DNA of 64,000 nucleotides. Origin: an uncultured Bacteroidales bacterium (GTDB lineage Bacteria; Bacteroidota; Bacteroidia; Bacteroidales; UBA932). Made by a program: the position numbers and the translations under genes. Shown one piece after another: positions 1 through 64,000 of the stretch. The first letter of the stretch is position 1; each line of letters begins with the position of its first letter. The notes under the pieces are model-generated. The model ran no database searches. It saw only the letters and a list, made by a program, of their open reading frames with translations, and was not told the origin of the DNA. The stretch covers positions 186,001 to 250,000 of the forward strand of contig CALUPG010000003.1 of the NCBI GenBank assembly GCA_944322565.1. The letters run 5' to 3'.

Positions 1-48
1 CGGAAACTCAAAGGTCTGCTCAATCAGATCAATGTACTTGTTCTTCAT
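1..48 (-). CDS. N-terminus of a decarboxylase, probably biosynthetic arginine decarboxylase (partial)
   Basis: Only the first 16 codons lie in the window. The gene starts at the ATG complementary to 46-48 and runs off the left edge, reading MKNKYIDLIEQTFEFP. I recognise this N-terminus from the SpeA/LysA-like PLP-dependent decarboxylases annotated as arginine decarboxylase in Bacteroides-type genomes, which feed polyamine synthesis. The assignment rests on recall of a short N-terminus, so the family is likely but the substrate is not certain. It is transcribed divergently from the tamL-like gene, and a promoter-like element lies about 75 bp upstream. Confidence 0.55.
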   Translation of the reverse strand, partial: MKNKYIDLIEQTFEFP

Positions 49-121
49 TTTGCACAATGTGATTTGGTTACATTATTGTAAAATTGGCCATCCGACGAAT
101 GCGGATTGTCATTTTTCGGTG

Positions 122-153
122 CAAATATATGACTTAAAAGATATATTGCTAAA
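122..153 (-). promoter_or_regulatory. Promoter for the decarboxylase gene
   Basis: On the minus strand, TATATTTG (129 to 122) matches the Bacteroidota -7 element TAnnTTTG exactly. A TTTAG at about 149-153 lies 19-20 bp upstream, near the expected -33 TTTG. It gives a leader of roughly 65-75 nt before the ATG at 48. No transcript evidence is available. Confidence 0.45.
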
Positions 154-168
154 TATTTCTGATAAAAT

Positions 169-199
169 TTTGATATTCCTCTCCAATGGAATAAATTTG
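169..199 (+). promoter_or_regulatory. Promoter of the tamL-like gene (decides its start)
   Basis: TTTG (169-172), a 19-bp spacer and TAAATTTG (192-199) match the Bacteroidota -33/-7 consensus perfectly. Transcription would begin near 205. An in-frame ATG at 201 would then lie outside the mRNA, so the ATG at 216 is the likelier start. Confidence 0.65.
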
Positions 200-215
200 T
201 ATGATTTTGGATTGG

Positions 216-2429
216 ATGAAAAGATTCCCGGACACATTATACAGAATTGCAGGCTATGCCTCCGTATGCATGATTCTTTTCTCGTGCAGCACCACACGCG
301 TGCTTAAGGACGGGGAGTACAGACTCCAGAAGAACAAAATCATCGTGACGAATGCGGACGAAAAGAAGTTCAACGCAAACGACATAGAACCATATATCAA
401 GCAGGCGCCGAACTCATACTTCATATTCGGATGGAATCCTTTCCTGAACATATACAACTGGTCCACAGGGAAAGGAAACGGATGGGACAGATTTGTCCAG
501 AAAATAGGCGAACCTCCGGTTGTCTATGATGCCGATATGGTAGAGAGTTCTATATCCAACATCACCGACCATCTCACCTTTCTCGGATACTACGGCTCCG
601 AGGTGAAGTCCAGCATCAAGGTAAAGAAGAAACGGGTAAAAGTCACATACAATGTAACTCTCGGGAAACAGTACCCCATAAAGGGAATTTCCTACAATGT
701 GCCGGCGGGAGAACTTGCAGCCGACTTCTGGGCAGACACATCTTCATGCACAGTCAGGGCAGGGGACTATCTCTCGGAATACAGTCTGGACAAAGAGACG
801 GACAGAATCAGCGGATACTTCAGGAACAAGGGATTCTACGGCTTTACAAAGAACTACATATCTTATGTCGCCGACACGCTTGCTGCGCCGGATTCCGCAT
901 TCCTTGAAATGCACATAAGGGAATACACAAGGAACGAATCGGAACAGGATGCCAGAGCATTCCGAAAATTCCGGTTAGGGGAAGTTACGATAACTTATCC
1001 GCTTGACATGAAAGTCCGGGAAGACGTGCTGAGAAACCTCAATACACTCAAGCCCGGCAACATCTACAGTGAAAGTGAAGTCAACAATACATATTCGAGG
1101 ATATCATCCCTGAACATGTTCAGCAGCGTCAATGTGGAAATGACCCAGAAGGACACCAATGTCGTGGACTGCAACATCAACCTCACCAAGTCAAGGCTGC
1201 AGGGGTTCAAAGTTAATGCTGAGGTTTCCACCAACTCTTCGGGACTCTTCGGCGTATCCCCGCAGATTTCATATTTCCACAAAAACATTTTCCGGGGAGG
1301 AGAATGGCTCAATCTGAGCTTTATGGGGAATTTCCAGTTCCGCCCGAATGATGACACGCGTTCAAATGAATTCGGTGTCTCTGCCGGCATCAGCTTTCCG
1401 AAATTCCTTTTCCTGCCATACAGGTATTTCAAAGGCGCCGTCCCGAGAACTGACCTGAACATTTCTTACAATTATCAGAGTCGGCCGGAATACACGAGGA
1501 ACATCATTTCAACATCTTTCGGATACACCGGGAGCATCGGTGAAAGACTCTTTTATCAGTTCTATCCGCTTCAGCTGAATATAGTGCGTCTGTTCAATCT
1601 CGACGAAACCTTCTATAACAGCCTCATACGGGACCCGTTCATGAGGAATTCATACCAGAACCACTTTGACCTCGGCTCCGGTCTCACCTTCCAGTATACC
1701 ACGAACACGGATGTCAATCCCAAATCGACATATTTCTATTCCAGGCTCCAGCTTGACATCGCCGGCAATCTGCTGAGTGCATTCAAACCTCTGATGAAAC
1801 ACGATGCATCAGGAGCAGGAATGATATGGAATACTCCGTATTCACAATATGTCAAGGCGGAAGTGACCCTCGGAAGGACATGGGTGTTCGGCCGCAATGA
1901 CGGGCAGGCCCTGGCCACGAGATTTCTCGCCGGGGCCGGCTATGCATACGGCAACTCTGACGCACTTCCATTTGAAAAACATTTCTACTCAGGAGGAGCG
2001 AGCAGCCTCAGGGGCTGGCAGGCAAGGGCCGTGGGACCGGGGCTGTCCCCGATGGACACCACTTTCATCATACCAAACCAGACCGGCGACATGAAGCTTG
2101 AAGCCAATATCGAATACAGATTCAAGATGTTCTGGAAAATCGCCGGGGCCGTATTTGCTGACGCAGGAAATGTATGGACGCTGAGGGACAGCGGGACAAC
2201 AGGCGATATGCCGATTTCAAAGTTCACATGGAAAAATTTCGGAGAAAGCATCGCCATGAACTGGGGAGTGGGAGTCAGGCTTGATTTCAACTTCCTGCTG
2301 CTTCGCGTCGATATGGGCATGCGTCTCCATGATCCGGCCAGGGCAGACGGACAAAGATGGCTCCGCCCTTCCCAATGGCTCCGGAGAGGCAACTATGCGA
2401 TTCATTTCGGCGTCGGGTACCCGTTCTGA
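216..2429 (+). CDS. tamL: Omp85-family outer membrane lipoprotein, TamL-like
   Basis: This 737-residue protein has a lipoprotein signal peptide (lipobox ILFSC, Cys24). POTRA-like repeats fill the first half, and a C-terminal beta-barrel ends in an aromatic residue (VGYPF). The barrel contains SGGASSLRGW near residue 600, the conserved RGF/RGW lid-lock motif of the Omp85 superfamily. TamL is the lipidated TamA homologue of Bacteroidota and works with TamB in building the outer membrane. No tamB partner is visible here. An ATG 15 bp upstream (201) is in frame but lies before the predicted transcription start. It could instead be an auxiliary BamA-like protein; the lipobox favours TamL. Confidence 0.75.
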   Translation: MKRFPDTLYRIAGYASVCMILFSCSTTRVLKDGEYRLQKNKIIVTNADEKKFNANDIEPYIKQAPNSYFIFGWNPFLNIYNWSTGKGNGWDRFVQKIGEPPVVYDADMVESSISNITDHLTFLGYYGSEVKSSIKVKKKRVKVTYNVTLGKQYPIKGISYNVPAGELAADFWADTSSCTVRAGDYLSEYSLDKETDRISGYFRNKGFYGFTKNYISYVADTLAAPDSAFLEMHIREYTRNESEQDARAFRKFRLGEVTITYPLDMKVREDVLRNLNTLKPGNIYSESEVNNTYSRISSLNMFSSVNVEMTQKDTNVVDCNINLTKSRLQGFKVNAEVSTNSSGLFGVSPQISYFHKNIFRGGEWLNLSFMGNFQFRPNDDTRSNEFGVSAGISFPKFLFLPYRYFKGAVPRTDLNISYNYQSRPEYTRNIISTSFGYTGSIGERLFYQFYPLQLNIVRLFNLDETFYNSLIRDPFMRNSYQNHFDLGSGLTFQYTTNTDVNPKSTYFYSRLQLDIAGNLLSAFKPLMKHDASGAGMIWNTPYSQYVKAEVTLGRTWVFGRNDGQALATRFLAGAGYAYGNSDALPFEKHFYSGGASSLRGWQARAVGPGLSPMDTTFIIPNQTGDMKLEANIEYRFKMFWKIAGAVFADAGNVWTLRDSGTTGDMPISKFTWKNFGESIAMNWGVGVRLDFNFLLLRVDMGMRLHDPARADGQRWLRPSQWLRRGNYAIHFGVGYPF

Positions 2430-2449
2430 TTCAGTCCCTGAGGATCATA

Positions 2450-3769
2450 CTATTTCTTGCCGCCGTAATACTTCGGCCACAGGGCTGCAAGCCTGGCCTC
2501 AAGGACAGATTCCTGCTTGTTGTCGGCAGGCTCATACAACTTCGTCCCCGCCAAATCATCAGGCATGAATTCCAGGTCAGCCCAATGCCCCGGGTAGTCA
2601 TGCGCATATTTGTACCCGTCGCTGTATCCGAGTTCCTCCATGAGCTTCGTCGGGGCATTCCTCAGATATAGCGGAACCTGGGAAGTCTGCGTCTTTGACG
2701 CAAGTTCCATAGCCTTGCCTATTGCCATATATGCAGAATTGCTCTTTGCTGAAGACGCAAGATATATTGTTGTCTCGGAAAGAGGGATTCTTGCCTCCGG
2801 CATACCGATGTTGTGTACTATCTGAAAGCAGGAATTTGCCAGCAGAAGTGCATTGGGGTTGGCCAGGCCTATGTCTTCGGCAGCCAGGATGCACAGCCGT
2901 CTGGCTATGAACAGCGGATCTTCTCCTCCGACAAGCATTCTTCCGAGCCAGTATACGGCAGCATTCGGATCAGAGCCTCGGACACTTTTTATGAAAGCTG
3001 AAATTATGTCATAGTGCATCTCGCCGCTCTTGTCATAGACGGCCACATTGTCCTGGAGACAGGAAGTCACGGTCTTGTTGTCTATGATTTTCTGCCCGCC
3101 GCCCGGAATGGAGCCGACACAAATTTCAAGTATATTGAGCAATTTCCTTGCATCCCCTCCGGAATATCGGAACAATGCGTCTGTCTGAGTTACCTTTATG
3201 TCCATGTCTTTCAGCAACACATCTTCACGCAGGGCACGCCCAAGCAATTCCTGCAGGTCGGCAGGCTCCAGACTCTTGAGGACAAACACCTGGCATCTTG
3301 ACAGCAGGGGAGTATTCACTTCGAAGGACGGATTCTCCGTAGTGGCACCGATGAGCACGACAGTCCCGTCTTCAACTGCTCCGAGAAGAGCGTCCTGCTG
3401 GGATTTGTTGAACCGGTGAATCTCATCTATGAACAGGACAGGAGCGGCTCCGGCAGAGAAAACCGATCCGCCCCGGGCCTTGTCTATTACCTCCCTGACT
3501 TCCTTGACCCCGGCACTCACCGCCGACAATGTGAAGAATTCCCTGCCGAGATTCTTTGCCATGATACGCGCAAGAGTTGTCTTCCCGACGCCGGGGGGCC
3601 CCCACAGGATGAATGAAGTGAGATTTCCTGTCTCTATCATTTTCCTGAGCACTCCGCCTGGGCCGACAAGATGTTTCTGTCCGACATAGCCGTCAAGAGT
3701 ATGCGGCCGCATTCTTTCCGGGAGGGGAGGAAGCATTCTGCTTCTGCCGATATTGTCATCAAAATTCAT
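2450..3769 (-). CDS. rarA: Replication-associated recombination protein A (RarA/MgsA) AAA+ ATPase
   Basis: This 439-residue AAA+ ATPase acts at stalled replication forks. It has a Walker A GPPGVGKTT at residues 57-65, a Walker B with DEIHRF at 115-120, a GATTENPSFE sensor segment at 141-150 and the C-terminal MgsA-type tetramerisation region. Length and order fit the family. It converges with tamL, with only 20 bp between the stops, and diverges from pyk. The 195-bp region shared with pyk holds a promoter-like element and two palindromes. Confidence 0.93.
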   Translation of the reverse strand: MNFDDNIGRSRMLPPLPERMRPHTLDGYVGQKHLVGPGGVLRKMIETGNLTSFILWGPPGVGKTTLARIMAKNLGREFFTLSAVSAGVKEVREVIDKARGGSVFSAGAAPVLFIDEIHRFNKSQQDALLGAVEDGTVVLIGATTENPSFEVNTPLLSRCQVFVLKSLEPADLQELLGRALREDVLLKDMDIKVTQTDALFRYSGGDARKLLNILEICVGSIPGGGQKIIDNKTVTSCLQDNVAVYDKSGEMHYDIISAFIKSVRGSDPNAAVYWLGRMLVGGEDPLFIARRLCILAAEDIGLANPNALLLANSCFQIVHNIGMPEARIPLSETTIYLASSAKSNSAYMAIGKAMELASKTQTSQVPLYLRNAPTKLMEELGYSDGYKYAHDYPGHWADLEFMPDDLAGTKLYEPADNKQESVLEARLAALWPKYYGGKK

Positions 3770-3818
3770 AATATGCCCATTTTGCTTCAGCAGACATTCT
3801 TTCTGCAGACTTAGAACA

Positions 3819-3826
3819 CAAAAATA
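3819..3826 (-). promoter_or_regulatory. -7 element upstream of rarA
   Basis: The minus strand reads TATTTTTG, matching TAnnTTTG, 50 bp upstream of the rarA ATG. No clear -33 TTTG is present. The two TAACA-N4-TGTTA palindromes lie 17-51 bp upstream, where a regulator could touch this promoter. Confidence 0.4.
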
Positions 3827-3842
3827 CGAAAATATATACGGA

Positions 3843-3878
3843 TAACAAATATGTTAATAATAATAACATTTTTGTTAT
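3843..3878. promoter_or_regulatory. Twin palindromic operator candidate between rarA and pyk
   Basis: There are two identical inverted repeats of form TAACA-N4-TGTTA, at 3843-3856 (spacer AATA) and 3864-3877 (spacer TTTT). The second extends one more base pair to ATAACA...TGTTAT. Their centres are 21 bp apart, two helical turns, so two dimers would bind the same DNA face. Five-base half-sites with a 4-bp gap recall Crp/Fnr-family sites. The binding protein is unknown. Confidence 0.5.
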
Positions 3879-3936
3879 AACAAGAAAAAACGACATGAAC
3901 ATCCGGCAAAGATGAAGCAGGATGCAATAATTTTAC

Positions 3937-3944
3937 TAATTTCG
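3937..3944 (+). promoter_or_regulatory. Possible -7 element of pyk
   Basis: TAATTTCG has one mismatch to TAnnTTTG and lies 20 bp before the pyk ATG. No convincing -33 element is present, so support is weak. Confidence 0.3.
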
Positions 3945-3964
3945 CGTGCGGAAAAACCAATGAC

Positions 3965-5368
3965 ATGCAAAATAAGAAAACAAAAATAATATGCACCGTG
4001 TCAGACATCAGATGCGATGTCATGTTCATTCAGAAACTTTATGAAAGCGGCATGAATGTCGTCCGCATCAATTCTGCGCATGCATCCATAGAGGGCGCAC
4101 AGAAAATTGTGGACAATGTAAGGAAAGTATCTGACAAGATTGCCATAATGATTGACACGAAGGGACCGGAAGTGAGACTTACCCCTACGGAGCCCGCCGA
4201 CGGATTTGAAGTCAGGACAGGCGACTGGATAGAAGTACACAACGGCCCGGACAAGACCGGCAACAGGCATGTCCTCTATACCACATACCAGGGCTTCGTG
4301 AATGATGTGCCGGTAGGCTCGCATATCCTTGTCGACGACGGCGCGATAGACCTTTTCGTGACAGGAAAGGATGACGACAAACTGCTCTGCGAAGTACAGA
4401 ATGAAGGAACAATCAAAGGAAAGAAAAGCGTGAATGTTCCCGGTGTCCATATCTCACTGCCAGCCCTCAGCGACAAGGACAGGAGTTTTGTCCGATGGGC
4501 AATTGATGCGGACATTGACTTCATCGCGCATTCTTTTGTCCGCAGCAAGGATGATCTGGCTGAAATCCAGAAGATTCTTGAGGAAAACAAAAGCCATATA
4601 AAGATTATCGCGAAAATCGAAAACCAGCAGGGCATAGACAATCTGTACGACATTCTCTCATATTGTTATGGGGTAATGGTGGCAAGGGGAGACCTCGGTG
4701 TGGAAATTCCGGCAGAAAGGATACCTCTCATCCAGAAAGAAATGATTCATACCTGCCGTCTTCGCAAGAAACCCGTAATCATAGCGACGCAGATGCTTCA
4801 CAGCATGATAGAGAATCCGCGCCCGACAAGAGCTGAAGTCACAGATGTGGCAAATGCCATCTTCCAGAGCACGGACGCCATAATGCTCAGCGGGGAAACC
4901 GCCAACGGGAAATATCCTGTCGAAGCGGTACAGACAATGAACCGGATTGCCCTTGAAGCAGAGAAATCCAGTGACATATCGCTTGAACTGAACCTTGACA
5001 GGGCACTCAAGCCTATAGCTGCAGTCCTTGCAAAGAATCTTGTGGAATCTACCCAATATCTGCCCGTAAAGGCTCTCATATTCGATACATGGACCGGGCG
5101 TACAGGCCGTTACCTGGCAGAATTCAGGCCGAAGGTGCCTATATACGCCATGTGCTACAACTCATATACAATGAGAGAACTGGCACTGACATACGACATC
5201 TATGCATATAAATTCGAAATACAGGGGAGCAAGGAAGATTTTGTGAAAACATCGATAGACATGCTTCTGCAGGATGGGAAAATCCGCAAGGGAGATCTTG
5301 TGGCATTCATAGGGGGAAGCTTCAAGGAAGAGCTCGGTGCAACTTACATGGAATTCAAATATGTCTGA
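3965..5368 (+). CDS. pyk: Pyruvate kinase
   Basis: This 467-residue enzyme converts phosphoenolpyruvate and ADP to pyruvate and ATP in the last step of glycolysis. It shows NVVRINSAHA for substrate binding, IDTKGPEVR, the catalytic-lysine segment IIAKIENQQG, the metal-site helix VMVARGDLGVEIP and TQMLHSMIENPRPTRAEVTDVANA. The N-terminal strand reads KIICTVSDIR where most pyruvate kinases have a TIGPAS-type sequence, a small divergence. The next gene starts 8 bp before its stop, so the two are probably co-transcribed. Confidence 0.95.
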   Translation: MQNKKTKIICTVSDIRCDVMFIQKLYESGMNVVRINSAHASIEGAQKIVDNVRKVSDKIAIMIDTKGPEVRLTPTEPADGFEVRTGDWIEVHNGPDKTGNRHVLYTTYQGFVNDVPVGSHILVDDGAIDLFVTGKDDDKLLCEVQNEGTIKGKKSVNVPGVHISLPALSDKDRSFVRWAIDADIDFIAHSFVRSKDDLAEIQKILEENKSHIKIIAKIENQQGIDNLYDILSYCYGVMVARGDLGVEIPAERIPLIQKEMIHTCRLRKKPVIIATQMLHSMIENPRPTRAEVTDVANAIFQSTDAIMLSGETANGKYPVEAVQTMNRIALEAEKSSDISLELNLDRALKPIAAVLAKNLVESTQYLPVKALIFDTWTGRTGRYLAEFRPKVPIYAMCYNSYTMRELALTYDIYAYKFEIQGSKEDFVKTSIDMLLQDGKIRKGDLVAFIGGSFKEELGATYMEFKYV

Positions 5369-5951
5369 GAAAATTTCTGAAATTCAAGTCAGACCTGCCG
5401 AAAAGAATGATTCGGAGGCTGTGGCAAGGCTGCTGATGATGGCCTGGCCAATGGATTCTTTCCTTGAAATGAGTCCGGGCATGACAGAGGATGATTTCGC
5501 CCTCATCATCAAAAGCTTTGTGGAGGCAGAAGACACCCTCTACAGCTACAGGAACACAATCGTTGCCGTCAGAGGGGAAGAAATCGCCGGAGCAATGAAC
5601 GGATACGACGGCGCACTGTATGAAATGCTGAAAAAGCCGGTGACCGATGACTTCAGGCGGAGATTTCCCGACTCCGGTTCCGGATTCGGTCTTGTGAAAG
5701 AGACTCAGGCAGGAGAGTTCTATCTTGACTCAATCGGAGTCAATCCTGCCATGCGGTCCATGGGCATAGGCTCCAGACTGTTCTCTGCAATGCTCAAAAG
5801 GGCTGCCGGACTCGGGTTCACAAAAGCAGGACTGATTGTGGATGTCGACAAGCCGAAGGCGGAGGCTCTGTATCTCCGGCTCGGATTCAAGACTGTCGGC
5901 TGCAGGGATTTCATGGGACATCCGATGAAGCACATGCAGATTGACTTATAA
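5361..5951 (+). CDS. GNAT-family N-acetyltransferase
   Basis: This protein of about 196 residues has the acetyl-CoA binding signature of GNAT enzymes. FYLDSIGVNPAMRSMGIGSRLFSAML carries the R/Q-x-x-G-x-G/A loop and is followed by GLIVDVDKPKAEALYLRLGF. The substrate cannot be told. I take the ATG at 5361, which overlaps the pyk stop by 8 bp and suits translational coupling, over a GTG at 5337 inside pyk. The small exported-protein gene at 5961 follows after 9 bp. Confidence 0.8.
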   Translation: MSEKISEIQVRPAEKNDSEAVARLLMMAWPMDSFLEMSPGMTEDDFALIIKSFVEAEDTLYSYRNTIVAVRGEEIAGAMNGYDGALYEMLKKPVTDDFRRRFPDSGSGFGLVKETQAGEFYLDSIGVNPAMRSMGIGSRLFSAMLKRAAGLGFTKAGLIVDVDKPKAEALYLRLGFKTVGCRDFMGHPMKHMQIDL

Positions 5952-5960
5952 CACCATACA

Positions 5961-6500
5961 ATGAACAGACTATGCATTTCCGCATTACTCTGCCTGCTGC
6001 TGACTGCGCCAGGCATCACGGAAGTGCATGCACAGGACAAAATAAAGGCGGCAGGAGCGGAATTTTCGCTGACTGGCATCGGAATAAATCTGCAGCTGAA
6101 CGCAAAAGACAATTCCTTCCACAGCATTTCAGCGGAAATGGACATGGCAAATGCCTTTATGGGCATGTCCCGCCTGCCCGGAATCAGAGCCAGCTATGTG
6201 ATTGACTTCGTGTTTTCTGCTGCCTCATATAATAATTTCGGTGTCAGATGGTTCGCCGGCCCGGGATTCACTGCAGGCTATGTCCAGGACATGGATGCCG
6301 ATTTCGGAATAATGGCGGGAATATGCGGAAATGCCGGAATAGAATTTACTTTCGCGGTGCCGGTCGTCCTCTCGCTCAGTTTCTCGCCTGTACTTGCAGC
6401 CCACACCAGCGCGAAAGGCCGCAACCTTGCGCTTGAAATCTACAGGTACGGCCTTCTGCAGACAATCTCACCCAGACTCGGAATAAAATATGACTTCTAG
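5961..6500 (+). CDS. Small exported, probably outer-membrane beta-barrel protein
   Basis: This 179-residue protein has a Sec signal peptide (hydrophobic core LLCLLLTAPG, predicted cleavage near VHA-QD). The remainder is rich in alternating hydrophobic residues, Gly and aromatics, typical of a short barrel. It ends in a strand-like RLGIKYDF with terminal Phe, as outer-membrane proteins often do. I do not recognise a named family. Its stop overlaps the start of the next exported protein by 11 bp, so the two are probably made together. Confidence 0.6.
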   Translation: MNRLCISALLCLLLTAPGITEVHAQDKIKAAGAEFSLTGIGINLQLNAKDNSFHSISAEMDMANAFMGMSRLPGIRASYVIDFVFSAASYNNFGVRWFAGPGFTAGYVQDMDADFGIMAGICGNAGIEFTFAVPVVLSLSFSPVLAAHTSAKGRNLALEIYRYGLLQTISPRLGIKYDF

Positions 6501-7140
6501 GAATCAACGAAACAAATCCGTCGCTCTGGCCATATTCCTTCTTGCCTCAATATGCAGTGCGGCAGCACAGGATTCGGAATCCCGAAAAGATTTTCCGAGA
6601 TTTACTTTCGGAATCGAAGGCAGCTGCATGGTGACTTTCGGAACATATTTCCACAATAATTTTATTGCCGACGACGGCTACAGAATAAATGTCCGGGAAT
6701 TTGACACCGGCATTCTATGCAACGGGCAGCTGCTTGCCAATGCCGGATGCAACCTGAGCCGTAATCTGAATCTTTCTGTAAATTTCGGAATCAGCGGCAT
6801 ACGCAAGCATGAGACAGCCTTGCCATTGTCTCTCAGACTTACGGCATTCTTCGGTAAAAATCCGCTTGAAGGAAGATGGTTCGCCTTTGCGGACGGCGGG
6901 ACTGCCGTAGGGACTAAAAGACCATCATTTTCACCCGTCGGCAAACTCGGCGCCGGCTACAGGATAAGCCTGACAAGAAGCACAAAACTGGATTTCCTTC
7001 TGTCATATCAGATTATATATGACCATCCTGCAATAAAGGAAAGCATCGACGGAGTGACAACAGATGTCCCGCCGGAAAGAATCAGGAGGAACAATACGCT
7101 GATAAACGCCCTTACATTCGGAATCGGACTCAATTTCTGA
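6490..7140 (+). CDS. Small exported, probably outer-membrane beta-barrel protein
   Basis: This 216-residue protein has a signal peptide (core LAIFLLASICSAAA, cleavage near AAA-QD). It then shows amphipathic strands such as LNLSVNFGISGI and TKLDFLLSYQIIY and a final strand ending in NF. Together with the preceding gene it forms a two-gene outer-membrane pair downstream of pyk and the acetyltransferase. No catalytic motif is visible. A DUF3575- or porin-like fold is possible but not shown. Confidence 0.6.
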   Translation: MTSRNQRNKSVALAIFLLASICSAAAQDSESRKDFPRFTFGIEGSCMVTFGTYFHNNFIADDGYRINVREFDTGILCNGQLLANAGCNLSRNLNLSVNFGISGIRKHETALPLSLRLTAFFGKNPLEGRWFAFADGGTAVGTKRPSFSPVGKLGAGYRISLTRSTKLDFLLSYQIIYDHPAIKESIDGVTTDVPPERIRRNNTLINALTFGIGLNF

Positions 7141-7141
7141 A

Positions 7142-7149
7142 TATATTTG
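7142..7149 (+). promoter_or_regulatory. Possible -7 element for the flavodiiron gene
   Basis: TATATTTG matches TAnnTTTG exactly and lies 49 bp upstream of the ATG at 7199, immediately after the preceding stop codon. No TTTG is found at the right distance upstream. TACATTTA at 7161-7168 is an alternative. Confidence 0.35.
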
Positions 7150-7198
7150 AAAAAAATATGTACATTTATCAATTGAATTAATTTTCCTTTAGAAAACC

Positions 7199-8398
7199 AT
7201 GAACAGAATCATTTCAGAAAGAATAAGATATGTCGGAGTCAATGACCACAGCAAAGTAAGTTTCGAAGGTCTGTGGCCGCTTCCTTTCGGAGTTTCATAC
7301 AATTCATATCTTGTCATCGACGATAAGATAGCCCTGGTAGACACAGCCGAGGCTGATTTCCACAGCGAGTATCTTTCAAATGTAAGGGAGCTGACAGGAG
7401 GGCGCCCTATTGACTATCTCATTGTCAACCACATGGAACCGGACCATTCCTCCCTCATGAAAGATATCAGGGAGGCATATCCGGACATTCATATAGTCAC
7501 GAATGCCAAGGCTGTCCCCATGATTAAAGGGTACTACGGCATCACAGACAACATTATCGTCATAAAGGAAGGTGACAGCCTGAGCCTCGGGCACACCACA
7601 CTCACATTCTACATGACTCCGATGGTCCACTGGCCAGAGACAATGGTCACATATCTTGCAGAAGAACAGACGCTGTTCTCCGGAGATGCATTCGGGACAT
7701 TCGGAGCCGTCGAAGGAGAAATTGTCGACTCCGGAGCCTGTCTATGCGGATGGCTCGGCAAGACAGAAAACTGTTTTGCCGGCTTCAGCGACGAAATGAC
7801 AAGATACTATTCCAACATAGTCGGGAAATACGGACAGACGGTCCAGGCCGCGCTAAAAAAACTTTCCGGTCTGGAAATCAAGAGAATATGCAGCACCCAC
7901 GGTCCGGTATGGGAACAATATGTCCCTGAAGTCATCGGCAGATATGACAGTCTCAGCCGTTATGAGGCAGAAAAGGGAGTCTGCATTGCATACGCATCCA
8001 TGTACGGCAACACGGAGAAAGCCGCAAAGGCTCTTGCTGCTGAACTTGCGAAGAGGGGAGTACGCTGCTCTCTGCACAACATAGGAGCCGAAAATGTCTC
8101 ATATGCCTACCGTGATGTGTTCAAGTACGATACCGTTGCAATAGGAGCTCCGACATACAACAACGACATCTTTCCTCCTGCATACAATTTCATGTATGGG
8201 ATAAGCGCCAGACTTGTCAAGAACAGGAAGTTCTTTGCCTTCGGCTCATATACCTGGGCAGGAGCGAGTGTCAGACTGCTGAACGAAATGGCAGTGAAAC
8301 TCGGATTCGAGCTTGTTTCCGAGGGAATGTCCTTTGCCCAGGGCTACTCTGCTGACAAATGCAGCATGGCATCCGTTGCAGAACTTATGATGAAATAA
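7199..8398 (+). CDS. fprA: Flavodiiron protein (FprA family, O2/NO reductase)
   Basis: This 399-residue protein has an N-terminal metallo-beta-lactamase-like diiron domain with H78-x-E80-x-D82-H83 (NHMEPDHS), H144, D163 and H234. The C-terminal flavodoxin domain begins near residue 260 with the FMN loop SMYGNTEKA. Flavodiiron proteins reduce O2 to water or NO to N2O and protect strict anaerobes. No rubredoxin domain is fused, so a separate electron donor is needed. It is monocistronic here and converges with the DUF5723 gene. Confidence 0.92.
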   Translation: MNRIISERIRYVGVNDHSKVSFEGLWPLPFGVSYNSYLVIDDKIALVDTAEADFHSEYLSNVRELTGGRPIDYLIVNHMEPDHSSLMKDIREAYPDIHIVTNAKAVPMIKGYYGITDNIIVIKEGDSLSLGHTTLTFYMTPMVHWPETMVTYLAEEQTLFSGDAFGTFGAVEGEIVDSGACLCGWLGKTENCFAGFSDEMTRYYSNIVGKYGQTVQAALKKLSGLEIKRICSTHGPVWEQYVPEVIGRYDSLSRYEAEKGVCIAYASMYGNTEKAAKALAAELAKRGVRCSLHNIGAENVSYAYRDVFKYDTVAIGAPTYNNDIFPPAYNFMYGISARLVKNRKFFAFGSYTWAGASVRLLNEMAVKLGFELVSEGMSFAQGYSADKCSMASVAELMMK

Positions 8399-8412
8399 TT
8401 ACGGTACTGCAG

Positions 8413-8428
8413 GATGCCTGCTGGCATC
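8413..8428. terminator. Short hairpin between convergent genes
   Basis: GATGCC-TGCT-GGCATC forms a perfect 6-bp stem in the 28-bp gap between the convergent fprA and DUF5723 genes. There is no T-tract, so a termination role is only positional inference. Confidence 0.25.
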
Positions 8429-9863
8429 AGCGCCAGTCTCCATGAGTACGGTAGCGGCTCACATTGAATGTCAGTCCGAAATTGACATTAAGATTCATGT
8501 TGTTGTATGGAACACTTAATCCGTAGAGTGCATCTATCGGAGGTGTCACATTCCAGAAAGCATAGTCTGTGCCGACGAATAGGCCTATGCCAGGCAAGTC
8601 AAAGTTAATTATCGCACCGAGGGAAGAGCCGAAATTGGAAGCACCATAACTTGCAGAAAGTCCGAACCATTTGGCCGGTGAGAGATTGAAGAAGAACCGG
8701 CCTTCATTTTTTGAGAAAGGACCAGCTATTCTGGATGAATACAGGAAACCCACTGACATTTTCCTGTAGAACGGCATTTCATATTCTGCACCGAGATTGA
8801 CAGTACATGTCAGCATCTGATTATATCTTTTGCCGGAGGCATCCCTGTTCATTTTTATCATCCCGAGCAAATCGTCTCCCATGGATTCAAACTGTTTGCC
8901 GATTGTATTTTCGTCCCCTTCTTCAAAGGAAATGTTGTCAAATCCGGTAAATTCCCAGCTGTTGCTGCCCGTGGATGCCGATATCGTATTTGTTCCCCAC
9001 GACATGAAGCCGAGGTCAAGGACGGCTGCCGATACGTTAAGTCCCTTGAGAATGCCGCCGAACCTGTATTCAGCACCGAGATCAAGGGCCAGCCCCATGC
9101 CGATGCCGGAAGTGATATTGTCAATGCTGAAATCTCCGAATCCGATATTTCCGAAGTCAAGTTCATTTGTTCCTTCGATGAGAGGTATCTCCAGCATTGG
9201 CACAGAGGCCTTCAGCGATCCCTCCGATGTTATGCTCCATTTGTCCTCATTCATTATTATGTTCATCTTGTCTATCCTGAGGTCGGCACTCGCCAGACCG
9301 GCAAGCACCTTGAGCTTTGCTCCGATATTGAGATGCTCTGTTATCTGATGCGAATGTCCGAGGGCAAGTTCGACATAATTCATGGACTTAAGCCCCAGAT
9401 TGCTTATGTCATATGAAGACTTGGCTCCGAGATTCTTCATGAAATCAAAGAGATCGCGCGGAAGATTGACAGATGTGCTTGAGCGTATATTGAACTCCAC
9501 TGTCGTGAACCCTTTCTTTCCCCAGGCACCTACTGTAAAAAGATTGGTATTCAAATCCAAGGCTATGATATTGTTCCTGTTGAGCTTTCCGAGAAAATCG
9601 GATGCACTCACATCGGGGTGCATGAATGTGGCAAGCTGTCCGTCAACAGGGTAAAGGAATGTGCCGAGTCCGAGCTTGCTCTGGGTGCCGAGAGAAATAT
9701 TGCCGACGGCAGGCAAGGCAAAATAGCTTCTGGTGGCGGCAAATGCCGGATTGAGTCTGTGCCTGTACTTGTATCCGTCAAGAAAATATGCGGAATTGAA
9801 ATTCTGGGCAACAGCAGGTATCGCAAGAACAGATATTGCAAGCGACAATATTATTTTTCTCAT
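8427..9863 (-). CDS. DUF5723-family outer-membrane protein
   Basis: This 478-residue exported protein has signal peptide MRKIILSLAISVLAIPAVAQ. The mature start (NFNSAYFLDGYKYRHRLNPA) and repeated beta-strand segments fit the DUF5723 barrel family found in Bacteroidales, which is distantly PorV/FadL-like. It ends with a strand (LNVNFGLTFNVSRYR) and a short basic tail. It lies 18 bp downstream of a large lipoprotein gene, so the two form an operon transcribed from about 11.88 kb. Function is unknown. Confidence 0.75.
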   Translation of the reverse strand: MRKIILSLAISVLAIPAVAQNFNSAYFLDGYKYRHRLNPAFAATRSYFALPAVGNISLGTQSKLGLGTFLYPVDGQLATFMHPDVSASDFLGKLNRNNIIALDLNTNLFTVGAWGKKGFTTVEFNIRSSTSVNLPRDLFDFMKNLGAKSSYDISNLGLKSMNYVELALGHSHQITEHLNIGAKLKVLAGLASADLRIDKMNIIMNEDKWSITSEGSLKASVPMLEIPLIEGTNELDFGNIGFGDFSIDNITSGIGMGLALDLGAEYRFGGILKGLNVSAAVLDLGFMSWGTNTISASTGSNSWEFTGFDNISFEEGDENTIGKQFESMGDDLLGMIKMNRDASGKRYNQMLTCTVNLGAEYEMPFYRKMSVGFLYSSRIAGPFSKNEGRFFFNLSPAKWFGLSASYGASNFGSSLGAIINFDLPGIGLFVGTDYAFWNVTPPIDALYGLSVPYNNMNLNVNFGLTFNVSRYRTHGDWR

Positions 9864-9881
9864 AAGATACTTTCTTTTAAT

Positions 9882-11855
9882 TTATTGAATGACAAATTCT
9901 GCATTTCCGTCTATCAGGACAGACATATCGGAAATCATAATGTACTGATTGGCATTGAGACATCTGCCTTCAAGCTCTCCGTCAGGAACGGTGGCTCCGA
10001 TATTGAGACGGAAACCGTCAAGAAGCTTCAGCGATTCCATGTCCGCCGAGCCTGAAATCACCAGAGCGGAAGATGATTCTTTGCCTATGTCTCCCGCAGG
10101 GACAACTGCGGCGGCTCCGTCCGGTGTGAGGATATTGAACTCCAGACCGTCAGCGGAAGGAATTTCATTGCCGTCCGCATCAATAGGGGAGACAGACACT
10201 GCAAGCTCCAGAGGAAGAGCATTCACAAGTGTCAGCGAGATTCGCACATTCCGGAAATTGACATTCATGTCCGGGTCCTCTTCAGCATTGTCCCCGAAAG
10301 CACCGCCGATGCCGGTAATGTCAAAAGGATATGTGAACAGCAGGTCCTTGCCGAACGCCAAAGGCACATTGACCGAATAATCGACAGAAAAATCGTAAGA
10401 TATGCCTTCGCCGCCAGCAGGATAAACCATCTCCCTGTAATCGTTCCCGGAGTATCCGCTCTCTTCGTTACCTTCATGAGGAACAGACACATTTATATCA
10501 GAAAACTCGATTTCATATGGAATCCTCCTGAGCAAGTCGTTGAAATTCTCTATGACAATGTCGAGAGGAGGGTTGGAGCCTTCCGGCAAGGAGACAGATG
10601 AGAGGTCCGCACCTCTGACAGAAAGGAAGATAACGGTATTGCCGGGATTGACGAGGATGGCATTCTCGGAATCAGCATCGGCACTGCCTATCTCCAAAGG
10701 TCTCTCCATTGTGTAATTGCCGTTCTCATCGAGGCCGTTGACAGCGGCTGAGACAAGGGCAGGAAACGGGGAAGTGTTGCTGACATCAAGTCTTATCACA
10801 GGATTATAAATGTCAAGCACAATACCGTCTCCGGTAAGGAATTCCGGCAATTCTCCGATTTCAACACGCTGGGGCTCGATGTCAAATTCAGGGTCAATCA
10901 CAGCACTTGCACCAAGCACATCGACATCAAGCACATTCATCGAAAGCTCTGCCACTGCAGCCTTGGGCATCTCGCCGAGAGTAGTCCCGAAATCAGATGC
11001 AGATGCATCATAGTACAGGTCCCTGAGGGCAATAACTTGATTTATAATGATTTTTGTATCAACAAGCCCCTGCTGTCCGTCAGTGTCTTCCTCAAGGGAG
11101 CGTACATCTATTGAGTTGATATTCAATGAATAGGTCACAGGATTGCCTGCGCGGACAGACATGTCTTCAGTGAAATGGAGCTCATGTCCGTTCCTGACTT
11201 CGGCACCGGACTGTCCGTCATCAAGCGTGACATTCACATATTCCGGGAAATCAATTACAAAGCCGGCCTTGAAGGTAATTGCCCCTTCATTTACGTCAAA
11301 AACCAGATTTGCAGGAGCATCCAGATTTATTACACCTATTGACTTGACGATCCTGACCATTTCGCTGACTTCCTCATCCACAGTTATGTCGACGGTTTTT
11401 TCTGTCTCAGGGAACGCCTTGACTTTAGTCAGTTTGAGGGAGGAAATGTCCATATCGTCGGTAACTCCGTCGCCTGCCGCAGCCCGGAATTCATCATACA
11501 GATTGGCATTTATGTCAAATCCTCCGTCGTGAACCAGCTCGTCCGGGTCAATTGATATGCGGTCAATAAATACATTTTCAAGAATGGGAGATTCAGCTTC
11601 GACATGAATGGAATAATCTCCGGTCTGCGGATCGGCCCTCACCACGGAACCTTCTTCGATTTCAAAGAAATCTCCGACTGCAATTTTCCCGGTGCTGCCG
11701 AGCGGAGCTCCGATTTCAGCGTCAATTCCTACTGTCATGTCAATCCCTTTGTTGAGATCATAGTCTTCATTGACGCACGAACTGAAGACAAATGCAGATA
11801 TTACAGCCGAAAATGCCGCAATACAGTTCTTCGCCTGAAAGTTTCTCTGTTGCAT
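9882..11855 (-). CDS. Large surface lipoprotein, unknown function
   Basis: This 657-residue lipoprotein has a signal peptide ending FVFSSC. The mature part is acidic and strand-rich with no cysteine-rich or catalytic motif. It begins with the phrase NEDYDLNKGIDMTVGID, which I associate with a Bacteroidales family regularly paired with DUF5723 proteins. Immunoglobulin-like repeats are likely from the repeated hydrophobic strand and Gly/Asn/Asp turn pattern, but I cannot define borders. It probably functions with the barrel protein encoded next to it. Confidence 0.65.
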   Translation of the reverse strand: MQQRNFQAKNCIAAFSAVISAFVFSSCVNEDYDLNKGIDMTVGIDAEIGAPLGSTGKIAVGDFFEIEEGSVVRADPQTGDYSIHVEAESPILENVFIDRISIDPDELVHDGGFDINANLYDEFRAAAGDGVTDDMDISSLKLTKVKAFPETEKTVDITVDEEVSEMVRIVKSIGVINLDAPANLVFDVNEGAITFKAGFVIDFPEYVNVTLDDGQSGAEVRNGHELHFTEDMSVRAGNPVTYSLNINSIDVRSLEEDTDGQQGLVDTKIIINQVIALRDLYYDASASDFGTTLGEMPKAAVAELSMNVLDVDVLGASAVIDPEFDIEPQRVEIGELPEFLTGDGIVLDIYNPVIRLDVSNTSPFPALVSAAVNGLDENGNYTMERPLEIGSADADSENAILVNPGNTVIFLSVRGADLSSVSLPEGSNPPLDIVIENFNDLLRRIPYEIEFSDINVSVPHEGNEESGYSGNDYREMVYPAGGEGISYDFSVDYSVNVPLAFGKDLLFTYPFDITGIGGAFGDNAEEDPDMNVNFRNVRISLTLVNALPLELAVSVSPIDADGNEIPSADGLEFNILTPDGAAAVVPAGDIGKESSSALVISGSADMESLKLLDGFRLNIGATVPDGELEGRCLNANQYIMISDMSVLIDGNAEFVIQ

Positions 11856-11884
11856 AAATAAATCTTTTATAACCAGATAACAGG

Positions 11885-11892
11885 CAAAAATA
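11885..11892 (-). promoter_or_regulatory. -7 element of the lipoprotein/DUF5723 operon
   Basis: The minus strand reads TATTTTTG, matching TAnnTTTG, 30 bp upstream of the ATG at 11855. The -33 element is poor. The rest of the 237-bp gap holds this element and the divergent promoter at 12049-12079; I see no gene in it. Confidence 0.4.
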
Positions 11893-12029
11893 GAGATTAT
11901 TTTTCAATTCGACAATATGCGTATCTCCGACACAGAGGAGACAACGGGCTATTTTGTCACACAATTTATATTATGTTAACTTGAATATACGGCAGTAATC
12001 CCCTGCAGGCAGAACTGAATCAAAAACTC

Positions 12030-12079
12030 GTGAAGTCGGGATTAAAAGTTTGTGAAGTCGGAATTATTGGATAAATTTG
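12030..12079 (+). promoter_or_regulatory. Promoter with overlapping direct repeats upstream of the 136-residue exported protein
   Basis: TTTG (12049-12052), 19 bp, TAAATTTG (12072-12079) is a perfect Bacteroidota promoter ending 13 bp before the ATG. Two direct copies of GTGAAGTCGGRATTA lie at 12030-12044 and 12052-12066, exactly 22 bp apart. The second sits in the promoter spacer. Direct repeats two helical turns apart are typical of LytTR-type response-regulator sites. The regulator itself is unknown. Confidence 0.6.
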
Positions 12080-12092
12080 CGCACCTGCTATT

Positions 12093-12503
12093 ATGATGAA
12101 GAAACTGAAAATAGGAAAAGTTCTTTTCGCTGCCGCCGCAGTTGCTGCCGCGGCTTTTCTTCATATAAACACGGACTCTGAAATCCAGGAATCCTGGAAA
12201 AATTATCAGCAGGAAGAAATTCTTCAGAACGACAACTCATCAGAAAGATACATAGACTGGAACAGCCCGTCCGTCAGTTCGGCAAGGACTGAAGTATTCA
12301 CGGACAGGAACCAGAACGGACCGTCAGCCGCACGAGGCCATAATTCGGCAAAGACCCTTAACCGCGAAGCCGGAATGACTAATGTCCCGTCCATGCTGTC
12401 CGCAATAGTTCAGAAGGGATTTTCTGAGCAGATGGAATTGTTCCCGTCAGGCACAAACTCAATTGACCATCACCTGATAATGTTGCGTAAATTGCTTATT
12501 TAG
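12093..12503 (+). CDS. Small exported protein, unknown
   Basis: This 136-residue product has a basic N-terminus and a hydrophobic alanine-rich segment (residues 10-23) acting as signal peptide or anchor. A polar region rich in Ser, Asn and Glu follows. There is no known motif. It has a strong promoter with paired direct repeats directly upstream, which suggests regulated expression. A second ATG lies one codon downstream (12096). It could be a small periplasmic or surface-stress product. Confidence 0.5.
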   Translation: MMKKLKIGKVLFAAAAVAAAAFLHINTDSEIQESWKNYQQEEILQNDNSSERYIDWNSPSVSSARTEVFTDRNQNGPSAARGHNSAKTLNREAGMTNVPSMLSAIVQKGFSEQMELFPSGTNSIDHHLIMLRKLLI

Positions 12504-12605
12504 TGTCAACAGTACAATTCAAGGACATACATTTCACACGACACACACACAATTTTACACAACACACGACAATTAATACCGGGAAAGGCCGGCATAAATA
12601 AAAAA

Positions 12606-13049
12606 ATGGAAAAAGAATTCAGCAGAGTCCACTCTGCCACCGATATTATAATTTCACTCATACTTGTTGCAGGCGGATGCTGTCTGCTTATCCCGAATAC
12701 AACATCAATTAATGTTCTCGGTTTCTTCATGATTATCACCGGACTTGTGCTTGCTCTTGTGATGCGCACAGGCTACAAGGACAAAGAGACCGGAGAAAGA
12801 TTCAGAAAAACGGAAAAATTTTTCCCTGCCCACTGCAAGGATTCGATATCAAAGGCCATAGTTTCCTCTCCGGACAAGATTGACTTGAGCGAAGAGAACA
12901 AAGGCAACGGACTGAGGCTTGACACATTTTTCAACACCAGGACCGGTCATGTGTTCTGCCGCCTGTATGAATATATTCCGTACAGATACCAGGCGTGCAC
13001 AGAATTCATCACCCTTGACATGAAGCAGGCTGAAAAACTTACAAAATAA
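12606..13049 (+). CDS. Small membrane protein, unknown
   Basis: This 147-residue product has two close transmembrane helices (about 13-31 and 37-54) separated by a short loop. A soluble tail of about 90 residues follows, with Cys in HVFCRLYEY and RYQACTEF. I recognise no family. The 100-bp gap before it contains a CA-rich stretch (12536-12572). A strong hairpin terminator follows its stop, so the transcript probably ends there. Confidence 0.5.
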   Translation: MEKEFSRVHSATDIIISLILVAGGCCLLIPNTTSINVLGFFMIITGLVLALVMRTGYKDKETGERFRKTEKFFPAHCKDSISKAIVSSPDKIDLSEENKGNGLRLDTFFNTRTGHVFCRLYEYIPYRYQACTEFITLDMKQAEKLTK

Positions 13050-13055
13050 CACCAT

Positions 13056-13090
13056 GGGGAGAAGAGCAAACTGGTTCTTCTCCCCTATTG
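13056..13090 (+). terminator. Rho-independent terminator
   Basis: A 10-bp perfect stem GGGGAGAAGA (13056-13065) / TCTTCTCCCC (13076-13085) with a 10-nt loop is followed by a T-rich run. It separates the small membrane-protein gene from the Na/phosphate cotransporter gene. Confidence 0.7.
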
Positions 13091-13117
13091 TATTTATTGA
13101 CAACTAATTACTGATTT

Positions 13118-14845
13118 ATGGTACTTCAGATTCTGACTCTGATCGGTGCTCTTGGAATGTTTCTCTATGGAATGAACACCATGAGTTCCGGCCTGCAGAA
13201 AGCGGCAGGCGAAAAATTGAGGAATTTCCTGGCGGCAATGACGTCAAACCCGGTCAAAGGAGTACTGACAGGGCTCGGAATCACAGCCATCATCCAGTCA
13301 TCAAGCGCCACTACCGTCATGGTCGTGGGCTTTGTGAACGCAGGACTTCTGACTCTGACACAGGCCGTAGGCGTCATCATGGGCGCGAACATAGGCACCA
13401 CGGTGACTGCCTGGCTCATTTCACTGCTCGGCTTCAAGATGGACATATCGGTATTGTCCATACCGCTGATGGCAGTCGGATTCATCTGCTCCATGGCCAA
13501 AAAGAGCAAGACCAAGAACATCGGGGAATTCATCATCGGATTCGCCCTTCTGTTCCTCGGGCTTTCTTTCATGAAAGAGTCTGTGCCTGACCTCGAGACG
13601 CATCCTGAAGTGCTTTCGTTCATCTCAAGATGGACAGGCTTCGGATTCGGGTCTGTGCTCATATTCCTTGCCTTCGGCACTCTCCTCACCCTTGTCCTCC
13701 AGTCCTCAAGTGCTACAGTCGCCCTCACCCTCATAATGCTGAACATGGGCTGGATTCCGTTTGAGATGGCAGCAGCTATGGTACTCGGGGAAAATATAGG
13801 CACAACAATCACCGCCAACATAGCGGCCGCGGTCGGAAATGCGCAGGCCAAGCGGGCAGCAATAGCCCACACGCTGTTCAACATCACCGGAGTAATATGG
13901 GCTTTGGCTCTTTTCAAGCCGTTCCTTGCTTTCATCGGCAAAATCATCACGCTGCTGGGCTATCCTGACCCGACCACGACTTCATTCGTAGGCGAGCTGG
14001 GAGGAGAGCAGACAGAAGCATCCACAGCTGCACTCTACGGAGTTTCCATGCTCCACACAATGTTCAACCTCATCAACACATGCATACTGATATGGTTCAT
14101 CCCATGGATTGTCAAGGCAGTGATGTGGATCATCAAGAGCCCGGCAAAGCCGGAGGAAGAGAACTTCAAGCTCAAGTACATCAATGCAGGACATCTTGCG
14201 ACAGCCGAGATGGCCATTGAACAGGCAATGAAGGAAATCGTGCATTTTGCAGAAATTTCACGAAAAGGCCTCGGATATGTAAAGCTTGCCATCAATGAGC
14301 AGGATCCTGACAAATTCGAGGAATATCGTCAGAAACTCGTCAAATATGAGGAAATTTCGGACAGAATAGAATACGAAATAGCCTCTTTCATGAATTCCCT
14401 CTCAAAGGAAGACATCAGCGGAGACTCAAAGGCACAGATCAGGTCCATGTACAAGATAATCAGTGAACTTGAAAGCCTCGGTGATTCAGGAGAGGCCATA
14501 AGCCGCATACTGTCCAGGAAAAATGCCCACGGAAAGGTATTCGACAAGGAGGAAATCCGGACACTCACCCTCATGACCGACCGCGTCGACAAAGCCTATG
14601 AAGTGATGATAGCCAACCTCGGCGCCGGATACGGCTCCCTCAAGGACATCTCCAACGCGTATGACGCCGAGCAGGACATCAACGAAATGAGAAACAATCT
14701 CCGTGAAGAGGAAATCGTCAACATCGAGCACGACGGCAAGAATTATCAGACAAGCGTCTACTATATGGACATCCTGTCAGAACTTGAGACAATGGGTGAC
14801 TTCATGATAAATGTGTCACAGGCCCTGGTCAAGAACAAGGAATAA
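13118..14845 (+). CDS. Na+/phosphate cotransporter, NptA/PhoU-domain type
   Basis: This 575-residue protein carries two inverted NaPi-II repeats, each with the QSSSAT signature (IIQSSSATTVMVV near residue 60 and VLQSSSATVALTL near 200). About eight to ten hydrophobic helices fill residues 1-330. The C-terminal part (about 350-575) is an alpha-helical PhoU-like domain. The family imports phosphate with sodium, or may export it. The rRNA methyltransferase gene follows after 2 bp, so the two are co-transcribed. Confidence 0.9.
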   Translation: MVLQILTLIGALGMFLYGMNTMSSGLQKAAGEKLRNFLAAMTSNPVKGVLTGLGITAIIQSSSATTVMVVGFVNAGLLTLTQAVGVIMGANIGTTVTAWLISLLGFKMDISVLSIPLMAVGFICSMAKKSKTKNIGEFIIGFALLFLGLSFMKESVPDLETHPEVLSFISRWTGFGFGSVLIFLAFGTLLTLVLQSSSATVALTLIMLNMGWIPFEMAAAMVLGENIGTTITANIAAAVGNAQAKRAAIAHTLFNITGVIWALALFKPFLAFIGKIITLLGYPDPTTTSFVGELGGEQTEASTAALYGVSMLHTMFNLINTCILIWFIPWIVKAVMWIIKSPAKPEEENFKLKYINAGHLATAEMAIEQAMKEIVHFAEISRKGLGYVKLAINEQDPDKFEEYRQKLVKYEEISDRIEYEIASFMNSLSKEDISGDSKAQIRSMYKIISELESLGDSGEAISRILSRKNAHGKVFDKEEIRTLTLMTDRVDKAYEVMIANLGAGYGSLKDISNAYDAEQDINEMRNNLREEEIVNIEHDGKNYQTSVYYMDILSELETMGDFMINVSQALVKNKE

Positions 14846-14847
14846 TC

Positions 14848-16254
14848 ATGTCAAGGAAGAAAAAGGACATCATACTCGAGAATGTGAGGATAGAGGCTGT
14901 GGCGGCCGAAGGCAAGGCTCTGGCAAGAATTGACGGCACAGTGCTTTTTGTCCAGTTCGCCGTTCCCGGAGACATCGTGGATGTCAAAGTGACCAAAAAG
15001 AAGAAAAACTATATGGAGGGCTTCATCCTCCGCATGGTGAGTCCTTCTCCGGACAGACTCGAGCCGTTCTGCAGCCATTTCGGCACATGCGGCGGCTGCA
15101 AATGGCAGCCTCTCCCCTACAGGATGCAGCTTGAGGCAAAGCAGCAGCAGGTCTACGACCAGCTGGTCCGCATAGGACATCTCGATATTCCCGAGATACA
15201 GCCGATAATCCCTTCGGACAAGACGACATATTACCGCAACAAGCTTGAATTCACTTTCTCCAGCAGAAGATGGATAGACTCTTCCGAAGACCCTGAGGCG
15301 CTTTCACCTCAGGAAAGATGCGGACTCGGCTTCCATGTCGGCCGTTTTTTTGACAAAGTCCTTGACATAAGGCATTGTTTTCTCCAGAAAGACCCGTCCA
15401 ACGGCATAAGACTCTTTATCAAGGAATATGCATTGTCGCACGGAATGGAATTCTTTGACATCAGGGAACATCACGGCTTTCTGCGCAACATGTTCATCCG
15501 CACCACAGAAAAAGGTGAAGTGATGCTGACAGTCTGCTTCTATCACGAAGATACGGATGCCAGGACCGCCCTGCTTGATGCCGTGGCGGAAAGATTCCCT
15601 GAAATAGTGTCATTATATTATGTCATAAACGGCAAGCCGAACGATTCGATTGCTGACCAGGAATGCATCCTCTACAAGGGACAGGAAGCCGTATATGAGG
15701 AAATGGAGGGACTGAAGTTCAAGATCGGCCCGAAGTCATTCTACCAGACCAATGCCGAACAGGCCTACAAGCTCTACTGCACTGCAAGGGAATTTGCGGG
15801 GCTCAGCGGAAAAGAACTTGTCTATGACCTTTATACCGGCACAGGAACCATCGCTCAGTTCGTCTCTGCGAAGGCATCCAAAGTGATAGGCATCGAATAT
15901 GTCCCCGAAGCAATAGCCGATGCGAAAATCAACGCCGAAGCCAACGGCATCGGAAACTGCGATTTTTTTGCCGGGGACATGAAGGACATCCTCACTGAGG
16001 ACTTCATCTCCGTCCACGGACGGCCCGATGTCATAATCCTTGACCCGCCGAGGGCAGGAATCCACCCTGATGTGGCTAAAGTGATTCTTGAGGCAGAACC
16101 CTCCAGAATAGTGTATGTCAGCTGCAATCCGGCATCGCAGGCAAGAGATCTGGCGATACTCTGCACCAAATACCGCATCACGGCGGTAAGACCAGTGGAC
16201 ATGTTCCCGCACACCCATCATGTGGAGAATGTGGTGGCGCTGGAGCGTCTTTAG
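14848..16254 (+). CDS. rlmD: 23S rRNA (uracil-5-)-methyltransferase RlmD/RumA type
   Basis: This 468-residue protein has an N-terminal TRAM domain (about 10-65) and an Fe-S motif with C75, C81 and C84 (CSHFGTCGGCKWQ). The SAM-binding domain carries DLYTGTGTIAQF, and IILDPPRAGIHPD is followed by the nucleophile loop VYVSCNPASQARDL. The family methylates C5 of a uracil in 23S rRNA (U1939 or U747 in E. coli); which position applies here is not visible. It is the second gene of an operon with the Na/phosphate cotransporter. Confidence 0.88.
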   Translation: MSRKKKDIILENVRIEAVAAEGKALARIDGTVLFVQFAVPGDIVDVKVTKKKKNYMEGFILRMVSPSPDRLEPFCSHFGTCGGCKWQPLPYRMQLEAKQQQVYDQLVRIGHLDIPEIQPIIPSDKTTYYRNKLEFTFSSRRWIDSSEDPEALSPQERCGLGFHVGRFFDKVLDIRHCFLQKDPSNGIRLFIKEYALSHGMEFFDIREHHGFLRNMFIRTTEKGEVMLTVCFYHEDTDARTALLDAVAERFPEIVSLYYVINGKPNDSIADQECILYKGQEAVYEEMEGLKFKIGPKSFYQTNAEQAYKLYCTAREFAGLSGKELVYDLYTGTGTIAQFVSAKASKVIGIEYVPEAIADAKINAEANGIGNCDFFAGDMKDILTEDFISVHGRPDVIILDPPRAGIHPDVAKVILEAEPSRIVYVSCNPASQARDLAILCTKYRITAVRPVDMFPHTHHVENVVALERL

Positions 16255-16280
16255 ACAACGGCCGTGAAAATGTATGAAAA

Positions 16281-16321
16281 CCGCGGCCGATGGAGATAAA
16301 AATGATTTCCACCGGCCGCGG
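16281..16321. terminator. Very stable GC-rich hairpin after rlmD
   Basis: CCGCGGCCG (16281-16289) pairs perfectly with CGGCCGCGG (16313-16321). It continues past one mismatch with TGGA/TCCA and a 13-nt loop. No T-tract follows. It lies between the convergent rlmD and the small exported-protein genes, so a bidirectional terminator or transcription block is the likeliest role. It marks a sharp change to AT-rich DNA. Confidence 0.5.
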
Positions 16322-16370
16322 CTCTGAACCGCTGACGCAACTTACTAGAATCTATATCAGCATAACATAA

Positions 16371-16667
16371 TCAATCACATTTCACAAGTGTTCTGCCTCC
16401 AAGGACTAGATATATCCGGCCATTCCGTTCATACCATTTTCCTTTATTGATGTTTCCGGAAGAATCAGAAAAGGTAAATGTTCCGTCATCTTTTTCTTCC
16501 AATATCGAAAAAGAGCCAGCACTATAATTTCCTATATACAAAAATATATACGAACTAGTGACTTCAACAAAAGAGCCGTCATCTGCGCAATATTTGCCCG
16601 TAGGTATAGCCCATAGAGAAAACACCATTCCGAACAATAGCACGACAATAAGAATTAGTTTCTTCAT
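16371..16667 (-). CDS. Tiny exported protein, unknown
   Basis: This 98-residue protein has a strong signal peptide (MKKLILIVVLLFGMVFSLWA). The remaining 75 or so residues alternate strand-forming segments and glycines (GKYCADDGSFVEV, NKGKWYERNGRIYLVLGG). It resembles a small beta-sandwich or lipocalin-like fold and the other two strand-rich proteins of this island. Two cysteines (CADDG and the penultimate residue) could form a disulfide. It is the last gene of the AT-rich minus-strand cluster. Confidence 0.55.
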   Translation of the reverse strand: MKKLILIVVLLFGMVFSLWAIPTGKYCADDGSFVEVTSSYIFLYIGNYSAGSFSILEEKDDGTFTFSDSSGNINKGKWYERNGRIYLVLGGRTLVKCD

Positions 16668-16682
16668 AAATAATTGTAGTAA

Positions 16683-17003
16683 TTATAAATTAAAGAAATA
16701 AATACCATTGGCATAGTGACTATACCCGCTCCTTTTGTCGTTTTCATTATTGGCGTAAGGATTCGGATACACTCTATAAGTACCGCCGTCTATAGTTATC
16801 ATATTTGTCTCATCATTATAACTTCCGGATTTACTGTGATTTGTCACATAACCCTTAATCATAACGACGCGAACAGTACGGACTGCAGCAGACCTGATTT
16901 CAGAATAAACATTTTCTGAAAAATTCATTGAAGATGATGCATATGGAAATGCAATCAGACAACAAGCGACTAATATTGCCGCTGAAATTAAATTGTTTTT
17001 CAT
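16683..17003 (-). CDS. Tiny exported protein, unknown
   Basis: This 106-residue protein has a signal peptide (NLISAAILVACCLIAFPYA). The mature part contains VRVVMIKGYVTNH, a possible strand core, and an Asn/Tyr-rich tail ending in a hydrophobic FFNL. No family is recognised. It has the same orientation, composition and spacing as its neighbours (15 bp before the next gene). Confidence 0.5.
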   Translation of the reverse strand: MKNNLISAAILVACCLIAFPYASSSMNFSENVYSEIRSAAVRTVRVVMIKGYVTNHSKSGSYNDETNMITIDGGTYRVYPNPYANNENDKRSGYSHYANGIYFFNL

Positions 17004-17021
17004 AATATTATTAGTGTTATA

Positions 17022-17315
17022 TTAAAGATTTTGGACTATATATCCACTGCCATTGCATTTTGAACAAGTAAGATATGTTTCAGAATATCCTTTATAATCA
17101 CATCCCGAACACCCTTTCCCGGCGCATGCTGCATGTCTCTTTTTAATAGTAATATGGCCTTTCCCGTTACATCTCGGACATTTTTTCTTTAATTTCATTT
17201 GTTCTGATGGTATTGTCTGAGAATATTCCGGATTCATATTGCCATGACAAAACAGAGTAGTATCAACGAATGTTGCAGCGAACATTACTGTCAATACGAT
17301 AATTAATTTTCTCAT
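17022..17315 (-). CDS. Exported mini-protein with DnaJ-type zinc-finger repeats
   Basis: This 97-residue protein has a signal peptide (MRKLIIVLTVMFAATFVDT). It then carries two CxxCxGxG units, CPRCNGKG and CSKCNGSG, flanking CAGKGCSGCDYKG. This is the repeat pattern of the DnaJ cysteine-rich zinc-binding domain, but no J domain or substrate-binding domain is present. Export of such a domain is unusual. It could bind zinc or form disulfides outside the cytoplasm. It lies inside the AT-rich cluster of tiny exported proteins. Confidence 0.6.
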   Translation of the reverse strand: MRKLIIVLTVMFAATFVDTTLFCHGNMNPEYSQTIPSEQMKLKKKCPRCNGKGHITIKKRHAACAGKGCSGCDYKGYSETYLTCSKCNGSGYIVQNL

Positions 17316-17334
17316 TTACTGAATATTATTGTTA

Positions 17335-17517
17335 TCAATACTTATACTCATCTGGCGCAGTCTGATTCCATCCATATCTGAATCCTTCCTGAAAATCCGG
17401 GTCCATTGGATCACATGACATGAACATCGATACTGCTGTCAGCAGAGACAAAACAAGAAAGAGCATTTTCTTGATACTTTTCTTTTTAGTTGTAGCAATA
17501 GTTGTTTCCATAAACAA
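17335..17517 (-). CDS. Tiny lipoprotein, unknown
   Basis: This 60-residue product has a lysine-rich n-region, a hydrophobic core (MLFLVLSLLTAVSMF) and lipobox MFMSC. That leaves a mature peptide of only about 25 residues (CDPMDPDFQEGFRYGWNQTA...). An Asp after the lipid cysteine and short acidic peptides are common in Bacteroidota lipoproteins. The mature part is too short for a fold. Function is unknown. Confidence 0.5.
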   Translation of the reverse strand: MFMETTIATTKKKSIKKMLFLVLSLLTAVSMFMSCDPMDPDFQEGFRYGWNQTAPDEYKY

Positions 17518-17576
17518 ACGCTTTAAATGATTATAAATTAATATTAATGTTATCGCAAACTCCGCGAATAAATATT

Positions 17577-17951
17577 TTATTTTTTGAAATAAATCGTTCC
17601 GGCAATTGACAATGAGCTCAATGTCTGATGATCAGATTCATAAGTAAATGACCCCTTATATATTACTCTGCCATTATCAATCAGGCGAATTTCATTGCCA
17701 ATTACTGAATATTCACATGAAACGTCCAATCTGTCATTATAGTACATTTCGCATTTTCCGGAACTATACAGATAAATTTCTCGGCCGTCTCTGCTTCTCA
17801 GTCTTTGATTATGCCTGAATACAACCTCCGATTCTGATTGTAATTTCACCAATCTGTCATTGCGTATAAGACTCATGGCATCAGAAATAACCGGAACAGA
17901 TAAGAAGAGAAAATAAAATAGTGATATATAGATTAATTTATTTACTTTCAT
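17577..17951 (-). CDS. Small exported strand-rich protein, unknown
   Basis: This 124-residue protein has a signal peptide (LIYISLFYFLFLSVPVISDA) and strand pairs such as REIYLYSSGKCEMYYNDR and GNEIRLIDNGRVIYKGSFTY. The pattern resembles the preceding 129-residue protein, with which it overlaps by ATGA (start inside the upstream stop). They may be diverged duplicates, though I see no long identity. Confidence 0.5.
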   Translation of the reverse strand: MKVNKLIYISLFYFLFLSVPVISDAMSLIRNDRLVKLQSESEVVFRHNQRLRSRDGREIYLYSSGKCEMYYNDRLDVSCEYSVIGNEIRLIDNGRVIYKGSFTYESDHQTLSSLSIAGTIYFKK

Positions 17952-18337
17952 CTTAAGTTTGCTGTAAAATATAAACCATCAAAAGATATTCCCCACTTAT
18001 CTGATGTAGGGAAATATATCATACCGGAATATGTTCTTCCGTCAATATTGAATTCTATTCTATTGCTTCCGCCAGAATAGTATATTTCTCCTATTATTTC
18101 ATAAGTTCCATAGTGATAGCCGACACTTTCATCATACATTGTAACCTTCCCATTACTCCTTAATTCAATATATGCTACAGTTCTCCCATTTTCTTTATAG
18201 GTAAAATTACAATTGATGTAATCGGAAGATATTGAGACTAATTCAGATTCAGAATATAAGTGCGAATAATTCTCGTGAGCATCGGCATGGAGGGAAAAAA
18301 ATGACGCTACAATTAAAAATAAAGCTAAAGTTTTCAT
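17948..18337 (-). CDS. Small exported strand-rich protein, unknown
   Basis: This 129-residue protein has a signal peptide (MKTLALFLIVASFFSLHADA). It then shows a sequence of short strands with glycine turns (IELRSNGKVTMYDESVGYHYGTYEIIGE). Its stop overlaps the start of the next gene as ATGA. Its own ATG overlaps the stop of the broken lipoprotein frame upstream. Coupled translation across three frames is therefore likely when the upstream frame is intact. Confidence 0.5.
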   Translation of the reverse strand: MKTLALFLIVASFFSLHADAHENYSHLYSESELVSISSDYINCNFTYKENGRTVAYIELRSNGKVTMYDESVGYHYGTYEIIGEIYYSGGSNRIEFNIDGRTYSGMIYFPTSDKWGISFDGLYFTANLR

Positions 18338-18584
18338 AAAAAAAATTTAATAGAGTTGAAAATAATGTTTCTTAATATTAATACTGTGTTTGCAAACACA
18401 GGCAATGAGTAAATCAGGCAACCCGACTTGGCTCGGGACTCTGATATAGCCTCACCCAAATAAGTTCGGCCGCTTGAAGATTCCTGATAACCTTGGGCTG
18501 CGCCCGGAAGGCCACTGAACAATGCACTGCATGATGTGCAAAAGAATGCCGTAATAATTACAGCAATAGCTATAATTTTTTCAT
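18334..18584 (-). pseudogene. Lipoprotein gene with a frameshift in an A-tract at codons 2-3
   Basis: The minus-strand ATG at 18584-18582 is followed by six A residues, then TTATAG, so the literal frame stops at codon 5. Adding one A gives a continuous frame with a classic lipoprotein signal (MKKIIAIAVIITAFFCTSC) and a mature part of about 65 residues. It runs to a stop overlapping the next gene's ATG. The intact frame has a TGA just upstream of the A-tract and no other good start. Possible causes are a disabling mutation, slippage-based on/off switching, or a base-count error in the assembly. Confidence 0.55.
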
Positions 18585-18603
18585 GTCATTAATAATTTAA
18601 AGG

Positions 18604-18897
18604 TTAATTAATAACACATCCAAACAGCATTGTCTGAAGAAAATGGGGGAAAATCACAGATCCGAATACATACAAAAAACGCAGGTTCTCCCATTTTTCT
18701 TTTAGCTTTGAGGTCCTGAGAAAACCCTGTAATAAAAGAAAGGAATAGAATACCTGCGTGTATAACAGGCATCCACTCGCAATGTTCTCTATTACATTTT
18801 GAAATTTCTCAGGTTCCAAAGCCAAGAACAATGCAGCAAATGCAACATTATTTATTTCAATAACAGAAGTAAAAAGAACTTCTGTAATCCGTTTCAA
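18604..18897 (-). CDS. Doubtful small membrane protein or leader region
   Basis: This is a 97-codon open frame with two hydrophobic stretches (VAFAALFLALEP and LYTQVFYSFLLLQGFL). Its only upstream start is TTG, which lies inside a TAACTTTG (-7-type) element at 18895-18902. A transcript from that element would begin downstream of the TTG. Either the start is elsewhere or this is an untranslated leader of about 300 nt for the small exported-protein genes. Confidence 0.28.
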   Translation of the reverse strand: MKRITEVLFTSVIEINNVAFAALFLALEPEKFQNVIENIASGCLLYTQVFYSFLLLQGFLRTSKLKEKWENLRFLYVFGSVIFPHFLQTMLFGCVIN

Positions 18898-19017
18898 AGT
18901 TAGTAATTTTTAATTATACGCAAAATATTTTAGCTGATTTTGAACAACAAGCCAAGAGTACCCGTACAATTTGGATGTATTTTTACGGACAGGCATTATT
19001 TCAGACGATATTTTTTA

Positions 19018-19025
19018 TAACTTTG
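19018..19025 (+). promoter_or_regulatory. -7 element of the hdr-like operon
   Basis: TAACTTTG matches TAnnTTTG and ends 29 bp before the ATG at 19055. No clear -33 TTTG is present, so activation by a regulator is possible. The element lies inside an in-frame upstream extension of hdrC (ATG at 18971), which argues for the start at 19055. Confidence 0.45.
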
Positions 19026-19054
19026 CAGAATTACGTGTACTACAAACAGCAAAA

Positions 19055-19759
19055 ATGGGTAAACTTTACGATGAACTGGCCAAGGACTACAGAGTCAGGG
19101 AGGGACTCAAGACCTGCATCAACTGCGGTACCTGCACTGCCATCTGTCCTGCAGCCGAATTCTATAAATACGACCCCAGGAAGATTGTTGACATAGTTCA
19201 GAGCAAGGACGAGGCGGCAATCGAGAAACTGCTCAAAAGCGACGTGATCTGGTACTGCGGGGAATGCATGTCCTGCGTGACGAGATGTCCGAGGAAAAAT
19301 GCCCCGGGGCTTGTCATCATGGCCCTGCGCAATCTGTCCGCCAGGCTGGGTTACTTCGTATGCTCGGAAAAGGGGCGGCAGCTGTATCCTCTGACAAAAA
19401 TTCTCACAGGCAACATACTCAACTACGGATATTGCGTCTATCCGGACACATTCAGATGGGAAGACCATGTGGAATCCGGACCAGTCATGAAATGGCATCT
19501 GGAACACAAGGAAGACACCTTTGCCAGGGTCGGCGCTAATTTCAAGGGAGACGGCCCGGGAATCCTGAGGAAAATCCCACAGGAATCACTTGACGAGCTG
19601 AAGAGCATCTTTGATGTCACGGGTGGCACTGAAAGAATCGAGGCGGTGAACAAATTTTCAGAGGAAAAGGCAGCCGAGATGGGAATGGACATGGATGAAT
19701 ATTTAGAAGAGACATTCACCCATATTTCCCCAGGACATCTTAACAGTGAAGAGGATTAG
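19055..19759 (+). CDS. HdrC-like 2[4Fe-4S] electron-transfer subunit
   Basis: This 234-residue protein has two ferredoxin motifs, C21-x2-C24-x2-C27-x3-C31 and C68-x2-C71-x2-C74-x3-C78, each ending in CP. The arrangement is that of heterodisulfide reductase HdrC. The C-terminal 130 residues lack further cysteine clusters and extend beyond a minimal HdrC. The HdrB-like gene follows 23 bp later. In the family, HdrC carries electrons between the HdrA flavin subunit and the HdrB catalytic subunit. The start is chosen from the promoter position; an ATG 84 bp upstream is in frame. Confidence 0.8.
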   Translation: MGKLYDELAKDYRVREGLKTCINCGTCTAICPAAEFYKYDPRKIVDIVQSKDEAAIEKLLKSDVIWYCGECMSCVTRCPRKNAPGLVIMALRNLSARLGYFVCSEKGRQLYPLTKILTGNILNYGYCVYPDTFRWEDHVESGPVMKWHLEHKEDTFARVGANFKGDGPGILRKIPQESLDELKSIFDVTGGTERIEAVNKFSEEKAAEMGMDMDEYLEETFTHISPGHLNSEED

Positions 19760-19782
19760 CCTCTGACAGAAAAGACAGAATC

Positions 19783-20853
19783 ATGATTTATCAAGGAAAA
19801 CAGAAGATATGGGCGGATTATCAGAAAGAAATTCCGGATGACCGCTGGTATTATGTGAGGAGCTGCATCAGGCAGAACTTTTTCCCGGGAGCGGAAAAGA
19901 TGTTCATGGAGATATGCCGCAATGTGCTCAAGAAGGACTTTTACGAAAGCGCAAGCCACACCACATGCGGAGGCATCGCCTATCACTGCGACACCATCCC
20001 GCAGGAGACGGTGATGACTATCGTGGCAAGGCAGTTTGCCCTTATGACGGAAGCCGGATATGAGAATTATGTGGCTTCATGCATCACCTCTTTCGGCAAC
20101 TACATCGAAATCCTCGAGACATGGAACGAGTTCCCGGAGCTCGAGGCAAAGATACGCGAGATGCTCTGGAAGGCATGCCGCAGGGAATTCAACAAGCCGA
20201 AATATGTGGCACATGCAAGCGACCTCATATACAAATACAGGAATCTCATCGCGGAAAGGGCGAAATACCGCCTGATAAACAAGAATACCGGAGAGCCGCT
20301 CAAGGTGGTCGAGCACATCGGCTGCCACTACTCCAAGATGTTCCCTTCCAAGGGCGTCGGAGGGGCCGAATACCCTTATGTGCTCTGCGGAATGGTCGAG
20401 GCCTGGGGCGGCAATGTGATTGACTATCCCGAGAGACGCCATTGCTGCGGCTACGGCTTCAGGCAATACCATATCAAGGCCAACAGAGGCTATTCAATCT
20501 CCAACACCCACAAGAAATTTGAGTCCATGGAGCCTTACCACCCGGACATGATCATCACAAACTGCCCGGGATGCCCGTACTTTATGGACAGGTGGCAGTA
20601 CGCAATCGCGGAGATGGAAGGCAAGACATACGGGGAGAACGGGTACGGGATTCCTGTCTTCACATACGAGGAAGTCGCAGGTCTTGTGCTCGGATACGAC
20701 CCGTGGGATCTCGGGCTGCAGCTGCATCAGGTCGCAGTCGAGCCTCTTCTCGACAAGATGGGCATAGAATATGACCCGAAAAGAAAATACGAGGGACTGA
20801 ACCACAAGGACCTGCTCAAGCCGGAACTTCCGGGGGTGCTCAGATGCTGCTGA
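19783..20853 (+). CDS. HdrB-like subunit with one intact and one degenerate CCG module
   Basis: This 356-residue protein is built of two CCG modules, the domains that bind noncubane [4Fe-4S] clusters in heterodisulfide reductase. The C-terminal module is intact: C181, C221-C222-G223 and C261-P-G-C264. The N-terminal module keeps C28, C62 and C100 but has Thr61 where the first Cys of CCG belongs and Ser103 in the final CxxC. Probably only one catalytic cluster is formed, unlike methanogen HdrB, which has two. It ends in a CC dipeptide. It sits between HdrC-like and HdrA-like genes. The substrate is unknown and need not be CoM-S-S-CoB. Confidence 0.8.
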   Translation: MIYQGKQKIWADYQKEIPDDRWYYVRSCIRQNFFPGAEKMFMEICRNVLKKDFYESASHTTCGGIAYHCDTIPQETVMTIVARQFALMTEAGYENYVASCITSFGNYIEILETWNEFPELEAKIREMLWKACRREFNKPKYVAHASDLIYKYRNLIAERAKYRLINKNTGEPLKVVEHIGCHYSKMFPSKGVGGAEYPYVLCGMVEAWGGNVIDYPERRHCCGYGFRQYHIKANRGYSISNTHKKFESMEPYHPDMIITNCPGCPYFMDRWQYAIAEMEGKTYGENGYGIPVFTYEEVAGLVLGYDPWDLGLQLHQVAVEPLLDKMGIEYDPKRKYEGLNHKDLLKPELPGVLRCC

Positions 20854-20921
20854 CCCGGATTCCGTGCCGCAGGACATCATGCGCCGTATAATATTTAAAA
20901 AAAACGATGAAAGCCGTATAA

Positions 20922-21944
20922 ATGAAAGAGAACATCCTTATAATAGGCGGGGGCATCGCAGGACTTGAGGCTGCCGCACAACTCTTCAGACTGGGCTACA
21001 ATCCCATAATTGTAGAAAAAGAAGACCATCTCGGCGGACATGTGGCCGGATGGAACAGACTTTTTCCAGACATGAGCCCGGCAGAAGACCTTGTCGCAAG
21101 ACTCACCGAAGCAGCAGGAGAAGCCAACATCTTCCTCAATACCAGAATAGCCTTTGTCAACAAGCTGAAAGACAGCTACAACATAATGCTGACCAACGGC
21201 ATTTCGGTCATCACCAGAATACTGCTCTTCGCCACCGGATTCTCGCTCTTCGATGCTTCCAAGAAGGAGGAATACGGATATGGAGTATATGACAAGGTCA
21301 TGACCAACAGAGACCTCGAGAACTGGTTCAACACAGGGCAGGACGAAAGGATTCCGGAAGAAGGACCGAGGGCTATGGGCTTCGTGCACTGCGTGGGCTC
21401 AAGAGACGAAAAGGCAAAGAACCCGCAGTGTTCAAAAGTCTGCTGCATCACTGCCGTAAAACAGGCCATTGAGATGAAGCAGAAATTCCCTGATGCAATG
21501 GTATACTGCTTCTACATGGATCTGAGGATGTTCGGAAAAAAATACGAGGATTTCTACATCAGCGCGCAGCGTGACTACGGAGTCCGCTTCATCAGAGGTC
21601 GCGTGTCGGAAGTCAGCGAAAACATTGAGGGCAACCTCGTGGTCAAGGCAGAGGACACATTGTCCGGCAAGCCGATAAAAGTCACACTCGACCTGCTCGT
21701 GCTTATGTCCGGAATTGTATGCAACCAGGAGATATGCAAGTCGGCGGCCCAGCTTTCTCTTCCGATGGACTCGGACGGCTTCCTCAAGAGCAGGGACAAT
21801 GTCGCGGATATAATTGAGTCACCCAAGGAAGGAATCTTCTACGCCGGGGCCTGCACTGGACCGAAGACAGTCCCGGAGACACTTGCCGAGGCCCGCTCGG
21901 CGGCTCTGGAGATACACAATTATATCATAAGCAGCAGGAAATGA
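20922..21944 (+). CDS. Short HdrA-like FAD/Fe-S subunit
   Basis: This 340-residue flavoprotein has the FAD-binding loop GGGIAG (residues 9-14). It also has Cys157, Cys170, Cys174 and Cys175, whose spacing 13-4-1 is that of the cysteines holding the unusual [4Fe-4S] cluster beside FAD in HdrA. It lacks the extra ferredoxin domains and the thioredoxin-reductase-like insert of the larger methanogen HdrA, so in size it resembles QmoA or sHdrA. A GCCGTATAA repeat flanks the 68-bp gap before it. The stop overlaps the next gene (ATGA), indicating coupled translation. It probably passes electrons between HdrC subunits and a partner. Confidence 0.8.
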   Translation: MKENILIIGGGIAGLEAAAQLFRLGYNPIIVEKEDHLGGHVAGWNRLFPDMSPAEDLVARLTEAAGEANIFLNTRIAFVNKLKDSYNIMLTNGISVITRILLFATGFSLFDASKKEEYGYGVYDKVMTNRDLENWFNTGQDERIPEEGPRAMGFVHCVGSRDEKAKNPQCSKVCCITAVKQAIEMKQKFPDAMVYCFYMDLRMFGKKYEDFYISAQRDYGVRFIRGRVSEVSENIEGNLVVKAEDTLSGKPIKVTLDLLVLMSGIVCNQEICKSAAQLSLPMDSDGFLKSRDNVADIIESPKEGIFYAGACTGPKTVPETLAEARSAALEIHNYIISSRK

Positions 21945-22270
21945 TAGATTTCGGATTCAAAATATCGCCAAGTTCAGCCATCAATATGGACAATGCAGAC
22001 CTCTCGCTCTATGAAAAAGTGAGGGAGATTGAGCCTGACATAAGCAAGTGCATTGCCTGCGGCTCATGCTCGGCAACATGCCCTGCAGGCAGATTCTCCG
22101 GAATGAGCGTCAGAAAATGCATTCTGGACCTGCAGCGGGGCAAGAAAAATGAAGTGAAGAAAATGCTTTCATGCTGCATGCTATGCGGGAAATGCACCAT
22201 GGTATGCCCGAGAGGCATCAATACGAGGCATCTGATACTTTCCATCTGCAAACTGTACAAGGAGGACTGA
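21941..22270 (+). CDS. Second HdrC-like ferredoxin subunit
   Basis: This 109-residue protein consists of little more than two [4Fe-4S] motifs, C37/C40/C43/C47 and C79/C82/C85/C89. Both end in CP, and an extra Cys78 precedes the second. It is smaller than the first HdrC of the cluster. The start overlaps the HdrA-like stop by 4 bp, and the membrane HdrED-like gene begins 3 bp after its stop. It is positioned to link the flavin subunit to the membrane subunit. Confidence 0.8.
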   Translation: MIDFGFKISPSSAINMDNADLSLYEKVREIEPDISKCIACGSCSATCPAGRFSGMSVRKCILDLQRGKKNEVKKMLSCCMLCGKCTMVCPRGINTRHLILSICKLYKED

Positions 22271-22273
22271 CGC

Positions 22274-24073
22274 GTGGAAGAAAGATTTCTGACAGGATAC
22301 AACGACTTTGTGCTGCCGTTCATGATAGGAATGATTTTCATCCTGTCATACTGTCTGGTGGCCCTCGTACGCATAATAATGCAGCTTCCGGGCAATGACA
22401 GAAAGAAGTTCTTCATCTCTCTCGTCACCCCGAAGACAATGGCAAAGAACATACGGGACATATTCTGCGACTGTCTCTTCCATGTCAAGCTCTGGAAAAG
22501 GAACAAACTTCTGGGATACATGCATTCCAGCATAGCCTTCGGCTGGTTCATGCTGATTGTCGTGGGACACATTGAAGTTCTGCTCTATACGCCGCACAGG
22601 GCCAAACTGTTATACTTCCCTATTTTCTTCAGATACTTTGTGGCAGAGACAGAAGAAACAATGCGCGGGGCATTCTTCTTTTTCCTTATGGACTTCTTCC
22701 TTCTCATGGTACTCAGCGGCATTTTCCTGGCCATGTTCAAGAGAATCCAGTCGGGCGTATTCGGAATGCGCAGGACCACAAACCCGAGTTTCCTTGACCT
22801 GATAGGACTGTATTCCCTCTGGGCGATATTCCCGCTGAGGCTTCTGGCAGAAGGATTTACCGCAGACATCAGCGGAGGCTCGTTCCTTACCAAGTCCCTG
22901 AACTATGTCCTGCACTCGTTCCTGAGCGACCATGCCAACATGCTGCCCGCCTGGTGGGCATATTCATGTGCCCTGGGAATATTCTTGATTGTACTTCCTT
23001 TCACAAGATACATGCACATCCCGGCTGAGATTCTGCTGATTCCGCTCCGGAACGCCGGCATAAAAATCAGAAATGCCAGAAAAGGACTGGCAAAGGCTGA
23101 AGTGTATGCCTGTCCGAGCTGCGGACTGTGCATTGACGCCTGTCCTATGGGCGTGATGAAGACCCATATCAAGGACACTACGGTCTATCTTAACCGCCAG
23201 ATACGCCGCAACAACGAAAGGAGGATAGAGGAAATCAGTGACAAATGCCTTCTCTGCGGCAAATGTACGGCAATCTGTCCGGTCGGAGTCGAGGGAGACA
23301 AGCTCAGGATAGCGCAGCGGTCACTGCGCAAATACGCCATCAACCAGGATTATTCTGGCATAGACACGGATCAGCTCCATGTCAAGGGAGAAAAGGTCAT
23401 GTACTTCGCCGGCTGCATGACGGCCCTGACACCGGCAATCAGCAAGGCAATGGAGTCCCTGCTCCGGAAGGCTGGAGTCAGCTACAGCTTCATGGACAGG
23501 GACGGAGGCATCTGCTGCGGTCGTCCGATGCTGATGGCCGGGAGGTTTGACCAGGCTCGCCAGATGGTGGAAAAGAACACGGAAATCATCAAGGCCTCGG
23601 GCGCGGACACCCTGCTTCTCTCATGCCCGATATGCTACAGGATATTCAGGGAGAAATACCGGCTCGAAGGCATCAGGATAATTCACCACACCGAATATAT
23701 TGCGGAACTCATCAGGCAGGGCAGGCTCAGTATGGACAAGGGGTATACAAAATATGTATTCCATGACCCTTGCGAACTCGGCAGAGGATGCGGAGTCTAT
23801 GAAGAGCCTCGCGAAGTACTGTCATATGCCGGAGAACTTGTGGAGGCGACGAAGAACAGGAAAGAAAGCATCTGCTGCGGCGGAAGCCTCGGCAGCCTTA
23901 CCCTCGGCTTCGATAAGAGAAAGTCAATGACAGAGAACGCTCTTGCCAACCTAACTGAAGCCTCGCCAGATGTCATCGCCACTGCCTGTCCTCTGTGCCG
24001 GAGTACATTTGTCAGATATGCCGACCGCCCGGTGGAGGACATAGCCGAGATAATTGACAGGAATTGTATATAG
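22274..24073 (+). CDS. Membrane HdrE-HdrD fusion: cytochrome-b-like domain, ferredoxin and two CCG modules
   Basis: This 599-residue protein begins at a GTG. Residues 12-260 hold about five transmembrane helices of NarI/HdrE type with candidate heme histidines (H84, H99, H214, H220, H248). A 2[4Fe-4S] ferredoxin follows (C280/283/286/290; C325/328/331/335). Then come two complete CCG modules (C381, C414-C415, C451/C454; C500, C534-C535, C572/C575). This combines HdrE and HdrD in one chain, comparable to DsrMK- or HmeCD-type modules. The family exchanges electrons between (mena)quinone and a thiol/disulfide or related sulfur substrate. It is the only fully equipped catalytic CCG protein of the cluster. 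Confidence 0.82.
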   Translation: MEERFLTGYNDFVLPFMIGMIFILSYCLVALVRIIMQLPGNDRKKFFISLVTPKTMAKNIRDIFCDCLFHVKLWKRNKLLGYMHSSIAFGWFMLIVVGHIEVLLYTPHRAKLLYFPIFFRYFVAETEETMRGAFFFFLMDFFLLMVLSGIFLAMFKRIQSGVFGMRRTTNPSFLDLIGLYSLWAIFPLRLLAEGFTADISGGSFLTKSLNYVLHSFLSDHANMLPAWWAYSCALGIFLIVLPFTRYMHIPAEILLIPLRNAGIKIRNARKGLAKAEVYACPSCGLCIDACPMGVMKTHIKDTTVYLNRQIRRNNERRIEEISDKCLLCGKCTAICPVGVEGDKLRIAQRSLRKYAINQDYSGIDTDQLHVKGEKVMYFAGCMTALTPAISKAMESLLRKAGVSYSFMDRDGGICCGRPMLMAGRFDQARQMVEKNTEIIKASGADTLLLSCPICYRIFREKYRLEGIRIIHHTEYIAELIRQGRLSMDKGYTKYVFHDPCELGRGCGVYEEPREVLSYAGELVEATKNRKESICCGGSLGSLTLGFDKRKSMTENALANLTEASPDVIATACPLCRSTFVRYADRPVEDIAEIIDRNCI

Positions 24074-24093
24074 TAAACCAAAATATTTATACC

Positions 24094-25386
24094 ATGACAT
24101 TCACACCTACCAAGTACAAACTTATGAACTGCGGGACAGGAAGGGTATTTGAGGACGAAGGTTGGACTCTCACCGACCCGCAGGGTGACGGTCCTGCTCT
24201 TGTGAGGGCTGTCTATGAGAAAAAAACATTCGAACTCAGGAAAGATCTTGACGGATTCTACAAATTCGCGGACTGGCTTCCTATACAAAGGACACTTCTC
24301 CACTCTCATGTGCCGGTCACCTACAGGAGCACAGCCCTTGCAGGATATCTCGGACTTGAGAACCTCTATATAACCTTCTCGGGCTATTTTCCGAAAATTG
24401 GGGCACAAATGGAGACATGCTCATTCAAGGAGACCGAAGCCTATTCCGTCTGCGCAAGGCTGCCGGAAAAGCATGACAAAGTGCTTGTAGTGGCGTCAGC
24501 CGGCAATACGGCAAGGGCATTCGCAAAAGTCTGCTCTGACAACAACATCCCGCTGCTTCTGTCCATTCCTCTTGACAACATCAGCGCTCTATGGTTCCAT
24601 AAGCCGCTCAATGACTGCGTAAAAATCATCGCAGCCCCGCAGGGAGGCGACTACTTTGACGCAATAATGCTCGGAGACAAGGTCTGCGAGGCTGCCCCGG
24701 ACAGATTCATGGCAGAAGGCGGAGCCAAGAACATAGCGCGCCGCGACGGGATGGGAACAACATTGCTCTCAGCAGTTGAAGTGACCGGACGCATTCCGGA
24801 TGCCTATTTTCAGGCTGTCGGAAGCGGCACAGGCTCCATCGCCGTCTGGGAGAACAACCTCAGACTCATAGAAGACGGGCGTTTCGGAAAGCACAGGATG
24901 AGACTTTATCCGTCGCAGAACTCTCCGTTCACGATTATGTATGATTCCTGGAAAGCACGCTCCCGCAAGCTTGTTCCGCTCTCAGCCGACGAGGCGAGAG
25001 CCCAGGCAGCAGAAATAAAGGCCAAGGTACTCTCCAACAGAAAGCCGCCATATTCTCTTGCCGGCGGACTGTTCGATGCAATGAACGATGCCGGAGGCGA
25101 CATGTTCAAGGTCACCAACAATGAACTTGAGGTATGGAAAGAACGGTTCCAGGCACTTGAAGGCATTGACATCTATTCTGCGGCATCAGTGGCTGTGGCC
25201 AGTCTTGCCCAGGCCGTGGAATCAGGGGCTGTCGCCAAAGACGAACTCATCATGCTCAACATCACCGGAGGAGGCGAAGCTCTTACCAAGAAGCACCATG
25301 AGGTGGTCTATGCAAAGCCAGATCTGGTGATTGACACATTCCTGCCTGCCGGGGAAATTGCCGACATGGTCGAAAAACTCTTCTGA
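24094..25386 (+). CDS. Cysteate synthase (PLP-dependent, threonine-synthase-like)
   Basis: This 430-residue fold-type II PLP enzyme has the PLP lysine in CSFKETEAY (K112), SAGNTARAF (135-143) and the phosphate loop VGSGTGS (242-248). The segments YFQAVGSGTGSIAVWE, ARRDGMGT and NLYITFSGYFP match what I recall of Methanosarcina cysteate synthase rather than housekeeping threonine synthase. That family converts O-phospho-L-serine and sulfite to L-cysteate. In Bacteroidota cysteate is the head group of sulfonolipids. It starts 20 bp after the HdrED-like gene, within the same run. ATG 24094 is preferred over a start at 24064 inside the upstream gene. Plain threonine synthase is the alternative. 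Confidence 0.78.
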   Translation: MTFTPTKYKLMNCGTGRVFEDEGWTLTDPQGDGPALVRAVYEKKTFELRKDLDGFYKFADWLPIQRTLLHSHVPVTYRSTALAGYLGLENLYITFSGYFPKIGAQMETCSFKETEAYSVCARLPEKHDKVLVVASAGNTARAFAKVCSDNNIPLLLSIPLDNISALWFHKPLNDCVKIIAAPQGGDYFDAIMLGDKVCEAAPDRFMAEGGAKNIARRDGMGTTLLSAVEVTGRIPDAYFQAVGSGTGSIAVWENNLRLIEDGRFGKHRMRLYPSQNSPFTIMYDSWKARSRKLVPLSADEARAQAAEIKAKVLSNRKPPYSLAGGLFDAMNDAGGDMFKVTNNELEVWKERFQALEGIDIYSAASVAVASLAQAVESGAVAKDELIMLNITGGGEALTKKHHEVVYAKPDLVIDTFLPAGEIADMVEKLF

Positions 25387-25393
25387 CACAGCC

Positions 25394-26329
25394 ATGACAA
25401 GATTTCCGTTGCAGGTGACAGTGACTCCTGAAGACACTGCCGCAGTAAGCCATTTTGAATCAAGTGCCAGAGAAGCCATTGAGCACATTGCCACGACTCC
25501 TCTGGAACAGTTGCTGCCGGAACTTGCAGAAAGTGCCATACGCTTCGGCATCAAGGTCCTGATTGCACTTCTCATATATTTCATCGGAGCATGGGTTATA
25601 AAGAAAATCCGCGGCGTGCTCCGCAGGATTTTCGAAAGGAGAAAGACAGAGAAGGCAATTGCCTCATTCGTCGAAAGCCTGACAAGCATATCGCTGACAA
25701 TAATTCTCGTAATCATCACTGTCGGCACGCTTGGCGTCAATACCACCTCTCTGGCAGCCCTGCTCGCTGCAGGAGGTATGGCGATAGGCATGGCGCTGAG
25801 CGGCACAGTGCAGAATTTCGCCGGCGGCATCATGATTCTGGTGTTCAAGCCATTCAAGGCCGGAGACTTCATCGAGACCGAGAACGGCTATTCCGGTACA
25901 GTATCCGATGTAAACATATTCAGCACAAAACTCACTACCACCGACAACAAGATAATTGTCATCCCCAACGGCACATTGTCCAACGGAACAATAAAGAATT
26001 ATTCCCAGAATACGATGCGGCGCGTCGAATGGCTTGTCGGTGTAGAATACGGCACAGATTCGGGCAAGGTCAAGGCAGCCCTGGGAGAGATAGTGTCGGC
26101 GGAGAAGAGAGTGCTCTATATCGGCTCAGGCGCCCCGGCCGACCCACTGATTGAGGTCAATGCGCTTCAGGACAGCGCTGTCCAATATGTTGTGCGCGTA
26201 TGGGTGAAGTCAGAAGACTATTGGGATGTATTCTATTGTCTAAATGAGAAAATCTATACGGAACTGCCGCAGAAAGAAATTGGATTTCCGTTCCCTCAGA
26301 TGGACGTGCATATCACCCGAGAGGACTGA
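25394..26329 (+). CDS. MscS-family small-conductance mechanosensitive channel
   Basis: This protein of about 311 residues has three N-terminal helices. The third carries the Gly/Ala-rich MscS pore sequence (AAGGMAIGMALSGTVQNFAGG) followed by the beta domain (FKAGDFIETENGYSGTVSDV). The C-terminal alpha/beta vestibule is complete. Such channels release small solutes under tension. It starts 7 bp after the cysteate synthase stop, so co-expression is likely, and some MscS relatives export anionic metabolites. An in-frame start at 25331 inside the upstream gene is less likely. Confidence 0.88.
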   Translation: MTRFPLQVTVTPEDTAAVSHFESSAREAIEHIATTPLEQLLPELAESAIRFGIKVLIALLIYFIGAWVIKKIRGVLRRIFERRKTEKAIASFVESLTSISLTIILVIITVGTLGVNTTSLAALLAAGGMAIGMALSGTVQNFAGGIMILVFKPFKAGDFIETENGYSGTVSDVNIFSTKLTTTDNKIIVIPNGTLSNGTIKNYSQNTMRRVEWLVGVEYGTDSGKVKAALGEIVSAEKRVLYIGSGAPADPLIEVNALQDSAVQYVVRVWVKSEDYWDVFYCLNEKIYTELPQKEIGFPFPQMDVHITRED

Positions 26330-26334
26330 CAGCT

Positions 26335-27510
26335 TCATTGCCTCCACCCGGGCAGTGTATTGTGCTCCCTGAGCATTTCCTTTGAGACAATAGGATTGGC
26401 GTAGATATTCAGGAAGATATCCCTCATCTCCGCGCGGCAGAAGTCCTTCTCTACAGTATCAAGCTGATGCTCCATGTAGTCAACGAATTTCTGTACATCC
26501 TCACCAGAATACTGTTCGCTGTATTTGAATCCATGATTGACGATGTCATAGGCGATATAGTTCGTCTTCCACAGTTTGTAGCCTTCAATGACACGGATAT
26601 CGACGGCATGGCGGATGAGCTCATAGCGGTCATTCTTGTCACAGAGTGCGGCAACGGCGATTTCTTCCGGAGTCAGAGGCTTTCCGATGTTGAGATGGAT
26701 ATTGCCTTTCTGCTGCTTGATGCCGGTGAGTATGCTGTTCAGGTCCTCCATAGGCCCCTTGACATACTTCTGTCTCCGCGAAATATAAAGCTCCCTGGCC
26801 TTGAGGATGTCGCACGTCTCCATCTCATATGAGATGCTCATCGGGATGATGTTCAGCTCCTCGAAATTCTTCCTGAAGTCGGAAGAGCCGCTCATGTCAA
26901 GCATTTTCAGCAGGCCCTGCTCGGTCATGTCAAGACCGTCTTTCGTGCGGCCCTGCCTCTGGGCAAGCCAGATTGAGCTCTGCTGTTCTGTTATGTTTAG
27001 CCTGATATATTTCGAGAGAAGCTGAGAAGAAAGATACAGTTCCCTTGCTGAAATTCCTCTGACCACTTTTATCATCCTGTTTGAGCGGATGAGATACTCA
27101 ATGAATTTGTTGGTTATCAGATTGTCCCCGACGGCAATCTCCGTCATGGGAATGTCATTGCGATAGAGGACGAGCTGGGTGATGGCCGGGTCAAGGATTA
27201 TGTCCCTGTGGTTGGAAAGCACAAGGAATTTCCCCTTGTCCTTCCTGATGTTGGCAATCCCGTCGTATGAGAAATTCCTTGCAGTATTCGCAAGCACCCA
27301 TTCTATGACACGGGACATGACCATTATCTGGAAATCATCGATGCTCCTGACACTCTTGAGCAGATTGCGCAGGAAGTCAGGTGACTCTTCAGGAAAGAAA
27401 TATTGCGAGACTTCCGTAACGACAGGGTTGTCCGCCACCTTGCCCAAGGCCTCGACGGCTTCTTCGTCAGTATAAGGGCTTATGCTTTCAAATTCAGACA
27501 GATTAATCAT
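26335..27510 (-). CDS. Acyltransferase, PlsB/PlsC-like glycerolipid family
   Basis: This 391-residue protein has the catalytic motif N-H-x4-D in LSNHRDIILDPA and a second block IWLAQRQGRTKDG equivalent to the EGTR/substrate site of glycerophosphate acyltransferases. There is no transmembrane helix and no clear signal. It fits a Bacteroidales family annotated as 1-acyl-glycerol-3-phosphate or glycerol acyltransferase. It converges with the MscS gene (5 bp between stops). A role in sulfonolipid acylation is conceivable from location only. Confidence 0.75.
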   Translation of the reverse strand: MINLSEFESISPYTDEEAVEALGKVADNPVVTEVSQYFFPEESPDFLRNLLKSVRSIDDFQIMVMSRVIEWVLANTARNFSYDGIANIRKDKGKFLVLSNHRDIILDPAITQLVLYRNDIPMTEIAVGDNLITNKFIEYLIRSNRMIKVVRGISARELYLSSQLLSKYIRLNITEQQSSIWLAQRQGRTKDGLDMTEQGLLKMLDMSGSSDFRKNFEELNIIPMSISYEMETCDILKARELYISRRQKYVKGPMEDLNSILTGIKQQKGNIHLNIGKPLTPEEIAVAALCDKNDRYELIRHAVDIRVIEGYKLWKTNYIAYDIVNHGFKYSEQYSGEDVQKFVDYMEHQLDTVEKDFCRAEMRDIFLNIYANPIVSKEMLREHNTLPGWRQ

Positions 27511-27589
27511 ACTCTATTCAAAAACTAATAGATTTTTGGCTTTGATTATTACAAAATCATTACAAAGTTAACCAATTCAGCGGATATAA

Positions 27590-28801
27590 TCAAGCCCGGA
27601 AAAGCAGAGAACTGTCTCCGTAGCTCAGGAAACGGAAGCCGTGCGAAAGGGCATAATCATAGATTTGACGCCAGTTTCCGCCGACAAATGCCGACACCAG
27701 AAGCAGCAGAGTGCTCTGAGGCTGGTGAAAATTGGTCACCAGAATATCTGTAGCCCGGAAACGGAAGCCCGGCACAATAATGATTCTTGTGCCGGTTCGC
27801 AGAGAATCCATGGAATGCTGCTCAAGATATGAGATCAGCGCACCGAGGGATTCTTCAAAACTGTACTGAAATTCCCGGCTGTAAGGCATCCACTGAGGAA
27901 TGTCGTACGGATGCCCTTCCTCAATGCACTGGACACCGGCATAATACAGTGACTCCAAAGTACGCACGGAAGTTGTACCGACTGCAATTACTTTGCGCCT
28001 GTTGTCCCTCAGCCTTCTCAATAAATCAATGCCGACGACAAAAGGCTCCCTGTGCATCGTATGTCCGGAGATTCCATCGGATTTGACCGGAAGAAATGTT
28101 CCGGCTCCGACATGAAGGCAGACTTTTTCCATGTCAATGCCTTTCGATTCAAGTGACCTCAGAACGCGTTCAGTGAAATGAAGACCGGCAGTAGGAGCGG
28201 CCACAGAACCTCTGTATCTGGCATAGAGTGTCTGATATCTCTCATTGTCAATGCTTTCGGACTCCCTGTTAAGATAGGGCGGAATCGGTATCGTGCCGCA
28301 GATTTCAAGGACAGATGAAAATGGCAGCCCGTTTTTCCAAGTGAACTCAATTACGGAAGTCTCACCGTCACGCTCAACAAGTTCAGCTTCAAGACCAAGG
28401 CCTGCGGCCTCATGCACAGAATCTGTATTGCACAATATGAGTTTCCCTGATTTCCATCGCTTGACATTGCCTACGATACATTTCCAGCGGCAGCACGCCG
28501 TCTCGGCAAAAATCTGACTGTATTCTGCAGGAAATACCGGTTCAAGGCAAAAAATCTCGATATGCGCACCTGTAGGCTTCATGAAATGCAGGCGCGCAGG
28601 CACGACTTTCGTATCGTTGAATACCATGATTGCATCGTCCGGAAGCATATCCGGCATATCTCTGAACACATGCTCTGAAATATTTCCTTCCTTATACACA
28701 AGCAGTTTCGATGAATCCCGTTCATCAAGCGGGTATTTCGCAATCCTTTCCTCCGGAAGGGAATAATCGAAGTCGCACATTTTAATGTCAATGTCTCTCA
28801 T
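27590..28801 (-). CDS. queA: S-adenosylmethionine:tRNA ribosyltransferase-isomerase
   Basis: This 403-residue enzyme transfers and isomerises the ribose of SAM onto preQ1 in tRNA, in queuosine synthesis. It has the family N-terminus (FDYSLPEERIAKYPLDERDSS), VFNDTKVVPARL, GSVAAPTAGLHFT and the C-terminal LVTNFHQPQSTLLLLVSAFVGG. It is longer than the E. coli enzyme (about 356), as is usual in Bacteroidota. It is a single gene, with an AT-rich non-coding region upstream. Confidence 0.93.
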   Translation of the reverse strand: MRDIDIKMCDFDYSLPEERIAKYPLDERDSSKLLVYKEGNISEHVFRDMPDMLPDDAIMVFNDTKVVPARLHFMKPTGAHIEIFCLEPVFPAEYSQIFAETACCRWKCIVGNVKRWKSGKLILCNTDSVHEAAGLGLEAELVERDGETSVIEFTWKNGLPFSSVLEICGTIPIPPYLNRESESIDNERYQTLYARYRGSVAAPTAGLHFTERVLRSLESKGIDMEKVCLHVGAGTFLPVKSDGISGHTMHREPFVVGIDLLRRLRDNRRKVIAVGTTSVRTLESLYYAGVQCIEEGHPYDIPQWMPYSREFQYSFEESLGALISYLEQHSMDSLRTGTRIIIVPGFRFRATDILVTNFHQPQSTLLLLVSAFVGGNWRQIYDYALSHGFRFLSYGDSSLLFRA

Positions 28802-29283
28802 AAATCAAATATTTCACGCAAATCACAACAGACGGCGAAATTACTGAATTGCGGCCAATATTTCAATATGTGTATCATGACACCTGATTCACATATATGC
28901 AGCCGTGTGGTTTTGTAAACAAATTAACAAATCTTAATCACAAAACTCTACTCATGTAATTAATATTTGTAAATTATGTCCCTGAAATCCGTTAATTGTT
29001 TAGATTATGTAATCAGTTATATTTTGTAAAATAAGTGTTTCTTATGGTTCAGTACTTACCTATTTTATATCGTATAAATCAAGTATTTATAAAATTTATT
29101 TATAGTACAGGTTAATATGAATTATGTATATTTAGCAATATCGCCATGAATTTGGACAGATTTTAGCTATAATTTAAAATATAATTAATATATAATCAGA
29201 TATTTATATAAAATAATCTTAATTTATTGTTTAAGTAATTACGAGGTTAGTCTCTCCCCTTTTACAAATGTTATCAACATAAA
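28802..29283. other. Strongly AT-rich non-coding region
   Basis: About 480 bp with no supportable gene, the most AT-rich stretch of the window, full of TTATATAA-type and TTAACAAA-type words. Near its right end, TTATCAACA (29271-29279) differs by one base from the DnaA box TTATCCACA and sits in a palindrome ATGTT-ATC-AACAT. A single box does not make an origin. Alternatives are a long leader or a nucleoid-protein binding zone for the XRE gene. Confidence 0.35.
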
Positions 29284-29317
29284 TTTGCATTTATTAACAA
29301 AATATTTACTATATTTG
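29284..29317 (+). promoter_or_regulatory. Promoter of the XRE regulator
   Basis: TTTG (29284-29287), 22 bp, TATATTTG (29310-29317) follows the Bacteroidota promoter plan. It ends 21 bp before the ATG at 29339. The spacer is slightly longer than the usual 19-21 bp. Confidence 0.5.
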
Positions 29318-29325
29318 TAAACAAA

Positions 29326-29340
29326 ATGATTGACAATCAT
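29326..29340. promoter_or_regulatory. Perfect palindrome over the start codon of the XRE regulator
   Basis: ATGATTG-A-CAATCAT is a perfect 7-1-7 inverted repeat. It begins just after the predicted transcription start and includes the first two bases of the start codon at 29339. The odd-centred dyad is the kind of site bound by phage-repressor-like HTH dimers, so autorepression is likely. Confidence 0.55.
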
Positions 29341-29860
29341 GAATGAGCGTTTACAACAATTCCTTGCTGCGGAAAACATCAATCAGGCCCAGTTCGCCGA
29401 CAGCATCGGCGTCGCAAGAGCGAGTGTCTCTCATATATTGGCCGGACGAAACAAGCCGGGATATGACTTTATCATGAACATGATGAAGCGTTACCCCGAG
29501 CTGAATGTAGAATGGCTTCTTTCAGGCAAAGGAAAGATGTACAAGAATGTGCGGACATTGCCGGGAGGACAGGCGATGATTCCCCCGCCGGCAGCTCAGG
29601 TAAATCTGTTCGATGAACTCCCGGGCTTTTTTGAACAGAAACCGGCTGAACAGGAATCTGAGGAACAGAAAACGGCTGAACGGAAACCGGATATACCTTC
29701 CCGGGAATCTTCTGTTCCTGTCAAGGAGCAGGACTCCCCTGCAAATACTGCAGCCACAGAAGGGAAAAAACCTGGGATTTCTTCAGAACATCCTGTAAAA
29801 CAGCGCACTGCAGTGAAAATCGTGATTTTCTATGATGACAATACTTTTCAGGAATTCTGA
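29339..29860 (+). CDS. XRE-family helix-turn-helix transcriptional regulator
   Basis: This protein of about 173 residues has an N-terminal HTH (residues 5-60: FADSIGVARASVSHILAGRNKPGYDFIMN) followed by a long polar Glu/Pro/Lys-rich linker. It ends in a conserved-looking hydrophobic tail (AVKIVIFYDDNTFQEF). The architecture matches a Bacteroidota family of small HTH proteins with this tail, perhaps used for dimerisation. The ATG at 29339 is preferred to a TTG three codons upstream. A palindrome on its own start codon suggests self-control. Targets are unknown. Confidence 0.8.
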   Translation: MNERLQQFLAAENINQAQFADSIGVARASVSHILAGRNKPGYDFIMNMMKRYPELNVEWLLSGKGKMYKNVRTLPGGQAMIPPPAAQVNLFDELPGFFEQKPAEQESEEQKTAERKPDIPSRESSVPVKEQDSPANTAATEGKKPGISSEHPVKQRTAVKIVIFYDDNTFQEF

Positions 29861-29912
29861 TGAACTGCATACAAAATCAACCTGCGAACATATAACAAAG
29901 AATTATATGATG

Positions 29913-29920
29913 TATATTTG
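29913..29920 (+). promoter_or_regulatory. -7 element of pyrD-cinA
   Basis: TATATTTG matches TAnnTTTG exactly and lies 41 bp upstream of the pyrD ATG. A -33 TTTG is not evident. Confidence 0.45.
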
Positions 29921-29961
29921 CCGTTGACCGGACTCCTCCGGATTAAACCACGAAAACGGAT

Positions 29962-30996
29962 ATGTACAAATCGCTTATCAGACCTCTCCTTTTCAGCTTC
30001 GGCGCAGAGACGGCACACAATCTGACATTTTCAATGCTTTCAGCAGTCAGGGCGATACCATTTGCCAGAAGCATTGTCAGGACAATATTCCGCACGGATG
30101 AATCAGGACTTGAGAAAACTGTCTTCGGACTCAGGTTCAGAAATCCCGTAGGACTTGCGGGCGGACTTGACAAGAACGGAGAACACTACAATGAGCTGTC
30201 CGACTTCGGATTCAGTTTCATTGAAATCGGGTCACTGACTCCCGAACCCCAGGACGGCAACCCGAAGCCGAGACTATTTCGGGTAATTAAGGACAGGGCC
30301 ATCATCAACAGGATGGGCATAAACAACAAGGGAGTAAAGTACGCGGCGGCAAATCTGCGGAAACACAAGCCGGAGACAATAATAGCGGCCAACATCTCCA
30401 AGAATGCATCCTGCAGCAACGAAAATGCAGCCGACGACTATCTGAAAGCATTCAAAGCAATGTATGAATGCGCCGACATGTTCGTTGTCAATGTTTCCTG
30501 CCCGAATGTCACCGGCCTTACTAACCTTCAGGATGTGTCTTTTCTTTCCGGCATAACCGACAGGCTGCTTGAGGAGCGCAACAGCCGCAGTATACGCAAG
30601 CCCATACTGATCAAGCTGTCTCCGGACATCTCTTTCGGACAGGTTGACAGCATTCTTGAATATGCGATGGATGCCGGAATTGACGGCGTTGTGGCCGGCA
30701 ATACCACAAGAAGCAGGGAAGGTCTGACAATCAGTCCGGAAGAAATTGAAAAAATCGGCAACGGAGGTCTCTCCGGTGCTCCTTTATATCAGAAGAATCT
30801 GGCTCTCGTAAAACATATAGCAGGCAAAACAGACGGGAAACTGCCGATAATCGGGGTCGGAGGCATAATGTCACCGGAACAGGCTGCGGAAGTACTTGCT
30901 GCCGGAGCCTCTCTCATTGAAATCTACAGCGGCTTCATATACGAAGGGCCGGGACTCGTAAAAAGAATCATCAGCCATCTCCATGGCATCAGATAA
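29962..30996 (+). CDS. pyrD: Dihydroorotate dehydrogenase, class 2 (quinone-linked)
   Basis: This 344-residue enzyme oxidises dihydroorotate to orotate with electrons going to quinone. It has the N-terminal membrane-contacting helices of class 2, GLAGGLDKNGEHYNEL, FIEIGSLTPEPQDGNPKPRLFR, the catalytic-serine segment FVVNVSCPNV and the FMN phosphate site GVGGIMSPEQAAEVLAAGASLIEIYSG. It overlaps or abuts cinA downstream. Its menaquinone dependence ties it to the respiratory chain. Confidence 0.94.
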   Translation: MYKSLIRPLLFSFGAETAHNLTFSMLSAVRAIPFARSIVRTIFRTDESGLEKTVFGLRFRNPVGLAGGLDKNGEHYNELSDFGFSFIEIGSLTPEPQDGNPKPRLFRVIKDRAIINRMGINNKGVKYAAANLRKHKPETIIAANISKNASCSNENAADDYLKAFKAMYECADMFVVNVSCPNVTGLTNLQDVSFLSGITDRLLEERNSRSIRKPILIKLSPDISFGQVDSILEYAMDAGIDGVVAGNTTRSREGLTISPEEIEKIGNGGLSGAPLYQKNLALVKHIAGKTDGKLPIIGVGGIMSPEQAAEVLAAGASLIEIYSGFIYEGPGLVKRIISHLHGIR

Positions 30997-30997
30997 A

Positions 30998-32272
30998 ATG
31001 ATACAGGCTTCAATATGCACAATAGGCGATGAAATCCTCATCGGACAGATTGTCGACACCAATTCATCGCATATTTCAAGAGCCCTAAATGACATGGGCG
31101 TCAGAGTCACCAGAATGCTTTCCATCGGTGACGACAGGAACGAAATCATTGGAAATCTCAGCCGGGAACTCGCCCTGTGCGACATAGTAATTGTCACAGG
31201 AGGGCTCGGCCCGACGAAAGACGACATCACCAAGGCCGCACTGGCAGAACTGTCCGGCAGCACAGCATATAAGGAAGATGCCAGGCAGCTGGAGATTATA
31301 GGCAGAATACTCCGTGACAGAGGACTTGATATGCTTGACATAAACAGGCAGCAGGCCTCTGTACCGGACAAATGCGAGGTAATCCCCAACAGACTGGGAA
31401 CTGCACCGGTGATGGTATTCCGCTTCGAGAAGGAGAGATTCGGACGCAGATCCACCCTGTATTCGCTTCCCGGAGTCCCTTTTGAAGCGACTGGCGCCCT
31501 CAATGACATACTCGAAGACATACATAGCCATTACTTGACCGAGAGAATCCTCCACAGGACCGTCATGACATACGGCATCGCTGAATCTGCACTCGCAAAA
31601 AAACTTGCCGGCTGGGAGGAGTCCCTTCCAGAATCAATTCATCTTGCCTATCTTCCTGATCCACTCAAAGGTGTAAGACTCAGGCTTTCAATATATGGCG
31701 GCACCAGTACTGATGACGGAAGCATGCTGGATGAACAGCTTGCCAGACTCCGGCAAATCCTCGGCGACTCCATATACTCCATGCAGGATGACACATTGCA
31801 GAATACAGTCGGCAGACTTCTCAAAAAAGCAGGCAAAACACTCAGTGTCGCGGAATCCTGTACCGGAGGCATGATATCCAGCCTCATTACATCAGTGCCC
31901 GGGTCATCCGAATATTACTTGGGTTCTGTTACTTCATATGCAGTAAGTGTCAAGGAAAACGTTCTCGGGGTGGAAGACGATATCATCAGCCGAGCCGGAG
32001 TAGTCAGCAGTGAATGCGCGGCAGCAATGGCAGAAGGAATCCGGAGACTGACAGGAAGCGACTACTCCGTGGCAACTACCGGACTTGCCGGCCCGGGAGG
32101 AGGCTCCGACAAAAATCCGGTCGGTCTTGTATGGATTGGTGTCAGCTCCCCGACCGGAACCGTGACATCGTCAAGGCTCTTCAAAAACGACAGAATCCGC
32201 AATATTGAACGATTTGCGGCGTCAGCTTTGGATTTTCTCAGGAAAAGAATAGAATCTGAACTAAATCATTGA
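30998..32272 (+). CDS. cinA: CinA-family protein (competence/damage-inducible; nicotinamide-nucleotide amidase)
   Basis: This protein of about 424 residues has two domains. The first is an N-terminal MoaB/MogA-like domain (CTIGDEILIGQIVDTNSSHIS; VTGGLGPTKDDITKAALAEL) linked to ADP-ribose pyrophosphatase activity. The second is a C-terminal NMN deamidase domain (SVAESCTGGMISSLITSVPGSS; VATTGLAGPGGG). The start at 30998 places the first strand as in relatives. An ATG at 30983 would add five residues and overlap pyrD by 14 bp. It is co-transcribed with pyrD. Confidence 0.92.
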   Translation: MIQASICTIGDEILIGQIVDTNSSHISRALNDMGVRVTRMLSIGDDRNEIIGNLSRELALCDIVIVTGGLGPTKDDITKAALAELSGSTAYKEDARQLEIIGRILRDRGLDMLDINRQQASVPDKCEVIPNRLGTAPVMVFRFEKERFGRRSTLYSLPGVPFEATGALNDILEDIHSHYLTERILHRTVMTYGIAESALAKKLAGWEESLPESIHLAYLPDPLKGVRLRLSIYGGTSTDDGSMLDEQLARLRQILGDSIYSMQDDTLQNTVGRLLKKAGKTLSVAESCTGGMISSLITSVPGSSEYYLGSVTSYAVSVKENVLGVEDDIISRAGVVSSECAAAMAEGIRRLTGSDYSVATTGLAGPGGGSDKNPVGLVWIGVSSPTGTVTSSRLFKNDRIRNIERFAASALDFLRKRIESELNH

Positions 32273-32286
32273 TTCATATTTTGTTT

Positions 32287-32319
32287 AACAATTTTGTTTG
32301 TTAACAAAACAAAATTGTT
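32287..32319. terminator. AT-rich 13-bp hairpin between convergent cinA and dipeptidase genes
   Basis: AACAATTTTGTTT (32287-32299) pairs perfectly with AAACAAAATTGTT (32307-32319) around loop GTTAACA. The position between convergent genes suits a bidirectional terminator. The stem is AT-only apart from two G-C pairs, so a protein-binding site is also possible. Confidence 0.4.
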
Positions 32320-32397
32320 ATATTTAATAATGTCAACAATAAGAAACAATAATCTGTTATATAGTTGTTTGATTTTCAAACGATTGACATAAATTTG

Positions 32398-33507
32398 TCA
32401 TAACTGGAAGAGAGACGAGGGACATCCGGCATTTTTCTGGACATCAGACATGACCCTGAGGAAATTTTCCCCGGCTACTTTTGCAATGTCAGCCTCAGAA
32501 TACCCGCGTGTCCTCATCTCTTCAAACACAAGAGGGACGCATGAAATGTCATCCAGTCCGGCAGGAGTGACCTCGATTCCGTCAAAGTCAGAACCTATTC
32601 CCACATGCTCGATTCCAGCTACGGAGACGGCATGGTCAATATGGTCGACTACCCTTTTGTATGAAGGTCGCGGCAAAGCCATAAGCTCATCCTGTATCTT
32701 GTACCAGGCAAGTCTTTTGCACACATCGGAAGGCTCTGCAATGAAATCATTTTCTATGGCCTCTCCCTTTTCCTGAAGACCTGATTCGGACAGCAGAGCC
32801 GCGAAACCGTCATCAAGGAAGACAGGATAAAAATTAATCTGGACTACGCCTCCACGGGCAGCCAGAGCCCGGAGCATCTCATCGGTCATGTTTCTCGGAT
32901 GTGAGGCAAGGGCCCGGCAGCATGAATGCGTCGCCACCACCGGAGCAGAAGAAGTCTCAATTATATCATAGAAACTCTCATCTGATGCATGCGAAACATC
33001 TATCAGCATACCAAGCCTGTTCATCTCTGCGACGACGTCCCGGCCAAAAGGACTGAGTCCATGCCAGGTCTTTTCCTTTGATGAGCATGAATCACATATC
33101 TGATTGTCTGCAGAATGCACGAGAGTCATATATCTCACGCCAAGACGCCAGAATTCCCTCAACATTGACAAGGAGCGTCCGACGGGTTCCCCGTTCTCCA
33201 TGCCTATGAAAATTGACAGCAGGCCATTTTTCTTGTTTTCAATGGCCTGGGCCGGCGTCAGGGCCAGGGCCGCTTTGTCAGAATTTGCCTCAAGAGCGTC
33301 ATTCAGACCGGCCAGAAGGCCAAGAGCATGGGCTGTGGCTTCCGGACCAGTCTTGGACGAAGGGGTATACAGGGCAAAAAACGAAGCGTCCACTCCTCCT
33401 TTGCGCATCTTGGGGAAATCGACATGTCCCCTTTCATTGTCAATACCGATGTCTCTCAAGCGGAGAATCTGCGAAGGTGTATCGCAGTGGGAATCCAGAA
33501 CAAACAT
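32398..33507 (-). CDS. Membrane-dipeptidase family zinc peptidase (M19)
   Basis: This 369-residue protein begins LDSHCDTPSQIL (metal-binding H-x-D of the renal dipeptidase family). It continues with GMENGEPVG, LVHSADNQICDSC, GMLIDVSHASDESF, PVVATHSCCRALASHPRN and a late GIGSDFDG segment carrying conserved Asp residues. It cleaves dipeptides, possibly including D-amino-acid ones. No signal peptide is visible, so it is probably cytoplasmic. It lies 7 bp downstream of the DUF2807 gene in a long minus-strand gene run. Confidence 0.9.
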   Translation of the reverse strand: MFVLDSHCDTPSQILRLRDIGIDNERGHVDFPKMRKGGVDASFFALYTPSSKTGPEATAHALGLLAGLNDALEANSDKAALALTPAQAIENKKNGLLSIFIGMENGEPVGRSLSMLREFWRLGVRYMTLVHSADNQICDSCSSKEKTWHGLSPFGRDVVAEMNRLGMLIDVSHASDESFYDIIETSSAPVVATHSCCRALASHPRNMTDEMLRALAARGGVVQINFYPVFLDDGFAALLSESGLQEKGEAIENDFIAEPSDVCKRLAWYKIQDELMALPRPSYKRVVDHIDHAVSVAGIEHVGIGSDFDGIEVTPAGLDDISCVPLVFEEMRTRGYSEADIAKVAGENFLRVMSDVQKNAGCPSSLFQL

Positions 33508-33514
33508 AATCCTG

Positions 33515-34474
33515 TCATTTGCCTGCGTCTTCTTCTGCCTTTGTGACCGAAGAAGACAGTATCCTTACAATATCCACGGACGGACCTCCACCGTAGACCA
33601 GATGGCTGCCTCCGATGATGTCGGCCCTGATGAGCTCAGAAGCGTTGACACTGCAATAAGAAGCCATTGAAAGCGCGACAGATGCTTTTCTTGTGATGAA
33701 ATCTGCGGCATCTATCCTGCTCGTTCCTCTTCCTGTCACATAACACAATGCCGCAGAACCCTTCACGATAAAGTCGCCGGCAGACTCCGAGAAGAAACTG
33801 CATTCGGCAAAATCGCCAGAGACACTGACAGACGAATTGCCGGCCGACTCAAAGGAAGCTGTCCCGGATTCAGCCGCAATCTCCAGTTCAGATGCAGCCG
33901 AAGACCTGACATAAAGTGAATCAGCCCTGACTGAAAGATTTGCCCTGGCATTTCTCGTGGCATTCATTGAAAGACTGCCGCAGTTCAGAGACAGATTGCT
34001 TATCATGGATGAGCCGTCCATAGACAGAAAAAGACTGTCTGCAGAAAATACATCAGAATTGTCCAGGACCACATTGTCATGCAGGACTAAGGAAGACAGC
34101 GAGCCCACATGAATTTCAGCCTTCAGGACAGGGACCACTGCATTACGCCCTGAAAAAGATTTCTTCAGTTCAGGAGGAAAGGCCGCATCGTCAAGTTCCA
34201 GATACAATGTACTGTCCTTCACATAGACATGCACATACTGGAATATTTCCTTGTCCGCGGACATTGTTACCATGCACTCATCAGAATTGACGAGTGCCAG
34301 ATCAAAATTGTCGCAGGCTACAATTCTTCCGAATCCGGAATATTGGTTCTCGATTGTTATCACATCCCTTTCATCAATATCGCCGGCATCCTGCGCGGCA
34401 ACAGGGAAATAACCGGCTGTCAGCAACAGCACGGAGACAACAAAAGCCGATTTAATTCTTCTATTCATTTCCAT
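33515..34474 (-). CDS. DUF2807 (putative auto-transporter adhesin, head GIN) exported protein
   Basis: This 319-residue protein has signal peptide core FVVSVLLLTAGYFPVAA. A repetitive, Ser/Ala/Asp-rich right-handed beta-helix-like body follows (SSLVLHDNVVLDNSDVFSADSLFLSMDGSS...). The alternating single-strand turns and phrases such as LSVRADSLYVRSSAASELEIAAES fit the DUF2807 fold of Bacteroidota. Its role is unknown, perhaps at the cell surface. The rlmB gene ends 3 bp upstream. Confidence 0.7.
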   Translation of the reverse strand: MEMNRRIKSAFVVSVLLLTAGYFPVAAQDAGDIDERDVITIENQYSGFGRIVACDNFDLALVNSDECMVTMSADKEIFQYVHVYVKDSTLYLELDDAAFPPELKKSFSGRNAVVPVLKAEIHVGSLSSLVLHDNVVLDNSDVFSADSLFLSMDGSSMISNLSLNCGSLSMNATRNARANLSVRADSLYVRSSAASELEIAAESGTASFESAGNSSVSVSGDFAECSFFSESAGDFIVKGSAALCYVTGRGTSRIDAADFITRKASVALSMASYCSVNASELIRADIIGGSHLVYGGGPSVDIVRILSSSVTKAEEDAGK

Positions 34475-34477
34475 TCA

Positions 34478-35227
34478 TTATTTGCCGCGTCTCTGGCGGA
34501 CAGCTTCATAAATCATTACGGATGCAGCGGCGGATACATTGAGGGAAGATATCTCACCTGTCATCGGGATTGCAGCTTTCTCATCGCACAGCTCCAGCAT
34601 TGTCCGGGAAATACCCTTGCCCTCAGAGCCGAGCACAATAGCCAACGGGCCTGTCATATCGGTATCATACAGGACATCATCTGCTTTTTCCGTGGCTCCC
34701 ACGAGTCTAACACCATTCTGTTTCAGGTAATATGCAGCATACCGCAGATTCGGCACGCGGCACACATCCAGACGCATCAGGGCACCGGCTGATGTTTTCA
34801 CAGCATCAGCATTCAGTGCCGCACCACCTTTAGCCGGAAGAATAATTCCGCAGCCTCCGGCACATTCCAAAGTTCTGGCGACGGCTCCCAGATTCCTGAC
34901 ATCGCTCACTCCGTCAAGGATAACGAATATCGGAGCTTCATGCCGGGCGAACGCATTGTCAGTCATCTGTTCAAGAGAGACCGGCTCCATTGCGGGCAAG
35001 AATGCAGCCACTCCCTGGTGCGCTCCGCCCTTTGATATTTTTGCGAGTCTCTCGGCAGGCACGAACTGCACGGGAATATTCCTCTCCTTGAGCAATTCCG
35101 AAAGTTCCCTGAACTGCGGACCCTCAAGTCCTTGCTTCAGAAGCACCTTGTCAATATTTTTACCCGAGCGGACAGCCTCGAGCACCGGATGCATGCCATA
35201 AAGGCACAAACTCATATTTTCTTCCAT
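34478..35227 (-). CDS. rlmB: 23S rRNA (guanosine-2'-O-)-methyltransferase RlmB (TrmH/SpoU family)
   Basis: This 249-residue SPOUT methyltransferase has an N-terminal substrate-binding domain (YGMHPVLEAVRSGKNIDKVLLK). The knotted C-terminal domain carries the three SPOUT motifs (DGVSDVRNLGAVARTLECAGGCGIIL; IVLGSEGKGIS; IPMTGEISSLNVSAAASVMIYEAVRQR). It 2'-O-methylates a guanosine, G2251 in E. coli 23S rRNA. It sits in the long minus-strand run from valS to the dipeptidase gene. Confidence 0.92.
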   Translation of the reverse strand: MEENMSLCLYGMHPVLEAVRSGKNIDKVLLKQGLEGPQFRELSELLKERNIPVQFVPAERLAKISKGGAHQGVAAFLPAMEPVSLEQMTDNAFARHEAPIFVILDGVSDVRNLGAVARTLECAGGCGIILPAKGGAALNADAVKTSAGALMRLDVCRVPNLRYAAYYLKQNGVRLVGATEKADDVLYDTDMTGPLAIVLGSEGKGISRTMLELCDEKAAIPMTGEISSLNVSAAASVMIYEAVRQRRGK

Positions 35228-35278
35228 CTTTTCTATATTTTGCCGGGGTTGCCGGATTTCATAACTGAACAGCCCGCC

Positions 35279-37219
35279 TCACTCGAATTTCTGAAGCGAT
35301 TCTCCTGCCATAATCCATTCCTCAGTCTTGGCATCCATGTCTCTCTTGAGTTCAAGGTATTCCCTTGTCAGGTCCATTATGTCATCCTGGGGACCGGGAG
35401 ATGCCAGGACAGCCTCAATTCTCTTCATCTTATCCTCGGTCTCCGCTATGGATTTCTCCAAAAATGCCACCCGGTTCCTGATGCGCCTTTCTTCCTTGGA
35501 GACAAATTTCCGGGACTGGTATTCGTGCTGGGATGCAGTCTTTTTCTCCACGGTCGCGGCCGGCTTTACTGCCGCCGGCTTGAAATGTCTCTCCAGCTCA
35601 TTGAGGTTCTCTATCTTGCTTTTCTCCAGGAATTCAGCCACTGTGCCAAGATGTTCCTTCACCTTTCCGTCACGGAACTCATACAGCTTGTCCACAAGTC
35701 CGTCCAGAAAATCCCTGTCATGCGAAACTATAATCAGGGTGCCGTCGTATGCTTTCAGAGCCTGTTTCAGGATGTCCTTCGACCTGATGTCCATGTGGTT
35801 GGTCGGCTCATCCAGAGCCAGCAGATTGTAGGGCTTGAGCATCAGCTTCGCCATGGCAAGCCTCGCCCTCTCACCTCCGCTGAGCACCGCCACTTTCTTG
35901 TCTATGTCTTCCCCCTTGAAAAGGAAGGCAGCCAGAATGTCCCTGAGCTTTGTTCTGATGTCCCCTACGGCAATCCTGTCTAGAGTACCGAACACCGTAT
36001 CCTGCTTGTCGAGAATATCTTCCTGATTCTGGGCATAATAGCCGACATTGACATTGAAGCCTGTCTTTGCCTCTCCTGACATGGGGTCAAGCTCGCCCAT
36101 GATTACTCGCATGAGTGTGGTCTTTCCCTCTCCGTTGCGGCCGACAAGGGCCACCTTCTCCCCTCTCCGCACCTCTATGTCCGCATGAGAGAACACGACC
36201 TTGGTCCCATATCCGACAGTCAGGTCAGCAGCCTTGAAGACGACCTCCCCTGCCCTCGGAGCAGGAGGAAACTTCACAGTGAGAGCAGACCTGTCCTCTA
36301 CATCAACCTCTATTCTTTCAAGTTTCTCAAGCTGCTTTATCCTGGACTGCACCTGGTTGGACTTTGTCGGCTTATAGCGGAATCTCTCTATGAACTCTTC
36401 GCTCTTGGCAATCATGCGCTGCTGGTTCTCATAGGCGGCCTGCTGCTGGGCAATCCTTTCCTTTCTCAGCTCCAGATATTTGCTGTATGGGACCTTATAG
36501 TCATGAATGTGGCCGAGCATAATCTCCACAGTCCTGCCTGTCACATTGTCCAGGAATTTCCTGTCATGGGATATCAGCACAAGGGCGCCACGATAATCCC
36601 TAAGATATGATTCAAACCATTCAATCGACTCTATGTCAAGGTGATTGGTCGGCTCGTCAAGCAGCAGCACATCAGGCTTTGAAAGCAGTATCTTTGCCAG
36701 CTCGATGCGCATGTTCCATCCCTGGCTGAAAGTCTCGGTAGCCCTGGTGAGCTCCCCGTATTTGAAACCGAGGCCCATCAGCGTCTTTTCCGCCTGTACC
36801 CGAGGAGACTCTTCCTGCCGGTAGGAAAGCCTGTCATTGAGGTCATTCATCCGGACAATAAGGTCCTGATAGTCCTCTGACTCATAGTCTTCTCTTGAAG
36901 CGAGCTCTGCGGTAAGCCTTTCAATCTCCTTCTCCATCTCCAGCATGTCGGCAAAGGCTGTCATGGTCTCGTCTATGACACTCTTTCCCTTATGGTGCTC
37001 CATAATCTGCGGGAGATAGCCGATTTTCACGCCGGGCGGCACAGCCACCTTGCCTGAAGTCGGATGCTGCATGCCGCAGATAATCTTCAGGATTGTGGAC
37101 TTTCCGGCGCCATTTTTCCCGACAAGACCAATCTTGTCACTCTCGCTGATATGGAAATTGATGTCATTCAGGAGGACAAAACCGCCGTAGGCTACAGTCA
37201 GATTGTTGATTGATATCAT
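35279..37219 (-). CDS. ABC-F family ATPase (ribosome-associated)
   Basis: This 646-residue protein has two ATP-binding cassettes and no membrane domain. The first has Walker A GLVGKNGAGKSTI and LLLDEPTNHLDIESIEW; the second has VGRNGEGKTTLM and LALDEPTNHMDIRS. The interdomain linker (about 240-315) is rich in charged helix. The C-terminal region after residue 540 is a coiled coil, as in Uup/YdiF-type proteins. ABC-F proteins bind the ribosomal E-site and adjust translation; some give antibiotic resistance, but nothing here points to that. Its ATG overlaps the tatA stop by 4 bp. Confidence 0.92.
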   Translation of the reverse strand: MISINNLTVAYGGFVLLNDINFHISESDKIGLVGKNGAGKSTILKIICGMQHPTSGKVAVPPGVKIGYLPQIMEHHKGKSVIDETMTAFADMLEMEKEIERLTAELASREDYESEDYQDLIVRMNDLNDRLSYRQEESPRVQAEKTLMGLGFKYGELTRATETFSQGWNMRIELAKILLSKPDVLLLDEPTNHLDIESIEWFESYLRDYRGALVLISHDRKFLDNVTGRTVEIMLGHIHDYKVPYSKYLELRKERIAQQQAAYENQQRMIAKSEEFIERFRYKPTKSNQVQSRIKQLEKLERIEVDVEDRSALTVKFPPAPRAGEVVFKAADLTVGYGTKVVFSHADIEVRRGEKVALVGRNGEGKTTLMRVIMGELDPMSGEAKTGFNVNVGYYAQNQEDILDKQDTVFGTLDRIAVGDIRTKLRDILAAFLFKGEDIDKKVAVLSGGERARLAMAKLMLKPYNLLALDEPTNHMDIRSKDILKQALKAYDGTLIIVSHDRDFLDGLVDKLYEFRDGKVKEHLGTVAEFLEKSKIENLNELERHFKPAAVKPAATVEKKTASQHEYQSRKFVSKEERRIRNRVAFLEKSIAETEDKMKRIEAVLASPGPQDDIMDLTREYLELKRDMDAKTEEWIMAGESLQKFE

Positions 37220-37479
37220 TTCTCTCCGTCTTCTGCCTTGGTTGCGTCCGTCTTTTCTGAACCGTCTGCAATTTTCCCGGATTTATCATCCGGAGACTTG
37301 ATTTCCTTCTCCATGTCATTCATCCCTTCCTTGAAGCTGCGCACACCTTTGCCGAGACCGCGCATAAGTTCCGGTATCTTCCTTCCTCCGAAAAAAAGAA
37401 GAATGACCAGGGCAATGACCAGTATCTCTCCCCATCCGATTCCACCGAGGAACAGAGGCAATGTCATAATATCTGTCAT
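37216..37479 (-). CDS. tatA: Sec-independent protein translocase subunit TatA/TatE
   Basis: A protein of about 87 residues with one N-terminal transmembrane helix (GWGEILVIALVILLFFGG), the FG-hinge (FFGGRKIPELMRGLGKGVRSF) and an amphipathic helix. An acidic and lysine-rich tail follows. TatA oligomers form the twin-arginine translocation pore. No tatC lies nearby. I chose the start at 37479; starts at 37515 and 37467 are possible. It is coupled to the ABC-F gene by an ATGA overlap. Confidence 0.88.
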   Translation of the reverse strand: MTDIMTLPLFLGGIGWGEILVIALVILLFFGGRKIPELMRGLGKGVRSFKEGMNDMEKEIKSPDDKSGKIADGSEKTDATKAEDGEK

Positions 37480-37536
37480 AGAGTCTCGATATTGATTTGT
37501 TTCACATGTTCGCATGCCGTCTCCGGCAAATCATTT

Positions 37537-37950
37537 TCAGGCGTCTTCCATTCTGGACCTGATTGTCTCCGCAAGTTTTCCCGGACATCTGACAGGATGC
37601 CTGGACTCTGAATCTATGAATCCCAGAATGACTTTGCCGATACACAGCAAGTCATTGTGCTGATTATAGATTTCGGTATCTATCTCAAGCTTTGCCATAG
37701 GTACTTTGCCTATCATGGACACAATCCTGAGAGTGTCCCCCATCTTTGCGGGAAGCTTGTAATGACATTCGACGGAAACGACCGGAAGCATTACGCCTGC
37801 GGCCTCGATGGCCTCTATCGGCAGCCCGGCTTTCTTCATCATGTCGGAACGCCCGCATTCAATATATCTTACATAATTGGAGTGATGGACGATGCCCATC
37901 TGGTCAGTCTCGTAGTATCTGACATCAAGCTCCAGTTCAGAACGCATCAT
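37537..37950 (-). CDS. Hotdog-fold acyl-CoA thioesterase (YbgC/FadM-like)
   Basis: This 137-residue protein has the 4-hydroxybenzoyl-CoA-thioesterase-type motif RYYETDQMGIVHHSNYVRYIECGR, with the active-site Asp in TDQMGIVHH. The rest is a single hotdog domain. It hydrolyses acyl-CoA or acyl-ACP thioesters; substrate unknown. An 8-bp inverted repeat lies 16 bp upstream of its start. Confidence 0.88.
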   Translation of the reverse strand: MMRSELELDVRYYETDQMGIVHHSNYVRYIECGRSDMMKKAGLPIEAIEAAGVMLPVVSVECHYKLPAKMGDTLRIVSMIGKVPMAKLEIDTEIYNQHNDLLCIGKVILGFIDSESRHPVRCPGKLAETIRSRMEDA

Positions 37951-37965
37951 AATTCACTGTAATAT

Positions 37966-37985
37966 ATATCATAGTTATATGATAT
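37966..37985. repeat. Inverted repeat upstream of the thioesterase gene
   Basis: ATATCATA (37966-37973), GTTA, TATGATAT (37978-37985) is a perfect 8-bp dyad in the 43-bp gap between valS and the thioesterase gene. It may be an operator or a weak terminator for valS. AT-rich sequence makes chance occurrence more likely. Confidence 0.35.
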
Positions 37986-37993
37986 CTGTCAAA

Positions 37994-40642
37994 TCATGCC
38001 TTGAGGGAGGCGATGGCGGCTTTGAGGCTCTCTATCCTGGAGAGGGTATCGGATTCCTTATTGCGCTCGTTGGCCACGACCTGCTCGGGGGCATTGGAAA
38101 CAAACCTTTCATTGGAGAGCTTCTTGCGGACTGAGGCGAGGAACTTTTCCTGATACTCCAGGGCAGCTTCAAGCTTTGCAAGCTCTTCTGCTGTGTCCAC
38201 AAGTCCTGTGAGAGGCACGAACATCTCCACTGTCCTTACCATGAACGACACTCCCTCAGTTTCTTGGAAGGACATCACCTTCTGCGCAGAGGAAATGTTG
38301 GCGAGTTTTGTCACAGCAGGAAGCACTTCCAGAGGAAAATCCCCCTTGAATTGCAGATCCAGGGCTTCCTTCGGCGAAAGGCCCTTCTGCTGACGGATAC
38401 TTCTGACGGCCACCACAGCCTCGCACGCCATCTCGAAGCCGGAAATGAATTTCCTGTCAGGCTCTCCTGCAACAGGCATCCTCTGGAGCATGATTGTCTC
38501 CCCGTCCTTGCGCGGGGCCATGTTCTGCCAGAGTTCCTCTGTAATGAAAGGCATGAAAGGATGGATCATCTTGAGCAGAGCATCAAAGAACCCGACAGTC
38601 GCACCGTATGTCGCCTTGTCTATGCCTGCCCCGTATGCCGGCTTGGCAAGCTCCAGATACCACGCGCAGAAGTCATCCCAGAACAGCTTGTAGACGGACA
38701 TCAGGGCATCGGATATCCTGAACTTGGAATAATGGTCCTCAACCTCGGCAAGCACTGCGTCCAGCTTGTTGCGGAACCATTTGACAGCCACCGCCGCTGC
38801 CTCAGGCTGCCTTGCCGCCTCATCGACCGACCATCCGCGGACAAGCCTGTATGCGTTCCATATCTTGTTGCAGAAATTCCTGCCCTGCTCCACCTGGGAC
38901 TCGTCGAAGAGGATGTCGTTTCCGGCGGATGTGCAGAGCAGCATTCCGAGACGGACTCCGTCGGCTCCGTATTTGGCTATGAGCTCAAGAGGGTCCGGAG
39001 AATTTCCGAGAGTCTTGGACATCTTGCGTCCCTGCTTGTCACGCACGATTCCGGTGAGATAGACATTGCGGAACGGCACTTCATGCATGAATTCGTTGCC
39101 TGCCATTATCATCCTTGCTACCCAGAAGAAGAGGATATCCGGTCCTGTAACAAGATCATTGGTAGGATAGTAGTATGCCAGATCCCTGCCAGGGTCTGCC
39201 TCAGGATGTCCGGCCTTGTGCGTGTCAAAGACAGAAATCGGCCACAGCCAAGAGGAAAACCATGTGTCAAGCACATCGTCATCCTGCTTCAGGTCCGCTG
39301 CCGTCACATCAGGATTCAGCTTGCGTGCCTGCTCAAGAGCTTCCTGAGGCGACGGGGCGACAACATATTTCCCGTCAGGAAGATAATATGCAGGAATCCT
39401 CTGTCCCCACCAGAGCTGGCGAGAAATGCACCAGTCGCGGACATTCTCCATCCAGTGCCTGTATGTATTCCTGTACTTGTCAGGAATCAGCTTCACCTTC
39501 CCGCTCTCGACAGACTCAAGAGCATCCTTTGCGAGTGCGTCCATCTTCAGGAACCACTGCATCGAAAGTCTCGGCTCGATGACGGCATTGGTCCTCTCCG
39601 AATATCCCACCGGAGAAGTGTAGTCTTCGACTTTCTCAAGGTTGCCGGCATCGGCAAGCATCTTCTCAATTTTCTTCCTTGCCTCGAAACGGTCTTCCCC
39701 GACAAGAATCTGAGCCTTCTCATTGAGGCGGCCGTGGTCATCTATGATGTCCGTGACAGGAAGGTTGTGGCGCAGGCCTATCTCATAGTCATTGACATCG
39801 TGGGCAGGAGTCACCTTGAGGCAGCCCGTACCGAAGCCCATCTCCACATAGCTGTCTTCAATAATCGGAATCTCCTTGTTGATCAGCGGGATAAGAACTT
39901 TCTTTCCCCTGAGCCAATGGTATCTCTCGTCCTCTGGGTTGATGCAGACTGCGGCATCCGCCATGATTGTCTCAGGACGGGTGGTCGCAATGATAATGTA
40001 TTTGTCCGCAGGCTTCCCGTTTCCGTCCGAAATGAAATACCTCAGATGATAGAACTTGCTGACAGTTTCGCGGTGAATCACCTCCTCGTCACTGACAGCC
40101 GTATGGCCCACAGGGTCCCAGTTGACCATTCTGATGCCTCTGTAGATATATCCTTTTCGGTAAAAATATACGAAGGTGTTGATGACGGCCTCGCTCAGGT
40201 CCGGGTCCATGGTGAATTTGGTGCGGTCCCAGTCGCATGAGGCGCCGAGTTTGCGCAACTGGTTGAGAATGATGCCTCCGTGCTTCTCCTTCCATTCCCA
40301 GGCATATTTAAGGAACTCTTCCCTTGTGAGACTCTCCTTGTCGATGCCCTCTGCCTTGAGCTTCGCCACCACCTTGCTTTCGGTGGCAATCGAGGCATGG
40401 TCAGTCCCCGGCACCCAGCATGCATTCTTCCCGTCCATTCTGGCCTTGCGGACCAGCACATCGTTCAAAGTATTGTTGAGCACATGTCCCATGTGCAGGA
40501 TTCCTGTCACGTTAGGCGGCGGAATGACTATGGTATAAGGCTCTCTCCCGTCAGGTTCCGAATGAAAAAACTTGTTCTTAAGCCAATAGGCGTACCACTT
40601 GTCCTCCGTCTCGGCAGGACTGTACTTAGCTGGAAGTTCCAT
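37994..40642 (-). CDS. valS: Valyl-tRNA synthetase
   Basis: This 882-residue class I synthetase charges tRNA-Val. It has the HIGH-type motif [13 protein letters not shown] (residues 41-53), the editing domain ([22 protein letters not shown]), [14 protein letters not shown], the KMSKS-type loop [12 protein letters not shown] and a C-terminal coiled coil typical of ValRS. It is the first gene of a possible operon reaching to 32398. A long untranslated leader with a hairpin precedes it. A large open frame on the opposite strand (38264-40240) is a codon-bias shadow. Confidence 0.97.
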
Positions 40643-40664
40643 AAACTCTCAATAACAACATTGT

Positions 40665-40679
40665 GCCGGAAGCTCCGGC
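40665..40679. other. Hairpin in the valS leader
   Basis: GCCGGA-AGC-TCCGGC is a perfect 6-bp GC-rich stem with a 3-nt loop, 22 bp upstream of the valS start and inside the predicted transcript. It could affect translation of valS. It does not resemble a T-box, which would be much longer. Confidence 0.35.
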
Positions 40680-40727
40680 TTCTCCATAAATCAGTCTGAT
40701 ATGGCACCGTAATGGCGCAATATCGTG

Positions 40728-40735
40728 CAAATATA
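40728..40735 (-). promoter_or_regulatory. -7 element of valS
   Basis: The minus strand reads TATATTTG, an exact TAnnTTTG, 85 bp upstream of the valS ATG. The -33 region is poor. Confidence 0.45.
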
Positions 40736-40889
40736 GGGAAAATATAGACAACCTTGCCCTATCTGGTGGGGATTTTGCCTGGATTTGCTGAATGCATATA
40801 TTTGGCTGCGCCCCATATACAGACAGTAAAATGCATACTTTAGCGCCTCGGCAATTGCAAACAAGCTTGCATTGCTCTCGGCTTCTGCG

Positions 40890-40897
40890 TATATTTG
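40890..40897 (+). promoter_or_regulatory. -7 element of the DUF3467-kdsC-maf operon
   Basis: TATATTTG is an exact TAnnTTTG ending 22 bp before the ATG at 40920. It lies inside an in-frame upstream extension, which supports the start at 40920. Confidence 0.5.
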
Positions 40898-40919
40898 CCA
40901 CACAAATATCTATATTGAA

Positions 40920-41237
40920 ATGGAAAACGAAGAAAAGAAACTCAGCTTTGAGCTCAAGCAGGACATTGCGAAGGGCTCATATTCCAACCTTGTGATAATC
41001 ACCCACTCCAAAAGCGAATTTATCCTTGATTTCGCAACCATGCTTCCGGGCCTGCCCAAGCCGGAAGTCTCCAACAGGATAATCATGTCCCCGGAACACG
41101 CAAAGAGGCTTCTGCTGGCTCTCCAGGACAACATCTCCAAATATGAGGCACAGAACGGCCAGATTACTTTGGGAGAGCCCAGGGGAACTTTCCCTATGGG
41201 AGGATTCGGCAACATGGGCAACGGGACTAAATCCTGA
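40920..41237 (+). CDS. DUF3467 family small protein
   Basis: This 105-residue cytoplasmic protein contains the family features: SNLVIITHSKSEFILDFATMLPG followed by RIIMSPEHAKRLLLALQDNISKYE. Function is unknown; in Bacteroidales it commonly precedes kdsC and maf, as here. Its stop is 3 bp before kdsC. The start follows the promoter position; an ATG at 40872 would lie upstream of it. Confidence 0.82.
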   Translation: MENEEKKLSFELKQDIAKGSYSNLVIITHSKSEFILDFATMLPGLPKPEVSNRIIMSPEHAKRLLLALQDNISKYEAQNGQITLGEPRGTFPMGGFGNMGNGTKS

Positions 41238-41240
41238 TTC

Positions 41241-41771
41241 ATGGACATGGAATCTCTTTTGCGCATCAGGGCTTTTGCCTTCGATGTGGACGGAGTGATG
41301 ACGGACGGCGGCATCCTTGCCGACCTGTCCGGCGAACTCTACCGCACCTTTGATTCCAAGGACGGATTCGGGCTGAGGATGGCCTCCATGCACGGCTATC
41401 ACCTCGGAATCATCACAGGAGGCCGCTCCGAAAGTATCCGGCAGAGGTTCAGGACATGCGGTGTAAAGCCGGAAGATGTCTATCTCGGGTCAAGAGACAA
41501 GATGGAGGATTTCAATGATTTCTGCTCCAGGCACGGGCTTGGTCCGGAGGAAGTGCTGTTCTGCGGAGACGACCTCCCTGACGCCCCGGTAATGATTGCA
41601 TGCGGATGCGGGGCATGCCCGTCAGATGCAGTGCCTGAGGTCAAGGAGATAGCCGACTATATTTCCCCGTATCCCGGAGGAAAAGGATTTGTCCGCAACA
41701 CCATAGAACTGGTCATGAAGATGCAGGGCAATTGGGGCCTGGATGTGAACCTCTACAAGAAAAAGTTCTGA
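41241..41771 (+). CDS. kdsC: 3-deoxy-D-manno-octulosonate 8-phosphate phosphatase (KdsC-like HAD)
   Basis: This 176-residue HAD phosphatase of the C0 type lacks a cap domain. Motif I is FDVDGVMTDG, motif II IITGG, the lysine is in GSRDKMEDF and motif III is FCGDDLPDAPVM. KdsC releases phosphate from KDO-8-P for lipopolysaccharide core synthesis. It lies in an operon with a DUF3467 gene and maf. Confidence 0.88.
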   Translation: MDMESLLRIRAFAFDVDGVMTDGGILADLSGELYRTFDSKDGFGLRMASMHGYHLGIITGGRSESIRQRFRTCGVKPEDVYLGSRDKMEDFNDFCSRHGLGPEEVLFCGDDLPDAPVMIACGCGACPSDAVPEVKEIADYISPYPGGKGFVRNTIELVMKMQGNWGLDVNLYKKKF

Positions 41772-41780
41772 AACATACGG

Positions 41781-42386
41781 ATGAGCGTAATCAAGCAGCT
41801 GTACAGAATCATGCAGAAGAAAAAAATCATTCTCGGAAGCGGGTCTCCAAGACGGAAAGAACTCCTCAGCGGCCTGGACATAAGCTTCGAGGTGGACACG
41901 AACAATAATTTCGAAGAAAAATATGCTCCGGAGACTCCGCACAGGATGATTCCGGAACTCATGTCCGTCGGAAAGTCGCACGGGTTCCACCGCAGCCTCG
42001 GCCCCGACGAGATTCTGATTACATCGGACACTATGGTCCTGTGCGGAGACAAAATCCTCGGCAAGCCCCATGGCGCAGAAGATGCTGCAAGCATGCTCCG
42101 TCTGCTGTCCGGACGGACACATGAGGTAATCACCTCAGTCACACTCAGGGACTGCGGTCGTGAAGAAACATTCACCGACACGGCAAAAGTCACCTTCAAG
42201 ACATTGTCAGACGAAGAAATCAACTATTACATAGAGAAATACAGGCCATTCGACAAGGCCGGCGCCTATGGCATACAGGAATGGATAGGATACATCGGCA
42301 TCACCGGTATTGAAGGTTCATTCTACACAATAATGGGATTCCCTGTCTGCAGGGTGTATGAGGAACTTAAGAAGTTCATGGCATAA
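41781..42386 (+). CDS. maf: Maf-family nucleotide pyrophosphatase
   Basis: A protein of about 201 residues (191 if the ATG at 41811 is used) with the Maf signature ILGSGSPRRKELLSGL. It also has LITSDTMVLCGDKILGKPHG and the Lys/Glu/Asp triad region KAGAYGIQEW. The family hydrolyses dTTP, UTP or modified nucleotides to monophosphates and is linked to septum control. It is the last gene of this operon; the terminator just downstream serves the opposite-strand tRNA. Confidence 0.9.
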   Translation: MSVIKQLYRIMQKKKIILGSGSPRRKELLSGLDISFEVDTNNNFEEKYAPETPHRMIPELMSVGKSHGFHRSLGPDEILITSDTMVLCGDKILGKPHGAEDAASMLRLLSGRTHEVITSVTLRDCGREETFTDTAKVTFKTLSDEEINYYIEKYRPFDKAGAYGIQEWIGYIGITGIEGSFYTIMGFPVCRVYEELKKFMA

Positions 42387-42396
42387 AAATCTGGGC

Positions 42397-42437
42397 ATAA
42401 AAAAAAGAGGTTGCGCCACTCACGTGGGGCCCCTCTA
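42397..42437 (-). terminator. Terminator of the tRNA-Cys gene
   Basis: On the minus strand a hairpin with outer stem AGAGG/CCTCT and inner stem CCAC/GTGG (42406-42436) is followed by a run of eight T residues. It lies about 50 bp past the tRNA 3' end. Confidence 0.75.
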
Positions 42438-42483
42438 CTAACCACATAATTAATAACACTAAAACTAATAACCAATAAGTTCG

Positions 42484-42554
42484 AGGTGCCAAGCAGAATC
42501 GAACTGCTGTGCATGGTTTTGCAGACCATTGCCTAACCACTCGGCCATAGCACC
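42484..42554 (-). tRNA. tRNA-Cys (GCA)
   Basis: This 71-nt cloverleaf read on the minus strand has acceptor stem GGTGCTA/TGGCACC (one G-T pair), a D-arm GGCCGAGTGGTTAGGC and anticodon loop CTGCAAA with anticodon GCA. The T-arm is CAGCAGTTCGATTCTGCTT. The discriminator base is U, as in bacterial tRNA-Cys. The 3' CCA is not encoded. It stands alone with its own terminator. Confidence 0.95.
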
Positions 42555-42717
42555 TTATTTCAAATGGACTGCAAAGATAGTAATTTATTATTAAATTCCA
42601 AACAATCTCTGCCGTCTATTTAAAATGAATCAGAATTTCAAACAAACATCGGCTCTGTCTTCATCCGTCAGGCGGATTCCAAAGGCCGCGATTATTTATT
42701 GCAAACGCCGTGCCACA

Positions 42718-43911
42718 CTATTCAACATAGAGAAGGAGACCTTTCAGATACTCCCCTTCCGGATGGTAGATATTTACGGGATGGTCTCCGGGCTGGTTGA
42801 GACGGTCAAGTATCCGGACACTTCTTCCCGTCTGGGCGGCAGCGGAAAAGACTGTGAGGGCGAATGTCTCCTTGTCAACGACCTGGGAACAGCTGTAGGT
42901 GAAGACAAGTCCGCCTGCCGCAACCTTTGAGATTGCTGCGGCATTCAGTCTCTGATATGCCCTCAGGGCATTGTGCAGGGCTCCGCGGTGTTTGGCAAAT
43001 GCCGGCGGGTCCACTATCATCATATCGTATTTTCCTTCAGGGACATTCTTGAGAAAATCAATGGCGTCGCAGCAGAAACCTTCATGCTGTCCTGCGGAAA
43101 AACCGTTCAGGACGATGTTCTTGTCCACGAGATCCATTGCACGCCTGGAACTGTCCACGGAATCCACATGCGAAGCGCCGCCGCACAGGGCATATACTGA
43201 AAAGCCTCCGGTATAGCAGAAAAGGTTCAGCACATTGCGGCCGGATGCATATTTCTCGACGAGATGGCGGTTCTCTCTCTGATCAAGGAAGAATCCCGTC
43301 TTCTGGCCGTCAGTCCAATTCACCATAAACTTGTGTCCGTATTCAAGGACGGTCTGGCTGTCGTCGCTGAATCCTTCTTTCCTGTATATATAGCCGTCCA
43401 CCAGATCGAGTCCTGCCTTGAACGGAGCCGTGCCGGAACTCTTGTCATAGACGGCCTTGAGCTCGTCTCCATAGACTTCTTTCAGCGCCCCCGCTATCTG
43501 AAGGCGGGAGCGGAACATTCCGGCAGAATGGGCCTGCATGACACATACGCCGTCGTACCAGTCGATGATCAGCCCCGGAAGATTATCCCCTTCTCCATGC
43601 ACCAGCCTGTAACAGGTTGTCTGACATTGTCCGACAAGGGCAAGGGCCTTTCTCTGCTCAAGTGCCCGGGAAAGCATGGTTCTCCAGAAATCCGGCTTCA
43701 GCACATCCGAGTCGAAGCTCAGGACACGCACGGCTATTGAACCTATCTGATAATGGCCGCAGGCCAAGAAAGTGCCGTCAGAGGCATATACGCCTACAAC
43801 ATCTCCTTCCGACGGCTCTCCGACAATTTGTGCGATTGCACCTGAGAACACCCAGGGATGAAATCTCTTCAGGGACTCCTCCCTGCCTCTCTTCAAAATG
43901 ACTTTGTCCAT
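42718..43911 (-). CDS. rlmI: Class I SAM-dependent rRNA methyltransferase with PUA domain (RlmI-like)
   Basis: This 397-residue protein has an N-terminal PUA domain (ILKRGREESLKRFHPWVFSGAI...). The Rossmann methyltransferase domain carries NVLNLFCYTGGFSVYAL and the catalytic loop MMIVDPPAFAKHRGAL, and an FTYSCSQ segment follows. RlmI methylates C5 of a cytosine in 23S rRNA. The exonuclease gene lies 33 bp upstream on the same strand. Confidence 0.9.
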   Translation of the reverse strand: MDKVILKRGREESLKRFHPWVFSGAIAQIVGEPSEGDVVGVYASDGTFLACGHYQIGSIAVRVLSFDSDVLKPDFWRTMLSRALEQRKALALVGQCQTTCYRLVHGEGDNLPGLIIDWYDGVCVMQAHSAGMFRSRLQIAGALKEVYGDELKAVYDKSSGTAPFKAGLDLVDGYIYRKEGFSDDSQTVLEYGHKFMVNWTDGQKTGFFLDQRENRHLVEKYASGRNVLNLFCYTGGFSVYALCGGASHVDSVDSSRRAMDLVDKNIVLNGFSAGQHEGFCCDAIDFLKNVPEGKYDMMIVDPPAFAKHRGALHNALRAYQRLNAAAISKVAAGGLVFTYSCSQVVDKETFALTVFSAAAQTGRSVRILDRLNQPGDHPVNIYHPEGEYLKGLLLYVE

Positions 43912-43944
43912 ACCTTATATAATAAAAATGCCGGCGGGGAAAGT

Positions 43945-44550
43945 TTATAAGGTCTCCGTCTGAGGAAGAGGCCCTGAATTCATGAGCTTCACATACATCT
44001 CCCTGCACACCCAGGCATCAGTCGCAGCGTATTTCATCTGCGATTCCGAAAGAGTCTCAGCCTCCCAGTTGGAAAGCTGCTGGGCCTTTGATATTCTGAA
44101 TCCCAGGATGATGGCTGTCATTTTCTTTACACTCCTGTCTTGGATTCCGTAGTCACCTACCATCTTCTGGAGATCCACGAATGCCCTTGGCGTAAACTCC
44201 TGATATTTCTGCAGCCCGCGGATATCATCTGTCACTGCCGCCCCGACCTTAATGACCTTGTCGCTGGAGAGAAGTACAGACAATTTCTTCGGAAGGCCCA
44301 TATGGTTGATTCTGAACAGGAAAGCATGTTCCTTGCCGGACAGCTGAAGCAGACCCACCCCATATCTCGGCTGGGATGCCGAGAAACAGGGACGAGTCTC
44401 CGTATCAAAGCCTATGACTTTCTGGGACTTGAGATAAGATACAGCCCTGTTGAATTCAGACCCGACCGTATCAATCAGATGAATCCTCCCCGGAAAGCTC
44501 GCCTGCTCCAGACGCTCTATTTCTTCTGCTTCTATGCTGGCTATAAACAT
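43945..44550 (-). CDS. 3'-5' exonuclease, DEDDy type
   Basis: This 201-residue single-domain protein has motif I VIGFDTETRPCF (D-x-E), motif II around GAAVTDDIRGLQKY and motif III YAATDAWVCREMY (Y-x3-D). It resembles the exonuclease domain of RNase D or WRN without an HRDC domain. It probably trims RNA or DNA 3' ends. It is followed by rlmI on the same strand. Confidence 0.88.
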   Translation of the reverse strand: MFIASIEAEEIERLEQASFPGRIHLIDTVGSEFNRAVSYLKSQKVIGFDTETRPCFSASQPRYGVGLLQLSGKEHAFLFRINHMGLPKKLSVLLSSDKVIKVGAAVTDDIRGLQKYQEFTPRAFVDLQKMVGDYGIQDRSVKKMTAIILGFRISKAQQLSNWEAETLSESQMKYAATDAWVCREMYVKLMNSGPLPQTETL

Positions 44551-44596
44551 CTTTTTATATTATATGGACTGCTTTATTATCTGGACAGCGGTTCTC

Positions 44597-46771
44597 TTAT
44601 ATGAACAGCAGTTCGCGGTACTTAGGCAGAGGCCACATCTCGTCATCTACAAGCATCTCAAGATGGTCGGCGCTGTCACGGACCTTGTCCATCAGGTCCT
44701 TCACTTCATGAGAATACACCTTTGCCCTTTCAGCTATGTCCTCTATTCTGTTCGCATGCTTGCGGGCCTCCACGAGGGCCTCCACATCGGAGGACATCCT
44801 GTTGATGAACATGGAAATCTTCTTCAGGGTCGAGACTTCCGATGCGCAGAGTTCACGGTATTCTTCTCCGAAGACATCCTTTACCCCCTTGACATTCTCT
44901 ATCAGGATGTTCTGATAACGGATTGCGGCAGGAAGAACATGATTCAGACAGATATCTCCTATTACCCTTGCCTCTATCTGGAGTTTCTTCACATATGTCT
45001 CGTTCAGGACTTCAAACCTCGCCTCGACCTCATTTGGGGCAAGCACCCCGAGCTTCGAGAACAGCTCCACGGTCTTCTTCTCATGATAGACTTCGTATGA
45101 CTCAGGCACATTGGTAATGGCGCGCAGCCCCCTTCTCTTCGCCTCAGCTTCCCACTCCCTGCTGTAGCCGTTGCCCTCGAACATGATGTTCCTGGACTCG
45201 TGGATGAATTTCCTGACTACGGTCATGACAGCATTGGAAAGTTCTTCTCCCTTCGCTGTGAGGGCGTCCACCTCCGCCTTGAAGTTGTTGAGACTCTCGG
45301 CGACAATGGAATTGAGGACATATACCGCGGAAGCGACATTGACCGACGAACCTACTGCCCTGAATTCAAATCGGTTGCCGGTGAAGGCAAACGGTGATGT
45401 CCTGTTCCTGTCGGTGTTGTCCGGGAAAATGTCCGGAATGGCATTCACTATTCTGATGGTCTCCTGATTGACCACATCCTCATGCAGGTCCTGCATGTTC
45501 TCTATAGACTGGAATATATTATAAAGGGTAGAGCCCGAGAATACGGACATCACTGCAGGCGGCGCCTCGTTGCCTCCGAGCCTGTATGAATTGCTCAGGG
45601 TGGCGATGCTGGCCATCAGAAGATAATGGTGGTCATGGACAGCCTTGAGAACTGAGGAATAGAATGACAGGAACTGCAGATTCTTGGTCGGGGTCTTGCC
45701 CGGGGAAAGGAGATTCACTCCCCCGTCGGTGACAATCGACCAGTTGCAGTGCTTGCCGGAGCCGTTCACACCGTCAAAAGGCTTCTCGTGGAATATAACC
45801 TTGAGATGATGCTTTTCTGCAACCTTCTGCATGATAATCATCAGCATCATGTTCTGGTCTATGGCCTTGGTGGCCTCACAGTACACCGGAGCACACTCAA
45901 ACTGGTTAGGAGCCACCTCATTGTGCCTTGTCTGGAGCAAAATACCGAGCTTGTATGCCTCTGTCTCAAAATCCTTCATGAATGCGCTGACCTTGGTGGG
46001 AATGGCACCGAAATAATGGTCTTCAAGCTGCTGGTCCTTGGCGGAAGTATGGCCGATGACTGTCCTGTCGCAGAGCACAAGGTCCGGCCTTGCATTGTAC
46101 AGAGACTCGTCTACAAGGAAATATTCCTGCTCTAGGCCGAGATTGGCATGGACGCTTTTGACCGAAGGGTCGAACAGCTTCGCCACAGAGGATGCTGCTT
46201 CGCTCAGTGCCTGGAGAGACTTCAGGTTCGGCACCTTTGTATCCAGGGCTTCTCCCGTATAGGAAACAAACACTGACGGAATGCAGAGCGTGCCGTCCAG
46301 AATGAACACCGGGGAAGACGGGTCCCATGCGGAATATCCCCTTGCCTCGAATGTATTCCTGAGTCCTCCGTTCGGAAAACTTGAGGCATCCGGCTCCTGC
46401 TGCACAAGTGCGCTGCCGCTGAATCTTTCGAATGCCTGTCCGTCCTTGACCACTATGAATGCTTCATGCTTCTCCGCAGTGGCATCGGTAAGAGGATGGA
46501 AAAGATGTGTATAATGTGTGGCCCCCATCTCCATTGCCCAGGCTTTCATGCCGGAGGCAATCTCGTTGGATACGCTTCTGTCCAGCTTCGCCCCGTATTT
46601 GACGGCGGCGAGCACGGCCTCGTAGGCCTGTCTGGACATGTAGCTTCTCATCTTGAAGAGGTCAAGCACATTCTTGCCGAAATACTTCGACACCGGTCCA
46701 TCTTCAACGCAGAAGCGTTCGGCGTGGTGGGATGCCGCTTCATTCAATGCTCTTTGTCTGAACGCTGCCAT
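44597..46771 (-). CDS. glnN: Glutamine synthetase type III
   Basis: This 724-residue enzyme makes glutamine from glutamate and ammonia. Size and domain plan fit GSIII of Bacteroidota (about 730 residues). It has the N-terminal GSIII domain, NLGLEQEYFLVD, HNEVAPNQFECAPVYCEA for metal and ammonia binding, NGSGKHCNWSI, and RNRTSPFAFTGNRFEFRAVGSS before the C-terminal helical domain. It is divergent from the aminotransferase gene, and the two promoters share a 92-bp gap. Confidence 0.96.
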   Translation of the reverse strand: MAAFRQRALNEAASHHAERFCVEDGPVSKYFGKNVLDLFKMRSYMSRQAYEAVLAAVKYGAKLDRSVSNEIASGMKAWAMEMGATHYTHLFHPLTDATAEKHEAFIVVKDGQAFERFSGSALVQQEPDASSFPNGGLRNTFEARGYSAWDPSSPVFILDGTLCIPSVFVSYTGEALDTKVPNLKSLQALSEAASSVAKLFDPSVKSVHANLGLEQEYFLVDESLYNARPDLVLCDRTVIGHTSAKDQQLEDHYFGAIPTKVSAFMKDFETEAYKLGILLQTRHNEVAPNQFECAPVYCEATKAIDQNMMLMIIMQKVAEKHHLKVIFHEKPFDGVNGSGKHCNWSIVTDGGVNLLSPGKTPTKNLQFLSFYSSVLKAVHDHHYLLMASIATLSNSYRLGGNEAPPAVMSVFSGSTLYNIFQSIENMQDLHEDVVNQETIRIVNAIPDIFPDNTDRNRTSPFAFTGNRFEFRAVGSSVNVASAVYVLNSIVAESLNNFKAEVDALTAKGEELSNAVMTVVRKFIHESRNIMFEGNGYSREWEAEAKRRGLRAITNVPESYEVYHEKKTVELFSKLGVLAPNEVEARFEVLNETYVKKLQIEARVIGDICLNHVLPAAIRYQNILIENVKGVKDVFGEEYRELCASEVSTLKKISMFINRMSSDVEALVEARKHANRIEDIAERAKVYSHEVKDLMDKVRDSADHLEMLVDDEMWPLPKYRELLFI

Positions 46772-46804
46772 AAATTATCAAGAATTAATTCTCAAGAACG
46801 CCCG

Positions 46805-46812
46805 CAAAGGTA
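46805..46812 (-). promoter_or_regulatory. -7 element of glnN
   Basis: The minus strand reads TACCTTTG, matching TAnnTTTG, 33 bp upstream of the glnN ATG. It lies 21 bp from the opposing -7 element of the aminotransferase gene, so the promoters overlap face to face. Confidence 0.45.
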
Positions 46813-46833
46813 GAAAAAAGGAAGAAAAAAGAC

Positions 46834-46841
46834 TATATTTG
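46834..46841 (+). promoter_or_regulatory. -7 element of the aminotransferase gene
   Basis: TATATTTG is an exact TAnnTTTG ending 22 bp before the ATG at 46864. There is no clear -33 element. Confidence 0.5.
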
Positions 46842-46863
46842 CAGCCGAATTAATTGAACAAAT

Positions 46864-48066
46864 ATGGCAAAGATTTCCGCTAAGGCCCAGCAGATGCCTG
46901 CATCTGCCATCAGAAAACTCATACCGCTTGCAGACGCGGCCGTTGAGAAAGGTGTTAAGGTATACAGACTCAACATGGGACAGCCGGACATAAAGTCCCC
47001 GTCATGTGCACTTGATGCAGTGAAAAACATAAATCTGAAGAATGTTTCCTATTCAAATTCCGCAGGCCTTATGGAGCTCAGGAAAGGGCTCGTGGAAAAA
47101 TACTACCGCAAAATCGGCATCAACATCGAAGTGCCTGAACTCATTGTGACGGTCGCAGGCAGCGAGAGCGTCCTCCTTGCCCTTGAAATCACATGCAACG
47201 CCGCAGATGAAGTGCTTGTGCTTGAGCCGTTCTACACCAACTACAACACTTTCGCCTTCATGAACGAAATCACTCTGAAGGCCATCCCGACCGACATAAG
47301 CAACGGTTTTCAGGTACCTGACATCGAGGAATTCGAAAAGGCCATCACAGACAAGACCAAGGCCATCCTGATATGCAACCCGGGCAACCCCACAGGAACC
47401 CTGTATACGAAGGAGAGCATGCTCGCCCTCGGAGAAATTGCCCGCAGACATGACCTCTTCCTCATTTCAGATGAAGTATACAGGGAATTCTGCTACACAG
47501 ACGAGCCTCATTTCTCGGCCATGAACATCCCGGACCTCGACCAGAATGTCATTCTGGTGGATTCCGTGTCAAAGAGATACAATCTCTGCGGGGCCCGCGT
47601 CGGCTGCATCGTGTCCCATAACAAGGAAGTGATGGCCGCAGCCATGAAGTACGCCCAGGCCCGCCTCTGCCCTCCTGTACTCGGACAGATTGCCGCCATC
47701 GGAGCTCTCGACACCCCGCAGGAATATTTCGACGCTGTCCGCGAAGAATACATAAGAAGAAGGAACTATATGATAGACACCCTGAACTCGATTCCGGGGG
47801 TATACACTCCCCTTCCTATGGGTGCCTTCTACACCGTTGCCAAGCTTCCGGTCGACGACACAGAGAAGTTCGCCCGCTGGATGCTCGAGGAATTCAGGTA
47901 CGGGAACGCCACGACCATGGTCACCCCTGCCGCGTCATTCTTCAAGACTCCGGGAATGGGCACCAACTATGCCCGCATAGCCTATGTGCTTGAAATCCCA
48001 GAAATGGAGAAAGCCCTCAAGTGCCTTGCAGAAGGGCTGAAGCAGTATCCGGGAAGGACAGAATGA
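46864..48066 (+). CDS. PLP-dependent aminotransferase, aspartate/aromatic class I
   Basis: This 400-residue fold-type I aminotransferase has NMGQPDI at the N-terminus, CNPGNPTGTLYT (171-182), ISDEVYREF and the PLP lysine K237 in SVSKRYNLCGARVG. A C-terminal Arg in YARIAYV binds the substrate carboxylate. It probably makes aspartate, alanine or aromatic amino acids from the 2-oxo acids. The promoter shared back-to-back with glnN suggests joint nitrogen control. It converges with the last pilus-locus gene (17 bp between stops). Confidence 0.9.
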   Translation: MAKISAKAQQMPASAIRKLIPLADAAVEKGVKVYRLNMGQPDIKSPSCALDAVKNINLKNVSYSNSAGLMELRKGLVEKYYRKIGINIEVPELIVTVAGSESVLLALEITCNAADEVLVLEPFYTNYNTFAFMNEITLKAIPTDISNGFQVPDIEEFEKAITDKTKAILICNPGNPTGTLYTKESMLALGEIARRHDLFLISDEVYREFCYTDEPHFSAMNIPDLDQNVILVDSVSKRYNLCGARVGCIVSHNKEVMAAAMKYAQARLCPPVLGQIAAIGALDTPQEYFDAVREEYIRRRNYMIDTLNSIPGVYTPLPMGAFYTVAKLPVDDTEKFARWMLEEFRYGNATTMVTPAASFFKTPGMGTNYARIAYVLEIPEMEKALKCLAEGLKQYPGRTE

Positions 48067-48083
48067 CATCTTCGGGGGACTGT

Positions 48084-50003
48084 CTAACGGGAAAATTCCG
48101 CTGACGCATCCCGGACTATGTCTTCCGGGATATCACCTTCATCCAATGCCGTTCTGATGAACGAGTCATCCAGACTGAAGGCAGAGACAAGAAAATCAGC
48201 TGCGGCATTGAAATTCTCATAATATGAATCCATGTCTCCGGCATCAAGGCTTCTCTGTGCATCACGGCTGCGGACTATGGACCAGAGGTACTGCACCTTG
48301 GCAGATTCCTCCGTCATTGTCATGAGGGTCTGCTCGGCCATACGGTCAAATGCGGCCTTGTCCTGTGCAAGATACATCACGACCTTGTTTACCGGTGATG
48401 ATGCAGACACTATTGCGGAGATTTCATCGGAGAGGTTCTTCATGGCCGGGGATGAAGACTTCATATAATAGCCTCCATGGCAGAGGACAATGGCCCTGAG
48501 TAGTCTGTTTTCCTCGGTATCCGGCAGTATGGGAAGAAGAGAGCGAGCACTGTCATAGTCATCCCCGGCAAGAAAAGTCATTATCTGCAGGGCAACTGTC
48601 TGCTCTATATTGACGACTTCCTTTACTGTGCCATCTGGCTTGTAGACATAGTGATTGGCCGGACAGGACCTGTCAATGAGAGGAGACAGCACTGTCGTAT
48701 CGGCAATTCCCCTTTCCAGAGAGGCTGCGGCAAGATTGCCGGCGGCAAGCGGCCATGGCCGTCCGTTTATGGCGACGGACTCCCTGTAGGCCCGCCGGTA
48801 CAAGTCATACAGACGGTCGGGATCTTTCACCGCAGAAAACAGCTGCCTGTATTCGTCAAGTCCATATTGAGGCCTGACCGCTGCAGTCTCGGTCTCGTAT
48901 TTCGCAATGATTTCATCAGGAGAAAGCGCCCTGAGGCTTTCATACACATACTCGACAAGCACAGAATTTCTTTCGTCATACAGAGAATCGCTCCGTCCCA
49001 CATCCACTGTCCTGGTCTGGATGTATGTCCTGTTCCTGACATTCCGGGGAAGGATGGAATTTATCAGTTCCGTGGCCGTTCCAATGCGGTCAGACGCGAG
49101 CTTGCTGCCATCTGCTCCCGAGCCATAAGGCCTATATACAGAAATCCTGATGCTTTTCAGCTGGAACGCACTGCGTCCCAGGATATTGGAAATGTCCGCC
49201 TTCAGATTGCCGAGCCTGCCGGAATTGTCTTTGTCGGACATATCAAGGCGCGATGAGCCTGGAACAAAGCCGAGGCTCACTGCAGTTGTGGTGTTGCGAA
49301 GCTCAAGCCGCGGAGACACGACAAAGTCGTCCGGATTCAGAATATATGATGAAACCGGCATGTCCAGAAGGTGAAGGGGCCTCCATATACGGTCAGAGGC
49401 AACAGTCAGAGTATCCTGAAAATATATTTTCTTTCCTTTCCGAATATCCATCAGGGCTTTCACCTGATATTTGCGTGTATCCCCCTTGAGTGTAAGGTCA
49501 TTGGTAAAGGTAATGACCTTGAGGCTGTCCATCGCCGACACTTTGACCCGGTCCAGAGGATAGTCCCATTCCGCGCAGAAATCCCGGGGCTGGAAGCTGT
49601 CATCGTTTTCACAGAGGAAAAGGCGGAGATTCATGACAGAATTGGGGCGGATAAGGCCGACAGGGACATTGACATCAAAACTCAGAAGCCTTCTGTTGCC
49701 CACAAGACGGTTCTCCCTTTCCGACACGGATACTTCAAGGGCATTGTCTATCTCTACTTTCCCGGAGGATTCCGGCCTGGATTTCTCCTTGCGGGACAGC
49801 CGCTGTATGTAGCGGAAATACTTTTCCCTCTGTCTCTGCTCATACCGGCGGACCTTGTCCTCAAGCTTGCGGAGGACATCCATACCCTTTACTTCCTGCA
49901 CCTGTGGAGAAGCCGCACAGGAAGGACTCAATGATGCAGGTAAAACAAATGCCATTGCCGTCATGACGGCAATGACAAATATGTTTGCATACCTATTTTT
50001 CAT
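48084..50003 (-). CDS. Pilus-locus accessory protein, diverged third paralogue
   Basis: This 639-residue exported protein has a signal peptide core ending LSPSCAAS, possibly a lipoprotein. It follows the same plan as the genes at 50053 and 53319. An N-terminal beta region contains RPLHLLDMPVSSYILNPDD, a central region takes the place of the OmpA-like segment, and a helical repeat region holds LYDLYRRAYRESVAINGRPWPLAAGNLAAASLERGIADTTVLSPLI. Its central segment (SVYRPYGSGADGSKLASDRIGTA) has lost the peptidoglycan-binding pattern of the other two. It is the last gene of the pilus locus. Confidence 0.6.
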   Translation of the reverse strand: MKNRYANIFVIAVMTAMAFVLPASLSPSCAASPQVQEVKGMDVLRKLEDKVRRYEQRQREKYFRYIQRLSRKEKSRPESSGKVEIDNALEVSVSERENRLVGNRRLLSFDVNVPVGLIRPNSVMNLRLFLCENDDSFQPRDFCAEWDYPLDRVKVSAMDSLKVITFTNDLTLKGDTRKYQVKALMDIRKGKKIYFQDTLTVASDRIWRPLHLLDMPVSSYILNPDDFVVSPRLELRNTTTAVSLGFVPGSSRLDMSDKDNSGRLGNLKADISNILGRSAFQLKSIRISVYRPYGSGADGSKLASDRIGTATELINSILPRNVRNRTYIQTRTVDVGRSDSLYDERNSVLVEYVYESLRALSPDEIIAKYETETAAVRPQYGLDEYRQLFSAVKDPDRLYDLYRRAYRESVAINGRPWPLAAGNLAAASLERGIADTTVLSPLIDRSCPANHYVYKPDGTVKEVVNIEQTVALQIMTFLAGDDYDSARSLLPILPDTEENRLLRAIVLCHGGYYMKSSSPAMKNLSDEISAIVSASSPVNKVVMYLAQDKAAFDRMAEQTLMTMTEESAKVQYLWSIVRSRDAQRSLDAGDMDSYYENFNAAADFLVSAFSLDDSFIRTALDEGDIPEDIVRDASAEFSR

Positions 50004-50052
50004 ACATGTTCATATTCCGTTCAAAGTTAGAAACTTTTCGCGAAATAAGAAA

Positions 50053-51927
50053 CTACCGGGACTGTAGAGCCGTCCGCCAGACTGCCTCGGTTATATCACC
50101 GTCATATTCCGCCGTCTTCTTCAATGAGCAGTCGCGTCTTATGGCTTCAGACAATAATCCGGCAGCATCTTCTTCTTCCTTGAAAGAATTGTTGTTGTCA
50201 CCAAGCGATGAATAGCCGGCGGCACGGCGGCATGCCAGCACTGCTTTCAGGTAATATGTCATGGCATCGTCCTCAGGAAGAGACTCAACGATTTCCGAGG
50301 CCCTGGCATCATCCGAAGCCGTACAGAGGGAAAGATACATTATGGCCTTGTTTCTTGGTGAAGAAGACAATATGTCATTGAAACGCTCTTGCTGCACGGC
50401 ACGGAGACTTTCATTTTCGGAGGCTGCAAAATAATCCGCCTGATACATTATCATTGACTTCAGCAGACTGTGGCATTCATTGTCCGGCAGCACACGCAGC
50501 AGTCTCTCTGCCCCGTACAAATCCCCGGCAATCGCATACATGACGGCCTGCATGGCAATTACTGCCGGATTATTGATTTCCGCAACCCGTATTCCCGCCT
50601 CATTGCGCATTATGAATGTCTCCGGCACATATTTGTTTATGAACGGGGCGAGGAGTGCCGTATCGGAAATACCCCGTTGAGCCTTAGCTTTTGCAAGCAG
50701 ATACGAGGACAGCATCCAGGGACGGCCATATTCCTTGAGATACTGGTCACAGGCCCGCCTGTACAATTCATAAAGTTCATCCCTGTCTTCAACCATCTTA
50801 AAAAGATGCCAGAATTGATCTGATGAAAATTCTTTTGCACCGGAACGATAATCATTGTCTTCCATATAACGGGCATAAATTTCTTCCGGCGAAGGGAAAC
50901 TGTTGTCCGCATACCGGCATTCTATGGTAATTTTCCTGAACTCCGACAGATACGGGACTATGTCATCCTCATAAAACGGCAGATTCCTTATCTGAGAGTA
51001 CCGGCTTTCCTCAGAACTGGCTCCGTCAAGTATGGCACGGAGCTCCGCGGCTTCGGCAAAGAGCGAATCCTTCTCCATCGCTGTCGCAACATCATCCCAT
51101 GCTGCCACCTTCGCACTCTGCATGATGAATGTCCTCTCCCTTATATACTCCGGGACAACTGAGCTGATGATTCCGACAGCCTCCGACAGCCTTTTTCCGG
51201 CGAGAATTTCATTTGCGGCACTGTTGCCCGCCGGGGATGCCCATCCCTCAATATGTATCTCCATCAATTTCTTGCTTTCAGAATTGATTATTCCGGATAG
51301 AGATGACTTCAGTTCTTCAAGAGAACGGGATGTCAATGAGTCCTTCTCATCAGGCATATGACTGCCGGGCGCGCACCGGAGAGTCGTTTCTGCAGTGAAG
51401 CGCTTCAATTCTTTTCTCGGCCTCGACTTGTTACTGTTGAAATCAAGATTATAGTCGTCAAGCGGATACTCCAGCATCCGGAAAGGCCTGCGTACACGTG
51501 AAGAAAAAGCAATGACTGTATCTTCGGTCTCTTTCCTGCCGGCAGAATACCAGAGGAGCGTATTGACAGTGTCCGTCATATTATCAAGGACTACATGTGT
51601 CTGAAATATCTCGGAAAGAAAATCGGTCTTCTTCTTCCATTCGGAATCCTTTTCAGGGATTATCATGAGCGGGACCGTCCTTTCCTCAAATCCGTCCTGA
51701 CTGACATTGTACGCCTCTCCTTGCGGCATAAAGAAAGCCAAATAGAGTTTCTTTGTATTATATTCAGCAGGGACGGACACCTGGAATGAAATGTGCCTTC
51801 TGTTTCCGACCTGGACCGTTTCATCCTGACGCGGGATAATCTTGATTTCCTGGGCACTGACGGATAATCCCGCCTGCAGCATCATTAGTGCGGACAGGGC
51901 TGTGACTGACAAGATACTCTTTTTCAT
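50053..51927 (-). CDS. Pilus-locus accessory protein, OmpA-like/repeat type
   Basis: This 624-residue protein has signal peptide VTALSALMMLQAGLSVSAQ. An N-terminal beta region contains RPFRMLEYPLDDYNLDFN. The central OmpA-like segment IHIEGWASPAGNSAANEILAGKRLSEAV holds the Gly-x-Ala/Asp pattern. A C-terminal helical repeat region holds WHLFKMVEDRDELYELYRRACDQ. It fits Bacteroidales DUF3868/OmpA-like proteins found beside fimbrillins. It may anchor the assembly machinery to peptidoglycan. It lies 10 bp after the barrel gene and 49 bp before its own paralogue. Confidence 0.62.
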   Translation of the reverse strand: MKKSILSVTALSALMMLQAGLSVSAQEIKIIPRQDETVQVGNRRHISFQVSVPAEYNTKKLYLAFFMPQGEAYNVSQDGFEERTVPLMIIPEKDSEWKKKTDFLSEIFQTHVVLDNMTDTVNTLLWYSAGRKETEDTVIAFSSRVRRPFRMLEYPLDDYNLDFNSNKSRPRKELKRFTAETTLRCAPGSHMPDEKDSLTSRSLEELKSSLSGIINSESKKLMEIHIEGWASPAGNSAANEILAGKRLSEAVGIISSVVPEYIRERTFIMQSAKVAAWDDVATAMEKDSLFAEAAELRAILDGASSEESRYSQIRNLPFYEDDIVPYLSEFRKITIECRYADNSFPSPEEIYARYMEDNDYRSGAKEFSSDQFWHLFKMVEDRDELYELYRRACDQYLKEYGRPWMLSSYLLAKAKAQRGISDTALLAPFINKYVPETFIMRNEAGIRVAEINNPAVIAMQAVMYAIAGDLYGAERLLRVLPDNECHSLLKSMIMYQADYFAASENESLRAVQQERFNDILSSSPRNKAIMYLSLCTASDDARASEIVESLPEDDAMTYYLKAVLACRRAAGYSSLGDNNNSFKEEEDAAGLLSEAIRRDCSLKKTAEYDGDITEAVWRTALQSR

Positions 51928-51937
51928 TGTATTCCAA

Positions 51938-53338
51938 TTATTTGGCCTCGGTATGCCTTTTCAGTTGCCCGAGATCAAGTTCAACTCCGAAATTAATGTT
52001 GAATGTGCCGTCGTAGTAGTTGTAGCCCACATGCTTGAGAGGTTCCGGACTCTCGTTCACGACATTGTAGGGCACCACTGAAAAATGCGGCTCGACATAC
52101 ACCGAAAGATAATCTATGACGCGGTACTTTGCCTGTACCCCGCCGGCAAGTCCCAGGTAGAGTCTGTTGATATTGTCGGAAAGTTCCTGTTTGGTCATGC
52201 CGCCGACTTCCGGACCGAAAAGAAGCGAGAGTGAGAAATGAGGGCCGAGCCCGTCACCGTATCTGTCCTTCGGAGTGAAGAGCCTTATGACATCAAGCAT
52301 TCCTTCCACTCTGGCCCCATAATAGAGAGTGTTCTTGCGCGTACCGTCTATGTATTCTTTCCATCTGCTGTGGGCAAAGAATCCCGTGAGGCGGAGAGCA
52401 AAGACTCTTGAAAACCAGCGTCCGTATGAAATGTTGTACTGGGCACCGAGAGAGCGGTGGAATCCGTCAAAATCATAGACAAGATCCGAGTTCTGATACT
52501 GGGGGCCGACAGACACGGAGACAAATGAGCTCCCGCGTGTCTCGGCGGGACATCTGTATGGCTCGAAAGAATGAAAACGCCAATTTACTCCCATAGTGCC
52601 TCCATATCCAATGTCATATATCCTCCAGTTCCATCCTCCGGAATGGTCCATGCCGTCAGAATTGGCTGACACAAGCGGCTCAAGGAAGAAATCCAGATTC
52701 TTGGCCACATTCATCTTCAGGTTAAAGCCTATGTGGAGAGCCCCTGCGTGATAGCCGTGCCTGTCCATAATGGAGTATCTGTATCTGAAGCCTTCGACCG
52801 TGGATATCTCAAAAAATCTGGCCGGATTATATCCTCCGAAATATGCACTCAGATTGAACATGTGGGACACATCGAAGCCGACATTCCAGATATGCTGACG
52901 GTCGACATTGCGGAAATGCTGCTCCGCCGCAAGCGAAAGACGGAGAGCATTGTACTTGTCAATCCATTTTCCGTATGACAGGCGGGCAGCCAGCCCCCAG
53001 GCATAGGTGGAATTGCCGAAAGGCACGAACTGCTCCGTACCGGCATGAAGCGAAAGGAACGTATTGTCAGTGAATTTTTCTGACTTGAAATCTTTTCCCC
53101 GATAAATATATCGTTTCTGAAGGGTGTACTTCAATGCGTCAAACCCTCTGTCATCAGCCGAGACTGAATCCGCAGGCGATGCAGACGAAGTATCGGCCGG
53201 GGAAACAGCAAGCGTATCGGTCTTGCCAGCCGGAACAGCTTCAGCATACAGAGCTGTCACAGGCATGCAGAGCAAGACCGGAGTGTAGAGTAAAATACGG
53301 TATATGTCCTTGAAAAATTTACAGCTGCTCATCTTCAC
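51938..53338 (-). CDS. DUF3575-like outer-membrane barrel protein of the pilus locus
   Basis: This 466-residue protein has signal peptide core ILLYTPVLLCMPVTALYA and a short Ser/Ala/Asp linker. A long barrel follows (LRLSLAAEQHFRNVDRQHIWNVGFDVSHMFNLSAYFGG...; NINFGVELDLGQL). DUF3575-like features are its aromatic-rich strands and its location among such proteins, but it is over twice as long as a minimal member. The start overlaps the end of the preceding gene by 20 bp. Confidence 0.6.
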   Translation of the reverse strand: MKMSSCKFFKDIYRILLYTPVLLCMPVTALYAEAVPAGKTDTLAVSPADTSSASPADSVSADDRGFDALKYTLQKRYIYRGKDFKSEKFTDNTFLSLHAGTEQFVPFGNSTYAWGLAARLSYGKWIDKYNALRLSLAAEQHFRNVDRQHIWNVGFDVSHMFNLSAYFGGYNPARFFEISTVEGFRYRYSIMDRHGYHAGALHIGFNLKMNVAKNLDFFLEPLVSANSDGMDHSGGWNWRIYDIGYGGTMGVNWRFHSFEPYRCPAETRGSSFVSVSVGPQYQNSDLVYDFDGFHRSLGAQYNISYGRWFSRVFALRLTGFFAHSRWKEYIDGTRKNTLYYGARVEGMLDVIRLFTPKDRYGDGLGPHFSLSLLFGPEVGGMTKQELSDNINRLYLGLAGGVQAKYRVIDYLSVYVEPHFSVVPYNVVNESPEPLKHVGYNYYDGTFNINFGVELDLGQLKRHTEAK

Positions 53339-55628
53339 CGTTCTTAGCCTTATTCATATCTTCCTCAATCATAGTGAAGACGGACTCAGTGATATCCTTG
53401 TCTGACTCCGCTATATGATAGTAATTCTTGTCCTTTGAAATTGCCGACTGGAGCCAGAACTTGGCCTCGTCCTCTTCCATGAAAGCCGTAAAGGCATCAC
53501 CTGATGTTGCGGCCCGTTCTGCATTGCGGCAGGCTACAATAGCCTTGAAATAATCCGTGAGAGCCTCGTCCTGCGGCAATTCCTCTATCGCAGCCTCGGC
53601 GGCCCTGTCATAATTCGGAGTGCGCATGGCCAGACTCATGACTACTTTGTTTCTCGGTGTGGAATTGGCTATCACATTGAAATACCCGAGATTTCTCTGC
53701 TGCTCCTCCAATGTCCTGCCGCCCTTGTACATTCCGCACAGACACATTGTCAAGGCCTTGATCATCCTGAATCGGTCAGTGTTGGGAAGAATCTGCACAA
53801 GCACACTTGCCCGTGAGAAATTGTTGGATTTCAACAGCATGGCAATCTGATTCGCCACGCAGGCGTCAGGATTGATTACGGAAGATACTGTCCCGTCCGC
53901 CCTCTTGGTCTCAATGTTTATCCTGAATCCGGCATTGATTAGAGGAGAAAGAATCGTAGTGTCTATTATGCCGCGTTCCAGACAGCCGAGGGCATAATTG
54001 TTGGCGGCAAGAGCCCACGGAGTACCGGATATTTCCTTTGAATCATTGTATGCACGCTTGTAGAGTTCAAACAGTTCATCCTTGTCCTTCACCATCTGGA
54101 AAAGATGCCAGTATTCGTACAGCGCGAATTTCTTCTTGCCGCTGCGGTAGTCCCTGTCATTCTCATATCGGTCCAGAATCTCGGCCGGCGTGAGTTCCCT
54201 GTTGATTTCGTACTTATATTCGTAGGTTATTGTCCTGAGCTGTGACAGGCGCGGAGAAATGATTTCCTTATAATATGGCAGACGCCTGATCCGTATTCCC
54301 TGGGAATCATGGCTGTTGGGATACTGCTCAATGATTGCCCTGACGTCTGCGGCTTCGGTTTTCAGAGAATCTGCTTCAAGAATATCAGCCACTGCGCTCC
54401 ATGGAGCCACTTCTGCCTTTGTGGAATGGAATATTCTGTCCAGATCGTGCCGGGAAATGACTGAAGTAATCTGGGACATGGCAAAGTTCATCCTTGCCTT
54501 GGCAAGATTGAGATTGGAGTTATAGGAACCGTCAGGCGATGAAATTCCCTTGAGGTGGAATTCGGTCAGACGGGAACCGTCACCCTTGACTATCCCGAGA
54601 AGATCCGTCCTGAGCTGCTCGAGCTGCTGCATTCCGACAGTATCTTTCTCATCAATCTGGGCCCTGTTTACCAGAAAATTCAGTGAAATGTTGCTTGAAG
54701 TATTGCGGAGCTCCTTCTGCGCGCGCTCCTTATATTTGTTAGGGTCAAGGTTATATTGGTCGAATGAATATTCCAGGAATCTGAGAGGACGCCGGGCCCT
54801 CGGTGAGGCGAGCATTATCGTATCATTGTAATAAATGGCGTTGTAGTCCTCCATCTGGAGATAACCCTCCACATAATATCCTTTGGAAGGGTCAGGCAGC
54901 TTTATCTTGTCTGCCCAATTGACTATCATGGAATCAGCCCTAAGAGGCATGTCCGGATCCACAAAGCGCACGAGAGGATCATTCTGCCTGGAATCATATT
55001 CCATCCTCCTGTCCTGTGTCAGGCTGTACTGCTCTCCGTCATAAATTCTGGGGGCAAGATATCTGATTGTATCGGAAGTTTCTGCGCTGAAAAGAATCGG
55101 CTGGAGAATGAGCCTGGCATTGGTCTTTCCGAACCGGTCCGGAAGCGGAATGGTGCTTGTCGCTGTCAGAGTGTCGCCCTGAATTTCATTTTCACCTTCA
55201 ATAGGCTGGGGCTCAGTCACCTGAGCAGTTGAAATCGACGGAGGCAGAATATTTCCGCCCACAATATTGAAATTGATTACAATCCTGTAGTTAACCTTCT
55301 CCAGAGGCTTCTCTTCAACGCCTTCTATGGCGACAAACAATGCTCCCGTCTCCGCTACTCTGGTTTCATAATAGCCGTCTGCCTCAGGCTTTACCTCAAG
55401 GTTCCCGAAGAAATATCCGGTCTCTTTCATTGCACGCAGTGCATCCTCAGCCTCTCCTACCGTATTGAATGTATATATGGTGACAGTCTGCGGATCAAAC
55501 GGCTTTCCGGTTGTCTTGTTCAGAATTTTTCCCGTGACAGTCTTGATTTCCTGGGCATCAAGCACATAGGAGGGGAAATATGTGGCAAGGACCGAAAAGA
55601 ATATGAAAAGAACAAGAGACTTTTTCAT
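53319..55628 (-). CDS. Pilus-locus accessory protein, OmpA-like/repeat type (longest paralogue)
   Basis: A protein of about 769 residues with signal peptide SLVLFIFFSVLATYFPSYVLDA. The N-terminal domain resembles a carboxypeptidase-regulatory fold (VTGKILNKTTGKPFDPQTVTIY). After a Thr/Pro/Gln linker come the beta region with RPLRFLEYSFDQYNLDPN, the OmpA-like segment FHLKGISSPDGSYNSNLNLAKARM, and helical repeats with WHLFQMVKDKDELFELYKRAYND. The start at 55628 gives a clean signal peptide; a start at 55652 adds eight residues. It is the most complete of the three paralogues. Confidence 0.65.
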   Translation of the reverse strand: MKKSLVLFIFFSVLATYFPSYVLDAQEIKTVTGKILNKTTGKPFDPQTVTIYTFNTVGEAEDALRAMKETGYFFGNLEVKPEADGYYETRVAETGALFVAIEGVEEKPLEKVNYRIVINFNIVGGNILPPSISTAQVTEPQPIEGENEIQGDTLTATSTIPLPDRFGKTNARLILQPILFSAETSDTIRYLAPRIYDGEQYSLTQDRRMEYDSRQNDPLVRFVDPDMPLRADSMIVNWADKIKLPDPSKGYYVEGYLQMEDYNAIYYNDTIMLASPRARRPLRFLEYSFDQYNLDPNKYKERAQKELRNTSSNISLNFLVNRAQIDEKDTVGMQQLEQLRTDLLGIVKGDGSRLTEFHLKGISSPDGSYNSNLNLAKARMNFAMSQITSVISRHDLDRIFHSTKAEVAPWSAVADILEADSLKTEAADVRAIIEQYPNSHDSQGIRIRRLPYYKEIISPRLSQLRTITYEYKYEINRELTPAEILDRYENDRDYRSGKKKFALYEYWHLFQMVKDKDELFELYKRAYNDSKEISGTPWALAANNYALGCLERGIIDTTILSPLINAGFRINIETKRADGTVSSVINPDACVANQIAMLLKSNNFSRASVLVQILPNTDRFRMIKALTMCLCGMYKGGRTLEEQQRNLGYFNVIANSTPRNKVVMSLAMRTPNYDRAAEAAIEELPQDEALTDYFKAIVACRNAERAATSGDAFTAFMEEDEAKFWLQSAISKDKNYYHIAESDKDITESVFTMIEEDMNKAKNGEDEQL

Positions 55629-55663
55629 CTGCTGCGGCATTAACTGATTCAATGATTACAGGA

Positions 55664-56242
55664 TTATCTGATGATATATGAGAATGTTATTCCAAGGTCC
55701 ACAGGGAACATCTTGTAGCCCTGTGCATTGGTCCTCACTGCCTCATCTACAAAATAATCATCATAATTATCATTGGAGAAATACTGTTTCTGATAGAAAT
55801 ACATGAAGCCGAAACTGCCTGAAAGTTCAAGATTCCAGCGCTTTCCCAAAGAGAACACATAGCCCCCCGTGATACCGAGCCCCACTGCGTCCCCATCATA
55901 GACAGTATTCTTCCAAGTGATATCGTAGATTGTCATCAGGGCACCTATGCCTATGAACTCGCGGATCATGGGACGGCCGTTGAACCAATATCTGAATTCA
56001 GGCTGCAGGCCCACAATCTTGGAATTGATGCCATATGGCTTGAAATGGCCGAATGCACCGAGATCCACACTTGTGTGCTCGCCCGTAACTATTTCAAAAC
56101 CGAGGTTCGGGGTCATCCCCGCCCACATGAGCACATTTGTCTTCACCGCCACCTGCTGTGCGTCTGCCTCATGAGAGGAGACACACAGCATAAGGAGCGG
56201 GAAAATAATGCCCGATAATAATCTGCGCAAAAATTTCATCAT
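55664..56242 (-). CDS. DUF3575 outer-membrane protein of the pilus locus
   Basis: This 192-residue protein has signal peptide RRLLSGIIFPLLMLCVSSHEADA. It then has the characteristic DUF3575 opening AVKTNVLMWAGMTPNLGFEIVTG, then FGHFKPYGINSKIVGLQPEFRYWF. It ends in a strand (LGITFSYIIR). DUF3575 proteins accompany fimbrillins in Bacteroidales and may serve as an outer-membrane base. Its start codon overlaps the last base of the upstream fimbrillin stop. Confidence 0.8.
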   Translation of the reverse strand: MMKFLRRLLSGIIFPLLMLCVSSHEADAQQVAVKTNVLMWAGMTPNLGFEIVTGEHTSVDLGAFGHFKPYGINSKIVGLQPEFRYWFNGRPMIREFIGIGALMTIYDITWKNTVYDGDAVGLGITGGYVFSLGKRWNLELSGSFGFMYFYQKQYFSNDNYDDYFVDEAVRTNAQGYKMFPVDLGITFSYIIR

Positions 56243-57282
56243 TATCCGATTGTTTCACCTGAACCGCCCTCGTCAACCCATGGGTCAAGGCTTGTGCTGA
56301 GGTCAACTTCTTCCGGACTTCTGACGGTGAGTGTCAAGGCATATCTGTGTCCTGCGACAAAGTTGCCGTCAAGAGATGCAGTCACTGTATTGGTCGTGCC
56401 GTTGTCAAGCTGGAGTGTAACTTCAACTTCAACAGTAGTGGCAGGCTCAAGAATGAGTGTACCGACCTCTACTCCGGCAATCGTAGGAGTGACATCGAGT
56501 GCTGAATTGGCAACTGCAGGGTCAGCATATACGAAACGCTCGCCAGGCTGTGAATAAGTCATCGTGCCGGCATCCGGACCTGCAACCTCAAGAGTAGCCC
56601 GCGTATTGATGTTAAGCACCTTGAGCTTTGTAATCTTGATGTTGCTAAGCTCGGTCGTGGACTTGGCGACAAAGCGGAAGGCCGTCAGCATGTGCTGGAA
56701 GTTCAGCGCAGGCATGAGGTCATATCTGCCGATCTGCTTCACATAGCGGCAATAAGTGGCATTGAAGCCTCTATATACAGGATCTGTACCGAAAGTTATT
56801 GCATGCTCCTCTGCCCAGAGGACATCTGTGTATCCGAGCGAGAAGTCCACAGTGAATGCACCATCCGTATAGATGGTCTGTCTGTGCGGATAATAGGCAT
56901 AGAATGAGTAGTTAAGGTCATTGTCTGACGGGTAATATACGGCAGGGTCGAAAGTTACCGAGCCGTCTTCTCCTGTTGTGACCTTAGTGTTGTGGATAAG
57001 GAATGCATCCCCGCCGTTCTCCCATGCAGGAACGCCGTCGTTGGTGGCAAGTCCGAACACACCTATGTCAAGGCCGTTCATGACACTGCCTTCGATGGCG
57101 CCGGCAACCTCAGCCTTGGTGAGAGTCAGCCCCGGAGCCACAAAAGCCACAGGAACCGGCAGAGTCTCATCATAGACCCAGGCATCGTTGTCGGCCGGAG
57201 CAGCCGGCTGCTCGACAACTGTCTTGGAGCATCCTGCAATAACTGCAAGAGCCGCAAGGCCAAGCACTATAGTCCTTTTCAT
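56242..57282 (-). CDS. Fimbrillin-like lipoprotein (type V pilus subunit)
   Basis: This 346-residue protein has lipobox VIAGC (Cys18). An N-terminal strand (VPVAFVAPGLTLT) leads to T55-K56, a likely trypsin-like maturation site. The Mfa-like body has phrases FYAYYPHRQTIY and ALNFQHMLTAFRF, and the C-terminus is TSLDPWVDEGGSGETIG. Family members are exported as lipoproteins, cut after Arg/Lys and polymerised by strand exchange. Last of four fimbrillins; it ends where the DUF3575 gene starts. Confidence 0.85.
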   Translation of the reverse strand: MKRTIVLGLAALAVIAGCSKTVVEQPAAPADNDAWVYDETLPVPVAFVAPGLTLTKAEVAGAIEGSVMNGLDIGVFGLATNDGVPAWENGGDAFLIHNTKVTTGEDGSVTFDPAVYYPSDNDLNYSFYAYYPHRQTIYTDGAFTVDFSLGYTDVLWAEEHAITFGTDPVYRGFNATYCRYVKQIGRYDLMPALNFQHMLTAFRFVAKSTTELSNIKITKLKVLNINTRATLEVAGPDAGTMTYSQPGERFVYADPAVANSALDVTPTIAGVEVGTLILEPATTVEVEVTLQLDNGTTNTVTASLDGNFVAGHRYALTLTVRSPEEVDLSTSLDPWVDEGGSGETIG

Positions 57283-57317
57283 GATAATTGGTGTTAAATG
57301 GTTTATAAATGGATAGG

Positions 57318-58394
57318 TTAGATTTCAATCGAGCCGCCATCAACCTCTACCCAGTCTTCTACTTCTGTAGTGAAGATTTCTACCTCAAGCGGACTTCTGA
57401 TTACAATGTTCATTGTATACTTTGTTCCAGGCTTGAAAGTTCCGTCTGTTGCTGCTGTAGTTACATCTACGGTCACCGGCTCCTGCGGGATGCCGTCTCT
57501 GCTGATGGTAATAACAGCCTCATAGCGGTCACCAGGGACAAGAGTGAATGTGTGGATTGGCGCACCTTCCTCTACAGGAGTAATTGCGAGGTCCTCACCA
57601 GCAGAAAGGCTGCCCGGCTCAAGTCCCTCTATCTTTCCGCAGTCATCCTTGACTGTTGAAGCAATGGTGAGTCTTGCCTGAGTGTAAACATTCACGAGTT
57701 CAAATCCTACTACCTGCATGGCAGCACCGACATCCTCACCCGCCTTAGGTGAAGCGACAAACTCAAGGGCAGTCAGCTTGTGCTGGAATCTGAAAGAAGG
57801 AAGATACGGATGGTCTCCCTGAACCCTGAGGAGGCGGCGGATATAAGCTGCGTTGAAGCCATACTGGCCGGTACCGGCAGATGTCAGAGCCGTTGCATAA
57901 GCTGACGCATAGAGAATATCCACATTACCCATAGTAAGGTCATATGTGACAGTACAAGCATCTGTCTCAGCTGTAGCAGCAGGATTATAAGGATAGTAGC
58001 CGTAGAATGAGAATGTCTTGTCACTGCTTACCGGATAGAATACATCCGGGTCGTCAAAATTGATTTTGCCGTCTTCGGATACAGTCACATTCCTGTTCAC
58101 GAGGTCTGTGATTGATGTAGTCTCGTCAGCGGAATCCCATATAAGGTTACCTGCCTGGTCTGTCTCAAGGCCATAAACGCCGACCTCAAGTCCTGCTGCA
58201 GAAGAACCCTCGACAAGGAAAGTCTCTGGATCAATGGCCTTTGTCTCTACACTGATTGTAGGGGTGTTGAATGTCACCTCAACCGGAGCATTGGGATCAA
58301 GGATGACACCACCGTACGGATTGTTTTCTGTCTTGGAGCAGCTCATTGTCATTGCAACAAGAGCAGCTGCACCGATAAAATAGATTTTTTTCAT
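57318..58394 (-). CDS. Fimbrillin-like lipoprotein (type V pilus subunit)
   Basis: This 358-residue protein has lipobox MTMSC (Cys19), N-terminal strand PVEVTFNTPTISVE and T51-K52 as probable protease site. The body contains FYGYYPYNPAATAE and SFRFQHKLTALEFVASP, and the C-terminus is EVEDWVEVDGGSIEI. It is close in plan to the genes on both sides. Gaps of 35 and 29 bp make co-transcription likely. It could be the main stalk subunit or a minor subunit; sequence alone does not tell. Confidence 0.85.
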   Translation of the reverse strand: MKKIYFIGAAALVAMTMSCSKTENNPYGGVILDPNAPVEVTFNTPTISVETKAIDPETFLVEGSSAAGLEVGVYGLETDQAGNLIWDSADETTSITDLVNRNVTVSEDGKINFDDPDVFYPVSSDKTFSFYGYYPYNPAATAETDACTVTYDLTMGNVDILYASAYATALTSAGTGQYGFNAAYIRRLLRVQGDHPYLPSFRFQHKLTALEFVASPKAGEDVGAAMQVVGFELVNVYTQARLTIASTVKDDCGKIEGLEPGSLSAGEDLAITPVEEGAPIHTFTLVPGDRYEAVITISRDGIPQEPVTVDVTTAATDGTFKPGTKYTMNIVIRSPLEVEIFTTEVEDWVEVDGGSIEI

Positions 58395-58423
58395 AATGTC
58401 TTGAAAATTCAGATTGTCCTAAA

Positions 58424-59698
58424 TTACTCTACAGTCGGAGCGTTGTCCTCATCATCCGGGTCAATGATTGTCTCACCGCCGTCTTTCCATTCGTCAAGAG
58501 TTACAGTGATTTCAACTTCCTCAAGACCATATATTTTGATGACAACATTGTAAGAATAGCCTGCTGTGAATGCATCTGTCGGAGCACCTTCAGCGGCATT
58601 CTGCATATTGGCAATATTGATTGTCTTTACGACAGGATCCACATCAGTCTGTATGTCAGGATCTCTGTGAGTAAGAGTAACCTCCACCTGATATTCAGCT
58701 TCGCCCGGGATGGCAAGTATGCTTTCGCCGACATCAGTCCTGTTATTGTCTTTATTTTCTGCATCAGCCTCATAGTCTGCATAGTCCATAGTAACTGCCG
58801 GAGTATCTGCAAGACTGCCGCCGCCAACAAGACGAAGATCAAGCCAAGACTTTGCATCAGCAATATCTGCGAGTTCGGCATCCTCAGTAGCGGCACCGAC
58901 AACTACAAGATTTGCATCAGTCTTTGATTCAAGTCTGATTCCTGACACCTGGACCTCATCAGCAGAAGCTGACCCAGGGATAATCTGGAATGTAAAGCGT
59001 GCAAGCTTGTGTCTGAAGTTAAGATTTGGCTGAACGCCTCTGCGGGCAGCGTATGCACTGTATGCATTGCCCACTGCCACCATGGCTGCCTGAGTATGAC
59101 CGGCGTCAATTGCAGTCTGAATGTCAGTTGCAGGATCAGCCTTTGCAACGAGCAGGTCCTGGCTTCCGTCGATTTTCACAGGGACATAAATCCTGTCAGC
59201 CTCACATACAGGAACCGGCTCTCCGCCATTGGTATCCGTATCGGCATCATAATAGGCATCATCAACATGATAACCATAGAAATCATAGACATCATGTTCG
59301 CCACCGCCATAATAGTATGGCTCATTAGTGTCCGGATTCGTCACTTTAATCGCAGTAGGAGTATCAGCAGAACCACCGGCAAAGTCGACATCCCATTCAG
59401 CCAGTCTCTGCCACATGAATGCGTCTGTTGCGGCGTTGGTATAATCTGGAGTTGTCAGTCTCCTGAATCCGAGAATATACAGTTCTTCTTCGCCAGTCCA
59501 GTTGTTTTCTCCAGCAACTCCACCTACGGTACCGGAACCTTTTGTAAGAAGAGCAGCCGGATTCCCCAAGCCGAACTCTACGGCAACCGGATCGTTTGAA
59601 TCGATCACATCCGGCTGCGTCTGAGGTGTAACCTCATTCTTTGAGCAAGCTGCCAACATTCCGACGGCAGCGATTGCCAACAATGCATAATTTTTCAT
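58424..59698 (-). CDS. Fimbrillin-like lipoprotein (type V pilus subunit)
   Basis: This 424-residue protein has lipobox MLAAC (Cys18), strand PVAVEFGLGNPAALL and T52-K53. An acidic body contains YDFYGYHVDDAYYDADTD and NLNFRHKLARFTFQII, and the C-terminus is VTLDEWKDGGETIIDPDDED. It is larger and more acidic than the other two downstream fimbrillins. An 87-bp gap precedes it, the widest in the locus, so an internal promoter is possible; AATATTTG there is one base off the -7 consensus. Confidence 0.85.
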   Translation of the reverse strand: MKNYALLAIAAVGMLAACSKNEVTPQTQPDVIDSNDPVAVEFGLGNPAALLTKGSGTVGGVAGENNWTGEEELYILGFRRLTTPDYTNAATDAFMWQRLAEWDVDFAGGSADTPTAIKVTNPDTNEPYYYGGGEHDVYDFYGYHVDDAYYDADTDTNGGEPVPVCEADRIYVPVKIDGSQDLLVAKADPATDIQTAIDAGHTQAAMVAVGNAYSAYAARRGVQPNLNFRHKLARFTFQIIPGSASADEVQVSGIRLESKTDANLVVVGAATEDAELADIADAKSWLDLRLVGGGSLADTPAVTMDYADYEADAENKDNNRTDVGESILAIPGEAEYQVEVTLTHRDPDIQTDVDPVVKTINIANMQNAAEGAPTDAFTAGYSYNVVIKIYGLEEVEITVTLDEWKDGGETIIDPDDEDNAPTVE

Positions 59699-59785
59699 TG
59701 CTTAAATAATTAGTTTATATTGGGTTAATAAATTTTCACACAAATATTCATATACTGATTGCATTTTCTGCATCGAACAGTCATC

Positions 59786-61054
59786 TTATCTGCCTGATAC
59801 TGACGGAGGAATATCTTCTCCAATTTCAATCTCCCCGCCATTGTTCCATTCCGTCAATGTCACCGACATGTATATCTCCATCTCTCCATAAATTGCCAGC
59901 CTTATCCGGTATTGATATCCAGGCTTGAACTGTCCGCCTCCAGGAGCAGTAAAAATAAATGTTTCCGGCTCTCCGACACTTATGGAACCGGATTTATGAT
60001 GCTCCCGAAGATAAAGCAGAAGCTCATACTCCGTATCCGGCGCAAGAAGAAGGCTCTCCCCGGCCCTGACTGGTTCAACGACGCTATAAATATTATAAGG
60101 ATCAATTTCTTCCGGTGATGGCGGCAGGTAGAGAGGTTGGAATTTTTCTCCGTTCTTGTCTTTGAGTTTAAGATAAGGGAGTCTTTGCTCCGATGTCAGG
60201 TTCTTTGCCTCATCGTAAAGAAGCGCCGGCCTCGTGTCCCTGGAGAAATCCAGCCCCATTTCTTCCGAATGCTTTGAGACGACAGTAAACTCGCCTCTTG
60301 TCCTCGAGCGGACCTTGATGGAGTCGACATATATTTCTTTGCCGGTGCTTTCAGAATATCCCGAATAAAGGTCAAAGCAAAGTCTGGTGAGGTGATGCTT
60401 GAAATATATGACCGGGTCAATCCTGAGGGCAGCGGTGTAGGCTCCGAATGAATAGTTCATCAGGTTGGCCTTTTCTTCTTCAGAGTAGCCGTCGAGGTTA
60501 TAGTATCCTTCGTCGAACGCGGCCTTGGCGGACATGAGATCCTGACTTCCGTCAATGTCAACAGGGAAGCTGATCCTGTCGTCCGTGCGGGTTATGCTGT
60601 TGTCCGGAACAGAGATGTCATCAATAAAATATGCATAGAAATCATACGGCTGCGTGCTTACAGGATAATATACCTGCTCTCCGGCCCAGGTGGCATAACT
60701 GTCAAGTTCTCCGATTTGTGCAGCCTTGCCGGCAAGGCTGCCCCTGTTGTCAATCGAACCGTCCACAAGACAGTTCCAGTTGTCATTGCGGCTTGTTGAC
60801 ATGAATGATGTCAGCAAATCTTTCTTGAATGCATATACATAAATCGGTGAGCCTTTCCAGAACTCGGAATTTTCATCCACAGCTCCATGCCCCCTGGTCA
60901 CGAACATATTGTCAGGATTTCCCACGACAACCTGTACGGGAATCGGTTCATCCGAGACACCTCCTACTTCGGCACCCCGGTAGGAATCGTCAGTGCAGGA
61001 CAGCAGCATACAGCCGGCCAGGAATGTATAGAATAATTTCTTCAGCATCTTCAT
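59786..61054 (-). CDS. Fimbrillin-like lipoprotein (type V pilus subunit)
   Basis: This 422-residue protein has lipobox MLLSC (Cys20), strand PIPVQVVVGNPDNMFV and T53-R54, the only one of the four with Arg at the probable cleavage site. The body has YDFYAYFIDDISV and VIYFKHHLTRLCFDLY, and the C-terminus is VTLTEWNNGGEIEIGED. It resembles the 58424 gene product most. It starts 6 bp after the anchor-like gene. It might be a minor tip or base subunit. Confidence 0.82.
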   Translation of the reverse strand: MKMLKKLFYTFLAGCMLLSCTDDSYRGAEVGGVSDEPIPVQVVVGNPDNMFVTRGHGAVDENSEFWKGSPIYVYAFKKDLLTSFMSTSRNDNWNCLVDGSIDNRGSLAGKAAQIGELDSYATWAGEQVYYPVSTQPYDFYAYFIDDISVPDNSITRTDDRISFPVDIDGSQDLMSAKAAFDEGYYNLDGYSEEEKANLMNYSFGAYTAALRIDPVIYFKHHLTRLCFDLYSGYSESTGKEIYVDSIKVRSRTRGEFTVVSKHSEEMGLDFSRDTRPALLYDEAKNLTSEQRLPYLKLKDKNGEKFQPLYLPPSPEEIDPYNIYSVVEPVRAGESLLLAPDTEYELLLYLREHHKSGSISVGEPETFIFTAPGGGQFKPGYQYRIRLAIYGEMEIYMSVTLTEWNNGGEIEIGEDIPPSVSGR

Positions 61055-61060
61055 CCCAAT

Positions 61061-62251
61061 TTACACCTCTATGTCTATATCATTGTCCTCGCTGTCAAAC
61101 CAAATCTCTACGCCTTGGCTATCACCGCTTGGAAGTATCTGGTCCTCATTGATTTCAAGAACAGAATTGACTTGCAGCAGAGCTGACGACCGGGCGATTC
61201 TGTATCCGGTGCCGTCAGTCAGCCGGTGCATCAGGGCGGCACCGAGAATTGTCTCACGAAGATTTATGCCGGCATGGAAAAGCCGCTTGTTTGTCCCGGT
61301 GCCATCGGCTGCCGGACTGAGCGCAGGAATTGTAATCTGCAGAATCCCTGCCCCGACTATATCGGAATTGGCTCCGCTCGGGAAGAGTCCGAGCACATTG
61401 ACTTCTCCCTGATAGACATGGACATTGCCGCTCTGGGAGATTTTATGCATGTCGAACAGAGCCCTGTATGTCGAGTCGCTTACCTGGGCAGACATAAGCT
61501 GCACTCTTCTCGGGACTCCGGATATCTCGGCAGTCACAAGATCATTTTCAATGGTTACATTTCCCTGGAGCCGTATTGACAGGCGGAACGTAAGCTTCTG
61601 TGTCAGTCTCTTGATGTCAAATGCAATATCAGGAGAGACGGTCGGATATATCCTCTGTTTCTTTACATCGATAAAAAGAGGGTCCGAAGCCTCGAGATAC
61701 CCGAACGCCGGATTGAAATCCGCAACACCCGACGGAATCTCATCCTCCGAAAGTTCATTCACTACTGCGTAGATCTCTCTCATGCTGACTGCCGGATTGT
61801 CCCTGAACTCATCGACCGACTCTATCATGTATGTATCTGAGATATCATTGAATACCATCATATAATATTCCCCGTTAGGGAGAACATTGTCCCTTGAGGT
61901 ATTTTCCGGGGTATCTCCATTTCCCTCCCCTCCTTCACCGCCGGTCTCAGAATTTCCGCCGGAGACATCGTCCCCGGCAGACTGCGAGTCTTCCGGAAAT
62001 ATGGTTCCGGACGGATCCGACTGCCATACATAATGCACAGTATTGATAATCCGGCTGAATGCAAGACACATGGTATCCGGCTTATCTGCCGGGGTGACAT
62101 CTGACGGCCAGTTGAGAGTGATGTTCACCGCGACGCTGTCCGGCATGTCTTCGCTTCCGTCAAGAGCCACCACTGTGCATGACGGGAAAGATACCGCAGC
62201 GAGCAGAGAGAGAAAGATGCCCACTCCTGTTATAAAATTATTCATTCTCAT
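61061..62251 (-). CDS. Fimbrial anchor/regulatory lipoprotein, DUF5119/FimB-like
   Basis: This 396-residue protein has signal peptide ending AVSFPSC (Cys25). An N-terminal strand region VAVNITLNWPSDVTPADKPDT is followed by a Gly/Glu-rich linker (residues about 96-113) and a beta-rich body with a carboxy-terminal EIWFDSEDNDIDIEV. It lacks the Thr-Lys/Arg site of the fimbrillins. FimB-type proteins limit pilus length and hold it to the outer membrane. The ATG overlaps the stop of the first locus gene (ATGA). Confidence 0.65.
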   Translation of the reverse strand: MRMNNFITGVGIFLSLLAAVSFPSCTVVALDGSEDMPDSVAVNITLNWPSDVTPADKPDTMCLAFSRIINTVHYVWQSDPSGTIFPEDSQSAGDDVSGGNSETGGEGGEGNGDTPENTSRDNVLPNGEYYMMVFNDISDTYMIESVDEFRDNPAVSMREIYAVVNELSEDEIPSGVADFNPAFGYLEASDPLFIDVKKQRIYPTVSPDIAFDIKRLTQKLTFRLSIRLQGNVTIENDLVTAEISGVPRRVQLMSAQVSDSTYRALFDMHKISQSGNVHVYQGEVNVLGLFPSGANSDIVGAGILQITIPALSPAADGTGTNKRLFHAGINLRETILGAALMHRLTDGTGYRIARSSALLQVNSVLEINEDQILPSGDSQGVEIWFDSEDNDIDIEV

Positions 62252-63504
62252 TTTCTGCTCTCCTTCTTTGCATCGGATTTGCCGGATGCCGGACGGGGCT
62301 TCCTGGTCTTCTTTATCGTCTTTTCCTTCACCTCCGAGTCTTTTACGACCGGCCGGGCGTCTTGGTCTTCATCCAGTTCCGTCTGAGCCGGAGCAGTCAA
62401 GGGCTCTTCGCCTTCGGACTCTTCTGTTTCAGCCACAGCCTCCTCTGCGGCTTTCCGGGCCTTTTTCCTGTCCCGGGCATTGACTTTATTGTCCCGGGCA
62501 TTGACTTTATTGTCCCGGGCAGCCTTCGGCTCCCACTCCCCTGACTTCTTGAGTTCACGGACTTTTGCGAGGGAATCCTGCCTGGCTGTCTTCTGCTCTT
62601 CCTTCAGTTTCTTCTGAGCATCCCTTGCAGTCTTGACCGAATCCATTCTTGCCGTCCTGTCCTGTTCACGGCGCTGGGCATCGAATATCTTCTGCTGGTC
62701 CTCCCTCTTGTACTTGTCATCTATCGACTTCATACGGTAGACAAACGCCACCTTCAGTTCAGACACCACCGGATAAGGGACGACATGAAATTCTCTGCTC
62801 TTTGATGGAATTTCATAATAATAGTCACCGTTGGCATTGTGTCCGAAGGCCTTATATGATGTGGCCGCAAACCCGAGGGCAACACCGAACTCAATGTCTA
62901 TTGCACTCTTGTCGTACTGATAGAGAGGCAGCACATAACCGGCGATGAGACCGGCGCCGTACATCTGGCCCTGATGACCTTCTTTCCCCAATTTGAATGA
63001 ATAGGTCCCGGCATTTGCATATCCTCCTATATAATATGCCCGCCATGTCTTGTTCCAGAAATTGTTTTTCTTGCGTGAGGACCCGTCTGAAGATGACTTG
63101 TCACTGGGTGAGAATGTCTCGTTGAACCAGTTGCCGAAAGACAGTTTGTCATTTATCCTCCAATATCTCCTGTATTCCGGACGGACTTCGAAGACATTGA
63201 ACACCATCGGTGTCGTGTAATTGTGGGTGGTATTCCAGTTATAGCGGAGATTCACTCCGATTGTATTGCGGTTGTATATGGAATTGGAAAGGTCAAATTC
63301 AACTCCGATATTAGGTATGGTGAGAAGCCACTCCAAGGCATTGGTACGGATGGACCACATGTCCTTGAACGGAACAGTCCTGCCGGCCTTCTCCCTTGCC
63401 TTCGCATCTGCATTATTATATTGTGCAGACACAGGGAAAGCACTCCATAGGAAAAGTGAGGCCAGTGACGCAAAAAGAAATATGACTGTCTTGCTTTTCA
63501 TCAA
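62248..63504 (-). CDS. DUF3575 barrel with a long charged C-terminal tail
   Basis: This 418-residue protein has a signal peptide (TVIFLFASLASLFLWSAFPVSA). A DUF3575 domain follows with MWSIRTNALEWLLTIPNIGVEFDL and FNVFEVRPEYRRYWRIND, and then VSELKVAFVYRMKS to about residue 255. The last 160 residues are Lys/Arg/Glu/Gln-rich and probably helical, including two exact copies of DNKVNAR. It is the first gene of the pilus locus. Such a tail is unusual for DUF3575 and could contact peptidoglycan or the OmpA-like proteins. Confidence 0.75.
   Translation of the reverse strand: MMKSKTVIFLFASLASLFLWSAFPVSAQYNNADAKAREKAGRTVPFKDMWSIRTNALEWLLTIPNIGVEFDLSNSIYNRNTIGVNLRYNWNTTHNYTTPMVFNVFEVRPEYRRYWRINDKLSFGNWFNETFSPSDKSSSDGSSRKKNNFWNKTWRAYYIGGYANAGTYSFKLGKEGHQGQMYGAGLIAGYVLPLYQYDKSAIDIEFGVALGFAATSYKAFGHNANGDYYYEIPSKSREFHVVPYPVVSELKVAFVYRMKSIDDKYKREDQQKIFDAQRREQDRTARMDSVKTARDAQKKLKEEQKTARQDSLAKVRELKKSGEWEPKAARDNKVNARDNKVNARDRKKARKAAEEAVAETEESEGEEPLTAPAQTELDEDQDARPVVKDSEVKEKTIKKTRKPRPASGKSDAKKESRK
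62471..62512. repeat. 21-bp tandem repeat inside the DUF3575 tail
   Basis: Two exact 21-bp units (each starting TCCCGGGCATTGACTTTATTG) at 62471-62491 and 62492-62512 are followed by the first nine bases of a third. They keep the reading frame and encode the heptad ARDNKVN twice. Copy number could vary between strains. Confidence 0.85.
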
Positions 63505-63734
63505 AAAATATTTCGCCTTGCTCTGCCGGATTTACACGGCAAATCGGCGCGAATTTAATACATCCGGGGCAAAAAAGAAAAAATTTTGGGCGAAATTTTT
63601 GTTATCTATTTTGTTATAAACGAGAAGTTTCCAATCACGAAAAAACATATTTTAGGTAAAAATCCCTCCACACAGACATCTCCAAGGCCGCTTTCATTTT
63701 GTAAGATAATTTCTCGGACGCAAATTGGAATTTC
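63505..63734. other. AT-rich non-coding region upstream of the pilus locus
   Basis: About 230 bp with no supportable gene. TAAATTCG on the minus strand (63557 to 63550) is a one-mismatch -7 element about 46 bp upstream of the first pilus gene, with no TTTG at the right distance. Runs of A and T near 63571-63610 may influence promoter strength. Confidence 0.35.
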
Positions 63735-64000
63735 TCAAAAATCACATAAATCCGTGAGTGAGGAATTTTCCGAGTCAAGGACAATTTTCCGGGGAATGTC
63801 ATATCGGCTGAGAATTTCAGCCTCAAGCGAACCCTGCCGTTTCTTTTTTTCTTCATTTTCTCTCCTGCGCAAGGCTTTCATGGCAATTCTCCTCCCCTGC
63901 TCTGCGCGATATTCAGCCTCATTGTCCTTCAAAGCCTCCAGAAGCCGGCCAATTGTCCCGGCTCTTCTGGCAGATGTATTCAATTCACACTCCCAAAGGA
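63735..64000 (-). CDS. C-terminal part of an unknown protein (runs off the right edge)
   Basis: An open frame runs from the window edge to a stop at 63735. It encodes at least 88 residues, strongly helical and charged (TIGRLLEALKDNEAEYRAEQ, KALRRRENEEKKKRQG). There is no start in view apart from a TTG at 63983; the frame stays open to 64000. I recognise no family. It may be a DNA- or RNA-associated protein from composition alone, which is weak evidence. Confidence 0.35.
   Translation of the reverse strand, partial: LWECELNTSARRAGTIGRLLEALKDNEAEYRAEQGRRIAMKALRRRENEEKKKRQGSLEAEILSRYDIPRKIVLDSENSSLTDLCDF

Follow-up and report, generated by a model that had tools for sequence, protein, structure and literature searches.

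The described systems closest to the locus analyzed here are the sulfur-oxidizing Hdr-like (sHdr) complexes, which in Acidithiobacillus and Hyphomicrobium are encoded by the gene series hdrC1B1A-hyp-hdrC2B2 together with lbpA. A second system, known for one of the subunits, is EtfD, the mycobacterial ETF:menaquinone oxidoreductase, a membrane Fe-S/CCG protein that passes electrons to menaquinone. Gut Bacteroidota contain sulfonolipids, bioactive lipids of the membrane whose synthesis requires sulfite at its first step. The sHdr complexes are thought to oxidize sulfane sulfur to sulfite (PMC6335251, PMC6067878), and in the sHdr literature their association with LbpA has been called inevitable.

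The locus occupies positions 19055 to 26329 of the window, the 64,000-nucleotide stretch of DNA analyzed here, and comprises seven plus-strand open reading frames with intergenic gaps of 23, 68, -4, 3, 20, and 7 bp, which bears out the tight spacing (at most 68 bp) given in the preliminary description. The gene calls made there (HdrC, HdrB, HdrA, a second HdrC, an HdrE-HdrD fusion, cysteate synthase, and MscS) were matched by Pfam and NCBIfam profiles, with refinements for HdrB, HdrA, and the fusion protein (ED). The first gene, hdrC1 (19055 to 19759), matched 4Fe-4S dicluster and HdrC models and has motifs for two 4Fe-4S clusters and an invariant extra cysteine, Cys127; hdrB, probably of the B1 type (19783 to 20853), matched CCG and HdrB models; and hdrA (20922 to 21944) matched FAD and HdrA models as a short FAD/4Fe-4S form of 340 amino acids. 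These are followed by hdrC2 (21941 to 22270; 109 amino acids, two 4Fe-4S clusters), which matched 4Fe-4S/HdrC models, and by hdrED (22274 to 24073), in which the profiles recognized two CCG domains, a 4Fe-4S domain, and a membrane part at the N terminus; it has two 4Fe-4S motifs and two intact CCG motifs. The nearest relatives of the locus are found in uncultured Bacteroidales (99% identity for the synthase) and in "Candidatus Cryptobacteroides" species, and the window's genome itself belongs to "Candidatus Cryptobacteroides". A weak candidate for a promoter element, TAACTTTG (plus strand, 19018 to 19025), lies 29 bp before the start codon (ATG) of hdrC1 and fits the -7 box of Bacteroidetes (TAnnTTTG); it is the only one of the 20 plus-strand matches in the window to lie just upstream of the operon, and no -33 element was seen.

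The order C1-B1-A-C2 followed by a CCG subunit resembles that of sHdr, as does the HdrA protein, which has the length of sHdrA and gave one continuous end-to-end alignment (193 bits) with 6tjr, which we take to be the Hyphomicrobium sHdrA; it carries neither the ferredoxin domains nor the other extra domains of bifurcating HdrA. The C-terminal CCG motif of HdrB is intact, and the N-terminal one is degenerate, with T61-C62 replacing the CC, and C100-x-x-S103 the CxxC, of methanogen HdrB; this reduced motif, of which only C28, C62, and C100 are left, was invariant across 82 homologs. In a comparison with a cyanobacterial B1 and a B1-like protein from an Acidithiobacillus plasmid, the corresponding T[ST]C and CxTSF were shared with both. 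The incomplete pair of CCG motifs in HdrB and the short HdrA rule out a canonical HdrABC of the methanogen type. Unlike sHdr, the window set (C1-B-A-C2-ED) lacks hyp and has no lipoate-binding protein of its own, its B2 is replaced by a membrane HdrE-like fusion, and it is embedded in lipid synthesis instead of sulfur chemolithotrophy. No LbpA, TusA, or DsrE genes were recognized beside hdr, and an LbpA-dependent sHdr was rejected because no LbpA was found in the window's genome, where the sole GcvH-like gene is part of an operon for glycine cleavage on a different contig. With hyp and LbpA not found and a membrane fusion as its last subunit, the complex is not classed as sHdr; it probably works like sHdr.

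A plasmid-borne Hdr cluster in Picosynechococcus PCC 7003 (L158) is similar to the window set in that its C1, B, and A proteins are 41 to 45% identical (45% for HdrC1), its HdrB has the same motif, and no lbpA is annotated nearby. It differs in having a separate HdrB-type B2 and no membrane fusion, and it adjoins a gene for a type III SQR-like flavoprotein instead of lipid genes. When plasmids were searched for reference sHdr sequences, only this cluster came up, together with the lone Acidithiobacillus HdrB1-like gene, which has a GcvH gene nearby. In the ED protein, a predicted membrane domain of the heme b type, in which His70, His84, and His248 are invariant, is joined to the 4Fe-4S and CCG domains. 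Its predicted structure (pLDDT 87) found its best fold match in mycobacterial EtfD (TM 0.72), with the same overall fold and domain order, and on this model the HdrE-HdrD fusion is structurally EtfD-like. Unlike EtfD, ED has 599 amino acids, against 742 residues in the solved chain, at 16% identity, and there are no ETF genes in the operon.

The sixth gene (24094 to 25386) encodes a PLP enzyme that the preliminary description had called a cysteate synthase, with threonine synthase as the alternative. The protein scored 445 bits against TIGR03844, 120 bits above the curated cut-off of 324.9, and matched 9k3c, a cysteate synthase of solved structure, from end to end (E 1e-164), whereas threonine synthase models gave at most 43 bits; these scores rule out a threonine synthase, and judged by its sequence the enzyme is a true cysteate synthase of the archaeal type. 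A homolog of the archaeal-type enzyme has been reported in Alistipes and Odoribacter (review, PMC10191378). The MscS-type channel gene that ends the operon (25394 to 26329; profile match) adjoins the synthase at several loci without hdr. Because it stays with the synthase where hdr is elsewhere, MscS was rejected as a member of the Hdr module; a tie to the synthase or to the position is more likely.

The genome from which the window comes also encodes SulA (contig C8:60341-61600), with an SDR and an acyltransferase-like gene beside it, and so contains the synthase, SulA, and SDR together. The SulA protein scored 586 bits against 7u7h, 559 against 28eh, which is labeled a cysteate-C-fatty acyltransferase, and 222 against serine palmitoyltransferase (SPT). 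From its label and score, 7u7h is presumably the A. finegoldii SulA of PMC9304779, in which Lys281 is named as the one clear active-site difference from SPT (Radka et al.). The window-genome protein has YAKSLP aligned with 7u7h, including the diagnostic lysine, where SPT 3a2b has alanine, and the bit scores together with this lysine rule out SPT and mark the protein as a cysteate acyltransferase. SulA was present at at least 58% identity in all but three (G300, G305, and G308) of 51 synthase genomes, the copy in G299 being a fragment.

In other Bacteroidales, hdr lies inside sulfonolipid operons. Four loci (L048, L056, L057, and L064) contained an operon for a VOC protein, a SulA-like protein, an SDR, hdrC1, hdrB, hdrA, hdrC2, ED, and cysteate synthase, and a further one (L065) had this operon with no SDR called. 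Four clusters (L119 to L122) combined SulA, a synthase-like PLP gene, and all five hdr genes; the arrangement of hdr relative to SulA, the SDR, and the synthase differs among L119, L120, and L121/L122, which points to repeated origin or rebuilding of the linkage. The proposal in the preliminary description that hdr serves sulfonolipid synthesis was thus strongly upheld as a link, by these SulA/ketocapnine reductase-like operons, by SulA in the same genome, and by the alternation and complementarity with CysH described below, although adjacency to the synthase itself is mainly a feature of one clade.

That adjacency, claimed at first for a single locus, recurs elsewhere, mainly in the Cryptobacteroides clade and its near relatives. 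Among 80 related synthase loci, hdr was directly upstream in 53 and missing from that position in 26, and 1 was ended by a contig edge; the order hdrC1-B-A-C2-ED-cysteate synthase was therefore kept at 53 of the 79 informative loci, with HdrB 77 to 100% identical. At the 26 loci without adjoining hdr, HdrB was present elsewhere in the genome in 17 cases and ED lay at contig ends in 2 more, so that hdr is retained even when unlinked (19 of 26). Overall, hdr was present in 43 of the 50 synthase genomes tested; in the other seven, which as MAGs may be incomplete, no hdr was found, and six of these also had no CysH. At linked loci, HdrB shows about half the divergence of the synthase (mean distance, 0.12 versus 0.23). 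A class-level search found HdrB of the window type in one sampled genome outside the Bacteroidales, which also has the synthase. A few genomes carry second hdrC1-B pairs in other contexts. At the order level, hdr and the archaeal-type synthase showed no association (48 genomes with both, p 0.21), and the wider link of hdr is with the sulfonolipid pathway, not with the archaeal-type cysteate synthase gene alone.

In sulfonolipid clusters of other families, the position of hdr is taken by genes of assimilatory sulfate reduction. Five clusters (L123 to L126 and L131) had SulA and a synthase-like gene with cysH instead of hdr, and four others (L129, L130, L132, and L133) had cysH in place of hdr along with genes that, on reading of the sequences, were named cysDN-like, cysQ-like, and permease-like. 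The synthase-like PLP protein of these clusters from other families is ThrC-like, scoring below the TIGR03844 cut-off, and is possibly CapA. No sulfite reductase was recognized in SulA clusters with either cysH or hdr, and sulfate reduction there would end at sulfite. The hdr genes hold a place equivalent to that of CysDNC and CysH, although the latter proteins are unrelated to Hdr, start from sulfate, and consume electrons.

Gene presence was compared, using hand-compiled lists, in 295 Bacteroidales genomes and again with one genome for each of 118 families. SulA occurred in 86 of the 92 genomes with HdrB and was missing from six; HdrB or CysH occurred in 193 of the 209 SulA genomes versus 22 of the 86 without SulA (OR 35, p 1.6e-30). 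Where SulA was accompanied by a synthase or synthase-like gene, the genomes had hdr only (24), cysH only (71), both (21), or neither (9), an inverse relationship (OR 0.11, p 6e-7). With one genome per family, a sampling that leaves some phylogenetic dependence and to which MAG incompleteness adds noise, SulA was present in 37 of the 38 HdrB families and remained associated with HdrB or CysH (OR 17, p 1e-8), and hdr and cysH tended to exclude each other in SulA-plus-synthase families (OR 0.13, p 0.002); the 88 SulA families included 23 with both hdr and CysH and 8 with neither. CysH was not found in the window's genome or in the three further genomes sampled from its family, and it was present in only 4 of the 50 synthase genomes of the named collection. 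Thus, hdr is associated positively with SulA and inversely with CysH: among Bacteroidales from gut and sediment, hdr replaces CysH within sulfonolipid clusters and genomes.

Since hdr stands where CysH otherwise does, it probably makes sulfite by anaerobic oxidation of reduced sulfur; sulfite supply is most simply the role that hdr and cysH share, and by analogy with sHdr sulfite is the likely product. We consider it likely that, in anaerobic Bacteroidales without the CysH route, the hdr operon serves to supply sulfite for making sulfonolipid (capnine). Counting against this reading are the failure to recognize LbpA, TusA, or DsrE beside hdr, the families with both systems or neither, the synthase genomes in which no hdr was found, the HdrB genomes that lack SulA, and the missing order-level association with the archaeal-type synthase. 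We infer complex formation, the substrate, the product, the direction of electron flow, and menaquinone as the acceptor as follows. HdrC1, HdrB, HdrA, and HdrC2 would form a soluble complex, related to sulfur-oxidizing sHdr, that converts reduced sulfur (sulfane sulfur and persulfide are candidate donors) to sulfite, and the electrons would travel by way of Fe-S clusters and CCG sites to the membrane-bound, EtfD-like HdrE-HdrD and on to menaquinone. Cysteate synthase would condense the sulfite with O-phosphoserine to give cysteate, from which SulA/CapB (contig C8) and the SDR reductase would produce capnine. The potentials of the couples are -116 mV for sulfite/HS-, -270 mV for S0/HS-, and about -75 mV for menaquinone. 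The sulfite/S0 couple calculated from these textbook values lies at about -39 mV in the standard state and about -130 mV at 1 uM sulfite; by this arithmetic, which is not evidence, oxidation by menaquinone works only at low sulfite, and cysteate synthase would keep sulfite low and so pull the reaction. With somewhat less assurance, but as more likely than not, we suggest that the locus represents assimilatory sulfur oxidation, in which an Hdr complex that is coupled to the membrane and has no lipoate carrier of its own produces sulfite anaerobically from reduced sulfur, as a widespread biosynthetic alternative to sulfate reduction for sulfonolipids in Bacteroidales.

It is possible, though unlikely, that the complex oxidizes reduced sulfur chiefly for detoxification of sulfide or persulfide or as a source of electrons, with the synthase acting as a sink for toxic sulfite and the link to lipids secondary. 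According to PMC11129491, Black Sea Bacteroidota, including Labilibaculum euxinus, carry complete Hdr gene sets for which sulfide detoxification was proposed, yet no sulfide oxidation was observed in the strains, and the SQR-like gene beside the cyanobacterial cluster would also suit such a function. Detoxification would not require SulA, however, which nearly all HdrB families possess, and hdr sits within lipid operons, where it alternates with cysH. In favor of the proposed sulfite supply, PMC12927429 reports that L. euxinus has capABC homologs and that capnine lipids make up 24 to 33% of its lipids by peak area; in the parts of both papers available, neither connects hdr with capnine. A limited literature search found no paper containing both "sulfonolipid" and "heterodisulfide reductase", and in PMC9304779 and PMC10191378, on the sulfonolipid pathway, the word sulfite is absent and hdr is not mentioned.

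More doubtful than detoxification is a function of the complex in some other redox reaction of sulfonolipid or envelope metabolism, such as chain modification, in which case the alternation with cysH would reflect lifestyle, with anaerobes keeping hdr and others sulfate assimilation. The families with both hdr and CysH are consistent with this, as is the phylogenetic signal that family sampling removes only in part, but the same operons house either hdr or cysH, and among relatives of the window the gene for the sulfite-using enzyme comes directly after hdr. Marginally less probable again is a reductase that uses menaquinol or another donor to reduce a disulfide or sulfite and thereby controls the pool of thiols or of sulfite in organisms that make sulfonolipids. 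Heterodisulfide reductase ancestry and the intact CCG motifs of ED and of the HdrB C terminus would accord with such a reductase; against it stand the degenerate N-terminal motif of HdrB, an HdrA without the extra domains of bifurcating HdrA, and the likeness of ED to EtfD, by established knowledge a menaquinone reducer, and a remover of sulfite would not be expected to replace cysH. An accidental neighborhood inherited in one clade, to which the linkage with the archaeal-type synthase is indeed mainly confined, is very improbable, and chance adjacency is ruled out by the order kept at 53 of 79 loci, by hdr in SulA operons of further families with other gene orders, by its retention when unlinked, and by a rough estimate of the odds that random placement would put hdr beside SulA or a synthase in 4 of 38 families (p 0.002).

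Supply of sulfite by hdr would thus have a clear place in these organisms, as many likely sulfonolipid producers, that of the window included, are without the CysH route from sulfate to sulfite. If the proposal is true, a biosynthetic sulfur-oxidizing complex operating under anoxia would be the source of sulfite for CysH-less producers, and a use would be suggested for the Hdr gene sets described in the Black Sea Bacteroidota study (PMC11129491). Hdr-like sulfur oxidation would then extend from chemolithotrophy to gut commensals.

In several of the clusters read, SulA, the cysteate fatty-acyltransferase of sulfonolipid synthesis, is adjoined by a gene encoding a ThrC-like PLP protein. This gene lies on the minus strand in L119 (8411-9640) and L121 (13449-14669), both of which are SulA clusters with hdr genes, and in L123 (6440-7762), a cluster of the same kind with cysH. 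The family, which is present in about 50 genomes beyond these three loci, has profile scores of 80 to 145 bits versus TIGR03844, the archaeal-type cysteate synthase model (cut-off, 324.9 bits). It probably represents a second cysteate synthase type and perhaps corresponds to CapA. In the window's own genome, SulA is found on contig C8, where genes for an SDR and a 429-aa acyltransferase-like protein follow it (L157:6207-9600); the latter had no NCBIfam match and is a candidate for the enzyme of the final N-acylation step in sulfonolipid synthesis.

MscS (25394-26329 in the window, and its relatives) keeps its place beside cysteate synthase in several loci with hdr elsewhere, where a CaCA-type cation exchanger is often encoded 5' of the synthase. 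The cysteate synthase gene of G562, a relative in the window's family, overlaps at its end with a gene for a SulP-type permease (L134:12875-14650). Upstream of hdr, the window carries about seven small, AT-rich, for the most part secreted-looking open reading frames (16371-18522, minus strand), found among relatives only in L012, from the same species; in several relatives, this position is taken by an NfeD-like gene. A series of fimbrillin- and lipoprotein-like genes occupies 48084-63504 (minus strand).

Among the plasmid loci compared, that of Picosynechococcus sp. PCC 7003 (L158:6068-11808) contains the set hdrC1-B1-A-C2-B2 and, after it, a type III SQR-like gene, with no annotated lipoate-binding protein in the vicinity. 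The Acidithiobacillus ferrooxidans plasmid (L159:6386-10089) carries a solitary HdrB1-like gene, with GcvH-type, hemerythrin, and globin genes close by.

Pairs of hdrC1-hdrB without hdrA, hdrC2, or the HdrE-HdrD fusion occur in L146 (G396) and L151 (a second copy in G562), neighbored by Mrp/NifH-like ATPase, OsmC-like, MetB-like, or DUF134-like genes, and represent a two-gene Hdr module in a different context. OsmC-family proteins are encoded next to hdr genes at L119:2846-3268 (minus strand) and L146:10961-11365 and may serve there as thiol or sulfur carriers.
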